Source: Bacillota bacterium
GTDB lineage: Bacteria > Bacillota > Sulfobacillia > Sulfobacillales > Sulfobacillaceae
DNA: 47,572 nucleotides
Assembly: GCA_021797825.1 (NCBI GenBank)
Contig: JAJZZA010000020.1
Location: 1-47,572, forward strand
Reading direction: 5' to 3'
In this document: in pieces, positions 1 to 47,572 of the stretch
Layout of the letters: each line of letters begins with the position of its first letter
How positions within the stretch are numbered: the first letter of the stretch is position 1
Notes under the pieces: generated by a model
What the model saw: only the letters and a program-made list of their open reading frames with translations
Told to the model about the DNA's origin: nothing
Database searches by the model: none
Program-made: the position numbers and the translations under genes

Positions 1-12
1 TAGAGTTATCCG

Positions 13-45
13 AAGCCTCGGCGGGTGCCACCCCCGAGACTTTTT
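13..45 (+). terminator. Intrinsic terminator of a gene left of the window
   Basis: A GC-rich stem (CTCGG/CCGAG continued by GGGT/ACCC, loop GCC, one bulged C) spans 17-38. It is extended outward by AAG/CTT and followed by a T5 run at 41-45. This is the normal shape of a rho-independent terminator reading rightward, so a plus-strand gene probably ends just outside the window. Confidence 0.7.
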
Positions 46-71
46 GCTCTTGTTCCGCCTTCAGATAACTC

Positions 72-107
72 TCTCTTTATTATGCAAAGCTTTGCATAAT
101 AAAGGGA
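72..107. repeat. Long perfect palindrome (30 bp core)
   Basis: Positions 75-104 read the same on both strands, built around TTATGCAAAGCTTTGCATAA. The symmetry continues to 72-107 with one mismatched pair. It lies just after the terminator and upstream of the first island genes. A second inverted pair, AGAGTTATC (2-10) and GATAACTCT (64-72), brackets the terminator. It could be a dimeric repressor operator or a relic of an element end. No T-run follows, so it is not a terminator. Confidence 0.75.
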
Positions 108-189
108 AATCACAGCCGACACCGTCTATGGGACGGATTTGCGCACATTAGCGCATGGCATCGATACCGGAACGCTATAAGGATAGGCC

Positions 190-297
190 ATGACCGCAGC
201 CCAGATTCGACCTTGCGCCCCCAATGATCCTTGTGATTTCGTTCAATGTAAAATGCCCGGCTTACGCCCGAGACACCACCGATTGGATGGTGGTTAA
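190..297 (+). CDS. Possible 35-residue ORF (uncertain)
   Basis: An ATG at 190 sits six bases after AAGGAT and opens a short frame of 35 codons ending at TAA 295-297. The N-terminus (MTAAQIRPCAPNDPCDF) resembles the first strand of GNAT acetyltransferases, so it may be a truncated remnant. It overlaps the 3' end of the opposite-strand membrane protein gene. There is no other support and it may not be a gene. Confidence 0.2.
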   Translation: MTAAQIRPCAPNDPCDFVQCKMPGLRPRHHRLDGG

Positions 298-528
298 CCC
301 CCCCAGAGCGATCGCCGTCACGATGAGGCCATTACTCGTCCCCAACAGCATGCCTGTGAGAGACCACCCGGAAGTCAAACCCCCGTATCCCCCGACGACG
401 ACTTCGGCGGTCACCAGCGCGACCAGGGTCATCGGTGCATGGGGGAACAGTCGGCGTGTCAAAAAGAGGACCGCATGGACAAACAGAACAGCCCCCGTGG
501 TGGTAGCGAGTATGGACCAGGTCAGCAT
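262..528 (-). CDS. Small integral membrane protein, unknown function
   Basis: An 88-residue protein that is almost entirely hydrophobic, with three likely membrane segments (about residues 3-22, 33-52 and 58-80). Short loops between them contain RRLFPHAP and GGYGGLTSG. The ATG at 528 has a clear Shine-Dalgarno, AGGAGGG, about six bases upstream, which favours this ORF over the longer plus-strand ORF covering the same bases. I do not recognise the family. It stands alone, divergent from the lipoprotein gene at 666. Membrane location follows from hydrophobicity; the role is unknown. Confidence 0.6.
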   Translation of the reverse strand: MLTWSILATTTGAVLFVHAVLFLTRRLFPHAPMTLVALVTAEVVVGGYGGLTSGWSLTGMLLGTSNGLIVTAIALGGLTTIQSVVSRA

Positions 529-665
529 TTCGTTCCCTCCTGTCGATCGTGATACCCGTCGAGTGTATCGGTCTTCCGCGGGTTTTTCTCACTGCGTAAC
601 CGGATCGCTGCATTCGTTATTCCAGAGGATGAGTCAGATGGCTTGAGAATCCCTGAGGAGGCATC

Positions 666-1103
666 ATGATGAGACCACACTTTTTAATCGTTGCGGGTGT
701 GGCTCTCGGCACGCTCGTGCTAGCAGGGTGTGGGGCTAGTGGCCATCTCGCAACGCCACCGTCCTCGCAGTGTCACTCTCCCATTTCACAGTCTATCCGG
801 ATGCCGAGCCCATCTCGACGTGCTACGGTTCATCCCTTTGCTGGCACCGCGCATCTGGTGCGGCATCTCTCGATGCAGTTACCGGCCCCCTATCAGAATG
901 CCCATATTCTTTATGGCTGGGTCGGGCATCTTCACGGCAAAGCGTTCACGCTGGTGATGTGGAATGCGCGCCAAGCTCAAGGGTTTACCCTGTTTTATAA
1001 TCATAAGGTTATTTCGGAAGTGCCAGGCGTCACCGATATCTTCTGTTTCACCGGGAATTGGTTCTTGTGGCAAGTCGAGGCTATGGCGGAAGGGGGGCGA
1101 TGA
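666..1103 (+). CDS. Predicted secreted lipoprotein, unknown function
   Basis: A 145-residue protein starting MMRPHFLIVAGVALGTLVLAGCGASG. A short basic start, a hydrophobic stretch and the lipobox LAGC (Cys22) mark a signal-peptidase II lipoprotein anchored outside the cytoplasmic membrane. A Ser/Pro-rich spacer (about residues 23-60) leads to a small globular region with the segment LYGWVGHLHGKAFTLVMW. The start is supported by GAGGAGG seven bases before the ATG. The family is not recognised. Its stop overlaps (ATGA) the start of a 45-codon ORF, suggesting a two-gene unit. Confidence 0.65.
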   Translation: MMRPHFLIVAGVALGTLVLAGCGASGHLATPPSSQCHSPISQSIRMPSPSRRATVHPFAGTAHLVRHLSMQLPAPYQNAHILYGWVGHLHGKAFTLVMWNARQAQGFTLFYNHKVISEVPGVTDIFCFTGNWFLWQVEAMAEGGR

Positions 1104-1237
1104 ATATGGTGACCGGACAAGTGCTGAATCCCAATTTTTCGACTCAAGAAGAACGTAAATGGAAACAACTCTGCCCGGTAGACCCCCAAAACGTCACCTA
1201 TGTGCTAGGATTGCCGCAACGCTATCCGTTTCACTGA
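1100..1237 (+). CDS. Small 45-residue ORF coupled to the lipoprotein gene
   Basis: This ORF starts in an ATGA overlap with the lipoprotein stop and has a G-rich SD (AAGGGGGG) just ahead. It encodes MNMVTGQVLNPNFSTQEERKW followed by about 24 residues, ending PQRYPFH, mostly polar with one Cys. The overlap and SD are what make it plausible. Nothing in the sequence identifies a family, and it could be the remaining start of a longer, lost gene. Confidence 0.4.
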   Translation: MNMVTGQVLNPNFSTQEERKWKQLCPVDPQNVTYVLGLPQRYPFH

Positions 1238-1310
1238 TCTTGTGATACACCACAAAACACGAAGAGGAGAATATAGAATATTTTCCTCACTGGCTAGCCG
1301 GTATTGATCC

Positions 1311-1979
1311 TCAAAATGTCCAAACGAATCCCAATGTGGTAATCTCGTCTTCATCGGGGTAGGATGAACCCGTCGGGGATTCGTAATACTGCCACGCGGA
1401 CACGGAAAAACTACAGGGCAACTTCGTCGACCCATACGCAGGAGCATTAACTGCCTTGGTCCATGTGGTAATTGCTGGCTCGTTGCCCCACACGACCAGT
1501 TGTTTCACGTTGCCATCATTACCTGCTGCGGTACAAAAGTTACTTCCAAAATCGTTCTGATTGCCGTATATTCCTCCCACATACTCCGATGCCACCATCG
1601 TATCGGCAAATCCTTCAAAGAAGCTGGCACTGGGAATCGCTGTTTCGATATCGAGAAACACGGCAATCCCTCGTGCTTCGGGCACGGTTACTCCGTTTCC
1701 GTTGTTCAACGCTGCCTCGTAGCAACGTTGTGCTGCATTTTGCCCATCGGTATACGTTGATAAGTTCGCCAGATTCCAGTTATAAACAATCGGAATAATC
1801 CCGATGTAGTTCTCTTTGCAAATTTCGACCTCGGCTCCCGACATCGCTCCGTTTGGACAGACGTTATTATCCGTGAGATACCTCCCCCCAAAAGACGGTG
1901 TGGCTCCGCCCCATGACTTCACATCTGCAAGGTAGCTTGTTGTGATGGGCACGCAAGAATCGACTCCCCAATACGCCAT
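1311..1979 (-). CDS. DUF1906 (Rv2525c-like) glycoside-hydrolase-fold protein
   Basis: A 222-residue protein opening MAYWGVDSCVPIT, the typical start of the DUF1906/Rv2525c-like domain, a TIM-barrel fold related to GH25 lysozymes. Other supporting segments are the mid-protein acidic stretch GIAVFLDIETAIP (candidate catalytic Asp/Glu) and the terminal SVSAWQYYESP...DEDEITTLGF block. No signal peptide is visible at this start, although Rv2525c relatives are often exported. The ATG has the strong SD AAGGAGGAG. Members are thought to act on peptidoglycan or other glycans, but function is unproven. It lies alone in the low-GC island; phased repeats lie 120-165 bases upstream. Confidence 0.75.
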   Translation of the reverse strand: MAYWGVDSCVPITTSYLADVKSWGGATPSFGGRYLTDNNVCPNGAMSGAEVEICKENYIGIIPIVYNWNLANLSTYTDGQNAAQRCYEAALNNGNGVTVPEARGIAVFLDIETAIPSASFFEGFADTMVASEYVGGIYGNQNDFGSNFCTAAGNDGNVKQLVVWGNEPAITTWTKAVNAPAYGSTKLPCSFSVSAWQYYESPTGSSYPDEDEITTLGFVWTF

Positions 1980-2101
1980 GATTTTCTCCTCCTTGTCATC
2001 AAATCGAATGAGTTACAACCTATCCCCACAGGTCGAGTGAAAGATTTTAAAATAATTTCACCTCGCTTGCTTTGAGGATGATTTGAGCATATGCCCCGAA
2101 A

Positions 2102-2143
2102 CCGACACTTGGCCGATAGTAATCCGACACTTTCCCGACACTT
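2102..2143. repeat. Three CCGACACTT direct repeats spaced 22 and 11 bp
   Basis: Exact copies of CCGACACTT start at 2102, 2124 and 2135. The spacing (22 then 11 bp) keeps them on one face of the helix. PhoB/OmpR-type winged-helix proteins bind direct repeats with an 11-bp period, and a broken gene for such a domain lies next to this site. The repeats are upstream of the DUF1906 gene on the minus strand. Alternatively they are the multiple terminal repeats of a decayed IS end (the reverse strand reads TGTCGGGAAAGTGTCGG). Confidence 0.6.
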
Positions 2144-2247
2144 TTTGAAGGTCGAACGGCTCGATGGCCCAAGGGATTGCGGGCTAAAGATCCGTTAGAT
2201 CGCGGCGGAATTCTCACAAGGTGCGCCATACGTGGAAGGCCGGCTAT

Positions 2248-2585
2248 TTACGACCCGAACGGAGACTGTGTCGACGGCATGCGCAGACAATAACCGACGG
2301 TGCGATAGATCACTACCCATTGGGGATGTCGCGGATGGGGTTCGAGGGCCTGACAAATGCGGTGAATATGACGTACCAGGTCATCGGGCACCCGAGGTTC
2401 CCCCGGCCAACCGACCGCCAATAATTGCTCGTCGGCGATGACCGTATTGGGATGATGAGCTAGATAGATAGGCCAAAAATGGCCCACGTGCGGGCGGGAA
2501 GGGGGATAAAGCGGCGACCGCGCCAGACCCCGTGCAAGCCAAAATCGATGCGAATATGGGCCGATAATGCCAAACTCGCCGCCAT
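2248..2585 (-). pseudogene. Stand-alone winged-helix (OmpR/SARP-type) regulator, frameshifted
   Basis: The N-terminal part is read from the ATG at 2585, which has GGAGG five bases upstream. It contains HIRIDFGLHGVWRGRRFIP, the opening beta-sheet of a Trans_reg_C domain. It hits a stop shortly after the T5 run at 2475-2479. Re-reading one T (-1) joins it in register to AHHPNTVIADEQLLAVGWPG, then DDLVRHIHRI and VVIYRTVGYCL, the recognition helix and C-terminal hairpin of the same domain. The joined product would be about 112 residues with no receiver domain. Loss of one T, a sequencing error or slippage could each explain it. Confidence 0.6.
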
Positions 2586-2937
2586 CGTCGCCTCCATAGA
2601 GGAATACTCGCTGGATGGGGCACGGGCGGAAGCCGAACACAGACCAAGCCGTCTGATCGACGGGCGGTCAGGCTATCTGGTCCCGACGATGCAGGACGGA
2701 AGACCCTATGACTTTGCGACCCCGGCTTCCGCACGGGTGTGCCCTGTTAGATGTTGGTAACCATATAACGCTGATGGGGACGGACAAGTTACGGCAGCAC
2801 GGTGAGAGTCTGACCAAAGCCGAAAAATACGAAGTGCGGCCATGAAATAACACCTCGTTTGCAAAGGGATCAACACGGTCGAGTGCTTCAACACACCGTC
2901 GACGATATCGCCATTTCAACAGAACGTTGATGGATGA
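2586..2937. other. Intergenic/decayed stretch, no gene recognised
   Basis: All six frames are short or lack domain features. In the frame of the downstream transposase remnant there are several stops, so the 5' part of that gene may have decayed here beyond recognition. I see no RNA gene, terminator or clear promoter. Confidence 0.4.
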
Positions 2938-3366
2938 ACACCCGGCATAAGGAGAGCCTGTTTCAATCACGGAATACGAACCCGCTATGCGTTTCTGGAA
3001 GTCGTGGCGGATCTCACCAAAGAGACCGTTTTGGAGGTCCTGCGACGGCGGGTCGACGATTATGGGGTGTGGCTGAGCGACGGGGCTGCCATCTACGCGG
3101 CGGGGGCGAAGGCGCATCAAGCGGACCACCGGGTGACGCATAGTGATGACCCCGAGGCACCGGAGGTCTTCCACGGGGTGAACACCGTCATCAGCTTGGC
3201 CCAGACCTTTATTGACGGCACCTATCACGGGCGCGGACGCGCCCGACGCCAGCTCTACCTGGAGGAATACACCTACCGGTTTAACCGCCGGCACCTGGGC
3301 AACGGGATCACGGAGCGCTTGCTGGGGGCCTGCTTGGGCAGTCACCCGCATCCCTACGCGACGTAA
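2938..3366 (+). pseudogene. IS1595/ISXO2-type transposase, C-terminal remnant
   Basis: The frame open from 2938 to 3366 encodes GIRTRYAFLEVVADLTKETV, a central part, and then TFIDGTYHGRGRARRQLYLEE followed by YTYRFNRRHLGNGITERLL. The last two blocks match the end of the DDE domain of IS1595-family transposases (usual form: GTYH..S..HLQ.YLDEF.FRFNRR). The zinc-ribbon N-terminus and the first catalytic Asp are missing, and a TGA lies immediately upstream in frame. No terminal inverted repeats were found. It is an inactive fragment marking past transposition in the island. Confidence 0.65.
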
Positions 3367-3598
3367 GGCGAAGCCCTTCATGCATACTCATACCGGTTTC
3401 CCCCGGCTGACCGCAACCACCGTATGGGGTGAGTGAGGTGCGCCTGACGGACGGACGACGGGAGCTCAGTGTCACTAGGTGACACGATCGGACCCAAAAC
3501 CCCGCCAAATTCGGACTCATTTCCACCAGCACCATCGCCGACCTCGGTGGCGAAAGCAGCGCGCTGTCCCTACACCCTGAGTTATCTAGGGATGGATG
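3367..3598. other. Non-coding gap with one inverted repeat
   Basis: The only feature seen is a 17-bp inverted repeat at 3469-3485 (GTGTCAC TAG GTGACAC with perfect 7-bp arms). It could be a repressor operator for the downstream DUF2442/nucleotidyltransferase gene or leftover IS sequence. Nothing else is recognisable. Confidence 0.45.
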
Positions 3599-3628
3599 TT
3601 GCGAATTGATCTATCGTCGGCATATACT
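3599..3628 (+). promoter_or_regulatory. Likely sigma-A promoter of the nucleotidyltransferase gene
   Basis: TTGCGA (3599-3604) and TATACT (3623-3628) are separated by 18 bp and sit about 50 bp before the ATG at 3677. Four and five of six bases match the consensus, so this is a plausible but unproven promoter. Confidence 0.45.
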
Positions 3629-3676
3629 GTGCTCATCCCGTGCTGTACGTAAACATGGCGGATAGAGGTGGATTGG

Positions 3677-4498
3677 ATGAATTCGCAACCTGCTTTTCGC
3701 ATTGTTTCGGGGCAGTGGGTCGCAGTGCATCATCCTCGGGTGACGATGCCGATATCTCGCCTGGCCGCGTTGCGGGGGGTTTCACCGACTGTCGCCGAGC
3801 ACCCTGAATGGACATGGGAATCTGATCACTGGCGAATTAGTTGGCCAACATTGGGCGTGACTCTCTCAGAGCATCGCGTACGCACATTAATGACCCGGTG
3901 GATGCTCATTCAGATGAGTCAACGGCGGGCTAAACCGGGGCAGGGGTCACATCCTTACTCAGGAGAAAGGAATGTAATAATGCCAATACCATGGTTGCCG
4001 TTATTACAACATTCTCCCACACCCTTTGCGGTATGCGGAGGCATGGCCGTCAATTATTATGCGCATCCGCGTCAGACAGATGATTTAGATATCGTCGTCC
4101 TGATTCAGGATATGGAGACCTGGGATGCATTTTTTCGCGATAACGACTGGATACGCAAGGGTCCGCTAAGCATTGGTGGATGGACCTATACGAATGGCGA
4201 GTTAGAGATTGATGTCTTGACATCCGATGCCGATTGGGCAGCACGGGCGATTACTGAGGCTCAAGATGAGTTTCACGATGGGTTACCGATTATGCCCTTG
4301 GTTTGGCTTGTCTGGATGAAACTTGATGCAGGCAGGACTGGTGATCAAACCGATGTAAGCCACATGCTGGGTCGAGTGACTGTCGAAGAATTTCAGGGGA
4401 TCCTCATGACATTAAGTCCATGGCTATCGATTGAAGATCGTGAAGATTTGGAGAGCCTATATCAGCTGGGACGCTGGGAGCTGAACGCAGCGGATTAA
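3677..4498 (+). CDS. DUF2442-like domain joined in frame to an AbiEii/MNT-like nucleotidyltransferase
   Basis: One uninterrupted ORF with two parts. Residues 1-100 resemble DUF2442 antitoxin-type proteins (RVTMPISRLAALRG, then HWRISWPTLGVTLSEHRVR). From residue 102 the sequence is a nucleotidyltransferase-fold protein with FAVCGGMAVNYYAHPRQTDDLDIVV, the GG...R.T.DlDi signature of AbiEii/MNT-like enzymes, followed by ELEIDVLTSD. The ATG at 3677 has GAGGTGG upstream. A second in-frame ATG at 3980 has its own SD (AGGAGAAAGG), so two products may be made. Such enzymes often act as toxins that modify tRNA or their antitoxin; that role is inferred here. GC is below that of the downstream core genes. 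Confidence 0.6.
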   Translation: MNSQPAFRIVSGQWVAVHHPRVTMPISRLAALRGVSPTVAEHPEWTWESDHWRISWPTLGVTLSEHRVRTLMTRWMLIQMSQRRAKPGQGSHPYSGERNVIMPIPWLPLLQHSPTPFAVCGGMAVNYYAHPRQTDDLDIVVLIQDMETWDAFFRDNDWIRKGPLSIGGWTYTNGELEIDVLTSDADWAARAITEAQDEFHDGLPIMPLVWLVWMKLDAGRTGDQTDVSHMLGRVTVEEFQGILMTLSPWLSIEDREDLESLYQLGRWELNAAD

Positions 4499-5226
4499 GT
4501 CCTGGCCGAGAGTTGATACATTGTGGCTCACCTGATCATTAATCCACAGCGTTAGCAAATCGTAAATCCTCAGACAAGTCTGGTTGACTCTTGTGAATGG
4601 AGGCCAGAGCGGCAAGTTTATGAATTCAGTGCCGGTGTATCCCCCCGGAACGTGCACAACGGTGTTGATTTGGACGACCTCTGGCGGTCGATTCAGGATG
4701 GCTGCCATATTGCTTAGATTTTGAACAAAACCTAAGGCATCCACCTCTATTCCCAACCTTTTGCCGAACACGTTCCCGGCTTAGGCCATCGAGCGAGACC
4801 CGTCCAGCAATTTGATTTGATTATACTCCTCGCGGCTAAGTTGTGATGGTTTTCCTCACCAATGCATCCGGAAGTCTTGCAAGGACTGAACGAAAGTTTC
4901 CTGCTCGATGACGCGCAATGGGCACGTGGCGATCTCAATTCCCCGTCTTCAAGGCGGCGCCATGAATCATCAATTGGGAGACGCGAGGAGTATAGTTCGG
5001 CTCCGACTGCGGGCACATTGACAAACGACGACCCATTGCCAATGACGAAATCATCTTCGGGGCCCTGAACCACAGTGAGCCACGGCAAATCGGGTCTCGA
5101 TTGGGCCGTCATTGCGCATTGTTCCGTGTCACCGCGAAATAGGTGCGAGTACTGCGTAGACACCGTAAACAACGTAGCAATATAGTTCGGCATATCGGTC
5201 TCTGGCACAAGGTCATCATTGTTCAT
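4457..5226 (-). pseudogene. Decayed gene of unknown family
   Basis: Coding-like sequence runs leftward from an ATG at 5226 (MNNDDLVPETDMPNYIATLF, then VIGNGSSFVNVPAVGAELYS) to about 4960. It continues in another frame as GIEIATCPLRVIEQETFVQS, and after two in-frame stops as LGIEVDALGFVQNLSNMAAI, HVPGGYTGTEFINLPLW and CLRIYDLLTLWIND, up to a stop at 4457. So there is one frameshift and two nonsense changes over about 250 residues. I do not recognise the family. The 3' end overlaps the 3' end of the convergent nucleotidyltransferase gene. GC content is that of the island. Confidence 0.45.
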
Positions 5227-5384
5227 GGCATTGGCTAACCCACTGGGAATTTGTGAGGTTTTCTGAACCGGTGGCCGGTCGCTTGGCCGCGGCGGCCGGA
5301 CCGCAAAAACCCGGAACGGGCAGGTTGATGATGTTGCCCCCGGCAGCGGCGGGGTATCCCGGCGCCACTTTTTCATCGTCGCGC

Positions 5385-5474
5385 AAAAACAGAGAGCCCT
5401 TACGGCTCTCTGCGGAATCCGATCCCTCAACCAATTCCGTGGCACGGCCTCAATCCATTTCCGTGCGTCCCATC
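5385..5474 (-). ncRNA. Candidate ~90-nt small RNA with three hairpins
   Basis: Leftward transcription from the consensus promoter at 5482-5510 would start near 5474 and stop at the T5 run at 5389-5385. Three stems fit. The first is GCACGG/CCGTGC (5466-5461 with 5447-5442, 13-nt loop). The second is CGGAAT/ATTCCG (5439-5434 with 5418-5413, 15-nt loop). The third is a 9-bp terminator stem CAGAGAGCC/GGCTCTCTG (5412-5404 with 5398-5390). The first two loops share TGG(A)TTGAGG, and the unit ACGGAAWTGG...TTGAGG is repeated. Several ANGGA motifs occur, reminiscent of CsrA/Rsm-binding RNAs. No ORF of note lies within it. The family is not recognised. Confidence 0.65.
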
Positions 5475-5481
5475 AGGTGCC

Positions 5482-5510
5482 ATTATACGAGAATCCGGTG
5501 CGTGTGTCAA
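5482..5510 (-). promoter_or_regulatory. Perfect consensus sigma-A promoter reading left
   Basis: On the minus strand TTGACA (5510-5505) and TATAAT (5487-5482) are separated by exactly 17 bp, matching the housekeeping consensus at all 12 positions. It drives the small-RNA candidate at 5385-5474 and is divergent from the nadC promoter. Confidence 0.8.
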
Positions 5511-5575
5511 GACGGAACGGAGCGCACCGGCGCACGCGGTCCCGCCTTGTCTTTATCCATGTCTTGTCTGTTGTC

Positions 5576-5605
5576 TTGTCATCTATGGCCGGGATGCGGT
5601 ACAAT
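5576..5605 (+). promoter_or_regulatory. nadCBA promoter
   Basis: TTGTCA (5576-5581) and TACAAT (5600-5605) with an 18-bp spacer, 26 bases before the nadC ATG. Five of six bases match the consensus in each box. No operator typical of NiaR or NrtR was recognised. Confidence 0.7.
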
Positions 5606-5631
5606 CCGGGTCAGCGAAGGGGGCTCTCACC

Positions 5632-6471
5632 ATGAACGTCTGGCATTGGGATCGACTGGCCCGTTGGGGACTGCAAGAAGATGTGGGCTTCGGCGATTGG
5701 ACAACCGAAGCGGTCACGGAACCGGGCCAAACTGGACGCATCGCGCTCATCGCGCGGGAAGACTTGGTGGTTTCCGGGCTACCCGCGCTGCTAGCCGTCT
5801 ATCGCGCTATCGACCCCAACATTTCGGTGGTTTTGCACGCCGAAGAGGGCACGGCCGTGGCCGCGTCCAGCGTGCTGGCTTGGGTCGCGGGACCCGCCGG
5901 CGGCCTTTTAACCGGCGAGCGGGTTGCGCTCAATATCCTGCAGCACCTATCGGGGATCGCCACTGTGACCCGCAGCGCGGTCGACCGGGTGAGGGACCTG
6001 CCGACTCAGATTTTGGACACGCGCAAGACCCTGCCCGGCTGGCGCGTTTTCGAAAAATATGCCGTGCGCTGCGGCGGGGGCCGCAATCATCGCTTCGGAC
6101 TCGATGACGCCGTCTTAATCAAAGACAACCACATCGCGGCAGCGGGAGGAGTGGCGGCGGCGGCGGCGCGGGTGCGTGCCCGGGTCGGTCCCTTGCTGCC
6201 CATCGAGATTGAAATTGACCGCATCGAACAAATCCCCGAAGCCCTGGCGGCGAAGCCGGCGGCGCTCCTGTTGGACAATATGGTGCCGGCTACCCTGCGG
6301 CAGGCCGTCTCCCTTATCGGCGGCCAAGTCTGGACGGAGGCCAGCGGCAATATCCGGCCCGACGGCGTGCGGGCCGTGGCCGAAACCGGGGTCAACGCCA
6401 TTTCGCTGGGATGGCTAACCCACTCCGCGCGGGCGGTCGATGTCAGCGCCGACTGGGTGGGGATGGCATGA
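5632..6471 (+). CDS. nadC: Nicotinate-nucleotide pyrophosphorylase (quinolinate phosphoribosyltransferase)
   Basis: Converts quinolinate and PRPP to nicotinate mononucleotide, CO2 and PPi, the third step of de novo NAD synthesis in the cytoplasm. The 279-residue length is normal. Family motifs appear in order: GDWTTEAV near the N-terminus, LNILQHLSGIAT, the PRPP/quinolinate site DTRKTLPGWR, YAVRCGGGRNHRFGLDDAVLIKDNH, and EIEIDRIEQ with LLLDNM in the barrel. The ATG has AAGGGGG upstream. It is first in the nadC-nadB-nadA operon, an order that differs from the nadB-nadC-nadA order of Bacillus, and overlaps nadB by four bases (ATGA). Confidence 0.95.
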   Translation: MNVWHWDRLARWGLQEDVGFGDWTTEAVTEPGQTGRIALIAREDLVVSGLPALLAVYRAIDPNISVVLHAEEGTAVAASSVLAWVAGPAGGLLTGERVALNILQHLSGIATVTRSAVDRVRDLPTQILDTRKTLPGWRVFEKYAVRCGGGRNHRFGLDDAVLIKDNHIAAAGGVAAAAARVRARVGPLLPIEIEIDRIEQIPEALAAKPAALLLDNMVPATLRQAVSLIGGQVWTEASGNIRPDGVRAVAETGVNAISLGWLTHSARAVDVSADWVGMA

Positions 6472-7964
6472 CCCCGCGCATTCTGGTGATTGGAGCCGGC
6501 ATCGCCGGTCTTAGCACCGTCTGGGCCCTGGCGGCCCGCGGTTTTGGCGTCACCCTGGTCAGCAAGACGGACGACGACGCCAGCAACAGCTACCTGGCCC
6601 AGGGCGGCATCGCGGGAGCCGGACACCCCGACGACGCACCGCACTGGCATGCGGCCGACACCCTCGCCGTCGCGCGCGGACTCGCCCACCCTGAGGCCGT
6701 CCGCCAGCTCACGGAAAATGCCGCGACCCACCTAAAGCCGCTGTTGGCGGCGGGGATATTGGCCAAAACCCGCTCCGGGGCTCCTCACCTCGACCGCGAA
6801 GCGGGGCATCGCCTGGCCCGCATATGGCACGCCCCCGATGGATTTACCGGTCGTGCGGTCACCCGCTGGCTCATCCAGCGCCTGACCGACGCCCCCGGAC
6901 TGGTTCGCATTGCCGGCCGCGCGGTGCGCCTGATTGGCGATCCCGCGCGATGCCGCGGAGCCTGGCTCGACACCGGCGAGGGCCGGCCGCGCCCGGTCTT
7001 GGCATCGCATACGGTGCTGGCCACGGGAGGCTTCGCCGGTCTTTTTCCCAAAACCTCCAACCCTTTAGGCACGGTCGGGGATGGCCTCTGGCTGGCGCAT
7101 CGCATCGGCGCCGTTTTGGCCGACTTGGAATTCATTCAGTTCCACCCCACGGTGCTGGCCAGCCCCGGCCGGCGTCCCGCCCTGTTATTGACCGAGGCGT
7201 TGCGGGGTGCGGGCGGCCATCTCCTGGACCGTCGCGGCCGGCGTATCCTGGCCGATCATCCCCAGGCCGAACTGGCACCGCGCGACGAGGTGGCACGCGC
7301 GGTTTTCCGCCACCGCCCCGTCTATTTGGCGATGAGCCACTGCCCACCCGACGCACTCCACTTCCCGGCCCTGGCGGGAGCGCTGCAAGAGCGCGGCTGG
7401 CATCTCGCGCGCGATCCGCTGCCGGTCGAGCCGGGGGCCCATTACACGATGGGGGGGATCGTCACCGACCTGACCGGCAGGACGACCGTACCGGGGTTAT
7501 GGGCGGTTGGCGAAGCGGCCCACAGCGGCGTGCACGGCGCCAATCGCCTGGCCTCCAACTCCTTGTTGGAAGGCATGGTCTTTGGTACCCGCTGCGGGCA
7601 CGCGATTGCCGATTGCGGCCGGTGGCCCCAAAGCGCCGAGGCGGGTCCTCCGCCGATTGATCCCGCCGGGTTTTGGGATGAGGCGGGGCCGGAAATCAGC
7701 CGCCTGTCGGAGGGCCTCGGCGTCGAACGGACGGAATCCGGGATCGACGCCGTGATCCGCGAAATGGCGCCTTACCGCGGCTCACACGTCGCCCTGGATC
7801 TTTTGCACTGGACGGCGGCTTCCGCCCTGGCCCGGCGCGAAAGCCGGGGCGCGCACTGGCGCGCCGATTTCCCCACGGCCCGCCTCGAGCAGCGCGGACA
7901 CTGGCTTCACCGCCGGGGTCAACCGCTGACCTTCTCGCCGGGAACCGGCATCATGGTGCCGTAA
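6468..7964 (+). CDS. nadB: L-aspartate oxidase
   Basis: FAD enzyme oxidising L-aspartate to iminoaspartate, which NadA condenses with dihydroxyacetone phosphate. From the ATG at 6468 it has 498 residues. The FAD-binding GxGxxG (LVIGAGIAGLSTVWALAARG) is at the very N-terminus, and SNSYLAQGGIAG, LEFIQFHPTVL and GLWAVGEAAHSGVHGANRLA, then SNSLLEG, are the hallmark blocks of the succinate dehydrogenase/NadB flavoprotein family. The start is set by the ATGA overlap with nadC; the longer in-frame extension inside nadC is not needed. The C-terminal helical tail is somewhat shorter than in the E. coli enzyme. nadA follows 80 bases on. Confidence 0.95.
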   Translation: MTPRILVIGAGIAGLSTVWALAARGFGVTLVSKTDDDASNSYLAQGGIAGAGHPDDAPHWHAADTLAVARGLAHPEAVRQLTENAATHLKPLLAAGILAKTRSGAPHLDREAGHRLARIWHAPDGFTGRAVTRWLIQRLTDAPGLVRIAGRAVRLIGDPARCRGAWLDTGEGRPRPVLASHTVLATGGFAGLFPKTSNPLGTVGDGLWLAHRIGAVLADLEFIQFHPTVLASPGRRPALLLTEALRGAGGHLLDRRGRRILADHPQAELAPRDEVARAVFRHRPVYLAMSHCPPDALHFPALAGALQERGWHLARDPLPVEPGAHYTMGGIVTDLTGRTTVPGLWAVGEAAHSGVHGANRLASNSLLEGMVFGTRCGHAIADCGRWPQSAEAGPPPIDPAGFWDEAGPEISRLSEGLGVERTESGIDAVIREMAPYRGSHVALDLLHWTAASALARRESRGAHWRADFPTARLEQRGHWLHRRGQPLTFSPGTGIMVP

Positions 7965-8044
7965 GACGCTGCGCGGCGGACATCGCCCCGGCATCTTTAG
8001 CGGAAGTGCCCAGGCTCATTCACGTTATTGAAGGAGGAATCGCC

Positions 8045-8995
8045 GTGCCGACCAGTACCCCGTCCGGCCTCATCGAGCAGATCCAGGCCCTTAAGCGGAC
8101 CCAAAACGCCGTTATCCTGGCGCATAATTACCAACCCGGGCCGATCCAAGACCTCGCCGACTATGTGGGGGATTCCTTGGCCATGGCGCGCTGGGCCCAA
8201 GCCAGCGCGGCCCAGCGCTTGGTCGTCGCCGGCGTCTATTTTATGGCCGAAACCGCCGCCATTTTATGTCCGGACAAAGAGGTGCTGATTCCCGACCCGG
8301 AAGCCGGGTGTTCCTTGGCCGAGTCGATTACCCCCGCCCAGTTGACCGCTTGGAAAAGCCAGCACCCCGACGCGGTGGTGGTCTCCTACGTCAACACGTC
8401 CGCTGAAATCAAGGCGTTGTCGGATTACTGCTGCACCTCCGCCAACGCCGTGGCCGTGGCGCAATCCATCCCGGCCGAGCGGGAGATTCTGTTCTTGCCC
8501 GACTTCTTTTTGGGGTCGCACGTCGCGCGCATGAGCGGACGGACCAACATCCGGGTCTGGCTGGGGGAATGCCATGTGCATGCCGCGATTGACCCCGACG
8601 CCCTCACCGCGCAGGTGGCCCGTTACCCGGACGCCGAAGTCTTGATTCATCCGGAATGCGGCTGCACCACGCGCTCGCTGGCACTGCCGGCGGCCGGCAT
8701 CGCCACGCGGGTGCTCTCCACCGACGGCATGATCGCCCACACCCGCGCGTCGTCCGCCAACACCTTTATCATCGCCACCGAAATCGGCCTGCTCCACCGC
8801 TTGCGGCGACAAAACCCGGACAAACATTTCATCGCCGCCCAGCAGGAAGCCCGGTGTCCCTTCATGAACATGATTTCCCTGGAGAAAATCCACGAGACGC
8901 TTTTAAGCGGCCGCCATCGGGTCACCGTCCCCCGCCCCATTCGCGAGCGGGCCCTGCTCCCCTTGCAGCGCATGGTGAACGCCGCGCCGAGTTAG
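8045..8995 (+). CDS. nadA: Quinolinate synthase
   Basis: [4Fe-4S] enzyme condensing iminoaspartate and dihydroxyacetone phosphate to quinolinate. The GTG at 8045, with AAGGAGG eight bases before it, gives 316 residues. Motifs: ILAHNYQ near residue 25, the first cluster Cys in AAILCPDKEV (Cys75), PDFFLGSHVA, IHPECGCTTR (second cluster Cys) and EARCPFMNM (third). These are the three conserved cluster ligands, so the enzyme should be active once loaded by the Suf system encoded at 22.5-28 kb. It is last in the nad operon and followed by a hairpin. Confidence 0.95.
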   Translation: MPTSTPSGLIEQIQALKRTQNAVILAHNYQPGPIQDLADYVGDSLAMARWAQASAAQRLVVAGVYFMAETAAILCPDKEVLIPDPEAGCSLAESITPAQLTAWKSQHPDAVVVSYVNTSAEIKALSDYCCTSANAVAVAQSIPAEREILFLPDFFLGSHVARMSGRTNIRVWLGECHVHAAIDPDALTAQVARYPDAEVLIHPECGCTTRSLALPAAGIATRVLSTDGMIAHTRASSANTFIIATEIGLLHRLRRQNPDKHFIAAQQEARCPFMNMISLEKIHETLLSGRHRVTVPRPIRERALLPLQRMVNAAPS

Positions 8996-9021
8996 CGCCC
9001 TGGGGTGGCTCCGGCATGACC

Positions 9022-9047
9022 CCAAGACGGCCGCTGGGCCGTCTTGG
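9022..9047. terminator. Hairpin between convergent nadA and CD1247-like gene
   Basis: A perfect 11-bp stem CCAAGACGGCC / GGCCGTCTTGG with loop GCTG lies between the two convergent stop codons. No T-run follows on either strand, so it is a probable bidirectional terminator rather than a textbook one. Confidence 0.55.
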
Positions 9048-9054
9048 TCAACGT

Positions 9055-9510
9055 CTAGCGCTGCCGCGAAACATCGTCCTCGTCATCATGAAACACCAAC
9101 ATGTCCTCATCGGCGTCAAAGAGCCGATTGCCGCAGTGCGGGCACGCCAATTGGATGCCCTCCTGGCGAAAGAGGGTATCCTTATAGGAGGATTCCATCT
9201 TGCACACTGGGCATTCCAACTCAATGTAGGAGCCACTCTGCTGGGAACCGTCCTCCCAGAATGCGTGCTCGCCGTCTGCGTCATCCCCCCGGTAAACGTT
9301 GTCCTCCAAAGACATCAGGTCCGTATCAATTTCTTCCACGTAATCTTCGAGTTCAAGTTGGTTGTTGCTCACTTCCTCGACATCGAAGGCCATTTCGCGA
9401 AGAATATCGACGGTTTCGGCCAGCACACGGCCCTGCCGCCCGCTGTCCCGAAGGTCTAACCGTTCTGCCATCCCCACGAGTTGCGATACCCTGCGTCGCA
9501 GATCTGCCAC
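9055..9510 (-). CDS. CD1247-type protein with C-terminal zinc ribbon
   Basis: A 151-residue protein starting with a GTG preceded by AAAGGAGG. Residues 1-75 are a charged, helical domain (LRRRVSQLVGMAERLDL, then VDILREMAFDVEEVSNNQLE) of the kind named the CD1247 N-terminal domain in Bacillota. Residues 97-130 form a zinc ribbon with CPVC and CPHC pairs. The tail is very acidic (DADEDMLVFHDDEDD). It follows efp on the same strand, the usual neighbourhood for this family. Function is unknown; a nucleic-acid or translation-related role is only suggested by context. Confidence 0.7.
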   Translation of the reverse strand: MADLRRRVSQLVGMAERLDLRDSGRQGRVLAETVDILREMAFDVEEVSNNQLELEDYVEEIDTDLMSLEDNVYRGDDADGEHAFWEDGSQQSGSYIELECPVCKMESSYKDTLFRQEGIQLACPHCGNRLFDADEDMLVFHDDEDDVSRQR

Positions 9511-9584
9511 TAGGACACCTCCTTTAGCCGTTGCCTCCTTAACCTAACCATTTGCCGAACCATCCATGCACGTTCGGCTCTCGC

Positions 9585-9613
9585 AAAAGCCAACGGCCCC
9601 GAAAGTCCGTTGG
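9585..9613 (-). terminator. Hairpin downstream of efp
   Basis: On the minus strand CCAACGG (9613-9607) pairs with CCGTTGG (9596-9590), then CTTTTG follows (T4 at 9588-9585). It is a modest intrinsic terminator that would separate efp from the CD1247-type gene, perhaps only partially. Confidence 0.5.
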
Positions 9614-9649
9614 ACCTTCCGGGACCGTCCCCAAACCGCCGTCGCAGGT

Positions 9650-10207
9650 TTATGCCCGACCGACGTACTGCCCCGACCGGGTGTCCACCGTAATCACGGT
9701 GCCTTCCTCAATGAACAGGGGAACTTTCACAATCGCTCCGGTTTCCAGTTTGGCCGGTTTGTTGCCTCCCGTAGCCGTGTCTCCCTTAAAGCCCGGATCG
9801 GTTTCCACAATTTGCAGGTCAACGGTGTTGGGCAGCTCCACCCCGATGCTGCTGCCCTTAAACAAAATCACATGGCACACCATGTTTTCCTTAAGAAACC
9901 GCACCCCATCCCCGATGTCCGCCGCCTTTAACGACAATTGGTCGAAGGTTTCGGTGTCCATAAAGGTGTAGTCGTCGTCCATATTGTAGAGGTATTGCAT
10001 TTCACGTTTTTCCACTTTGGCGGCGGGCACGCGTTCCGCCGCATTAAACGTGCGTTCCACGACCCCGCCGTTTTGCAGGTTTTTCAACTTGGTGCGGACG
10101 AATGCGGATCCCTTGCCGGGTTTGACATGTTGAAACTCAATGACTTGATAGGCCACCCCGTCCAATTCCAACGTCACCCCATTGCGGAAATCGTTGCTGG
10201 AAATCAT
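9650..10207 (-). CDS. efp: Translation elongation factor P
   Basis: Relieves ribosome stalling at polyproline stretches. The 185 residues are the standard length, with the KOW-like domain ([17 protein letters not shown]), two OB domains and the C-terminal [16 protein letters not shown]. The modified loop is [10 protein letters not shown] with Lys32 at the tip, as in Bacillus EF-P, where that Lys carries 5-aminopentanol. There is no epmA/epmB-type lysylation gene in the window. The SD GGAGTGG precedes the ATG. It lies 73 bases after the peptidase gene, the aroQ-pepP-efp order common in Bacillota. Confidence 0.95.
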
Positions 10208-10280
10208 CTGGCCACTCCTTTCTGGTCTTTGGCCGGGCCCGTTGCCCCCATCGCGGAAGCCATTCCCGCGGCGGCGGGCG

Positions 10281-11375
10281 TCACCCCAGCTCCTGCCAGG
10301 CCTTGTCGGCCCGGGTCACCCGCTCCGCCCCCCCGGCGGTTACCACCACGGTGTCCTCAAGGCGGACCCCTCCCACCCCAGGCAGATAGATTCCCGGTTC
10401 CACTGTGATTACCATGCCGGGTTCGCACATGGTCTCCGGCGAAACCCCGTCTCGCAGGATGGGGGGTTCGTGCACGGCCAATCCAATTCCGTGACCGCTG
10501 GCATGGCCAAACGCGGCGCCATACCCGGCCCGTTCAATAACCGAGCGGCAAGCCCGGTCGATCTCCGCCGCTGTCACCCCGGGACGCACCACAGCCAGGC
10601 CACGCGCTTGCGCTTCCCACACAATATCATAAATCTGCCGCTGGCGCGCACGCTCCGGTCCCGTCGGGCCAATGGCATAGGTCACCGTCTGATCCGAATG
10701 ATAGCCGTTGACCGTCGCGCCGAAGTCGATGATGACCAGATCGCCGGCCGTCAGCCGACGGTCCCCGGGCTCGGCGTGCGGCAACGCGCCCCGCGGCCCC
10801 GAAGCCACGATGGTAGAAAAGGCCAGGCGCTCCGCCCCGGCGCGGCGCATGGCGAGTTCCAGTTCCAGCGCGATGGCCCTTTCCGACACTCCCGGCCGAA
10901 TCATCGCCCGCACGGCGTCCAGCGCATCATCGGCCGTCTCCGCGGCGCGCTTGAGCCAAGCGATTTCTTGGGAATCCTTGACCATACGCACCGTCTCTAC
11001 CACCGGCCCCAGGCCTGTCCAAGCCATCTCCCGGCATGAGGCGGCCAATCCCGTCCATTGTTCCACCGTCAGCGAACCGGCTTCAAATCCCATCGCGTGA
11101 ATCCCGGCTCCGCGGAGAATGTCGGCCACGGTCGCCCACACATTGCCTTGATAGCGCACCACCCCGAAATCCGGCGATTGCCGTCCGGCTTGTTCCACGT
11201 AGCGGAAATCGGTCACTAGCCAGCGCTGGCCGCGGGTCACCAGCAGATACCCGTTGGATCCCGTAAACCCGCTGAGATATCGCCGGTTGGCGGGGTCGGA
11301 AATCAGGATCCCGTCCAGTTCCTGACAGCCGGGCTGGGCAAACAGGCGATCGATCCGCGACAGCCCAGGCGACAC
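10281..11375 (-). CDS. M24-family Xaa-Pro aminopeptidase/dipeptidase
   Basis: Cytoplasmic metallopeptidase that removes N-terminal residues before proline (PepP/PepQ/YqhT type). 364 residues: creatinase-like N-terminal domain ([20 protein letters not shown]) and pita-bread catalytic domain from about residue 130. The five metal ligands are all visible: Asp in [12 protein letters not shown], Asp in YHSDQT, His in GHASGHGIG, Glu in [11 protein letters not shown] and Glu in VRLEDTV. The start is a GTG one base after the aroQ stop, with a weak G-rich SD inside aroQ, implying coupling. aroQ-pepP-efp is a conserved Bacillota neighbourhood; the substrate range cannot be told from sequence. Confidence 0.9.
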
Positions 11376-11376
11376 G

Positions 11377-11820
11377 TCAGGAGTCTCCCGCCGGGCTGGC
11401 GTCCAGCAGCGCGAGCACCGCCAAATGGTACCCGGCCAAGCCCAGTCCGCTGATTTGTCCGCGCACCACCGGAGCCGTCAGCGAATGCGCCCGGAACTCC
11501 TCGCGGGCATAAATATTGGTGAGATGGACTTCCACTACCGGCAATCCCAGTCCCGCCAGACAGTCGCGCAGCGCATACGACTGATGCGTGAGGGCTCCGG
11601 GATTGATCACGATGCCGTCCACCCCCCGATCGGCGGATGCTTCGAGATAGTCGATAATAGCCCCTTCGTGATTGGACTGAAACACCTCAAGCGTCACCGC
11701 CGGCCATTGCCCGCGCAGCCAGCTTTCAAATTCCGCCCAGCCCGTGGTGCCATAGATGGCCGGTTCACGCCGGCCCAGACGGCCCAGGTTAGGGCCGTTG
11801 ACAATGGCAATGCTAGCCAT
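11377..11820 (-). CDS. aroQ: 3-dehydroquinate dehydratase, type II
   Basis: Dehydrates 3-dehydroquinate to 3-dehydroshikimate. 147 residues, as expected for the dodecameric type II enzyme. Motifs: [19 protein letters not shown] (mobile loop with Arg and Tyr), [23 protein letters not shown] and [17 protein letters not shown] with the catalytic His and Arg residues. The ATG overlaps the end of glyA by eight bases. It closes the shikimate set in this cluster (aroE, aroC, aroK, aroB, aroQ); aroA and aroF/G are not in the window. Confidence 0.95.
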
Positions 11821-13066
11821 CGGCGTCGAGTCCGGGGAGCGGAAACGCCCGCGTCAATCGCGCCACCCGGGCGGCAAACGGCTCCGCATCAAAGCCGGCC
11901 GGCGCTTTTAACACGCCCGCCAGGATGGCGGCCAGTTCATCCATTTCAGCGAGGCCGAGCCCCCGGGTGGTCACTTGCGGGGTTCCAATCCGAATTCCCG
12001 AGGTCACCATCGCCTTTTCGGTTTCTCCCGGGATGGTATTTTTGTTGACGGTGATGCCGACCCGGGCCAGGCGCTCTTGCGCCTCCTTGCCGGTAATCCC
12101 GCTATGCTTGGCGTTGACCAACATCAAATGGGTATCGGTCCCCCCGGACACCAGGCGCACGCCCGCATCCCGCAGGCCTTCCGCCAGCCGGCGGGCGTTG
12201 GCCAGCAAACGGGTCTGGTAATCCCGGAAGTCTTCACCCAAGGCCTCGCCAAACGCGACCGCCTTGCCGGCGATGACATGCATCAGCGGTCCCCCCTGCA
12301 GACCCGGGAAGACCGTCTTGTCAATCTTTTTCCCCCACTCCGGCGACGACAGAATAAATCCGCCGCGAGGTCCGCGCAGCGTCTTGTGGGTGGTGGATGT
12401 GACAAAATCGGCCACGCCCACCGGGGTCGGATGCAGTCCCGCCGCGATCAGCCCCGCCAAGTGGGCCATGTCCACCATCAAGAGGGCGCCCACCTCGTCG
12501 GCTATGCGCCGAAAGGCCAGAAAGTCCAGTTGCCGGGGATAGGCCGAGGCCCCGGCCACAATCATGCGCGGACGCACCGCCTTGGCTTTCTCCCGCACCC
12601 GGTCCATGTCGAGCCGCTCACTCTCGACATCCACCCCGTAAAACGCCGCCTGATACAGCTGCCCCGACAAGTTGACCGGACTGCCGTGGGTCAGATGGCC
12701 GCCATGACTCAAATCCATTCCCAGAATCGGGTCGCCCGGGCGCAGCGCGGTAAAATAGACCGCCAGATTGGCGGACGCTCCGGCATGCGGCTGTACGTTG
12801 GCGTAGTCCGCCCCGTAGAGTTTTTTTACCCGATGCAACGCCAACTGCTCGACCACGTCCACATACTCGCACCCGCCGTAATACCGGCGGCCCGGATAGC
12901 CTTCAGCGTATTTGTCGGTCATTACTGAACCCACCGCTTCGCGCACCGCCGGGGATGTCCAGTTTTCCGACGCGATGAGTTCCAAATGCCCCGCTTGGCG
13001 GTCTTGCTCCGCGACAATGGCGGCGTAGACCGCGGGATCCACCTGGGCCAGTCCTCTGTCTGCCAT
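11813..13066 (-). CDS. glyA: Serine hydroxymethyltransferase
   Basis: PLP enzyme interconverting serine and glycine with tetrahydrofolate. 417 residues from the ATG at 13066 (SD AAGGAGGG; a longer in-frame extension lies inside gcvPB). Motifs: [33 protein letters not shown], the PLP-lysine loop [15 protein letters not shown], and TDTHLMLVN. The start overlaps the gcvPB stop by one base (TAATG). Placement after gcvT-H-PA-PB fits a serine-glycine-C1 operon, in which the 5,10-methylene-THF made by glycine cleavage is used to form serine. Confidence 0.97.
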
Positions 13067-14556
13067 TAATGCCCTCCTTGATTCCCGCGCGCCTCTCCTG
13101 GCCGGGGGGATGTTTCCCAAACGAGCCGGGGTTGCCGGGCCGCTCGCGCCTCGTCCATCCGGCTGACGACCGTGCCATGGGGGGCTTCGGCCAACAACTC
13201 GGGGCTGGCGTCAATCTCGCGATCAATCGCCAGCATGGCGTCGGCAAAGCGGTCAAGCGTCTCCTTGGATTCCGTTTCGGTGGGTTCCACCATCATGGCC
13301 TCCTCCACCACCAAGGGAAAGTAGACGGTGGGCGGATAGTACCCGTAGTCGATGAGACGCTTGGCAATGTCGAGCGCTCGTGCCCCGCGATGCTTTTGGG
13401 GGACTGCGGAAATCACGAATTCATGTTTGACCGGTCGCCGGGCGATGGCGGTCTGGTACTGCGGACCCAGCCGCGCCAGCAGATAATTGGCGTTTAGCAC
13501 CGCCATGTCGGCCACCTCGCGCAACCCGGCGGCCCCTTGCGCGCGCAGATAGGCGTAGGCCCGCACCAAGACGCCGACATTGCCGTAATACGAGCGGACT
13601 TTGCCGATCGACTGGGGCAGGCGGTAATTCCAACCCCAGCCGCCATTTTGCTTGACCAGCCGCGGCCCGGGCAGAAACGGGGCCAAGGGCGCCTTGACCC
13701 CCACCGGCCCGGACCCGGGGCCCCCGCCGCCGTGGGGGGTGGAAAAGGTTTTGTGCAGATTAAGGTGCACCACGTCAAAACCCATATCCCCCGGACGCAC
13801 CCGGCCGAGAATGGCGTTGGCGTTGGCCCCGTCATAATAAAGCAGGCCGCCCGCGGCATGCACCAGGTCCGCAATCTCCAAAATGTCCTCCTCAAACAGC
13901 CCCAGCGTATTCGGATTGGTCAGCATCAAGGCGGCCGTATCGGGACCCAGCGCATGGCGCAGCGCGCCCACGTCCACCCCGCCGCGGGCATTGGACGGCA
14001 CCTCCCGCACCTGAAATCCGGCCATGGTGGCGGTGGCGGGGTTGGTGCCGTGGGCGGAATCCGGCACCAACACGGTGGTGCGGGGATCCCCCCGCGCCGC
14101 CAGGTAGGCTTTAATCATGAGAATCCCGGTCAGCTCGCCGTGCGCACCGGCGGCCGGCTGCAACGTCACCGCATCCATGCCGGCAATCTCGGCCAAACCG
14201 CCCTCCAACTCCGCCAACAGCGTCAGCACGCCTTGCACGGTCTCCTCCGGCTGCAGCGGATGGAGGTCGGCAAAACCCGCCAACCCCGCCGCCCAATCGT
14301 TCACCTTGGGATTGTACTTCATGGTGCACGACCCCAACGGGTAAAAGCCGGTGTCGACTCCGTAATTCAAGGTGGACAACTGGGTATAGTGCCGCACCAC
14401 ATCCTGTTCGGAAACTTCCGGCAATCCCAGCGGGGCGGTGCGGACCAGTTCGGGCGGAAGCCAAGCCTCCGGATTGACCCATCCGTTTTCCGGCGGCGGC
14501 AGCACGACTCCGCGGCGGCCGGCGCGGGAACGTTCAAAGATTAGCGGGACATCCAT
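13066..14556 (-). CDS. gcvPB: Glycine decarboxylase (P-protein) subunit 2
   Basis: PLP-bearing half of the split P-protein, which decarboxylates glycine and passes aminomethyl to the lipoyl arm of GcvH. 496 residues from the ATG at 14556, which has GAGGAGG eight bases upstream. Motifs: [49 protein letters not shown] and the PLP-lysine block [18 protein letters not shown]. It overlaps gcvPA by 16 bases and glyA by one, so translation is coupled along the set. The two-gene form is typical of Bacillota and archaea. Confidence 0.96.
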
Positions 14557-15869
14557 TGCCTGACCTCCTCGACCAACCGGTCGCATTCCGCCCGGGTACG
14601 GCGCTCGCTGACCGCCAGTTGCCAAAGCCCGTCCCAGGCCGGCTCCCAGCGTCCGAGCTCGAATCCCCCGATGATTCCCGCCTGCAAGAGATGCCGGTTC
14701 AAATCCGCCACCGAACCGGGCACCCGGACCGCGAACTCATAGAGAAACGGAACGCCCGCCGGAACCCGAACCAGTCCCACGGCCTCCAAGCGCTCGGCCA
14801 GATAGTGAGCCGTGGCGGCCGAACGGCTCGCCACTTGCTGCAGGCCGCGGGGCCCCAGCAAAGCCAGGTAGATGGTCGCCTGCAGCGCATTCAACGAGTG
14901 GTTGGAGCAAATGTTGGATGTGGCCTTTTCCCGCCGGATATGCTGTTCGCGCGCCTGCAGGGTCAGCACAAAGCCGCGCCGGCCCTGGCCATCGACCGTC
15001 TCGCCGACCAAACGCCCGGGCAGCTTGCGGATAAGCGGGGTGGTTACCGCGAAAAATCCCAGGGTGGGACCTCCATACCCTAGACGATTGCCTAACGGCT
15101 GGCCTTCACCCACCACCACATCCGCCCCGACCGCTCCCGGCGGGGTGAGTAAGGCCAAGGCTACCGGATCGGCGGCGACCACCGCCAACGCCCCCGCGTG
15201 ATGGGCGCGTTCTACGGCCCCAATCATGCCGTTCACACCTCCCAGCATGTCGGGATATTGCCAAATCACCGCCGCCACATCCTCCCCGAGCGCCTGCTCA
15301 AGATCCGCCAGCTCGTCGACCACGGTAAGCTTGCCGCCGCGGGCGGTCACATAGGTCTTGGCCACCGCACGGCTGTCGGGATGCACGCCCCGCGCCACCA
15401 CCACCCGCGGGCGCCGGGTATGGGCCAGGGCCAACAGCGCGGCCTCGCCCACCGCGGACGCCCCGTCGTACATCGACGCCTGGGCGGCGGCGGTTCCGGT
15501 CAGCCCGGCAATCATGGTCTGAAATTCGAAAATGGCCGCCAGCGTCCCTTGCGAAAGTTCCGGCTGGTACGGCGTGTAGGCCGTGGCAAATTCGCCGCGG
15601 GAGGCCAACGCCCCGACGGCGGCCGGAACATAGCGATCATAATATCCCGCCCCCAAAAACGACGGCATGTCGACGGTGCTGCGGTTTTTTCCGGCCAGCG
15701 CAGCCAGGTGGCTCTGCAGTTCCATTTCGGCCAGCGCCGGCGGGAGGTTTAACGGCCGGTCCAGCCGGGCTGCCTGGGGAATATCTTCGAACAACGCGTC
15801 GACGGAAGGGATCCCGAGCAAAGCCAGCATGGTCTGCCGGTCTTCCTCCGTATAGGGTAGGTATGCCAC
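14541..15869 (-). CDS. gcvPA: Glycine decarboxylase (P-protein) subunit 1
   Basis: Partner of GcvPB in the heterotetrameric glycine dehydrogenase. 442 residues, near the usual 445-450. Typical blocks: [17 protein letters not shown] at the N-terminus, [36 protein letters not shown] with [26 protein letters not shown] and [14 protein letters not shown]. The start is a GTG with GAGGAG upstream. It follows gcvH by 46 bases. Confidence 0.96.
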
Positions 15870-15915
15870 CCGCTTCTCTCCTCACTGCAATCCGCGATAT
15901 CTTTAGTCCCGCCGT

Positions 15916-16274
15916 TTAAGCCCCGACCTGCCGACGGTACGCCGCCGCATCCATCAGGTCGCCGCCCGCGGGCTCCGCCAGTTCCATAATCCAGCCGCTG
16001 CCGTAGGGATCCTGGTTGACCAATTCCGGATGATCCGCCAACGCCGGGTTGACCCGGATTACGGTCCCGCCGGTCGGTGAATACAAGTCTGACGCCGATT
16101 TCACGGATTCCACCACCCCAAAGATATCACCGGGCTTTAATACCCGGCCGACCTCCGGCAACTCCACGTACACCACGTCGCCAAGTGCCTCCTGGGCGTA
16201 ATCGGTGATGCCAATCCGGCCGTCTTTCCCCAACCACTCGTGTTCCCGGGTATATTGCAAGTCTTCCGGTATGT

Positions 16275-16278
<4 letters not shown>
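15916..16278 (-). CDS. gcvH: Glycine cleavage system H protein
   Basis: Lipoyl carrier shuttling aminomethyl and reducing equivalents between P, T and L proteins. 120 residues. N-terminal LQYTREHEWLGKDG and GITDYAQEALGDVVYVELP are signature, and the lipoylation site is Lys60 in ESVKSASDLYSP. In many Bacillota GcvH is also the lipoate relay to other dehydrogenases, which is relevant because a lipoate synthesis ORF lies at 31.7 kb. Starts in an ATGA overlap with gcvT. Confidence 0.97.
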
Positions 16279-17378
<1,100 letters not shown>

Positions 17379-17435
17379 AGCGGTCCCCTTTCCGGACGCC
17401 AAGCCTAACCTGGCCAATTACACCCAATCGATCCG

Positions 17436-17465
17436 ATAATACCGCGTTCGCTCCGAACCCGTCTA
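17436..17465 (-). promoter_or_regulatory. Possible internal promoter for gcvT-glyA
   Basis: On the minus strand TAGACG (17465-17460) and TATTAT (17441-17436) with an 18-bp spacer, overlapping the aroB stop. Four and five consensus matches. It could uncouple glycine cleavage from the aro genes. Confidence 0.4.
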
Positions 17466-18545
17466 GGCGCCGCGAATAACCTCGAGCGCACGCGCCACCT
17501 CTGCCCAGGGCACGTCCTTCACCACCCGCGGCCGTCCCACCCGTTCCAGCAGCACCCACTGCAGTCCATGCGACCGGGCTTTCTTGTCCTGAATCAAGGC
17601 GGGGCGGAGGTCCTCCAGCGAGGCGCCGGCGATGGCGGTCGGCAAACCCCACCCCCGCAGCCAGCTGGCCACTTCCCGGCGCACCGCCGGATCCAGACCC
17701 AAGCGGTCTTCCGAAAGGCGAAGCGCCACCAGCGTGCCCAAGCCCACGGCCTCGCCATGCTTTAAAAAGCCGTAGCCATAGCGATGTTCGAGGGCGTGCC
17801 CGATAGTGTGGCCAAAATTGAGAAAGAAACGGACCCCGCTCTCGTAAAGATCCTGATTGACGATGTCAATCTTCACCTCGGCGGTGGCCCGGATGATCGG
17901 AAGCCAACCGGTCTCGACCCGGCCCAGCACGGGGGGCGAGGCGGCCAGCGCGTCCCAAAGCGGTCCGCCCGCAATCAAGGCCGACTTGATCACTTCCCCC
18001 AGACCCGCCCGCCATTCTTCTGCCGGCAAACTGACCAAATGATCCAGATCGGCGACCACCAATCCGGGCAGGTGAAACGCCCCGACCAGGTTTTTCCCCC
18101 ACGGCACGTTCACCGCCACCTTGCCCCCAATGGCCGCATCAACTTGGCCCAGCAAGGTGGTCGCCACGGCCACCCATTTTAGTCCCCGCAAATAGGTCGC
18201 GGCCGCGTACCCGCCGAGATCGGTCATCACCCCGCCGCCCACCACCACCACCACCGTATCGCGGGTGATTGCCGCGCTGCCCATCGCCTCGTAGACCCGG
18301 CTCACCGTGGCCAACGTCTTCTCCGCCTCGGGGACCGCCAGGTCGGTCCGCGTTATCCGGGCCGAACCCGGGAGAAACGACAGGATCCGGTCGGTCAACT
18401 CGCCCACCTGGCGGTCGGCCAACACGAAAACCGGAGCCTCAATCCCAGTCAGCGACTCTTGGGTAATGCCCTGCCCGATGCGAATGCGCGAGCGAACGCT
18501 GCCGGACTGCTCAATCTCCCGTTCCCAACCGTCCATGCCTGCCAC
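17463..18545 (-). CDS. aroB: 3-dehydroquinate synthase
   Basis: NAD- and metal-dependent cyclisation of DAHP to 3-dehydroquinate. About 360 residues from the GTG at 18545, which has AAGGAGG five bases upstream; the ATG at 18536 is the alternative. Motifs: VPEAEKTLATVSRVYEAM, the dinucleotide loop VVVVGGGVMTDLGGYAAATYLRG, TTLLGQVDAAIGGKVAVNVP with GKN, LGEVIKSALI, and the metal-ligand region NFGHTIGHALEH...LKHGEAVGLG. It overlaps the end of aroK by about 35 bases. Confidence 0.95.
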   Translation of the reverse strand: MAGMDGWEREIEQSGSVRSRIRIGQGITQESLTGIEAPVFVLADRQVGELTDRILSFLPGSARITRTDLAVPEAEKTLATVSRVYEAMGSAAITRDTVVVVVGGGVMTDLGGYAAATYLRGLKWVAVATTLLGQVDAAIGGKVAVNVPWGKNLVGAFHLPGLVVADLDHLVSLPAEEWRAGLGEVIKSALIAGGPLWDALAASPPVLGRVETGWLPIIRATAEVKIDIVNQDLYESGVRFFLNFGHTIGHALEHRYGYGFLKHGEAVGLGTLVALRLSEDRLGLDPAVRREVASWLRGWGLPTAIAGASLEDLRPALIQDKKARSHGLQWVLLERVGRPRVVKDVPWAEVARALEVIRGA

Positions 18546-19062
18546 CCCTGCCTCCTTGCCCATCCATCCACCCCGCAATCCGCCGAGCCGCTTCCGCCGG
18601 CGATATCGCGTCCACCGCCAACCGCCAGCGCGCCAGATCCTGATAGATCGGCCGCCGCTCCTCCCACAGCGCCCGAAAGCCCCCGGGACTAACCGCCAAA
18701 GGGCGGCCGCTTCCGGCAACCCGCTCCCACAGCACCTCCCAGGCGGCGTCCAGCCAGACCGTCCACTGCCCGGCGACGGGGGCCCGGTTTTCCGGAGTGG
18801 CCGGGGCCCCGCCGCCCAGCGCGATCACGGAGCGCGGCCCCGCCAACAGCGCCGCCAGCGCGGCGCTTTCCAAAAGGCGAAACCGCTCTTCCCCATCCTC
18901 GGCAAAAATCCGTGCCACCGAACGCCCGTCGGCCGCGACGATGGCCTCATCCAAATCGGCAAAGGTCCACCCCAGCCGTTCGGCCAGGCACCGACCTATC
19001 GTCGATTTGCCGGCTCCCATCATGCCTATCAGCAGCAGGTGGGGTTTAGACGCCGCGCACAT
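18511..19062 (-). CDS. aroK: Shikimate kinase
   Basis: Phosphorylates shikimate at the 3-OH with ATP. About 183 residues from the ATG at 19062. Walker A LIGMMGAGKSTIGRCLAE, the shikimate-binding Asp in FADLDEAIV, an adjacent Arg in EERFRLLE, and the conserved loop IALGGGAPATPENR. The start lies inside the aroC 3' end (17-base overlap); another in-frame ATG at 19077 is also possible. The C-terminal tail (GGRGGRHGRLGTGD) is low-complexity and overlaps aroB. Confidence 0.93.
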   Translation of the reverse strand: MCAASKPHLLLIGMMGAGKSTIGRCLAERLGWTFADLDEAIVAADGRSVARIFAEDGEERFRLLESAALAALLAGPRSVIALGGGAPATPENRAPVAGQWTVWLDAAWEVLWERVAGSGRPLAVSPGGFRALWEERRPIYQDLARWRLAVDAISPAEAARRIAGWMDGQGGRGGRHGRLGTGD

Positions 19063-20203
19063 GATCCCGCCACGCATCAATGCGATTGCTGATCTCGGGG
19101 AGACTGTCGCCGCCGAATTTATCGAGAATGGCATCGGCCAGCACATGGAGCACCATCGCTTCGCCGACCACCACCGCCGCCGGCACGGCGGTCACGTCGG
19201 ATCGCTCCACCGTGGCCAAAAACGGTTCCTTGGACACGATGTCAAACGACCCCAAGGGCGACATCAGCGTGGACAGGGGTTTCATGGCCACCCGCACCCG
19301 CAGCGGCATGCCCGTGGTGATGCCGCCTTCGAGGCCTCCGGCGCGGTTCGAACGGCGGCTGAATCCCTGGCCCGGCTCCCACCAGATGGCATCGTGCACG
19401 GCTGAACCCGGCTGTCCGGCCTGGTCAAACCCGGTCCCCACTTCCACCGCTTTCATCGCCGGAATGGACAACAGCGCCGCGGACAGGCGCGCTTCCAACC
19501 GTCGATCCCACTGGGCATAGCTGCCCAATCCCACGGGCAGTCCGAACGCCACCACTTCGAACGTCCCGCCCAGGGTGTCACCGTCCTCTTTAGCCTGATC
19601 GATAGCGGCCATCATGGCAGCGGCGGTCTCGGGGTCGATCGCGCGTACCGGGGATTCTTCCGCGGCCACAATCTCTTCCCAACTCACGTCCCGCTCTTTT
19701 AGCCGCACATCACCGATGCTCAGTACATGACCCCGCACTTCAATCCCCAGCGGCCGCAGCAGGGCGCGGGCGATGCCCGCCAAGGCGACCCGCATTGTCG
19801 TCTCGCGCGCCGATGCCCGTTCCAGCACGTTGCGCAAGTCGCGATGGTCATATTTGATCCCGCCCACCAGGTCGGCGTGACCGGGACGCGGCCGTGTCAC
19901 CACCCGGTCAGCTTCGTCCGGGTCCGGCGACATGCTTTTTGCCCAATTGGCAAAGTCCCGGTTTTTCACCAGCAAAGCCACCGGACTGCCCAACGTCCGG
20001 CCATGGCGCACGCCGCCCCAGAATTCAACCTGGTCGCGCTCGATCGCCATCCGCCCGCCGCGTCCATAACCTTTTTGCCGCCGGGCCAAGTCGTCATTGA
20101 TCATCTCCCGGGTCAGCGGCACCCCGGCCGGCACCCCATCGACAATCCCGGTCAATCCCGGCCCATGGGACTCCCCGGCTGTCATCCAACGCCACCGCGC
20201 CAT
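19046..20203 (-). CDS. aroC: Chorismate synthase
   Basis: Reduced-FMN-dependent anti-1,4-elimination of EPSP to chorismate. 385 residues. N-terminal MTAGESHGPGLTGIVDGVPAG, the Arg-rich RRQKGYGRGGRM, SPVALLVKNRD, RPGHADLVGGIKYDH, ASARETTMRVA with AGAIA-like helix, and NRAGGLEGGITTGMPL, all family hallmarks. The ATG has GGGAGG and AAGGA upstream. It is downstream of the prepilin peptidase gene by 40 bases and translationally coupled to aroK. Confidence 0.97.
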   Translation of the reverse strand: MARWRWMTAGESHGPGLTGIVDGVPAGVPLTREMINDDLARRQKGYGRGGRMAIERDQVEFWGGVRHGRTLGSPVALLVKNRDFANWAKSMSPDPDEADRVVTRPRPGHADLVGGIKYDHRDLRNVLERASARETTMRVALAGIARALLRPLGIEVRGHVLSIGDVRLKERDVSWEEIVAAEESPVRAIDPETAAAMMAAIDQAKEDGDTLGGTFEVVAFGLPVGLGSYAQWDRRLEARLSAALLSIPAMKAVEVGTGFDQAGQPGSAVHDAIWWEPGQGFSRRSNRAGGLEGGITTGMPLRVRVAMKPLSTLMSPLGSFDIVSKEPFLATVERSDVTAVPAAVVVGEAMVLHVLADAILDKFGGDSLPEISNRIDAWRDHVRGV

Positions 20204-20243
20204 CGTCCTTCTGTCCTCCCTGTCCCATTTGTTGAAGTCGGGA

Positions 20244-20825
20244 TTAGTGAATACGTTCTAATATGCCAATGATCCCGCCAAACGCCAAGAAGGGGCCCAG
20301 CGCAATCGCGTCGGTTCGGCGCTTTTTTCTAAAGACCAGCAGATAGAGGGCATAAATCCCCGCCGCCCACACCCCGGCCGCCAGCGCCGCCAGCGCCGCC
20401 GGCCAGCCCAAGGCGACGCCCAGCGCGCCCCCGTATTTGACGTCGCCCATCCCCAGTCCCCCGCGGGTGAGCAGATGAATCACAAGATAAAACAGAAAGA
20501 TTCCGCCACCCGTCTCCAAGGCCGCCAGCCAATGCGCCCACGGCGCCGCCCCCCCGCTTAAGGTCCATAACGCGGTCAGCGCCACCAGCCGGTTGGGAAT
20601 GATGCGATCGCGCGCATCCACCACCGCCACCACGCAGCCCAGCGCCACGAATCCATCGTTCCATAGCCGCCAGTGGCTGTCCCATCCCGCACCGGCCAGC
20701 GAAATCAGCCAAACCGCCGTCGCCACCCCCCAGCGCACACGCCGGCTCGGGGTGGTCCGGCCGCCCCACCACGGGGCAAGCGCACCGGCGGCGATTCCGC
20801 TCGCCAACGCGGCGGCCCCCGCCAT
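20244..20825 (-). CDS. Type IV prepilin-peptidase-like protein (A24), catalytic domain only
   Basis: Membrane aspartyl protease of the A24 family. From the ATG at 20825 (TGATG overlap with the aroE stop) it has 193 residues with six or so membrane segments. The two catalytic Asp are Asp70 in AVVDARDRIIPNRL and Asp128 in GLGMGDVKYGGALG (GxGD motif). The N-terminal Cys-rich methylase domain of full PilD/ComC is absent, as in the TadV/CpaA and short forms. Its substrate pilins are not in the window; its place between aroE and aroC suggests co-transcription only. Confidence 0.85.
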   Translation of the reverse strand: MAGAAALASGIAAGALAPWWGGRTTPSRRVRWGVATAVWLISLAGAGWDSHWRLWNDGFVALGCVVAVVDARDRIIPNRLVALTALWTLSGGAAPWAHWLAALETGGGIFLFYLVIHLLTRGGLGMGDVKYGGALGVALGWPAALAALAAGVWAAGIYALYLLVFRKKRRTDAIALGPFLAFGGIIGILERIH

Positions 20826-21586
20826 CAGTATCTCCACGGCTCCACCGCCTTGTCCATGATGGCCACGGGACCGGTCCGCCCAAACCACCCCACCCAGCTG
20901 AGGCTGGCCTGAGCCACCAAGAGGCGCAATCCGTCGATAAGCTCTGCCCCGTGTCGCGCCGCGTACTGCAAAAATGCCGTCTGCACCGGATGATACACCC
21001 AGTCAATGGCCACCGAGCCGGATTCCACCGGCGGGAAGTCCCTCCAGGCACTCTCGCCGGCCTGACCGAGCGGCGTGGCGTTAATCACCACCGGCCAGGG
21101 AGTCTTCGCCTCCCACTGGCCCCAACCCACCCAGTCACCGGCCAGGCCTTGGGCCGGGTGCCGCGAGGCCACCGTCACGCGATAGCGCTTGGCCGCCAAG
21201 ACCGCCGCACTGGCCCGCGCGACCCCTCCGGCTCCCACCACCAGCGCCCGCTCGCGACCCGGTGCCGCCGCCGGCAACATCGCCGCCAGCGCCTGCGCGT
21301 CGGTGTTGTCGCCCTGCCAGCCCCCATCAAGCCAGGTCAGCGTGTTGGCCGCGCCGGTCTGCTCCACCCACCAGCTGCGGCCAGCCAGATGGGGGAGAAC
21401 CAACTCCTTTAAGGGGCGGGTCAAATTGACCCCCCGTCCGCCCAACTGCCGAAACGCCTCCAGCCGGATCGGCAATTCCGCAGGCTTTACGTCAACCGGA
21501 AAATATGTCGCGTGCATCCCTTCGGCGGCAAACGCCGCATTGTGCATCACGGGCGAAAGGGAATGGCCGATCGGGTGGCCAAACAC
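20825..21586 (-). CDS. aroE: Shikimate dehydrogenase (start codon problematic)
   Basis: NADP-dependent reduction of 3-dehydroshikimate. Conserved parts: VFGHPIGHSLSPVMHNAAF, GVNLTRPLKELVLPHL (catalytic Lys), GAANTLTWLDGGWQGDNTDA, nucleotide loop LVVGAGGVARASAAVLA, INATPLGQAG, and the C-terminal LVAQASLSW. The GTG at 21586 would leave out LTLYA, which is encoded in frame just upstream and belongs to the family's first strand. No ATG/GTG/TTG exists between there and an upstream TAA. An AAGGGG SD (21619-21624) sits eight bases before an ACG (21610) and two before an ATC (21616), so a rare start codon is possible. Confidence 0.88.
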   Translation of the reverse strand: MFGHPIGHSLSPVMHNAAFAAEGMHATYFPVDVKPAELPIRLEAFRQLGGRGVNLTRPLKELVLPHLAGRSWWVEQTGAANTLTWLDGGWQGDNTDAQALAAMLPAAAPGRERALVVGAGGVARASAAVLAAKRYRVTVASRHPAQGLAGDWVGWGQWEAKTPWPVVINATPLGQAGESAWRDFPPVESGSVAIDWVYHPVQTAFLQYAARHGAELIDGLRLLVAQASLSWVGWFGRTGPVAIMDKAVEPWRY

Positions 21587-21744
21587 CGCATAGAGCGTTA
21601 ATCGGTCCGTAACGATTGCCCCTTCGCTAACAGATTAAATGGGGTCCGCAGGCGGCAGCCGGGTGAGCAGGGGCATCGGGGCGCCGCCCGACTCCGGTCC
21701 GCGCCCGCTCACGGCAACGGGGCCGAGCGCCCGGACTGCAGCCG

Positions 21745-22269
21745 TCAGTGGCCGTCGAGGGGACGGAACTTTTTCATCACCAGCGCCGGACGCCGGACGA
21801 GAGCGTGCTCAAGCTGACGGATCATGCGGGTTGTCCAAAATTCCCGGCGATCAATGGGGTGAACCAAAATGGTATAAAGACGCAACCGGTTCCCCCCCAA
21901 AATGTCGGTAAAGACCTGATCGCCGATCACGGCCGTGTTGGCCGCACGCGTGCCCATCTTGCGCATCGCCTGGCGAAACGCCCTGCGCCGCGGTTTGGCC
22001 GCTCGGGCGATGCTCATCATGCCCACCTGCGAGGAAAACTGTTTGACGCGCTCGCCGAGGTTGTTCGACACGATGCAGGTCACGAACCCCTGGCGGCGCA
22101 AGGCCAGCAGCCAACTCGAAAGCGCTTCCGGGGCGTCAGGCTGATTCCATCCCACCAGGGTGTTGTCGAGATCCATAATGATCCCGGTGATGCCTCGCGC
22201 CTTGAGGCGGGTCAAATCCAGGTCGTAAATCGATGCCACAAACAGCCGGGGTTGCAGGATTTTGATCAA
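21745..22269 (-). CDS. yqeG: YqeG-type HAD superfamily (subfamily IIIA) phosphatase
   Basis: About 174 residues from the TTG at 22269, which has a perfect AAGGAGG six bases ahead. This start gives the family length and N-terminus (LIKILQPRLFVASIYDLDL). HAD motif I is IIMDLDNTLVGWNQ, motif II is TCIVSNNLGER, and motif III/IV is AKPRRRAFRQAMRK with VIGDQVFTDILGGNRLRLYT. Related to phosphatidylglycerophosphatase/Gep4-like HADs, but the substrate in Bacillota is not settled. yqeG next to aroE is the Bacillus arrangement (yqeG-yqeH-aroE); yqeH is missing here. Confidence 0.9.
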   Translation of the reverse strand: MIKILQPRLFVASIYDLDLTRLKARGITGIIMDLDNTLVGWNQPDAPEALSSWLLALRRQGFVTCIVSNNLGERVKQFSSQVGMMSIARAAKPRRRAFRQAMRKMGTRAANTAVIGDQVFTDILGGNRLRLYTILVHPIDRREFWTTRMIRQLEHALVRRPALVMKKFRPLDGH

Positions 22270-22457
22270 GGGCGGCCTCCTTGTGATTCCCATTGCCCCC
22301 AGTATATCATCCGAGCAGGCTCCGCAACACGGCTTGTCCCCGCCATTGCCGGCCGATCGGCCGGAAAACTTGTCGGCCGCCATGAACAACATTCTTCGCG
22401 GAAGGACAGACTAGCCTGGCCGACGCGATGGACCGCGTGGCAAATTGGAGACGATGG

Positions 22458-22485
22458 TTGACAATTTCGTCGTCTTCGCTACACT
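22458..22485 (+). promoter_or_regulatory. suf operon promoter
   Basis: TTGACA (22458-22463) and TACACT (22480-22485) with a 16-bp spacer, 64 bases upstream of the sufC ATG. The -35 is perfect and the -10 has four matches. Expected start of transcription is near 22492. Confidence 0.75.
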
Positions 22486-22498
22486 AGGAACAGAAATA

Positions 22499-22532
22499 CT
22501 GAGTAGTTTACTCAGATATGAACGGTCCGTTC
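22499..22532. promoter_or_regulatory. Two palindromes in the suf leader (candidate operators)
   Basis: CTGAGTA GTT TACTCAG (22499-22515) has perfect 7-bp arms, and GAACGG T CCGTTC (22520-22532) has perfect 6-bp arms and abuts the sufC SD (AGGAGGT). Both lie just downstream of the promoter, where a repressor or a translation-blocking structure would act. Rrf2-family regulators (IscR/SufR-like) commonly control suf genes; none is encoded in the window, and neither palindrome matches a site I know. Confidence 0.55.
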
Positions 22533-22548
22533 AGGAGGTACAGACGCG

Positions 22549-23322
22549 ATGGCCTTGCCATTATTGGAAATTAAGGATCTTTTTGTCGAAATCAACGGCA
22601 AGCCCATCCTAAAGGGCGTGTCGTTAACCATCCGCGGAGGCGAGGTCCATGCGGTCATGGGACCCAACGGCACGGGCAAGACCTCTCTGGCCCAAACCCT
22701 GCTGGGCCACCCGAGCTACACCGTCACCTCCGGACAGATTTTGCTGGACGGACAAGACGTGCTGGCGATGAAGACGGACGAGCGGGGACGCAGCGGCCTG
22801 TTTTTGGCGATGCAATATCCCAGTGAAATATCTGGAGTCACCACGGCCAACTTCCTGCGCACGGCGATCAATGCGCGGCGGGGGGAAGGCCAGCAAATCC
22901 CCCTTAAAGAATTCCGTGATAAGCTTGACGCCGTCATGCGCTTTCTGGAGATGGACCCCAAGTTCGCCAATCGCTATCTGAACGAAGGATTTTCTGGAGG
23001 CGAAAAGAAACGCAACGAAATCCTCCAAATGTTAATGTTGTCGCCACGGGTCGCGGTGCTCGACGAAATCGACTCGGGCCTCGACATTGACGCCATCAAA
23101 GTCGTGGCCAAAGGGGTCAATTCCTTAAAGAGTCAGGACTTCGCAACCTTGTTGATCACCCATTACCAACGAATTCTGGATTATGTCAAACCCGACCAGG
23201 TGCACATCATGATGGAGGGACGGGTGGTGAAATCCGGCGATGCGCAGCTCGCCGAAGAATTGGATCGCAAGGGCTACGAATGGATTCGGAGCGAATTTGT
23301 CGCCGCCGGCTCCCATAGCTAA
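22549..23322 (+). CDS. sufC: Fe-S cluster assembly ATPase SufC
   Basis: ABC-type ATPase of the SufBCD scaffold. 257 residues: Walker [16 protein letters not shown] signature [16 protein letters not shown], Walker [15 protein letters not shown] and the switch His in [10 protein letters not shown]. The SufC-specific Q-loop region is [23 protein letters not shown] nine bases before the ATG. First gene of sufC-sufD-sufS-sufU-sufB, the Bacillus order. Confidence 0.97.
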
Positions 23323-23336
23323 AGGGGGGAACTGCC

Positions 23337-24614
23337 ATGAATTCAGTCACCGCTCAAAAAAACCCGGCAGATGTGCGGCACCTGCTCGAACAACGCTTCC
23401 GCGACGAGCCTTTGTGGCTGGCGGCCCGCCGCCGGGAACTCGCCGAGGCCTATGTCGAACACCCCCTGCCGCCAAGGCAGCGCACCCCGTTGAAGAATCG
23501 CAAACTGGAGCAAATTCCCATATTTGACGCGCCCGCCAGTGCCGCGCCGCTGACCTGGCGCGATGCGGGAGACGAAGCCCACCTGCGCCTGGTGGACGGG
23601 GTTGAGGAATCCCGCCACCTTCCGGCCACCCTGACGGAGCAGGGCGTGCTGCTGTTAAGCTTGGCGGAGGCCATACGGATTGCGCCGCAATTGGTCGAAC
23701 AATACCTGGGATCGGTGATCGATGAGCGGTCGGATAAGTTTCAAGCGCTAAATGGCGCGTTTTGGCAAAACGGCTTGTTCCTGTATGTGCCCCCCCGCAC
23801 CGAAGTCACCCTGCCGATTGCGGTGACGCACGCGGCCACTGCCGGACTGGCCGGATTTTTCCCGCGCACCCTCATCATTGCGGACCGTCAAAGCCGGGTG
23901 GTGGTCTCCGAACGCTATCTGTCAGCCCCCGGCGAGCGGAGTCTGGTCAGCGCCGCCACCGAAATTATTGCGCTCGACGGAGCCTCCGTGCAATACGGCT
24001 CCATCCAGCAGTTGGCGCCCAGCGCGGAGACATTTTCCCGCCGCGCCGGCCGGGTGGGCCGCGATGCCCGCATCGACTGGAACATTGGAGAATTCGGCGG
24101 CGGTCTGTTGGTCGCCGAACACCAGACCATTCTCGATCAGCCCGGCGGCCAAACCTCCAGCTTGACGGTATTTTTTGGCGGCCACCACCAACACCAGGAT
24201 TACACCGCCGAAAGTCGCCACGTGGCTCCGCATACCGGCAGCAACATGGTGGCCCGCGGCGTGATGAAGGACCACGCGCGGAGCGTTTTTACCGGCGTCA
24301 CCGACATTAAGCCGGGAGCCGTCGGCACCGATGGCCGGCAAAAAGAGCAAACCTTGATGCTGTCCCCGCATGCGCGCGCGGATGCGATCCCTTCCTTGCT
24401 GATCGAAGAACGCGACGTGTACGCGGCGCACTCGGCGAGCGCCGGGCCGGCCGACCGGTCGGCGATATTCTACTTGATGGGTCGGGGCATTCCCGAAACA
24501 GAGGCCATTCGTCTGATAGTTCATGGCTTTTTGGCCCCGGTAATCGATTCCATTCCGTTGCAGAGCCTCCGGGACGAGGTCTGGGAGGCGGTAGAAAGGA
24601 AGATCCGCGGATGA
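23337..24614 (+). CDS. sufD: Fe-S cluster assembly protein SufD
   Basis: Scaffold partner of SufB. 425 residues with the variable helical N-terminus (RTPLKNRKLEQIPIF) and the beta-helix core. The SufBD signature region includes VVVSERYLSAPGERSLVSAA, FFGGHHQHQDYTAESRHVAP, RGVMKDHARSVFTGVTDIKP and SPHARADAIPSLLIEERDVY, and the C-terminal helix has AAHSASAGPADRSAIFYLMG. The ATG follows sufC by 14 bases with SD AAGGGGGG, and its stop overlaps the sufS start. Confidence 0.95.
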   Translation: MNSVTAQKNPADVRHLLEQRFRDEPLWLAARRRELAEAYVEHPLPPRQRTPLKNRKLEQIPIFDAPASAAPLTWRDAGDEAHLRLVDGVEESRHLPATLTEQGVLLLSLAEAIRIAPQLVEQYLGSVIDERSDKFQALNGAFWQNGLFLYVPPRTEVTLPIAVTHAATAGLAGFFPRTLIIADRQSRVVVSERYLSAPGERSLVSAATEIIALDGASVQYGSIQQLAPSAETFSRRAGRVGRDARIDWNIGEFGGGLLVAEHQTILDQPGGQTSSLTVFFGGHHQHQDYTAESRHVAPHTGSNMVARGVMKDHARSVFTGVTDIKPGAVGTDGRQKEQTLMLSPHARADAIPSLLIEERDVYAAHSASAGPADRSAIFYLMGRGIPETEAIRLIVHGFLAPVIDSIPLQSLRDEVWEAVERKIRG

Positions 24615-25834
24615 CCCTGGCGCTAATGGACCGAAAAGCCGATTTCCCGATATTAACCCGAACCATTAACGGACATCGCCTGACCTATCTCGATTCGGCG
24701 GCCACCTCGCAAAAGCCCCGTTCGGTGATTGCGGCGATGAACCGCTTTTACGAAGAGACCAACGCCAATGTGCTGCGCAGTGTGCACACACTGGCGGAGG
24801 AATCCACCGAGGCCTTTCATCGCGCGCGCGTCAGCACGGCCGAGTTTATCGGCGCGGCGGGTTCGGAAGAGGTGGTCTTCACGCGCGGCACCACCGAAAG
24901 TCTTAACATGGTCGCCCGCGGGTGGGGAGACAAGTTTTTAAAACCGGGCGACGAGGTGGTCGTCTCCCCCATGGAGCACCACTCCAATTTGATTCCCTGG
25001 CAGCGCCTTTGTCAAAGAACCGGCGCCCGGCTGCGGTTCATTGAACTCAATGACGACGGCAGCCTGGCCATGGACCATGCCCGTGCGGTAATTAATGAGC
25101 GAACCCGTTTGGCCGCCCTCTCGCGGATCTCCAACGTGCTGGGCACGATCAACCCGATCCGCGAAATCGCCGATCTCGTGCACACCGTCGGCGGCATTAT
25201 GGTCGTGGACGGAGCCCAGTCGGTGCCGCACGAGCCCACCGCCGTCGCCGAACTGGGCGCGGACTTTCTGGCTTTCTCCGGCCACAAAATGTGCGGCCCG
25301 ACCGGCATCGGGGTGCTGTGGGGACGGGCGGAACTGCTGGACGCGTCGGATCCGGTCGATTTCGGTGGGGAAATGATCTCCTATGTCAATCGCGAGTCGG
25401 CGACCTGGGCGGACCTCCCCCACAAGTTCGAAGCGGGCACGCCCAACATCGCCGGGGCCATCGGGTTGGCGGCGGCCATCGAATATCTCAACGAGGTGGG
25501 CATGGCCAACATCGCGCAACACGGCCGCCAGTTGGGTGAGACCGCCTATCAGCGGCTCAGCCAGCTGCCGGGCGTCGCCGTGTTTGGCCCGCCTTCACCC
25601 CGCGCGGCGTTAGTCGCGTTCAATATCGACAAAATCCATCCGCACGACGTGGCACAAGTCTTCGATAGCCGAGGCGTGGCGATACGTGCCGGCCATCACT
25701 GTTGCCAGCCCTTGATGCACTGGCTGCACGCCGCCGCCACGGCGCGGGCCAGCTTTTATCTGTACAACCAGCCTGACGACATCGATGCCTTGGTTGACGC
25801 CGTGGAGGCGACAAAGAGGTACTTTACCATATGA
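24611..25834 (+). CDS. sufS: Cysteine desulfurase SufS
   Basis: PLP enzyme (group II) that removes sulfur from cysteine as an enzyme-bound persulfide and hands it to SufU. 407 residues. YLDSAATSQKPRSVI, VFTRGTTESLNMVA, SPMEHHSNLIPWQ, VDGAQSVPHEP, the PLP Lys in AFSGHKMCGPTGIGVLWG, and the persulfide Cys in RAGHHCCQPLMHW near residue 360. Overlaps sufD (ATGA) and sufU (ATGA). Confidence 0.97.
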   Translation: MTLALMDRKADFPILTRTINGHRLTYLDSAATSQKPRSVIAAMNRFYEETNANVLRSVHTLAEESTEAFHRARVSTAEFIGAAGSEEVVFTRGTTESLNMVARGWGDKFLKPGDEVVVSPMEHHSNLIPWQRLCQRTGARLRFIELNDDGSLAMDHARAVINERTRLAALSRISNVLGTINPIREIADLVHTVGGIMVVDGAQSVPHEPTAVAELGADFLAFSGHKMCGPTGIGVLWGRAELLDASDPVDFGGEMISYVNRESATWADLPHKFEAGTPNIAGAIGLAAAIEYLNEVGMANIAQHGRQLGETAYQRLSQLPGVAVFGPPSPRAALVAFNIDKIHPHDVAQVFDSRGVAIRAGHHCCQPLMHWLHAAATARASFYLYNQPDDIDALVDAVEATKRYFTI

Positions 25835-26247
25835 ATCTGGACGATCTCTACCGGGAAACCATCCTGGATCACAACCAGTCGCCCCGCAATCAGGGTCATC
25901 TCGAGCATCCGAGCAAGACCGTGGGGTTGCTGAACCCCACGTGCGGCGACCAGATTCAGTTGGAATTGCTGGTCGCCGGCGGCCAAGTCGCCGACATCCG
26001 CTTCAACGGACACGGCTGTTCGATCAGCATGGCCTCGGCCTCCATGCTGACGGAGGCGGTCAAAGGCCACTCCGTCGAACACGCGCTGCGGATTGCCCAA
26101 AGCTTCAAAAAATTTCTGATGGGCGAGAGCAGCCCGGTTGACTTGGGCGATTTGGCAATGCTTAAAGGGGTTTCCCAGTTTCCCAGCCGTGTGAAATGCG
26201 CCACGTTGGCACATAATGCCCTGGAGAAGGGGCTGGCAGAGGGTTGA
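25831..26247 (+). CDS. sufU: SufU zinc-dependent sulfurtransferase
   Basis: Accepts persulfide sulfur from SufS. 138 residues. LYRETILDHNQSPRNQG at the N-terminus, Cys38 in NPTCGDQ (with Asp40), Cys63 in GHGCSIS and Cys123 in RVKCATLAHNAL are the zinc ligands. The long spacing between the second and third Cys is the SufU-specific insertion that separates it from IscU. Its presence with SufS and no SufE or SufA is characteristic of Bacillota. Confidence 0.96.
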   Translation: MNLDDLYRETILDHNQSPRNQGHLEHPSKTVGLLNPTCGDQIQLELLVAGGQVADIRFNGHGCSISMASASMLTEAVKGHSVEHALRIAQSFKKFLMGESSPVDLGDLAMLKGVSQFPSRVKCATLAHNALEKGLAEG

Positions 26248-26334
26248 ACCCCTTAAAGCGCAACTGGCGGAAGGATTTGGCCGCACAATCGCAAGCGCGG
26301 GCAGTCACGGTCACTTGTTAGGAGGGGGATACGC

Positions 26335-27732
26335 ATGGCCACCAAGCCGTTCGTCAGCGACGAATACCAATATGGGTTTAACGACGGGGATGTCGGCGTC
26401 CTCAAGTTTCAACGGGGACTGACGCGCACCACCGTTGAAAACATCTCCCGGATTAAGCAGGAACCGCCGTGGATGCTGGACTTTCGCCTCCACGCGCTGG
26501 ATGTTTTCTGGAAGAAACCGATGCCGGGATGGGGAGCCAATCTCAAACCCCTGAACTTCGACGACATCGTCTACTACGTCAAGCCGTCCGAAAACCAGGG
26601 ACGCACCTGGGAAGACGTCCCGCAGGCGATCAAAGACACCTTTGAGCGGTTGGGCATCCCGGAAGCCGAGCGCAAGTTTCTGGCGGGCGTGTCCGCCCAG
26701 TACGAATCCGAGGTGGTCTATCACAGCATCCGCCGGGATCTGCAGGAAAAGGGCATTATCTTTACCGACACCGACTCCGCCTTGCGCGAATATCCGGAGA
26801 TCTTCCGGGAATACTTCGGCACCATCATCCCGCCCGAGGACAATAAGTTCGCGGCCCTGAACTCGGCGGTCTGGTCAGGCGGCTCGTTTGTCTACATCCC
26901 TAAAGGGGTTAAGACCGACATCCCCTTGCAGGCCTATTTCCGCATTAACTCGGAGAACATGGGGCAGTTTGAACGCACGCTCATCATCGCCGAGGACGAC
27001 TCCTTCGGACACTATGTGGAAGGCTGCACGGCGCCGATCTACGCCAGTGAATCGCTGCACTCGGCCGTCGTGGAAATCATCGTCAAGGATAACGCGCGCA
27101 TGCGCTACACCACGGTCCAAAACTGGGCCCCCAACGTGTATAACTTGGTGACCAAACGGGCCGTCGCCTACCAGAACGCCACCATGGAATGGGTGGACGG
27201 CAACATCGGATCCAAAGTCACGATGAAGTATCCGGCCGTCTATCTGCTCGGGGAAGGGGCCAAGGGCATGGTGCTGTCGATTGCCGTATCCGGCAAAGGC
27301 CAGCATCAAGACACCGGCGCCAAAATGATCCATGCCGCGCCCAACACCACCTCGACGGTGCTGTCAAAGTCCATCAGCCAACATGGCGGCAAGACCACGT
27401 ACCGGGGATTGGTACACTTCGCCAAAAATGCCGATGCGGCCAAGTCCAACGTCAAATGCGACACCCTGCTGCTCGATGACCTGTCCACCTCGGATACCAT
27501 TCCGTACAGTGAAGTCGAAAACGCCAACGCGGAAATGGAGCATGAAGCCACGGTGACCCGGGTCAGCGAGGAGGCCCTATTCTATTTGACCAGCCGCGGA
27601 CTGAGCGAGGAAGAGGCCACCCGCATGATCGTCATGGGGTTCATTGAGCCCTTTACCCGGGAGCTCCCCATGGAGTTTGCGGTCGAGATGAACCGCCTCA
27701 TCAAGTTTGAGATGGAAGGGGCTATCGGATAG
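26335..27732 (+). CDS. sufB: Fe-S cluster assembly protein SufB
   Basis: Main scaffold on which the cluster is built. 465 residues, normal length. Recognisable blocks: [80 protein letters not shown] (candidate cluster Cys), [20 protein letters not shown], and [31 protein letters not shown] before the ATG. An 87-base gap separates it from sufU. Its TAG shares one base with the GTG of the Rieske gene. Confidence 0.97.
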
Positions 27733-28043
27733 TGGCCTGGACAAGAGCGGCAGCGCTCGCCGAATTGACGGACGGCTGCCCGTTGCTGGCGATCGTGGGC
27801 GATGAAGAGGTTGCGTTATATCGGGTAAACGGTGCGGTGTATGCCACCGACGACCTGTGCAGCCACGCCGAGGCCTCCCTGGCCGAAGGCGATCTGCGCG
27901 GCTATATTATCGAGTGCCCGCGCCATGGCGGTGCCTTCGACATCCGAACCGGCGAGCCCAAGCATTTCCCGGCTTTTTCCCCGATTCGCACGTTCCCGGT
28001 AAAAATCGAAGAGGGCAGCATCTGGATCGATACCGAAGCCTAA
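27732..28043 (+). CDS. Rieske-type [2Fe-2S] ferredoxin
   Basis: 103 residues with the Rieske cluster ligands C43-x-H45 (DLCSHAEASL) and C62-x2-H65 (ECPRHGGAFD), like small ferredoxins of non-haem iron oxygenases and NirD. The start GTG overlaps the sufB stop by one base, so the gene is translationally tied to the Suf machinery. A Rieske protein at this place occurs in other Gram-positive suf operons; its role there (electron donor or cluster-assembly helper) is not established. Confidence 0.92.
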   Translation: MAWTRAAALAELTDGCPLLAIVGDEEVALYRVNGAVYATDDLCSHAEASLAEGDLRGYIIECPRHGGAFDIRTGEPKHFPAFSPIRTFPVKIEEGSIWIDTEA

Positions 28044-28045
28044 GC

Positions 28046-28086
28046 CCCACCTACCGCAGGAGGCGCGGCCTCCTGCGGTAGGTGGG
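28046..28086. terminator. Very strong hairpin after the suf operon
   Basis: A perfect 19-bp stem beginning CCCACCTACCGC, with a GCG loop, directly follows the Rieske stop codon and faces the convergent PLP-enzyme gene. No clear T-run follows on either strand, so it may serve both directions or protect mRNA 3' ends. Confidence 0.7.
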
Positions 28087-28156
28087 TTGGGTTAAAAGGT
28101 GTGCGGGCAGCCAGGACCATAATCAGGAGTCGGCTGACGCCCGTCGGCGGTTTGGT

Positions 28157-29383
28157 CTAACGGCTGGATGTGGGAGCCATCGCCACTGCAGCACGGGTGG
28201 CGGTCAGCAGGTCCTTGACGATGTCGTCGGGATTTTCAATCCCGACCGCAATCCGCACAGTTCCGTCCCGGATCCCCATGGCGGCCAATTCCTCGGCGGT
28301 CTGGTTGCGATGGGATGCAATGCGCGGGTAAAGGCACAAGGTGTACACGTCGCCGACTGTGGTCGCCGATCCCACCAAATTGAGTCCTTTAAGAAACCGG
28401 AACACCAGGTCGCGCGGGCCCGGCAGGTCGACCGTCACCACGGCTCCCCCCAAGCGCGCTCCAAACTGGCGCACCGCCAGCGCATGGGTAGGATGGTCCG
28501 GCAACAACGGGTGGTAGACGGCCGCAAACAAGCCGCTCGCGGCCAAGGCCCTGGCCACTTCTCGCGCGTTGTCGCATTGCCGCTCAAAACGGACCCCCAG
28601 TGTCTTCAGGCCGCGATGCAGCAACCAGGCTTCAAAGGGTCCCAGCACGCCTCCGCGGAGTTTTAAATACTGGTGCAAAGCGGAGGCATAGCCAATACCG
28701 CCCGCCACCACCCCACCCAAGGCATCCCCGTGTCCGCCGAGGTATTTGGTCGCGCTATGCACCACCAAATCGGCGCCCAGGTCAAGCGGGCGAACCATCA
28801 GCGGGGTAGCAAAGGTGTTGTCCACAATCACCTGACAGCCGGCCTGATGGCAGAGGTCGATCACCCGTTGCAGGTCGGGAACTTTGAGCAGCGGATTAGA
28901 CAGCGTCTCAAACAGCAGCCCCACCGGCTTGGCGTCGTTAAGCGCCCTGGCCAACGCCGCCAGGTCTGTCAAGTCAACCGCCAGCGTGCGCACGCCGCTC
29001 CGGCCCCACAAATTGTGCGTGAGATTGAGCGATGCCCCGTATAAGTCGCGGCTGATCAGCACCGCGTCGCCGCTCTTGACCCCGATGGCGTGCCAGGCGG
29101 CGTCGACCGCCGCCATGCCCGAGCCGAACGCCACAGCTTGGGCCGCGCCTTCCAAAGCGGCCACCGCGGACGCAAACGCCTCCACCGTCGGACTGCCATG
29201 GCGGCCATAGGTATACCCTTCCTCGTCCCCGGCCAAAATCGCGTCCATCCGCTCCGGAGAGTCCACCCGGTAACTGGTGCTGGGAAAAATCGCCGGGGAC
29301 GTAGGAATCTGTTGCAGTGTGCTGTCGGGGTTTCCCGCGTGCACCAGCAATGTGTCCAGAGACACCGCAGCAAGCTCTTTCAT
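28157..29383 (-). CDS. Cys/Met-metabolism PLP enzyme (cystathionine gamma-synthase/lyase family)
   Basis: 408 residues of the MetB/MetC/MetY/MGL fold. [63 protein letters not shown] and the PLP-lysine block [20 protein letters not shown] are diagnostic. The riboswitch upstream responds to SAM, so a biosynthetic role in the methionine branch (cystathionine gamma-synthase or an acylhomoserine sulfhydrylase) is more likely than degradation. Sequence alone does not separate these activities or methionine gamma-lyase. No other met gene is adjacent. Confidence 0.85.
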
Positions 29384-29452
29384 TCCGGACGTCCCGCCTT
29401 TCCAACCCTCGTAAAATGTGTTCTGACCCTGTAGCGGGCCGGCCTGACCCCG

Positions 29453-29482
29453 AAAAAATTCTGCCTCCCGAAAGGGAGGCAG
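29453..29482 (-). terminator. Riboswitch-controlled intrinsic terminator
   Basis: On the minus strand CTGCCTCCC / GGGAGGCAG with a TTTC loop is followed by AA and six T (29458-29453). It lies between the SAM-I aptamer and the PLP-enzyme gene, so high SAM should favour premature termination. Confidence 0.9.
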
Positions 29483-29495
29483 GAATACCTGACTT

Positions 29496-29600
29496 CCCCC
29501 TCATCTTGAAAGACCGCGTCTTTCAGGAATTGGCACCCGCAGACTTCTCGGGTTGCCGGGCTTCATCGGGCCAGTCCCTCCGCCACTCTGGATAAGAGGG
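29496..29600 (-). promoter_or_regulatory. SAM-I (S-box) riboswitch
   Basis: Reading leftward the aptamer shows the S-box core: CTCTTATCCAGAGTGGCGGA, GGGACTGGCCC, GATGAAGCCCGGCAACC, and GGTGCCAATTCC. P1 is formed by 29600-29591 with 29505-29497. It is directly followed by the terminator at 29453-29482 and then by the Cys/Met PLP-enzyme gene. The class is well established as a transcriptional OFF switch on SAM. Confidence 0.95.
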
Positions 29601-29909
29601 TCACATGTTCGTGACCAATATGCTATTGTGCGCATGGTATCACACCAAGCGGAAGTCGGCAATCCCCGTTCTGACCGGAACACCCGCCGATGAGTTCCCG
29701 GTGCCACGCCAAGCGGCGCCCCTCGCCGTGCACGGCGTAAGACGGCCTGCGGCACCCGCCATATTCCTGGCGGGTAAGGCTATAGCTTTTGCGGCGGGTT
29801 TGATAAGATCACGGGGAGATAGCCGAGCATGTGGAACGAGCCGCTGCGGTGAGATCCGGCCAACCTTCGGGTGGCCAACTTTGCCCACAGAAAGAGAGGC
29901 GCATCAGGG
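29601..29909. other. Divergent intergenic region with three hairpins/palindromes
   Basis: Between the SAM riboswitch and the GalT-like gene. It holds a 14-bp palindrome CGCCGTGCACGGCG (29724-29737), a stem ACCCGCC/GGCGGGT with an 8-nt loop (29754-29775), and a UUCG-capped hairpin GGCC(A)ACC/GGT GGCC (29858-29876) about 33 bases before the GalT-like start. A weak leftward promoter (TTGGTG-17-TAGCAT) lies around 29618-29648. No ORF is convincing. Confidence 0.45.
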
Positions 29910-30938
29910 ATGGATTTCGAGCGGATTCCGAGGACCACCCGCTTTCTGGACCCCCGCCAGAATTACAGCGAGACCAGCATTGAAAGCGAGATTCGTCGCG
30001 ACCCGTTAACCAAATTGAGCGGACGCATCGCCCATTTTGCCGGCGCGCAATTTCCCGAACTGGACCTCGAAGAATTGTCCCGTCTTTCCCTTTCGCACGG
30101 ACCCTGTCCATTTTGCCCGGAATTGGTGGAAAAGGTCACCCCCAAATTCCCGACCGCCATTCACTGGGAAGGACGCTTTCATCGCGGCGAAGCCATTGTT
30201 TTTCCCAATCTTTCCCCCTACGACACCCATAGCGCGGTGACGGCGATGACCACGGCCCATTTAGCGCCGGTTCGAGCCTTAACCCCGGAGCGCCTGCAAA
30301 ACGCGTTTGGGGTGTCCGTGGAGTACTTTCGCGCCGTCCAACGGGCTGAGCATCACATGGGTTACGGGCTGATTTCATGGAATTACATGCCCATGGCCGG
30401 GGCCAGTCTGCTGCATCCCCATCTGCAGATTTACGCGACCGATCATCCGGGCAATTTCCTGGGGGCGGAGATCCATGCGGGAAAAGCCTACCGGCAGCGG
30501 ACCGGCCGCTTATTTTGGGAAGACTTGGTGGCGGAAGAGAAACAACGGGGTGAGCGCTATTTAGGCACCATGGGCCAAACCATCTGGCTGGTGCCATTTG
30601 TCCCGCAAAGTTTTATCGGCGATGTGCAGGCCGTCTTTCCCGACCGGTTCTCGATTTTAGATCTGACGGAAGACGACATTGCACAGTTTTGTCAGGGATT
30701 GACGGCGATTTTCCGCTTTATGGAGAACCGTCATATTTATAGCTTCAACGTCGGCTTTTTCCCGGGTCAAGGGCCCGAGGACGCCACCTGGGTGCATGCC
30801 CGGGTGTCCTTTCGCGGCATGTTCAACCCCCTGCTCCGCTCCGCCGACGTCTCCGCCATTCGCCAACTGTATGACGAGCCGTTCACCACCATCAAGCCCG
30901 AAGAATTGGCGCACGAACTGCGTCCGCACTTTCATTAA
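29910..30938 (+). CDS. Galactose-1-phosphate uridylyltransferase-like protein
   Basis: 342 residues from the ATG at 29910 (MDFERIPRTTRFLDPRQNY). A CxxC zinc pair (GPCPFCPEL) and the nucleotidyl-transfer site GASLLHPHLQIYA are typical of the GalT branch of the HIT superfamily; the HPHxQ Gln distinguishes transferases from HIT hydrolases. N- and C-terminal halves look like the two HIT repeats of GalT. No galK, galE or other Leloir gene is near, so the natural nucleotide sugar is uncertain. Plus-strand orphan between the riboswitch and the sigK fragment. Confidence 0.75.
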   Translation: MDFERIPRTTRFLDPRQNYSETSIESEIRRDPLTKLSGRIAHFAGAQFPELDLEELSRLSLSHGPCPFCPELVEKVTPKFPTAIHWEGRFHRGEAIVFPNLSPYDTHSAVTAMTTAHLAPVRALTPERLQNAFGVSVEYFRAVQRAEHHMGYGLISWNYMPMAGASLLHPHLQIYATDHPGNFLGAEIHAGKAYRQRTGRLFWEDLVAEEKQRGERYLGTMGQTIWLVPFVPQSFIGDVQAVFPDRFSILDLTEDDIAQFCQGLTAIFRFMENRHIYSFNVGFFPGQGPEDATWVHARVSFRGMFNPLLRSADVSAIRQLYDEPFTTIKPEELAHELRPHFH

Positions 30939-30949
30939 GCAGAACGCGC

Positions 30950-30968
30950 GGGGCGGCCTGGCCGCCCC
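30950..30968. terminator. Hairpin after the GalT-like gene
   Basis: GGGGCGG (30950-30956) pairs with CCGCCCC (30962-30968) around a 5-nt loop, 11 bases after the stop codon. No T-run follows. The remaining bases to 31185 are GC-rich with no ORF or RNA recognised. Confidence 0.45.
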
Positions 30969-31185
30969 CTGCCGCGGACCCCCTCGAGGCTCCCACCGGC
31001 AGAGACCGGATCCGAGCGGCGGCCGCGGCCCTTAAACGCCGCGCAGTCATTCGGGCACGGCCGCCCGGCTCCGGGCAGACCAAGCCCCAGCCAGCGGCGC
31101 CATTTTTCCCCGGCGTGCAAGACCCGCGCCGGGCGGACGCCGCAGTCGGAACGGACCGCAACCTCGGACCCGCCCGCTTTTCCCG

Positions 31186-31578
31186 TTATTTTTTTTTGTC
31201 GGCCTGTGCTGCTTCCCCGTCGCTCAGTTCCTGCAAGATCTTACGGACCGCCCGCTTTTCAATTCGGGAAACATAGCTTCGCGAAATTCCCAGTTTAACC
31301 GCAATGTCCCGCTGGGTCAGGCGGGGATGACCATTTAACCCAAACCGCAGATCGATGACCAATCGCTCTTTGCGGGTCAGCGACAGCACAAATTTGCGCA
31401 CCCATTCCATCACCACCGCCAGTTCGACCGTATCGGGAACAATATCGGCATCGGTTCCGAGCACATCCAGCAGCGAAATTTCATTGCCTTCCCGGTCAAC
31501 CCCGATGGGGTCATAGAGGCCTACCTCCCGGCTGTTTTTCTTGCGGGCGCGAAGGTGCATCAACACTTCGCCATTGAT
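31186..31578 (-). pseudogene. sigK: 3' half of sigma-K (SpoIIIC-like), lacking the 5' half
   Basis: Mother-cell sporulation sigma factor, C-terminal half only. From INGEVLMHLRARKK on, the translation follows SigK: YDPIGVDREGNEISLLDVLG, LTRKERLVIDLRFGLNG, then the region 4.2 helix-turn-helix TQRDIAVKLGISRSYVSRIE with KRAVRKIL, ending in Lys-rich ADKKK. Upstream of Ile-Asn the similarity stops abruptly although the frame stays open into lipA. SigK regions 1.2-2.4 are absent from the whole window. B. subtilis sigK is interrupted by the skin element at this spot (CIENE|ILMHLR). No convincing SD precedes the ATG at 31560, arguing against a separate gene. Confidence 0.85.
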
Positions 31579-31718
31579 GCCGGCTGGCGGCGGAAATTCG
31601 TGGCTGGCGCCCCATTTGCCGCCAACCGCTGCCCGGGCGAGGACCGCCGGCACGCTTTTCGACCCGGCTTGCCGACAACCCGCGATGGCCATCCCCCAGC
31701 CTGGGCGTCTCCCCGCGG

Positions 31719-33239
31719 CTAGCTTAAGCGGGGGCGGGCCGCGGTCGGGGACCCCGCAAAGCGTTCCGCGCGGTAGGAGCTGCGCACCAAAGGACCGGCT
31801 GTCACGTCCACAAAACCCATGGTGAGCGCAATCTCTCGGTACCACCCGAACTCCACCGGATGGACATATTCCATCAGCGGCGCGTGCCGGTCGGACGGCG
31901 GCAAGTACTGGCCCAGGGTCAAAAAATCGCACCCCGCGCGCCGCAGCTCCGCGAATTCGCGGATAACCTCACCGCGCGTCTCGCCCAGGCCCAAGATGAT
32001 GCCGCTCTTGGTGGATAACCCCAGGCGTTTGGCGTACTCGAGCACCCCGAGCGTCCTCCGGTAATTCTTTCGCGGCTGGATCGCCGGGTAAAGCCGCGGC
32101 ACGGTCTCCAGATTGTGATTAAGCACATCGGGGCGCGCTTGACAAACGGCGTGCAATGCCGCCAGGTTCCCGGCAAAATCCGGAATGAGGACTTCAATCG
32201 TCGCCACCGGCAGGCGCTGCCGCAGAGCCTGGATGGTGCTCACAAAATGGCCGGCGCCGCCGTCGGCCAAATCGTCGCGAGCCACCGCAGTGACCACCAC
32301 ATGGCGCAAGCCCAATTGCGCGGCCGCAGCGGCCACTCGCTGCGGCTCCTTTGCTTGCAGTGGCTGCGGTCGTCCGCTGGCCACCCCGCAAAACCGGCAG
32401 TGGCGGGTGCAAACCGCGCCGCCGATCATAAAGGTGGCGGTCCCGGCGCCCCAACATTCGCCGAGGTTCGGACACAGCGCGGCCTCGCATACGGTGTGTA
32501 AATCCCGCTGGCGCAACAACGCCTGCAATCTTTCTACGGCCGCCCCTTGCGGAGCCGGCGCGCTCAGCCCGGGCGCGGTTTGAAAACCCCACGCCCAGGT
32601 CGCCGCGTCCGGTTTTCCCTCCAGCGCCACCCATTCGTCAAACCACCACCGCGCAATGACGTCCAGGCTATGGGATTGCCCGGTGACGGCGGCAATCGAG
32701 ATGACCCCGCGATCGGCCAGGCCACACGGCACAATTTGACCGAACGCCGTTAAATCCGTGGTGACGTTTAACGCCAATCCATGGTAGGTAACATCATCTT
32801 GGCTGGCCAGCCCGATGGCCGCAATTTTATCCGTGCCCACCCACACCCCGGGATATTGCGGGTGCCGCTCGGCCACAACCCCCAACCGGCGCAAGAGCCG
32901 GATGGTCGCCTCTTCCAAGCGATCCGCCACCTCGTGCAGTTGGCCCGGTCCGACACGCATGATGGGATACACCACCATTTGACCGGGGCCATGGTATGTC
33001 GCCCGGCCGCCCCGATCGGTTGATACCAGATCCGTCCCTTTGACCTTTAGTGACTCTTCAGCGACGCGCACATCCTCGGTGCCTCCTCCCCGTCCCAAGG
33101 TAATGGTCGGGGGGTGTTCGACCCACAGCAACAGGTTGCCGACCTCGTCAGCAGCCCGTAAGGCGCGATAGGCCCGTTGCAAGGCGAAGGCCTGGCGATA
33201 GTCCAGCCGTCCGCAGCGGATGACAGTCCACCCGGTCAT
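31719..33239 (-). CDS. LipB-LipA fusion: octanoyltransferase plus lipoyl synthase in one ORF
   Basis: 506 residues with no internal stop. Residues 1 to about 225 are LipB: STDRGGRATYHGPGQMVVYP, the catalytic Lys in TDKIAAIGLA, YHGLALNV and catalytic Cys in QIVPCGLADRG. From about residue 245 it is LipA: auxiliary-cluster Cys in LHTVCEAALCPNLGECWG, radical-SAM CTRHCRFCGVASGRP, TAVARDDLADGGAGHF, VLNHNLETVPRLYP and the terminal VRSSYRAERF. The usual KPxWL start of LipA is replaced by a short Ala/Pro linker. It would attach octanoate from ACP and then insert both sulfurs. ATGA overlap with the E3 gene places it in the dehydrogenase operon. Confidence 0.93.
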   Translation of the reverse strand: MTGWTVIRCGRLDYRQAFALQRAYRALRAADEVGNLLLWVEHPPTITLGRGGGTEDVRVAEESLKVKGTDLVSTDRGGRATYHGPGQMVVYPIMRVGPGQLHEVADRLEEATIRLLRRLGVVAERHPQYPGVWVGTDKIAAIGLASQDDVTYHGLALNVTTDLTAFGQIVPCGLADRGVISIAAVTGQSHSLDVIARWWFDEWVALEGKPDAATWAWGFQTAPGLSAPAPQGAAVERLQALLRQRDLHTVCEAALCPNLGECWGAGTATFMIGGAVCTRHCRFCGVASGRPQPLQAKEPQRVAAAAAQLGLRHVVVTAVARDDLADGGAGHFVSTIQALRQRLPVATIEVLIPDFAGNLAALHAVCQARPDVLNHNLETVPRLYPAIQPRKNYRRTLGVLEYAKRLGLSTKSGIILGLGETRGEVIREFAELRRAGCDFLTLGQYLPPSDRHAPLMEYVHPVEFGWYREIALTMGFVDVTAGPLVRSSYRAERFAGSPTAARPRLS

Positions 33240-34600
33240 AGCTGCCGGGTCACCTCCCTGGCGGCGTCGGCCAGGGCCTCGGACACGGTGGGATGGCCAG
33301 GCAAAATCGCCGCCAAATCTTCCGCCAACCCCTCTAAACGCACCGCCAATGCCGCTTGTCCGATAATTTCCGAAGCCATCGGCGCCAACATGTGCACCCC
33401 CAGAATCTTGCCATAGCGCCGCTCGGCCACCACTTTAACCAAACCTTGGTTTTGATCGAGCAAAACCGCGCGGGCGTTAAAGGACAAATCCGCCTGACCC
33501 ACCACCACCTCATAGCCTTGCGCGGCCGCTTGGGCGGCCGTCAACCCGACGGCGGCCACTTCCGGCGCACAATGATAGACGCGGGCATGCCCCCGCGGAT
33601 CAAAATGGGCGGTCTCGCCCAAGGCGTTTCGCGCCGCCACCTCACCTTGTCCCCGGGCCCAATGCGAGAGCATGCGTCCTCCCGTCACGTCGCCGGCCGC
33701 CAACACCCCGGCCACCGGACTTTGTTGCCGGTCATCGGTGCGAATCGCGCCATCATCGCGCAGCGCTGCTTCGCCCAAGAGCGCTTGGCCCCGGGGCCGG
33801 CGGCAATCTGCCACCAAAAACCGATCGGCCCGGATCCGTTCTCCCGGCCCCACCGCCCAAATCGCCGGGGAATCGGATTCCAAGGAGCTTACCGGCCAGC
33901 CGGTGCGCACCTCGATGCCCGTTTCCGTCAGCAAAAACGCCAGCGCCTCGGCAATGTCGGCATCCTCTCCCGGCAATAACTGCGCGCCGGGTTCCAGCAA
34001 AATGACCTGGCTGCCCATCGCCCGAAAAAATTGCGCCCATTCCACCCCGATAAAAGATCCGCCGTACACGATGATGCGCCCGGGCAACTCCAGCATCCCC
34101 AGCGCATGGTCGGTGGTCCACACTTGCGACGCTTCGATGCCCGGAATTTTAGGCAAGCTAAAGGCCGCGCCCGTGGCCAGCAATACCGCCGAGGTTTTGA
34201 GCTCAGTGCCATGGGCGCCGTTGACCAAAACCACCGGTTGCGGTGCCAAGCTGAGGCTGGCGGTGCCCGCAAGATACGGCACCCGCAACTGCCCCAAAAA
34301 ATGAGCGGTGCCCCGGTAAAGATGCTGGACCAGGGCGTCGCGCGCGTCGATGATTTGGTCCCAAGCCGGCGCTCCCGCAGCATCCGGTATGCCCCAGCGA
34401 TGCCCCTGGGCCGCATCCAGGCGATGGCGCCGAATCTCCATGGTGGCGACCGTGGGCACACATCCCCGATGAAGACAGGTGCCACCGGCGAGCTCGCGGT
34501 CGATGAGAACCGCACTCGCCCCCAGCCGGGAGGCTTCCGCGGCAGCGGCAATCCCCGCCGGACCGGCCCCGACAATGATTAAATCGGCGTCGGCCGTCAT
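33236..34600 (-). CDS. Dihydrolipoamide dehydrogenase (E3)
   Basis: FAD disulfide oxidoreductase that reoxidises dihydrolipoyl groups. 454 residues: FAD site IIVGAGPAGIAAAAEASRLG, redox disulfide GGTCLHRGCVPT (two Cys separated by four), NAD-binding IIVYGGSFIGVEWAQFF, AAGDVTGGRMLSHWA and the C-terminal His-Glu region LPGHPTVSEALADA. The block after the second Cys (VPTVA) departs from the usual IPSK. ATGA overlaps with both E2 and the LipB-LipA gene. It may also serve the glycine cleavage system, which has no L-protein gene in its cluster. Confidence 0.93.
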   Translation of the reverse strand: MTADADLIIVGAGPAGIAAAAEASRLGASAVLIDRELAGGTCLHRGCVPTVATMEIRRHRLDAAQGHRWGIPDAAGAPAWDQIIDARDALVQHLYRGTAHFLGQLRVPYLAGTASLSLAPQPVVLVNGAHGTELKTSAVLLATGAAFSLPKIPGIEASQVWTTDHALGMLELPGRIIVYGGSFIGVEWAQFFRAMGSQVILLEPGAQLLPGEDADIAEALAFLLTETGIEVRTGWPVSSLESDSPAIWAVGPGERIRADRFLVADCRRPRGQALLGEAALRDDGAIRTDDRQQSPVAGVLAAGDVTGGRMLSHWARGQGEVAARNALGETAHFDPRGHARVYHCAPEVAAVGLTAAQAAAQGYEVVVGQADLSFNARAVLLDQNQGLVKVVAERRYGKILGVHMLAPMASEIIGQAALAVRLEGLAEDLAAILPGHPTVSEALADAAREVTRQL

Positions 34601-35787
34601 ATACCACCGTCCTCCGCGACAAATGCCAGGCCCGGATGGGCAATATAGTCGCTTAAGGTTTTAAGAAATTGGGCGGCCGGCGCCCCGTCCAGCAAGCGGT
34701 GATCAAACGTCAGACTTAAGGTGGTGTGGGGCCTGACCACAACGGCGCCGTCCCGCACCGCCGGCTTAAGCTCGACGCGTCCCACGCCTAAGATGGCGCA
34801 TTCAGGCTGATTGATAATCGGGGTAAACGCATCGACCCCAAACATGCCGAGATTGGTGATGGTAAAGGTGCCACCGGTCACGTCGTCCACGCTGAGCGTG
34901 TTCTCTCGCGCCGCCTGAGCCAGTCGGGCCAGCTCGCCATCCATGGCGGCCAAGCCCAGGCGGTGGGCGTCACGCACCACCGGAACAATCAGACCGTCGT
35001 CCAAGGCCACCGCGACCCCCAAATGGACCTGTGGCAAAAGATGGATGCGCTCCCCAACCAGCGTGGCGTTCAGCCGGGGATGGCGTTTTAGGGCCGCCGT
35101 GGTCAAAAATGCCAGAACGCTGGTCAGGCTAATCCGCGACGGTCTGGGGGCTGATTCCTGCAGGACGATAAGTTCTCCGGCATCCACCTCGGTCATCAGG
35201 GTCACCGGCGCCGTCTCGCGCAGACTTTGCGCCATCCGCTCGGCGATCGCCGCCCGCATGCCGGCAAAAGGCAGCGTCGTCCACGCGGTCTGGCCGTCTG
35301 CGGACGGCGACGGCTCGATTGGGCGGCCGGCGCTGGCGTAGGCTTCGACATCTTGTTCTTGAATCCGGCCCCCGGGACCGGTGCCGCGCACCCGGGACAA
35401 GTCGACCCCGCGGTCGCGGGCCAACCGCTTCGCCGCCGGGGTGGCCAAGACCGGACCGGCCGCTCGGGCCTCAGAGTCGGCGCGGGTGGAGGCCGGACTC
35501 CCTCCCGCGCCGGCGGCAGCGATGACCGCTGCCCCCGCGGGGAGCGATTCGCCGGCGGCCAGAACATAACCCAGCACCGCACCAATCGGGGCCTTGGCCT
35601 TCACTTCGGCCAAGTGTCGCACAATGCCCGCAGCGGGAGCCGCCACCTTATAGGTTATTTTCTTCGACATCACCTCCAGAATGGGCTGTCCCGCGGTGAC
35701 TTGCGCGCCGTCCGCGCACAGCCAGCGGCCCACCTCGCCCTCGCTCATCGCCATGCCCAATTTTGGCATAATAATCGCCTCTGCCAC
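34597..35787 (-). CDS. acoC: Dihydrolipoamide acyltransferase (E2) of a 2-oxoacid/acetoin dehydrogenase
   Basis: 396 residues in three domains: lipoyl (1-80, IIMPKLGMAMSEGEVGRWL), a peripheral-subunit-binding domain (about 115-150, TPAAKRLARDRGVDLSRVRG), and the catalytic core (from about 165) ending LSLTFDHRLLDGAPAAQFLK with the active-site His. The lipoyl Lys is expected at Lys43 in EVMSKKITYK; the usual DKA triad is SKKI-like here. GTG start with AGGGGAG. The neighbouring acoX-type gene points to acetoin rather than pyruvate as substrate, but this is inference; a PDH role remains possible. Confidence 0.85.
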   Translation of the reverse strand: MAEAIIMPKLGMAMSEGEVGRWLCADGAQVTAGQPILEVMSKKITYKVAAPAAGIVRHLAEVKAKAPIGAVLGYVLAAGESLPAGAAVIAAAGAGGSPASTRADSEARAAGPVLATPAAKRLARDRGVDLSRVRGTGPGGRIQEQDVEAYASAGRPIEPSPSADGQTAWTTLPFAGMRAAIAERMAQSLRETAPVTLMTEVDAGELIVLQESAPRPSRISLTSVLAFLTTAALKRHPRLNATLVGERIHLLPQVHLGVAVALDDGLIVPVVRDAHRLGLAAMDGELARLAQAARENTLSVDDVTGGTFTITNLGMFGVDAFTPIINQPECAILGVGRVELKPAVRDGAVVVRPHTTLSLTFDHRLLDGAPAAQFLKTLSDYIAHPGLAFVAEDGGI

Positions 35788-35841
35788 GGTATTCTCCCCT
35801 TTTGCGCACCGTGCCGTCGCGGGTGCGCACGATTTCTCCGC

Positions 35842-36828
35842 TTAACCCGGCGGTGCCGATGCTGCTTGAAAACATCGCCGGACATCCAGCACACGCGCAC
35901 CCTCAGCCACCTCGTGAACCGTCACCCGCTGGCGTGGGGACACCACCTGCTCACGCTCCCCGTCGAAAGCCAGGCAGCCGGCTGCTGGCTGCAAGGCGAC
36001 GGTCTCCCCCCAAAACACCGGGGATGTTTCCGCAATCGGGACGGCAGCCACCATTCCGGGCGCAATCGGGGCCAACACTTGGCGTCCGCCATCCCCAAAC
36101 CGGACATGGACCGCCGGGGGCGGGTCAGCCATGGCTCCCACCAAGGCCAGGGCTAAAGACCCCAGGCCCACTACGGGAATCTGGGGCGTCAGGATCACGG
36201 CTTCTCGCCACATCCGCCAGTCATAGATGGCCCGGCTGCCCGTAACCAGGTCACGGGTGGCGGCCACATCGACCAAAGCGCTATCGGCCGCCTGACCGTC
36301 AATCGCCACCTCCAGACGCGGATGGAAGCGGGTGACCCGCGCCACCTCGACCTGGCCCTTTGCCACCCAGCCGGCCGCCATGCCCGCCAGGGTGGCGTCA
36401 ATCATGACCGGGAAGGCGTTGTTGGTGCCCGTGGAGATCGCCAGCATGGGCACGCCGGCCGCCTCTTTGGCCACCAGCCGCTGGGTGCCATCGCCACCCA
36501 GGGCGACAATCACCCGCACCCCCTGCCGCACCGCATCCCGGGTCGCGGCTTGAGTATCGTCTGCGCTGGCCAAACCGGGAATGGCGAGCCACCTCACCTC
36601 GAAACGCCAGCGGCGTCCCGCGAGAGCCCGCTCGGCCAGCCCGCCCAAGTCCGGCATAACCCAGACCCGGGAGACGGCGAGCGCGTCCAGCGCCGCCAAA
36701 ATGCGCCGAAGGATCCCGATCTTGTCGATATCCGTAACGATCGGGGCGGGAGCCACCAGCCGCCGCACATCTTTTCCCGCTTGCGGATTGACGATCAGCG
36801 CAACGCTCCCGTCACACGCCAATTTCAT
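35842..36828 (-). CDS. acoX: AcoX-like protein (NAD-kinase-fold, acetoin catabolism)
   Basis: 328 residues. The diacylglycerol/NAD-kinase fold is shown by VALIVNPQAGKDVRRLV near the N-terminus and IVALGGDGTQRLVAKE followed by MLAISTGTNNAFP (GGDGT and TGTNN motifs). The C-terminal part (ALVDVAATRDLVTGSRAIYD, VGLGSLALA) fits the AcoX family found in acetoin dehydrogenase operons, whose biochemical role is unsettled. It overlaps the E1beta stop by 17 bases. Its presence is the main reason to call this cluster acetoin-type. Confidence 0.8.
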   Translation of the reverse strand: MKLACDGSVALIVNPQAGKDVRRLVAPAPIVTDIDKIGILRRILAALDALAVSRVWVMPDLGGLAERALAGRRWRFEVRWLAIPGLASADDTQAATRDAVRQGVRVIVALGGDGTQRLVAKEAAGVPMLAISTGTNNAFPVMIDATLAGMAAGWVAKGQVEVARVTRFHPRLEVAIDGQAADSALVDVAATRDLVTGSRAIYDWRMWREAVILTPQIPVVGLGSLALALVGAMADPPPAVHVRFGDGGRQVLAPIAPGMVAAVPIAETSPVFWGETVALQPAAGCLAFDGEREQVVSPRQRVTVHEVAEGARVLDVRRCFQAASAPPG

Positions 36829-37852
36829 GCCCCATCAGGGTGCGGATGACATGCCCGATGCGTTCGGCGGAGGGCACATAGAGGTCCTCCAAGACGGGGC
36901 TAAAGGGCACCACCGCATGCGGCGCGGTCACCATTTTGGGCGCTTCATCCAGGTATTCCAACGCCTCCGAAGCCACCAGCGCCACCAAGTCCGCAGCCAC
37001 GCTGCACCGGGGATTGTCCTCATCCACCACCACCAGCCGATGGGTCTTCCTCACCGAATTCAAAATAGTGGGGGCATCTAAAGGCGACAACGTCCGCGGG
37101 TCGACCACCTCCACCCCAATGCCGTGCGTTTTGGCCAGGTCCTCGGCCGCCGCCAACGCCAGGGGGACCATCCGCCCGATGGCCACCACCGTTACGTCGT
37201 CCCCCACCCGCTTCACATCGGCTTGGCCCAGTGGAATCACATATTCTCCGTCGGGCACCGGGCCTTCGACGTCATACAGCAGTTTGTGCTCAAAAAAGAT
37301 GACGGGATCGTTGTCGCGAATGGCAGCGGCCAAGAGTCCTTTCGCATCCGCCGGGGTGCTGGGAACCACCGTCTTTAGCCCGGGCATATGGGTAAACACC
37401 GAGTAGTGGCTGCCGGAATGCTGTCCAGCGGCGCGAAACCCCGCCCCGATCATCGTGCGCACCACCATGGGCACGGTGGCTTTGCCACCAAACATGTATC
37501 GCAGCTTGGCTCCCTGGTTATAGATTTGATCCATGCACACCCCGAAGAAATCCACAAACATCAGTTCCGCCACCGGCCGCAGGCCCGTCGCCGCGGCACC
37601 TACCGCGGCCCCGATGTAGCCCGATTCACTAATCGGGGTGTCCAGCACGCGGGCGCGCCCAAATTCCTGCACCAGTCCTTTGGTGACACCCAAAACCCCG
37701 CCCCAGGCTTCCTCCTGCCGGCCTTCAATGTGCTCTAAACTGGCGCCTCCGGCCACATCTTCGCCCATCACGATGACCGTCGGGTCTCGCCGCATTTCCT
37801 GCCGCAAAGCGTCGTTAATGGCTTCCCGAAACGTTATTTGACGCGTGGTCAT
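36812..37852 (-). CDS. acoB: Dehydrogenase E1 component, beta subunit
   Basis: Thiamine-diphosphate enzyme subunit, 346 residues from the ATG at 37852 (seven bases after GGGAGG). ITFREAINDALRQEMRRDP, VIVMGEDVAGG, RVLDTPISESGYIGAAVGAA, ELMFVDFFGVCMDQIYNQGA, AGFRAAGQHSGSHYSVFTHM and VVPSTPADAKGLL are standard for PDH/acetoin E1beta, including the TPP-activating Glu. Located between E1alpha (30 bases upstream) and acoX. Substrate, acetoin or 2-oxoacid, is not determined by these motifs. Confidence 0.9.
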   Translation of the reverse strand: MTTRQITFREAINDALRQEMRRDPTVIVMGEDVAGGASLEHIEGRQEEAWGGVLGVTKGLVQEFGRARVLDTPISESGYIGAAVGAAATGLRPVAELMFVDFFGVCMDQIYNQGAKLRYMFGGKATVPMVVRTMIGAGFRAAGQHSGSHYSVFTHMPGLKTVVPSTPADAKGLLAAAIRDNDPVIFFEHKLLYDVEGPVPDGEYVIPLGQADVKRVGDDVTVVAIGRMVPLALAAAEDLAKTHGIGVEVVDPRTLSPLDAPTILNSVRKTHRLVVVDEDNPRCSVAADLVALVASEALEYLDEAPKMVTAPHAVVPFSPVLEDLYVPSAERIGHVIRTLMGHEIGV

Positions 37853-37897
37853 GGCCATTCCTCCCATTTTGGCGTAGGCTTCGCATCCGCCTCCCGA

Positions 37898-38866
37898 TCA
37901 CGGATAGGACACATAAACATCTTCGAGCAAGGCCGCGTCCGCCGGATAGGCGCTGCTCTCGGCAAAATTGGTCGCCTCCGCGATCATGGTGGCCACCTGC
38001 CGGTCAACCTCGTCAAGCGCGTCCTCCGCCAAAAATTCCTGGTCAAGCACGCGGGCGCGAAACAGGGTCAACGGGTCATGGGCTCGCCACCGCGCTTCGT
38101 CTTCCGGAGTCCGATAGGTCAACGGATCCCCTTGGAAGTGCCCGTAAAAGCGGAAGCCCCGCGCCTCGATGAGGCTCGGCCCTTCGCCGCGCCGCGCCCG
38201 CTGAACGGCTTCATTGGCCACTTCGTACACGGCGAACACATCGTGCGCCGGCACCACCACGCCCGGCATATCGTAGGCCGCCGCCCGATCCGCGATGTTT
38301 TTGACCGAGGCATGATAAGTCCAGGGCGTGGATTCGGCAAAAAGATTGTTCTCACAGACAAAAACCACCGGCAGCTTCCAAATCGACGCCAGGTTCATCG
38401 CCTCGTGCATTGTTCCTTGCTCTGCGGCGCCATCGCCGAAAAAACAGACGGTGACGCCCTTTTTGCCCAGCGTTTTCAACGTCAGACCAGCGCCGACGGC
38501 CAAGGGACCCCCGCCGCCGACGATGCCGTTGGCCCCCAACATTCCTTTACCCACGTCCGCGATGTGCATGGAGCCACCCTTGCCCTTATTGGATCCGGTC
38601 GCCTTGCCAAACAATTCGGCCATCATCTCGCGCACCGAAACCCCCTTGGCGATGCAATGGCCATGTCCGCGATGGGTCGACGTGATGTAGTCGTCATCGC
38701 CGAGGTGAGCCATGATGCCGACGCCGATGGCTTCTTCCCCGGCATAAAGATGCACAAAACCCGGAATGCGTCCCGCTGCAAACAGTTCTGCCACCGCATC
38801 CTCGAAGGATCGAATGAGTTTCATCCGCTCATAGATCCACAACAGCCGCTCGCGCTGGATCTCCAC
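37898..38866 (-). CDS. acoA: Dehydrogenase E1 component, alpha subunit
   Basis: TPP-binding subunit, 322 residues from the GTG at 38866 (SD AAAGGGG; a TTG at 38893 with AGAGG is the alternative start). Motifs: YERMKLIRSFEDAVAELFAA, GEEAIGVGIMAHLGDDDYI, STHRGHGHCIAKGV, the TPP motif VCFFGDGAAEQGTMHEAMNL with VCENN, and MLGANGIVGGGGPLAVGAGL, a block typical of acetoin E1alpha (AcoA). First gene of the operon. Confidence 0.9.
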   Translation of the reverse strand: MEIQRERLLWIYERMKLIRSFEDAVAELFAAGRIPGFVHLYAGEEAIGVGIMAHLGDDDYITSTHRGHGHCIAKGVSVREMMAELFGKATGSNKGKGGSMHIADVGKGMLGANGIVGGGGPLAVGAGLTLKTLGKKGVTVCFFGDGAAEQGTMHEAMNLASIWKLPVVFVCENNLFAESTPWTYHASVKNIADRAAAYDMPGVVVPAHDVFAVYEVANEAVQRARRGEGPSLIEARGFRFYGHFQGDPLTYRTPEDEARWRAHDPLTLFRARVLDQEFLAEDALDEVDRQVATMIAEATNFAESSAYPADAALLEDVYVSYP

Positions 38867-38922
38867 GCGGCCACCCCTTTCCGTTTTAATCAACTTTTGC
38901 CTCTTTCGCCAATTCTCTGTCT

Positions 38923-38951
38923 ATTATATCGCTTGCTGGGGGGGTTGCGTA
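38923..38951 (-). promoter_or_regulatory. Promoter of the aco/lip operon
   Basis: On the minus strand a perfect TATAAT (38928-38923) with TACGCA (38951-38946) 17 bp upstream. The weak -35 suggests activator dependence. No sigma-54 (-24/-12) element was seen, unlike the Bacillus AcoR-controlled operon. Confidence 0.55.
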
Positions 38952-39120
38952 TCGGCCGCAAGACCTGGCCTGCACCGGACCGACCAGGCCACCATCAACC
39001 CCAAACGCGCGCGACCGCCTGCCCGCCCGACTGTTTAACTTCCCCGCGATTTGCCCGTCGTGCCCAAACAGCCCGGCCTGCGAGCTTTCACGGTCACCCG
39101 GAGGCTAGCGGCGCCACGGC

Positions 39121-39221
39121 GGGAAACCACTGTTCCCACCCCGGCTGAGCCAGCCGCGTGCGCTGGCTCTCCACCGCAAGAAGGTCCGGTCGCTTAGCAG
39201 GATTCCCGCCGGGGGTGGAGA
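39121..39221 (+). other. Structured leader upstream of the EAL gene
   Basis: Within the 335-base gene-free stretch 38930-39264, this part can fold into GGGAA/TTCCC (39121-39137), a perfect GAGCCAGC/GCTGGCTC hairpin with a 7-nt loop (39147-39169), and a longer stem TCTCCACC/GGTGGAGA (39168-39175 with 39214-39221). It stops about 44 bases before the EAL start. It does not match the c-di-GMP-I or -II riboswitch consensus that I know. Confidence 0.45.
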
Positions 39222-39264
39222 AGGATCCGGGTGGCGTCTTATTTCACGCGGCGGGAGAGTGCCC

Positions 39265-40470
39265 ATGGCCAAACGGGACCGGATAGCGCAAATTGTGGAC
39301 CAGGCGCTGGTCCAAAATGACATCGACCACGCGTTTCAACCGGTTTGGGATTTGAAAACCGCCCGTCTCATCGGATTTGAGGCGCTGGCGCGATTCCCCG
39401 GCGGGATGGCGCCAGACCGGATCTTTCGCCATGCTTTGATCCGCGGCCGCGGCCGCGCACTTGACGTGTTGTCAGTGCGGACCGCCGTTTATCAAGCCCG
39501 CAGCCTTCCCGGCGTCTTGTTCGTCAATAGCCATCCCGATCATTTGCTGCCCACTCCCGGTACCGCTGCGGGCTCCGTCCTGTCGGCCATCACCCGCTAT
39601 CGGCGGCGCGACGCGCTGGTGCTGGAAATCACCGAGGCCCCGGACCACGACCGGCAGTTAGCCATGGCAGGCTTAGAGCGCGTGCGCCATTTGGGGATCC
39701 GGGTGGCGTTGGACGACGCCGGCACCCGCGCATCCAACGTCGGCCGCCTGCGCTGGGTGCATCCCCGTTACATCAAGATTGATCGCAGCCTCATCGTCCG
39801 CGCCCGGACCGGTCGCGAAAAATCATTGCGGCAGTGGGTCAAGGCCGCGCAGCAAATCGGCGCCACGGTTATTGCCGAGGGCGTGGAAGATCCCGAGTGG
39901 GGCGAGTGGCTCGTGGCCCTTGGCATCGACTGGGTGCAGGGCTACGGCTTTGGCAGACCCGAACCGGCGGCAAGATGGGCCGCGACTCTGCTGGACGCCA
40001 CGCCGCCCATCCATTTGACCGCGGCACTGGCCTCATACAGCCCGCCCGCTTTCGACCAGTGGACCACCCCGGCTCCGCCCATGAGCAACCGCGAGGTGGG
40101 GGAGCTGTTGTTCGACAGTCTGCCCTTTCCGGTCTTTTTTCTCGATGACCAAGGGGCTTTGGCTGGTCTTAACCGGGAGGCTGGCCGATTTTGGGAGGTG
40201 GCGTTGTCCCCCCTCACCCGCCAGCCTTGGCAACAGGCTTTGGGCATTCGGAGCATAACCCCGCCGCTCCCGCCCGCTGCCGAGCTGGCGGCACCTTATT
40301 CCGCGAACACGCATCGGGTGGTCAAACACGACGGACGCGACCTGCTGATAACGCTCCTGATCTACCGGGTCGAAAAGCAAAGTCGCGCCCACCTGGCGGT
40401 CATGGTGGCGGACAATCCCCTGCCCAACAGCCGCGGGCACAATCTCCCCCAGCCGCCCGGCACATTGTAA
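39265..40470 (+). CDS. EAL-domain c-di-GMP phosphodiesterase with C-terminal PAS-like domain
   Basis: 401 residues, no membrane segment. EAL domain (about 15-260): FEALARF (ExLxR), FVNSHP (Asn), LEITEAP (Glu), LDDAGTRASNVGRLR, YIKIDRSLIV, VIAEGVEDPEWGEWL and QGYGFGRPEP. The metal and general-base residues appear kept; the usual DDFG loop reads DDAG. A PAS-like sensor follows (LLFDSLPFPVFFLDDQGALA with GLNREA). It probably hydrolyses c-di-GMP to pGpG under control of the C-terminal domain. The ATG at 39265 follows GGGAGA. A membrane GGDEF gene starts 65 bases downstream, so one operon could hold opposing enzymes. Confidence 0.85.
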   Translation: MAKRDRIAQIVDQALVQNDIDHAFQPVWDLKTARLIGFEALARFPGGMAPDRIFRHALIRGRGRALDVLSVRTAVYQARSLPGVLFVNSHPDHLLPTPGTAAGSVLSAITRYRRRDALVLEITEAPDHDRQLAMAGLERVRHLGIRVALDDAGTRASNVGRLRWVHPRYIKIDRSLIVRARTGREKSLRQWVKAAQQIGATVIAEGVEDPEWGEWLVALGIDWVQGYGFGRPEPAARWAATLLDATPPIHLTAALASYSPPAFDQWTTPAPPMSNREVGELLFDSLPFPVFFLDDQGALAGLNREAGRFWEVALSPLTRQPWQQALGIRSITPPLPPAAELAAPYSANTHRVVKHDGRDLLITLLIYRVEKQSRAHLAVMVADNPLPNSRGHNLPQPPGTL

Positions 40471-40535
40471 GACCGCCTGCCGAGCGCTACGATGAAAATG
40501 GGCGCGCGGCGCGCGCGGAGGGAGGGGGGATTAAA

Positions 40536-42314
40536 TTGGCTTCCTTTCACATCCGCGACAGGTGGAAAGCGGGCAAGAGCCGTCGTCATCCGCTCTCCCT
40601 GCTGCAATGGCTGGCGATCTTTTGGATTCTGGGCGCCAGCATGATGGCGATCGACCTCGGGGGAGTCTACCTGATCTGGCGCTCGGAAAACCATCTGTCG
40701 AGCCAGGTGGTGGGTTATGCCCATGCCGTGGACAGCCTGCAAAGCCAGTTTTACGCCTATGATGGCGCGCTCAACATGTACGTCGGCCTCTCCCCGCACG
40801 CCGTGTCACTGCGTACAGCGACCCTGGCAGCCATCGAACAGCACGGCGCCGCCGTGCAACGGACACTCACCCTGCTGCTGCGAACGGCTCCCGCCCCGGC
40901 GCTCCACAGCCAGGCGGCCACCGCGGCGGCGCTCTTCAAAAGCTACCAAGCCGATGCCCGCCTGGTGTTGCGCGACGTGCAAGCAGGACATTTGGCCGCC
41001 GCCCAGTCCCTGCAGGAAGTCGGCAACGATCCGCGCACCACTCGGGTGGCGGGGGCTATGCAGCGGCTGGATGCCATGAGCAACCAACGCCTGCAGGTGA
41101 GCAGCACCAACGTCCAGCAAGACGGCATGGTGCTGCTGGGGCTCATGAGCCTGGCGGCATTGCTGGTGGGCGGCTTCGCCATCGAAGTACGGGCCCGGGT
41201 CAGGCAGAGTTTCGCCACCGTCAACGCGACCCTCACCCGCATGCTGAACGGTGACTTTACCGCCGAAATCCCGGAGATGGCGCTCGGGGAATTCCAGACC
41301 CTGCGCGCGACCTTGCGTCGCGCGCGGGCCGAGGTTCTTCGCGTCATGGCGGAACGGGATGCGGTTATCGCCCAGCAAGAAGATACGATTCGCCTGCGGG
41401 TCGCGGAGGCCGATCGCCATAGCCGCGCACTGGAAGATCTGCTGACCGTGAGTCACGGCATGATGCGCGACTGGTCGCAGTTTAGCCAGGCCCGAAAGAT
41501 CCTGGGCCCCTTGGTGGAGTTGGTCGGAGCCAATGGCGTCAGTTTGTGGGGATGTGAACCCTGGCGCGAACTCTTTCGCTGGGGAGACCTCCCCTGGGAC
41601 CCCTTGGGGCCCGAGCCGCTCCGCGCCCAGGCCGCAACCCTATCGCGCAGCGAGGCCCTGTGGGGCAACCTGATCCCCATCAACAACCATTTAGTGCTCG
41701 TCGTCCGCTGGCGCACGCATTTGTCGGGGCGGGGGTTGCTCGCCATGGTGCGTTGGGGCGAGCAGGGCTGGCCTGATCCGGACCGCCGGCTAGCGGTCTT
41801 AATCAGCACCCAAGTACAGCTTCTTAGCGACAACGGCAGCCTGTTTCGCGAAGTACAGCAGCGAGCCGTAACGGATAGCTTAACCGGTCTTTGGAACCGC
41901 TGGCAATTGTGGGACGACTTGCACGCCCAGTCCCGGCCACTCGGCATGGCGTTGCTGCTGGTCGATCTCGACTATTTAAAACAGATTAACGACACCGGGG
42001 GCCACCAAGCCGGGGACGACGCGCTGCAGCGGGTGGCCCAGGCCCTGCGGGAGGCGGCCGGGGCGGGAGGCAAAGTCTATCGCATCGGAGGCGATGAGTT
42101 TGTCGCCGTTTTCGACCGGCCCGACGCCGCCGCCTGCCAAGCCGTGTTTGCGAGGACCGCCGCCGCGCTGGCTCCCGAATTTTCCTTGAGCGGCGGCATT
42201 GCCCTCGCCAGCGGAAGCAACGCGGGAGAACCGGAGCAGCTCATGCGCCGGGCGGACGCGGCCCTTTACCGCGCCAAAGCCGCTGGCCGCGGTCAGGTCG
42301 CGCTGGCCGAGTGA
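40536..42314 (+). CDS. Membrane-bound GGDEF diguanylate cyclase
   Basis: 592 residues if translation starts at the TTG at 40536, six bases after a G-rich SD (GGAGGGAGGGGGG). Layout: basic N-terminus, membrane helix (about 25-45), extracytoplasmic four-helix-type sensor (50-190), second membrane helix (195-215), HAMP-like and coiled region (220-300), a GAF-like part, and GGDEF (from about 440). The latter has VTDSLTGLWNRWQLWDDLHA, LVDLDYLKQIND and the intact active site YRIGGDEFVAVF. The RxxD inhibitory site ahead of GGDEF is absent, so product inhibition is probably weak. Follows the EAL gene. Confidence 0.88.
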   Translation: MASFHIRDRWKAGKSRRHPLSLLQWLAIFWILGASMMAIDLGGVYLIWRSENHLSSQVVGYAHAVDSLQSQFYAYDGALNMYVGLSPHAVSLRTATLAAIEQHGAAVQRTLTLLLRTAPAPALHSQAATAAALFKSYQADARLVLRDVQAGHLAAAQSLQEVGNDPRTTRVAGAMQRLDAMSNQRLQVSSTNVQQDGMVLLGLMSLAALLVGGFAIEVRARVRQSFATVNATLTRMLNGDFTAEIPEMALGEFQTLRATLRRARAEVLRVMAERDAVIAQQEDTIRLRVAEADRHSRALEDLLTVSHGMMRDWSQFSQARKILGPLVELVGANGVSLWGCEPWRELFRWGDLPWDPLGPEPLRAQAATLSRSEALWGNLIPINNHLVLVVRWRTHLSGRGLLAMVRWGEQGWPDPDRRLAVLISTQVQLLSDNGSLFREVQQRAVTDSLTGLWNRWQLWDDLHAQSRPLGMALLLVDLDYLKQINDTGGHQAGDDALQRVAQALREAAGAGGKVYRIGGDEFVAVFDRPDAAACQAVFARTAAALAPEFSLSGGIALASGSNAGEPEQLMRRADAALYRAKAAGRGQVALAE

Positions 42315-42323
42315 GCCCTGGCC

Positions 42324-42352
42324 GTGCCCCCGCCGGGGAAAAGGTGGGGCAC
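42324..42352. terminator. Weak hairpin between the GGDEF and SDR genes
   Basis: GTGCCCC (42324-42330) pairs with GGGGCAC (42346-42352) across a 15-nt loop, 10 bases after the GGDEF stop. No T-run. The rest of the 140-base convergent gap shows another small stem (GGCGC/GCGCC) only. Confidence 0.35.
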
Positions 42353-42456
42353 ATCGCGACTCACCGGACGGTTCGCATGGGTGCGATAACCCCCATATGC
42401 TCCCCGGCACCCAAACCAAGCTCGCACAGGTTCGGCGCAACGGGTAAGGCGCCGGG

Positions 42457-43224
42457 TTATACGGTCCGGCCCCCGGCCACATCAAGACAGGTGCCGGTGA
42501 CCAGCGCGGCCTCGTCCGACGCTAAATACAGCGCGGCGAAGGCGATATCGCGCGGAGTCGCCAAGCGCCCGAGGGGAATCGTGTCGGCGAATTGTTGGCG
42601 CCCTGCCTGGATCCCGGATTCACTGGGCGCGCCAATAAATTCATTCAACATCGGCGTGTCGACCGCCACGGGATTTATCGCGTTGACCCGGATATGAAAC
42701 GGCGCCAGTTCCAGCGCTAACGATCCGGTCAATACCGATACCGCTCCTTTGGAGGCATTGTAGGGGGTTAAACCCGGGCGCGGACGCACCGCCGCCGTCG
42801 ATGAGGTGTTAAGAATGACTCCGGATTGTTGGTCTTTCATTATAGGAATCACCGCCCGGCACATCAGGAAGAGGCTTTTCACATTGACTGCCATGATCGT
42901 ATCCCAAAGATCTTCCGTGACCTCTTCCAGCGGAGTGAAGGCCATCGGCACCCCCGCATTGTTGAATACGATGTCGATTTGATGAAACTGCTGCCGCGCC
43001 GTTTCGATAAGCGCATCGATATCTGATGCTTTGGTGACGTCACAAGCTACCCCCCGCCCTTTGCCTCCCTGTTGGCGGATGTCGCGGGCGGTGGCCTCGG
43101 CTGATTGCAGATTAATATCCGCCGCCACGATGCTTGCCCCCTCTTGGGCAAATAACAGCGCACTCGCGCGTCCAATCCCCGAACCGGCTCCGGTAATGAT
43201 CGCGTGTTTACCAGCCAATCGCAT
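42457..43224 (-). CDS. Short-chain dehydrogenase/reductase
   Basis: 255 residues, classical SDR. NAD(P)-binding IITGAGSGIGRASALLFA with an acidic residue at the end of strand 2 (AADINLQS), which favours NAD. NNAG motif FNNAGVPMAF, catalytic Ser in VILNTSSTAAV, YNASK in LTPYNASKGAVSVLTG, and C-terminal ASDEAALVTGTCLDVAGG. SD AAAGGGG. It follows the ALDH gene by 29 bases, so the pair could oxidise an alcohol to an acid via the aldehyde. Substrate unknown. Confidence 0.92.
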   Translation of the reverse strand: MRLAGKHAIITGAGSGIGRASALLFAQEGASIVAADINLQSAEATARDIRQQGGKGRGVACDVTKASDIDALIETARQQFHQIDIVFNNAGVPMAFTPLEEVTEDLWDTIMAVNVKSLFLMCRAVIPIMKDQQSGVILNTSSTAAVRPRPGLTPYNASKGAVSVLTGSLALELAPFHIRVNAINPVAVDTPMLNEFIGAPSESGIQAGRQQFADTIPLGRLATPRDIAFAALYLASDEAALVTGTCLDVAGGRTV

Positions 43225-43253
43225 TGCAAACGGCCCCTTTCGCTCTCTTTTAC

Positions 43254-44696
43254 CTAGTCCCCCACGTAGACCGAGATATTCTTCACCTGCGTGTAATGCC
43301 TAAGCGCTTCCAGCCCCTTTTCCCGTCCATAGCCGCTCTGCCCGTAGCCCCCAAACGGCATTTCCACACCCCCGCCGGCACCGTAGGTATTCACGAAGAC
43401 CTGGCCGGCGTGAATCCGCCGGGCGACACGATGGGCCTGGGCGACATGCTCGGTCCAGACCGCGGCGACGAGTCCATACTCGGTTCCGTTAGCCAATCGA
43501 ATGGCTTCCTCCTCGGCGCCAAAGCGCGTCACCGTCACCACCGGTCCGAAAATTTCTTCTTGAACCAGCGCATGGGAGAGGGGCACATCATGCAACATGG
43601 TCGGGGCCACGAAATTTCCGCGGGCCAGTTCCTGGGGAAGGGAGGGGGCTTGTGATATCCGCAGGCCCTGGTCGGCGGCTTCGGTTAAGTATCGTAACAC
43701 GCGTGCTTTCTGCTGAGCGGAAATGAGCGGGCCGAGCTGCCGATCGTCAATGCCCGGGCCGATGCTAACGGATTGGAACTGCTCCAGGACACGAGCCATC
43801 ACCTCATCGCAAATCGCATCCTCCACCAGCAGTCGCGATCCGGCGGAACACGTTTGGCCGGCATTTTGCAGAATGGACCGGACGATAATCGGCACCGCCC
43901 GAGGCAGGTCTGCCGACGCGAAGACAATATTCGGTGACTTGCCGCCCAGTTCCAAAGTTACCGGAACCACGTTGGCCGCGGCTTGGGCCGCCACCTTTTT
44001 GCCGATTTCGACGGAACCGGTAAAGGTGAGATGATTGATCTGGCGATGGCTGGCCAGCGGCGCTCCGGCTTCGTCTCCATATCCCGTCACGACATTGACC
44101 ACCCCGGGTGGAAATCCCGCGTCGGCCGTGATTCGCGCCAGTTCCAAGACCGAAAGCGACGCTTCTTCGGCCGGTTTGAGCACCACCGTATTCCCCGCCG
44201 CCAATGGGGCCGCGATAGCACGCGCACCGATTTGCAAAGGATAATTCCAGGGAATGATGATAGCGCAGACGCCTAACGGCTCCCGCCCGGTATAGTCAAG
44301 AAATGGCCCCGGGACGGGAATGGTCTCCCCACCGATTTTGTCGGCCACGCCGCTGTAAAACTCGAAATACCGGCTGGCCACTTCGACGTCCGTGCGCGCC
44401 TGCGACAAGGGTTTGCCGGTATCCAACGACTCCAGCCGGGCCAATTCCTGGGCTTCCGCTCGAATCTTTTGAGCCACCACGCCCAACAAGCGCCCGCGGG
44501 CCAGGCCGTCACTAAATTGCCATTGGCCAAATGCCCCGCGAGCCGCAGCGACCGCTTCAGCGATATCCAAACTATCCCCCCGGGCTAATTCGGCGAGCCG
44601 CTCCCCGGTGGCCGGATCGAGACTGGGAAAAAATTGGGCACGGTGACCATCCACCCATTGCCCATTGATAAAGTGCTTTCGTGGCCCCGCCAACAT
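43254..44696 (-). CDS. NAD(P)-dependent aldehyde dehydrogenase
   Basis: 480 residues, ALDH superfamily. [72 protein letters not shown], catalytic Glu in [13 protein letters not shown], catalytic Cys in [25 protein letters not shown] and the C-terminal [16 protein letters not shown]. The sequence most resembles betaine-/4-trimethylaminobutyraldehyde-type enzymes, but the substrate cannot be named. Sits between the MFS transporter (158-base gap containing a hairpin) and the SDR. Confidence 0.93.
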
Positions 44697-44800
44697 CGTG
44701 CCTCACGCTCCTGTTTGGGCACTTTGCTAAGAATGCCGATCAGGTGCCCTGCCCGAAAACCGCTGCCAACCTAATGCCACCTATGAAAACTTTTTCAGGA

Positions 44801-44829
44801 GAACCCCCGGGGATTAGCCCCGGGGGTTC
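44801..44829. terminator. Hairpin between MFS and ALDH genes
   Basis: Perfect 12-bp stem GAACCCCCGGGG / CCCCGGGGGTTC with an ATTAG loop, 25 bases after the MFS stop. It lacks a T-run in the leftward direction. It may reduce rather than stop readthrough from the transporter into ALDH-SDR. Confidence 0.55.
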
Positions 44830-44854
44830 CTCCATCCTCTCGCTTCCTCGCCGG

Positions 44855-46147
44855 CTAGCTCACGGACTGACTGACAGGATTCAAAGACGCATTGCCGTAA
44901 CGCGCCCGTAAAATCAACAGGCCGGCCAACACCAGGGTGACGGTCATAAACACCAGCCCAACCAAGATGTTGCCGTTGCTGACGGTCAGCAAATATCCCA
45001 CCATAAACGGCCCGACGAACCCGCCAAGATTGCCCAGCGCATTGATGAGACCCATCGATGGGCCCAGCGCATCGCGACTCACCAGCAATGGGGGAAGCGT
45101 CCAGAACACGCCCAGAAACGCCATGACCCCCGCTTCGGTGAAAGAAAGGAAAATAATGGCCAACACCGGGCTAGACTTGCCGATCAGGGCCGAGATCAAT
45201 AAACTGAGCCCGGCTACCACCAGCGGAACCGCGATGTGCCGCTTGCGTTCCCCGGTGCGGTCGGAGTGCCGCGAATTGAACCAGAGTGCCAGCACCGAGA
45301 CAACATAAGGCAGCGCTCCCAGGAATCCCACGCCAACCGGGCCTAACGCGGATAAATTCTTGAGAATGGTTGGCAGCCAGAGCGCCACCCCATACAAACC
45401 AATAAGCGCCAGAAAGTACACCAGCACCAAGAGCCAGACCTGTCCATTGACGAAGGCTTGCTGCCAGTTGTTGGCGGTTGGGCGAGTGTTCTTCGCATCT
45501 TCCGCGAACTTGGCGTGGAGATAGTCCCGTTCCGCCTGGCTAATCCAACGCGCCGTGTCCGGGGATTCGTCGATAAAGAACCACCAGACGACGGCCCAAA
45601 GCAACGCGGGGAACCCTTCCAGGTAGAATAGCCATCGCCAGGAGAGGTGGGCCAGGATCAGGCCCGCTACCGGAGACATAATAATGGCGGCAACCGGCAG
45701 ACAAAACATCCAGTACGAATTGGCACGGGCCCGCTCTTCCAGCGGAAACCACTTGGCCAACAACGCCAGCGTGGCGGGCCAGACCCCGCCTTCAGCGACA
45801 CCCAACAAGAAGCGCACCAGCAACAGCTCGCCCGTACTATGCACCGCCCCGGTCAGCATGGCCAAAATGCCCCACGCAATCAGCGCCATGGCCACGAACT
45901 TCTTCGCACTCCACCGTACTCCGAGATGGCCTCCCGGTATCTGCAAAAAGAGATAACCGAAAAAGAAAATGCCCCCGGCCAGGCCAGCGACGGTGGCGCT
46001 GATTCCCAGCGTTTTCTCCATGCCGGCAAAGCCAAATCCGATGTTGATGCGATCCATAAAGCTAATGGTGTACATGAGAAACGCCACCGGAATGATACGT
46101 CCCCAGCGTTGTCGGGGGACTGAAGCCCCTGCCTTCAGCGATGCCAT
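44855..46147 (-). CDS. MFS transporter, anion:cation symporter type
   Basis: 430 residues with about 12 membrane segments. N-terminal FLMYTISFMDRINIGFGFAG carries the DRxNIG signature of the ACS family (glucarate/galactarate, phthalate and tartrate transporters), followed by GYLFLQIPGGHLGVRWSAKK (loop 2-3 motif), LLVRFLLGVAEGGVWPATLA and a long central loop (WISQAERDYLHAKFAEDAKN). SD AGGAGGG. It probably imports an organic acid anion used by the ALDH/SDR pair, with expression set by the adjacent GntR regulator. Substrate not identifiable from sequence. Confidence 0.9.
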   Translation of the reverse strand: MASLKAGASVPRQRWGRIIPVAFLMYTISFMDRINIGFGFAGMEKTLGISATVAGLAGGIFFFGYLFLQIPGGHLGVRWSAKKFVAMALIAWGILAMLTGAVHSTGELLLVRFLLGVAEGGVWPATLALLAKWFPLEERARANSYWMFCLPVAAIIMSPVAGLILAHLSWRWLFYLEGFPALLWAVVWWFFIDESPDTARWISQAERDYLHAKFAEDAKNTRPTANNWQQAFVNGQVWLLVLVYFLALIGLYGVALWLPTILKNLSALGPVGVGFLGALPYVVSVLALWFNSRHSDRTGERKRHIAVPLVVAGLSLLISALIGKSSPVLAIIFLSFTEAGVMAFLGVFWTLPPLLVSRDALGPSMGLINALGNLGGFVGPFMVGYLLTVSNGNILVGLVFMTVTLVLAGLLILRARYGNASLNPVSQSVS

Positions 46148-46207
46148 TCCTTGCCCTCCTAAGCTACAGTCTTGAAAGTCTTACCATAATTTCGCTCGGC
46201 GCTCTAA

Positions 46208-46235
46208 ATTATACCATGTGATCGGGTGATCGGAA
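46208..46235 (-). promoter_or_regulatory. MFS promoter overlapping a GTGATCGG tandem repeat
   Basis: Minus-strand TATAAT (46213-46208) is preceded, 16 bp upstream, by TTCCGA (46235-46230). The spacer and -35 overlap two exact tandem copies of GTGATCGG (46218-46225, 46226-46233). A regulator bound there would block RNA polymerase; the neighbouring GntR protein is the obvious candidate. Confidence 0.5.
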
Positions 46236-46329
46236 GACTTAAAATAATAATTTTCCCACTATTAAACCATGCGCGACACTTTCTGCTGCAATCGGTGCGA
46301 ATGGTGCCGCCCAGGCAAATCCCTGGCAT

Positions 46330-47073
46330 TTAACGGTCTTCATCGGAACAAGCAGAAACTCCCCGCCACTCCGCCAGGGAACGCAGGGCTGGACCGATAG
46401 CCCAGCTTTGCGGCACCAGGATTTTGAGCCGTTCTGCCGTATCGTGCAAATGGTCATGCATGCTTTGAGCGGCCTGTTGACACTGCCGGTTCGCAATGGC
46501 GTCATACAACGCCAAGTGTTTGTGATACAAAGCGCTATGGGTTCCGGCAATGGCCCGGGACATTCTCATGGTCTCGCGCATTTGCGGGGCCATCGACTGA
46601 ATCACGTCATGGAGCGCACGATTTTTCGTGGCTTCCCCAACGGCCAAATGAAACGCCAAATCGGCGGCGATGGCCTCTTTGCCGGAGGCAGCCGGCATAA
46701 GCTCCAAGAATTCCCGCAAATGCTCAAGATCGTCCGCCGTGCGGTTTTGAGCCGCCAGCGCAGCCGCTGGCACTTCTAACAGCGTGCGCACAAATAACAC
46801 TTCGCCGAGATCCCTAGCATGCCAGAAGTCCTCCGCTACCCGGGCGGTCGGTTTCACAAAATAGCCAATCCCGTGACGCGCATCAATCAGGTCTTGTGCC
46901 TGCAACGCCGCCAGGGCCTCGCGAATCGTCGACTGGCTAGCCTTCAGCAATTTCGCCATTTCGTGCAAAGACGGCAGCTTGTCGCCGGAATGGTAGACGT
47001 TTTGAGTGATCAAAGCCTCCAGGTACTCGGCCACTTGACTGGATCTCTTGGTCAACAAGGGCTTCGAGACCAT
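46330..47073 (-). CDS. GntR-family regulator, FadR/FCD type
   Basis: 247 residues from the ATG at 47073, seven bases after GGGGGG. Winged-helix N-terminus VAEYLEALITQNVYHSGDKL, then PSLHEMAKLLKASQSTIREA with recognition helix and GIGYFVKP wing. The FCD effector domain (about 90-220) has VRTLLEVPAAALAA, DLAFHLAVGEATKNRALHDV and YHKHLALYDAIANRQ, containing the Asp/His residues that bind metal or a carboxylate effector in this subfamily. Located upstream of the MFS-ALDH-SDR genes on the same strand, so likely their substrate-responsive repressor. Confidence 0.9.
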   Translation of the reverse strand: MVSKPLLTKRSSQVAEYLEALITQNVYHSGDKLPSLHEMAKLLKASQSTIREALAALQAQDLIDARHGIGYFVKPTARVAEDFWHARDLGEVLFVRTLLEVPAAALAAQNRTADDLEHLREFLELMPAASGKEAIAADLAFHLAVGEATKNRALHDVIQSMAPQMRETMRMSRAIAGTHSALYHKHLALYDAIANRQCQQAAQSMHDHLHDTAERLKILVPQSWAIGPALRSLAEWRGVSACSDEDR

Positions 47074-47553
47074 CCCTGATCCCCCCATTTTTCGTTCATT
47101 GTAAAGGAAATTCGGTCTGGGTGTAAAATCGTTTGCGCGTCCTTCGGGGAGGCCGGTCCATACCGGCTTGACCCCGAAAACCGCCCAGTGATGCCAGAGG
47201 TTCAACATCATCAGCGAACTTGATTTGTGGACTTTTTGGCTTGGCATGGATTGGCATAATATGCCTGGCTTCGGGAGCTGAAAAACCAGTAAAAGACCGG
47301 CCCGCATTTTTCGACTAAATGAGGTGTTTTGCGGAGTTCGGGACGGCGCTGCAGACCGTTTTCGGAGGTCAAATAAAAAGGTCCCGTCCGGCCGCCCCGG
47401 CAGGCGCTGCGGCCCACGCCGCCACTCGTCGGGAGACTGCGGTGGTTACCAAATCGGGCGTAAAGCCCCGGCCTTTAGGCCTGGGGATATAAGCCCGTGG
47501 CCCGAGAGGGCCCAGCCCTTGTGGATTATAGAACAATGTAGTATTCTATAAAC
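47074..47553. other. Intergenic region leading into an IS end
   Basis: 480 bases without a convincing gene. Towards the right are two hairpins, CCCCGGCC/GGCC(T)GGGG (47466-47486) and GGCCC/GGGCC with a GAGA loop (47499-47512). Then comes a perfect inverted repeat TTATAGAA/TTCTATAA with a 10-nt spacer (47526-47551), ending three bases before the TnpB-like ATG. The subterminal hairpins resemble IS200/IS605-family ends. The short ORFs here are low quality. Confidence 0.45.
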
Positions 47554-47572
47554 ATGTTGAAAGCCTATCGCT
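47554..47572 (+). mobile_element. tnpB: Start of a TnpB (IS605 OrfB)-like gene, cut by the window edge
   Basis: The last 19 bases encode MLKAYR, the common first residues of TnpB proteins (MLKAYKYRIYPT-like). The upstream hairpins fit the left end of an IS605/IS1341-type element. No SD is seen, as the inverted repeat abuts the ATG. Only six codons are visible, so this is a suggestion from pattern. Confidence 0.4.

Follow-up and report, generated by a model that had tools for sequence, protein, structure and literature searches.

In Bacillus subtilis, sigK is split within the stretch encoding CIENE by the skin element (spoIVCB / skr-spoIVCA / spoIIIC), a defective prophage, and SigK carries a pro-sequence. 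The small skr gene (64 aa) lies directly upstream of the large serine recombinase gene spoIVCA, overlaps it by 101 nt, is needed for skin excision and has been named a directionality factor (PMC6957869). The split sigK of Clostridioides difficile is restored when its skin element is excised by the large serine recombinase CD1231 together with the small factor CD1234 (PMC5025042). Alicyclobacillus phage MMB025, a complete infectious phage of 105 kb, integrates in sigK (PMC13141910), while the Bacillus cereus gin element, which is non-viral and encodes a serine recombinase and a directionality factor, splits the sporulation gene gerE and carries restriction-modification and recJ genes (PMC5595907).

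The element described here is of the skin type and thus of a known kind; new are the lineage, the cargo and the attP centres, which read either GA or TC relative to the recombinase. The window, an entire contig (C131) of 47,572 nt, belongs to the draft genome of an uncultured relative of Sulfobacillus (3.59 Mb in 156 contigs, 97.5% complete, 2.3% estimated contamination), and no report of a skin-type sigK rearrangement in this lineage was found in the open-licence literature. The locus shares with B. subtilis skin the break in the CIENE stretch, the SigK pro-sequence and a large serine recombinase with a small gene directly upstream, likened to skr by position, but holds catabolic cargo in which no phage gene was found. 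A split sigK with a large serine recombinase and a small factor is likewise common to C. difficile, whose skin differs in its site and orientation within sigK and whose SigK lacks a pro-sequence. MMB025 has the nearest phage recombinase, a small ORF before it and an attP behind it, although this attP is centred on GA and not on TC relative to the recombinase. The gin element is similarly non-viral but contains no catabolic operons. The features of the window are listed in Table 1.

Table 1. Features of the interrupted sigK locus in the window (positions 1 to 47,572)
Feature	Position	Strand	Basis
3' half of sigK	31189..31569	-	SigK profile match and comparison of att sites
attR central dinucleotide GA, within the CIENE Glu codon; predicted site of crossover	31568..31569	-	common to attL and attR of every element aligned
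attR element arm, forming an imperfect inverted repeat with the attL arm of C101 (16/30 positions)	31570..31612	-	arm comparison
inserted DNA within the window, from the lipB-lipA fusion to GntR; ends in a multi-copy repeat	31719..47572		no match to relatives' sigK neighbourhood; Pfam; contig-end repeat
chromosomal neighbourhood conserved downstream of sigK, flanking the 3' half on its outer side	17463..29383		many relatives have these genes downstream of their intact sigK

As an earlier note on this DNA had claimed, the window holds only the 3' half of sigK, encoding the C-terminal part of the protein (SigK profile positions about 109-226). The SigK models PRK05803 and TIGR02846 matched the ORF at 31186-31932 (minus strand) solely from profile position 109/111 to the end, over a stretch of 131 aa with E-values of 3e-44 and 9e-44, respectively. 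Together with these values, the scores of the SigE models, which were about 40 bits lower, place the assignment to SigK far beyond chance. Profile searches detected no SigK similarity in the upstream part of this frame, open to 31932, just as the note had stated, and no second SigK C-half elsewhere among the contigs of the genome. Its placement of the start of the SigK part required a small correction: the native part starts at 31569, because the alignment of attL and attR puts their common GA at 31568-31569, and the leading residues ING of the matching stretch are encoded by inserted DNA.

The missing 5' half had been predicted to lie at higher coordinates and to end in ARCI(E)N. The direction was right, but the half sits in the same genome on a different contig (C101:31554-31901, minus strand) rather than in the window. 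Here the SigK model match extends over C101:31536-31871 (minus strand; profile positions 5-117), the ATG at C101:31901 is preceded by GGGAGGGAG, and the N-terminal half begins with a pro-sequence-like hydrophobic stretch and ends in ...CARCIENE. A short core common to both halves had also been anticipated and was identified as GA within AAYGA. Joined at this GA, the two halves, both open and without stops, gave the in-frame SigK reading ...CARCIENEVLMHLRARKK..., which scored 316.2 bits against the curated SigK cut-off of 298.65, while each half alone remained below it at about 150-159 bits. No complete sigK, the finding named beforehand as contradicting an interrupted gene, was found in the profile search of this genome, which is 97.5% complete. 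A match on contig C46 (positions 17-226, 254 bits) was considered as a complete sigK and rejected; it represents SigE and has a SigG-like match beside it. The remaining sigma-factor matches corresponded to SigE and further sigma factors, with no second SigK among them, and SpoIIID as well as other sporulation sigma factors were present.

The window contains no SpoIVCA-type recombinase gene, and a large serine recombinase had therefore been expected outside it, beside the 5' half, unless the locus were a relic. Such an enzyme is encoded at C101:29948-31495 (plus strand; 515 aa; Resolvase, Recombinase and zinc-ribbon domains by Pfam). Its gene is convergent with the sigK 5' half and its stop lies 57 bp from the attL core, an arrangement next to the 5' half as in B. 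subtilis skin. The recombinase is full length and retains the invariant residues of an alignment with about 11-12 homologues. In a tree of 37 recombinases, from which B. subtilis SpoIVCA and CD1231 were left out, the nine Sulfobacillales recombinases located at sigK formed one group with a support of 100/99. Two Desulfotomaculales sigK enzymes, the MMB025 enzyme and the enzyme of an Alkalihalophilus plasmid formed a less well supported group (85/81) near the Sulfobacillales enzymes, and the clostridial sigK recombinases fell in another part of the tree, a further difference from the C. difficile system. MMB025 also provided by far the best phage match, with 36.8% identity.

Related recombinases were encountered on several mobile sequences. 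The 37-kb circular "plasmid" of Alkalihalophilus pseudofirmus (NZ_CP144225.1; L197 1495-3050) carries one that is preceded by a small ORF and followed by a palindromic attP centred on GA; this molecule may represent a sigK element excised as a circle, or a phage. Five viral contigs (L221, L222, L223, L230 and L238) encode a recombinase of the same family with the 3' half of sigK immediately behind it, so that sigK prophages with this recombinase family also exist. On viral contig L232 (3105-3341), a sigK fragment located shortly behind a related recombinase reads uninterrupted across the insertion site; the remainder of sigK was not recognisable there.

Directly upstream of the recombinase lies a small ORF of 62 aa, with AAGGAGG followed by GTG. 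Small ORFs occupy the same place in most relatives, phage MMB025, the plasmid and the viral contigs, some of them overlapping the recombinase start. The skr-like ORF is under purifying selection, with Nei-Gojobori dN/dS values of 0.19-0.30 in three pairs, while synonymous sites were saturated in the fourth. Its position and this selection make it the likely gene for the predicted excision or directionality factor. An NCBIfam scan of three small ORFs found no family, and the search for a sigma-E promoter upstream of the skr-like gene returned nothing convincing above shuffles.

Across all aligned elements, the last codon of CIENE contains the GA that attL has in common with attR. Around this GA, the reconstructed attP arms form imperfect inverted repeats, matching at 24 of 30 positions in genome G012, 23 in G020, 16 in the genome studied here and 10 in G003. 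Free attP sites behind the recombinase, read in recombinase direction, were centred on GA in MMB025, the plasmid, L226 and L227 and on TC in L219/L220 and L225. These palindromes match at 15-18 of 25 positions, compared with 14 at the 95% point of 500 shuffles, of which the best reached 17; the weakest of them (L227, 15/25) is just above chance. The attP centre corresponded to the side on which the recombinase is found: it adjoins the 3' half where the centre is GA (G002, G003, G018, G021, G028, WH4.bin11 and several viral contigs) and the 5' half where it is TC (this genome and G030). G000, with a TC centre, grouped with the GA-centred G002 and WH4.bin11 at a support of 99/100, which indicates that the switch between GA and TC happened within a close group. 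In other serine integrases the central dinucleotide sets polarity. By analogy, an attP centred on GA or on TC relative to the recombinase would explain the opposite insertion orientations of sigK elements.

Among the 25 genomes of the family, this one included, sigK was split in eight and intact in 16, and none was detected in the remaining one; three further splits were observed in outgroup genomes from another family of the same order. All split genomes are broken at the same codon, and in the relatives the recombinase is located within the element. The whole element spans 2.7 kb in G003, a finished chromosome, about 5 kb in G018 and G021, and about 14 kb in G010. Its cargo comprises Dps and a Fur/PerR-like regulator in G003 and SurE and undecaprenyl-diphosphate phosphatase in G018, while the G021 and G010 elements contain ORFs similar to those of these two genomes and G010 in addition has apparent aromatic-catabolism genes, read by eye. 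The cargo of the relatives looks non-viral as well. In the WH4.bin11 sigK element (L101 1-8391), ORFs resembling, by eye, a reverse transcriptase and an AbrB-PIN toxin-antitoxin pair were seen.

Closer examination of G031 revealed a contig that spans a joined sigK and whose last 99 nt, starting from the core GAG, overlap exactly with a contig carrying the 3' half behind attR. Overlaps of this sort arise in assembly at points where two genuine sequences converge, which suggests that the sample held both joined and interrupted sigK and hence real excision, although a strain mixture would give the same pattern. The search for the attL contig of G031 gave weak matches only. One contig of S. benefaciens AMDSBA1 (L151) breaks off within a sigK that is continuous across the insertion site; this end may be another assembly break between the joined and interrupted forms, and no matching contig for it was present among the loci examined.

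The outer flank of the 3' half and that of the 5' half (C101:33379-42669) match the sigK neighbourhood of many relatives. The inner DNA, on C101 reaching up to position 29613, is without match to this neighbourhood, save for scattered common enzyme families. According to Pfam, the window side encodes a LipB-LipA fusion, E3, E2, an AcoX-like kinase, E1-beta, E1-alpha, EAL, GGDEF, SDR, aldehyde dehydrogenase, MFS and GntR proteins. The C101 side encodes an acyl-CoA ligase, a CoA transferase III, a sodium symporter, a PucR-type regulator, two amidohydrolases, ABC/CbiQ transport, a nitrilase-type hydrolase, several dehydrogenases, an altronate-type dehydratase, an enolase-family enzyme and GntR regulators. 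The lipBA-aco-c-di-GMP genes, proposed beforehand as part of an element extending past the window, lie inward of the break and do not belong to the conserved sigK neighbourhood. The sequenced interior amounts to 31.5 kb on C101 and 16 kb in the window, and these 47.5 kb are a lower bound, provided that the interval is one block, as both contigs stop in multi-copy repeats (window 47430-47572 and C101:1-160, several genome copies each). These repeats differ from one another, and the end of C131 showed no overlap with the start of C101. A Pfam scan of the main ORFs detected no phage structural or replication genes and no conjugation genes in the sequenced 47.5 kb, the gap between the contigs being unsequenced. 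Prophage identity of the element was rejected, as no phage genes were found inside the sequenced parts.

Several individual ORFs deserve mention. A single fusion protein of 506 aa (window 31722-33239, minus strand) combines LipB with LipA; canonical separate lipA and lipB are located on contig C153, so that the window lipBA represents an accessory second lipoylation set. Within the inserted DNA, an EAL-domain ORF overlaps a GGDEF-domain ORF as called (39259-42314, plus strand; second start uncertain), and the end of C131 runs into a possible transposon-type ORF. A 355-aa ORF (29871-30938, plus strand) between the sigK 3' half and the conserved neighbours had no match in the sigK neighbourhood of relatives and no Pfam match at E 1e-5; its HPHLQ motif recalls GalT/HIT-type proteins.

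We consider it very probable that a sigK-intervening element of the skin type splits sigK at the last CIENE codon and would be excised in the mother cell, with both contigs presumably belonging to the same element. In the vegetative and spore line sigK would stay split, while in the mother cell the recombinase and the Skr-like factor would recombine attL with attR at the central GA, the element would leave as a circle and one in-frame pro-sigK would be restored. The interruption by a recombinase-excised element, as first proposed from the window, has gained the 5' half on C101, the adjoining intact recombinase, the common core and the in-frame join scoring above the family cut-off; excision in this organism and the joining of the contigs as described are inferred. 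The skin-type reading is further based on the relatives split at the same codon with a recombinase, the single recombinase group, the best phage match to a sigK-integrated phage, the selection on the skr-like ORF, the conserved outside and foreign inside, the G031 overlap and the presence of SpoIIID. Against it stand the two unlinked contigs, both ending in multi-copy repeats, the lack of a recognised sigma-E promoter, the 16/30 match of the attP arms, and an interior far larger than those of the relatives and of other make-up.

The repeats at both inner contig ends, as well as a recombinase adjoining the 5' half whereas those of the nearest relatives adjoin the 3' half, would also fit a small G003-like element that was later broken by repeat recombination, leaving between the halves DNA that is in part ordinary chromosome instead of a single excisable block. 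This we regard as unlikely, since the sequence immediately behind each att arm does not belong to the sigK neighbourhood, lipBA is an accessory copy beside the canonical genes, and the attP centre alone accounts for the changed recombinase side; even if inverted, attL x attR would restore sigK through inversion. More doubtful still is a relic, inserted as described but no longer excisable, in a cell without SigK that completes sporulation poorly or not at all. The accumulated cargo and multi-copy repeats, excision unobserved in a genome assembly and the unrecognised mother-cell promoter are compatible with decay, but the full-length recombinase with its invariant residues, the intact skr-like gene, the open halves with their in-frame join and the retained spoIIID and other sporulation sigma factors argue against it. 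A half gene produced by a chimeric contig or a binning error is highly improbable despite the fragmented draft and its estimated contamination, as both halves lie in conserved outer neighbourhood and ten other genomes, one of them a finished chromosome, break at the very same codon; a chimeric contig was rejected because independent assemblies are broken at this same base.

The skin-type reading places this sigK rearrangement in the acidophilic Sulfobacillus lineage, in which the relative G003 has a finished chromosome. The chances appear about even that a catabolic island of at least 47.5 kb is removed from the mother cell by programme at sporulation and that the family switches orientation via an attP centred on GA or TC. 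The opposite orientations of sigK elements would thereby obtain a simple, testable cause in the attP central dinucleotide. The locus also suggests that an element in sigK does not have to be a prophage and can gather metabolic operons, which would then be lost from the mother cell. If this is true, sporulation would strip the mother cell of carbon-catabolism and c-di-GMP genes.
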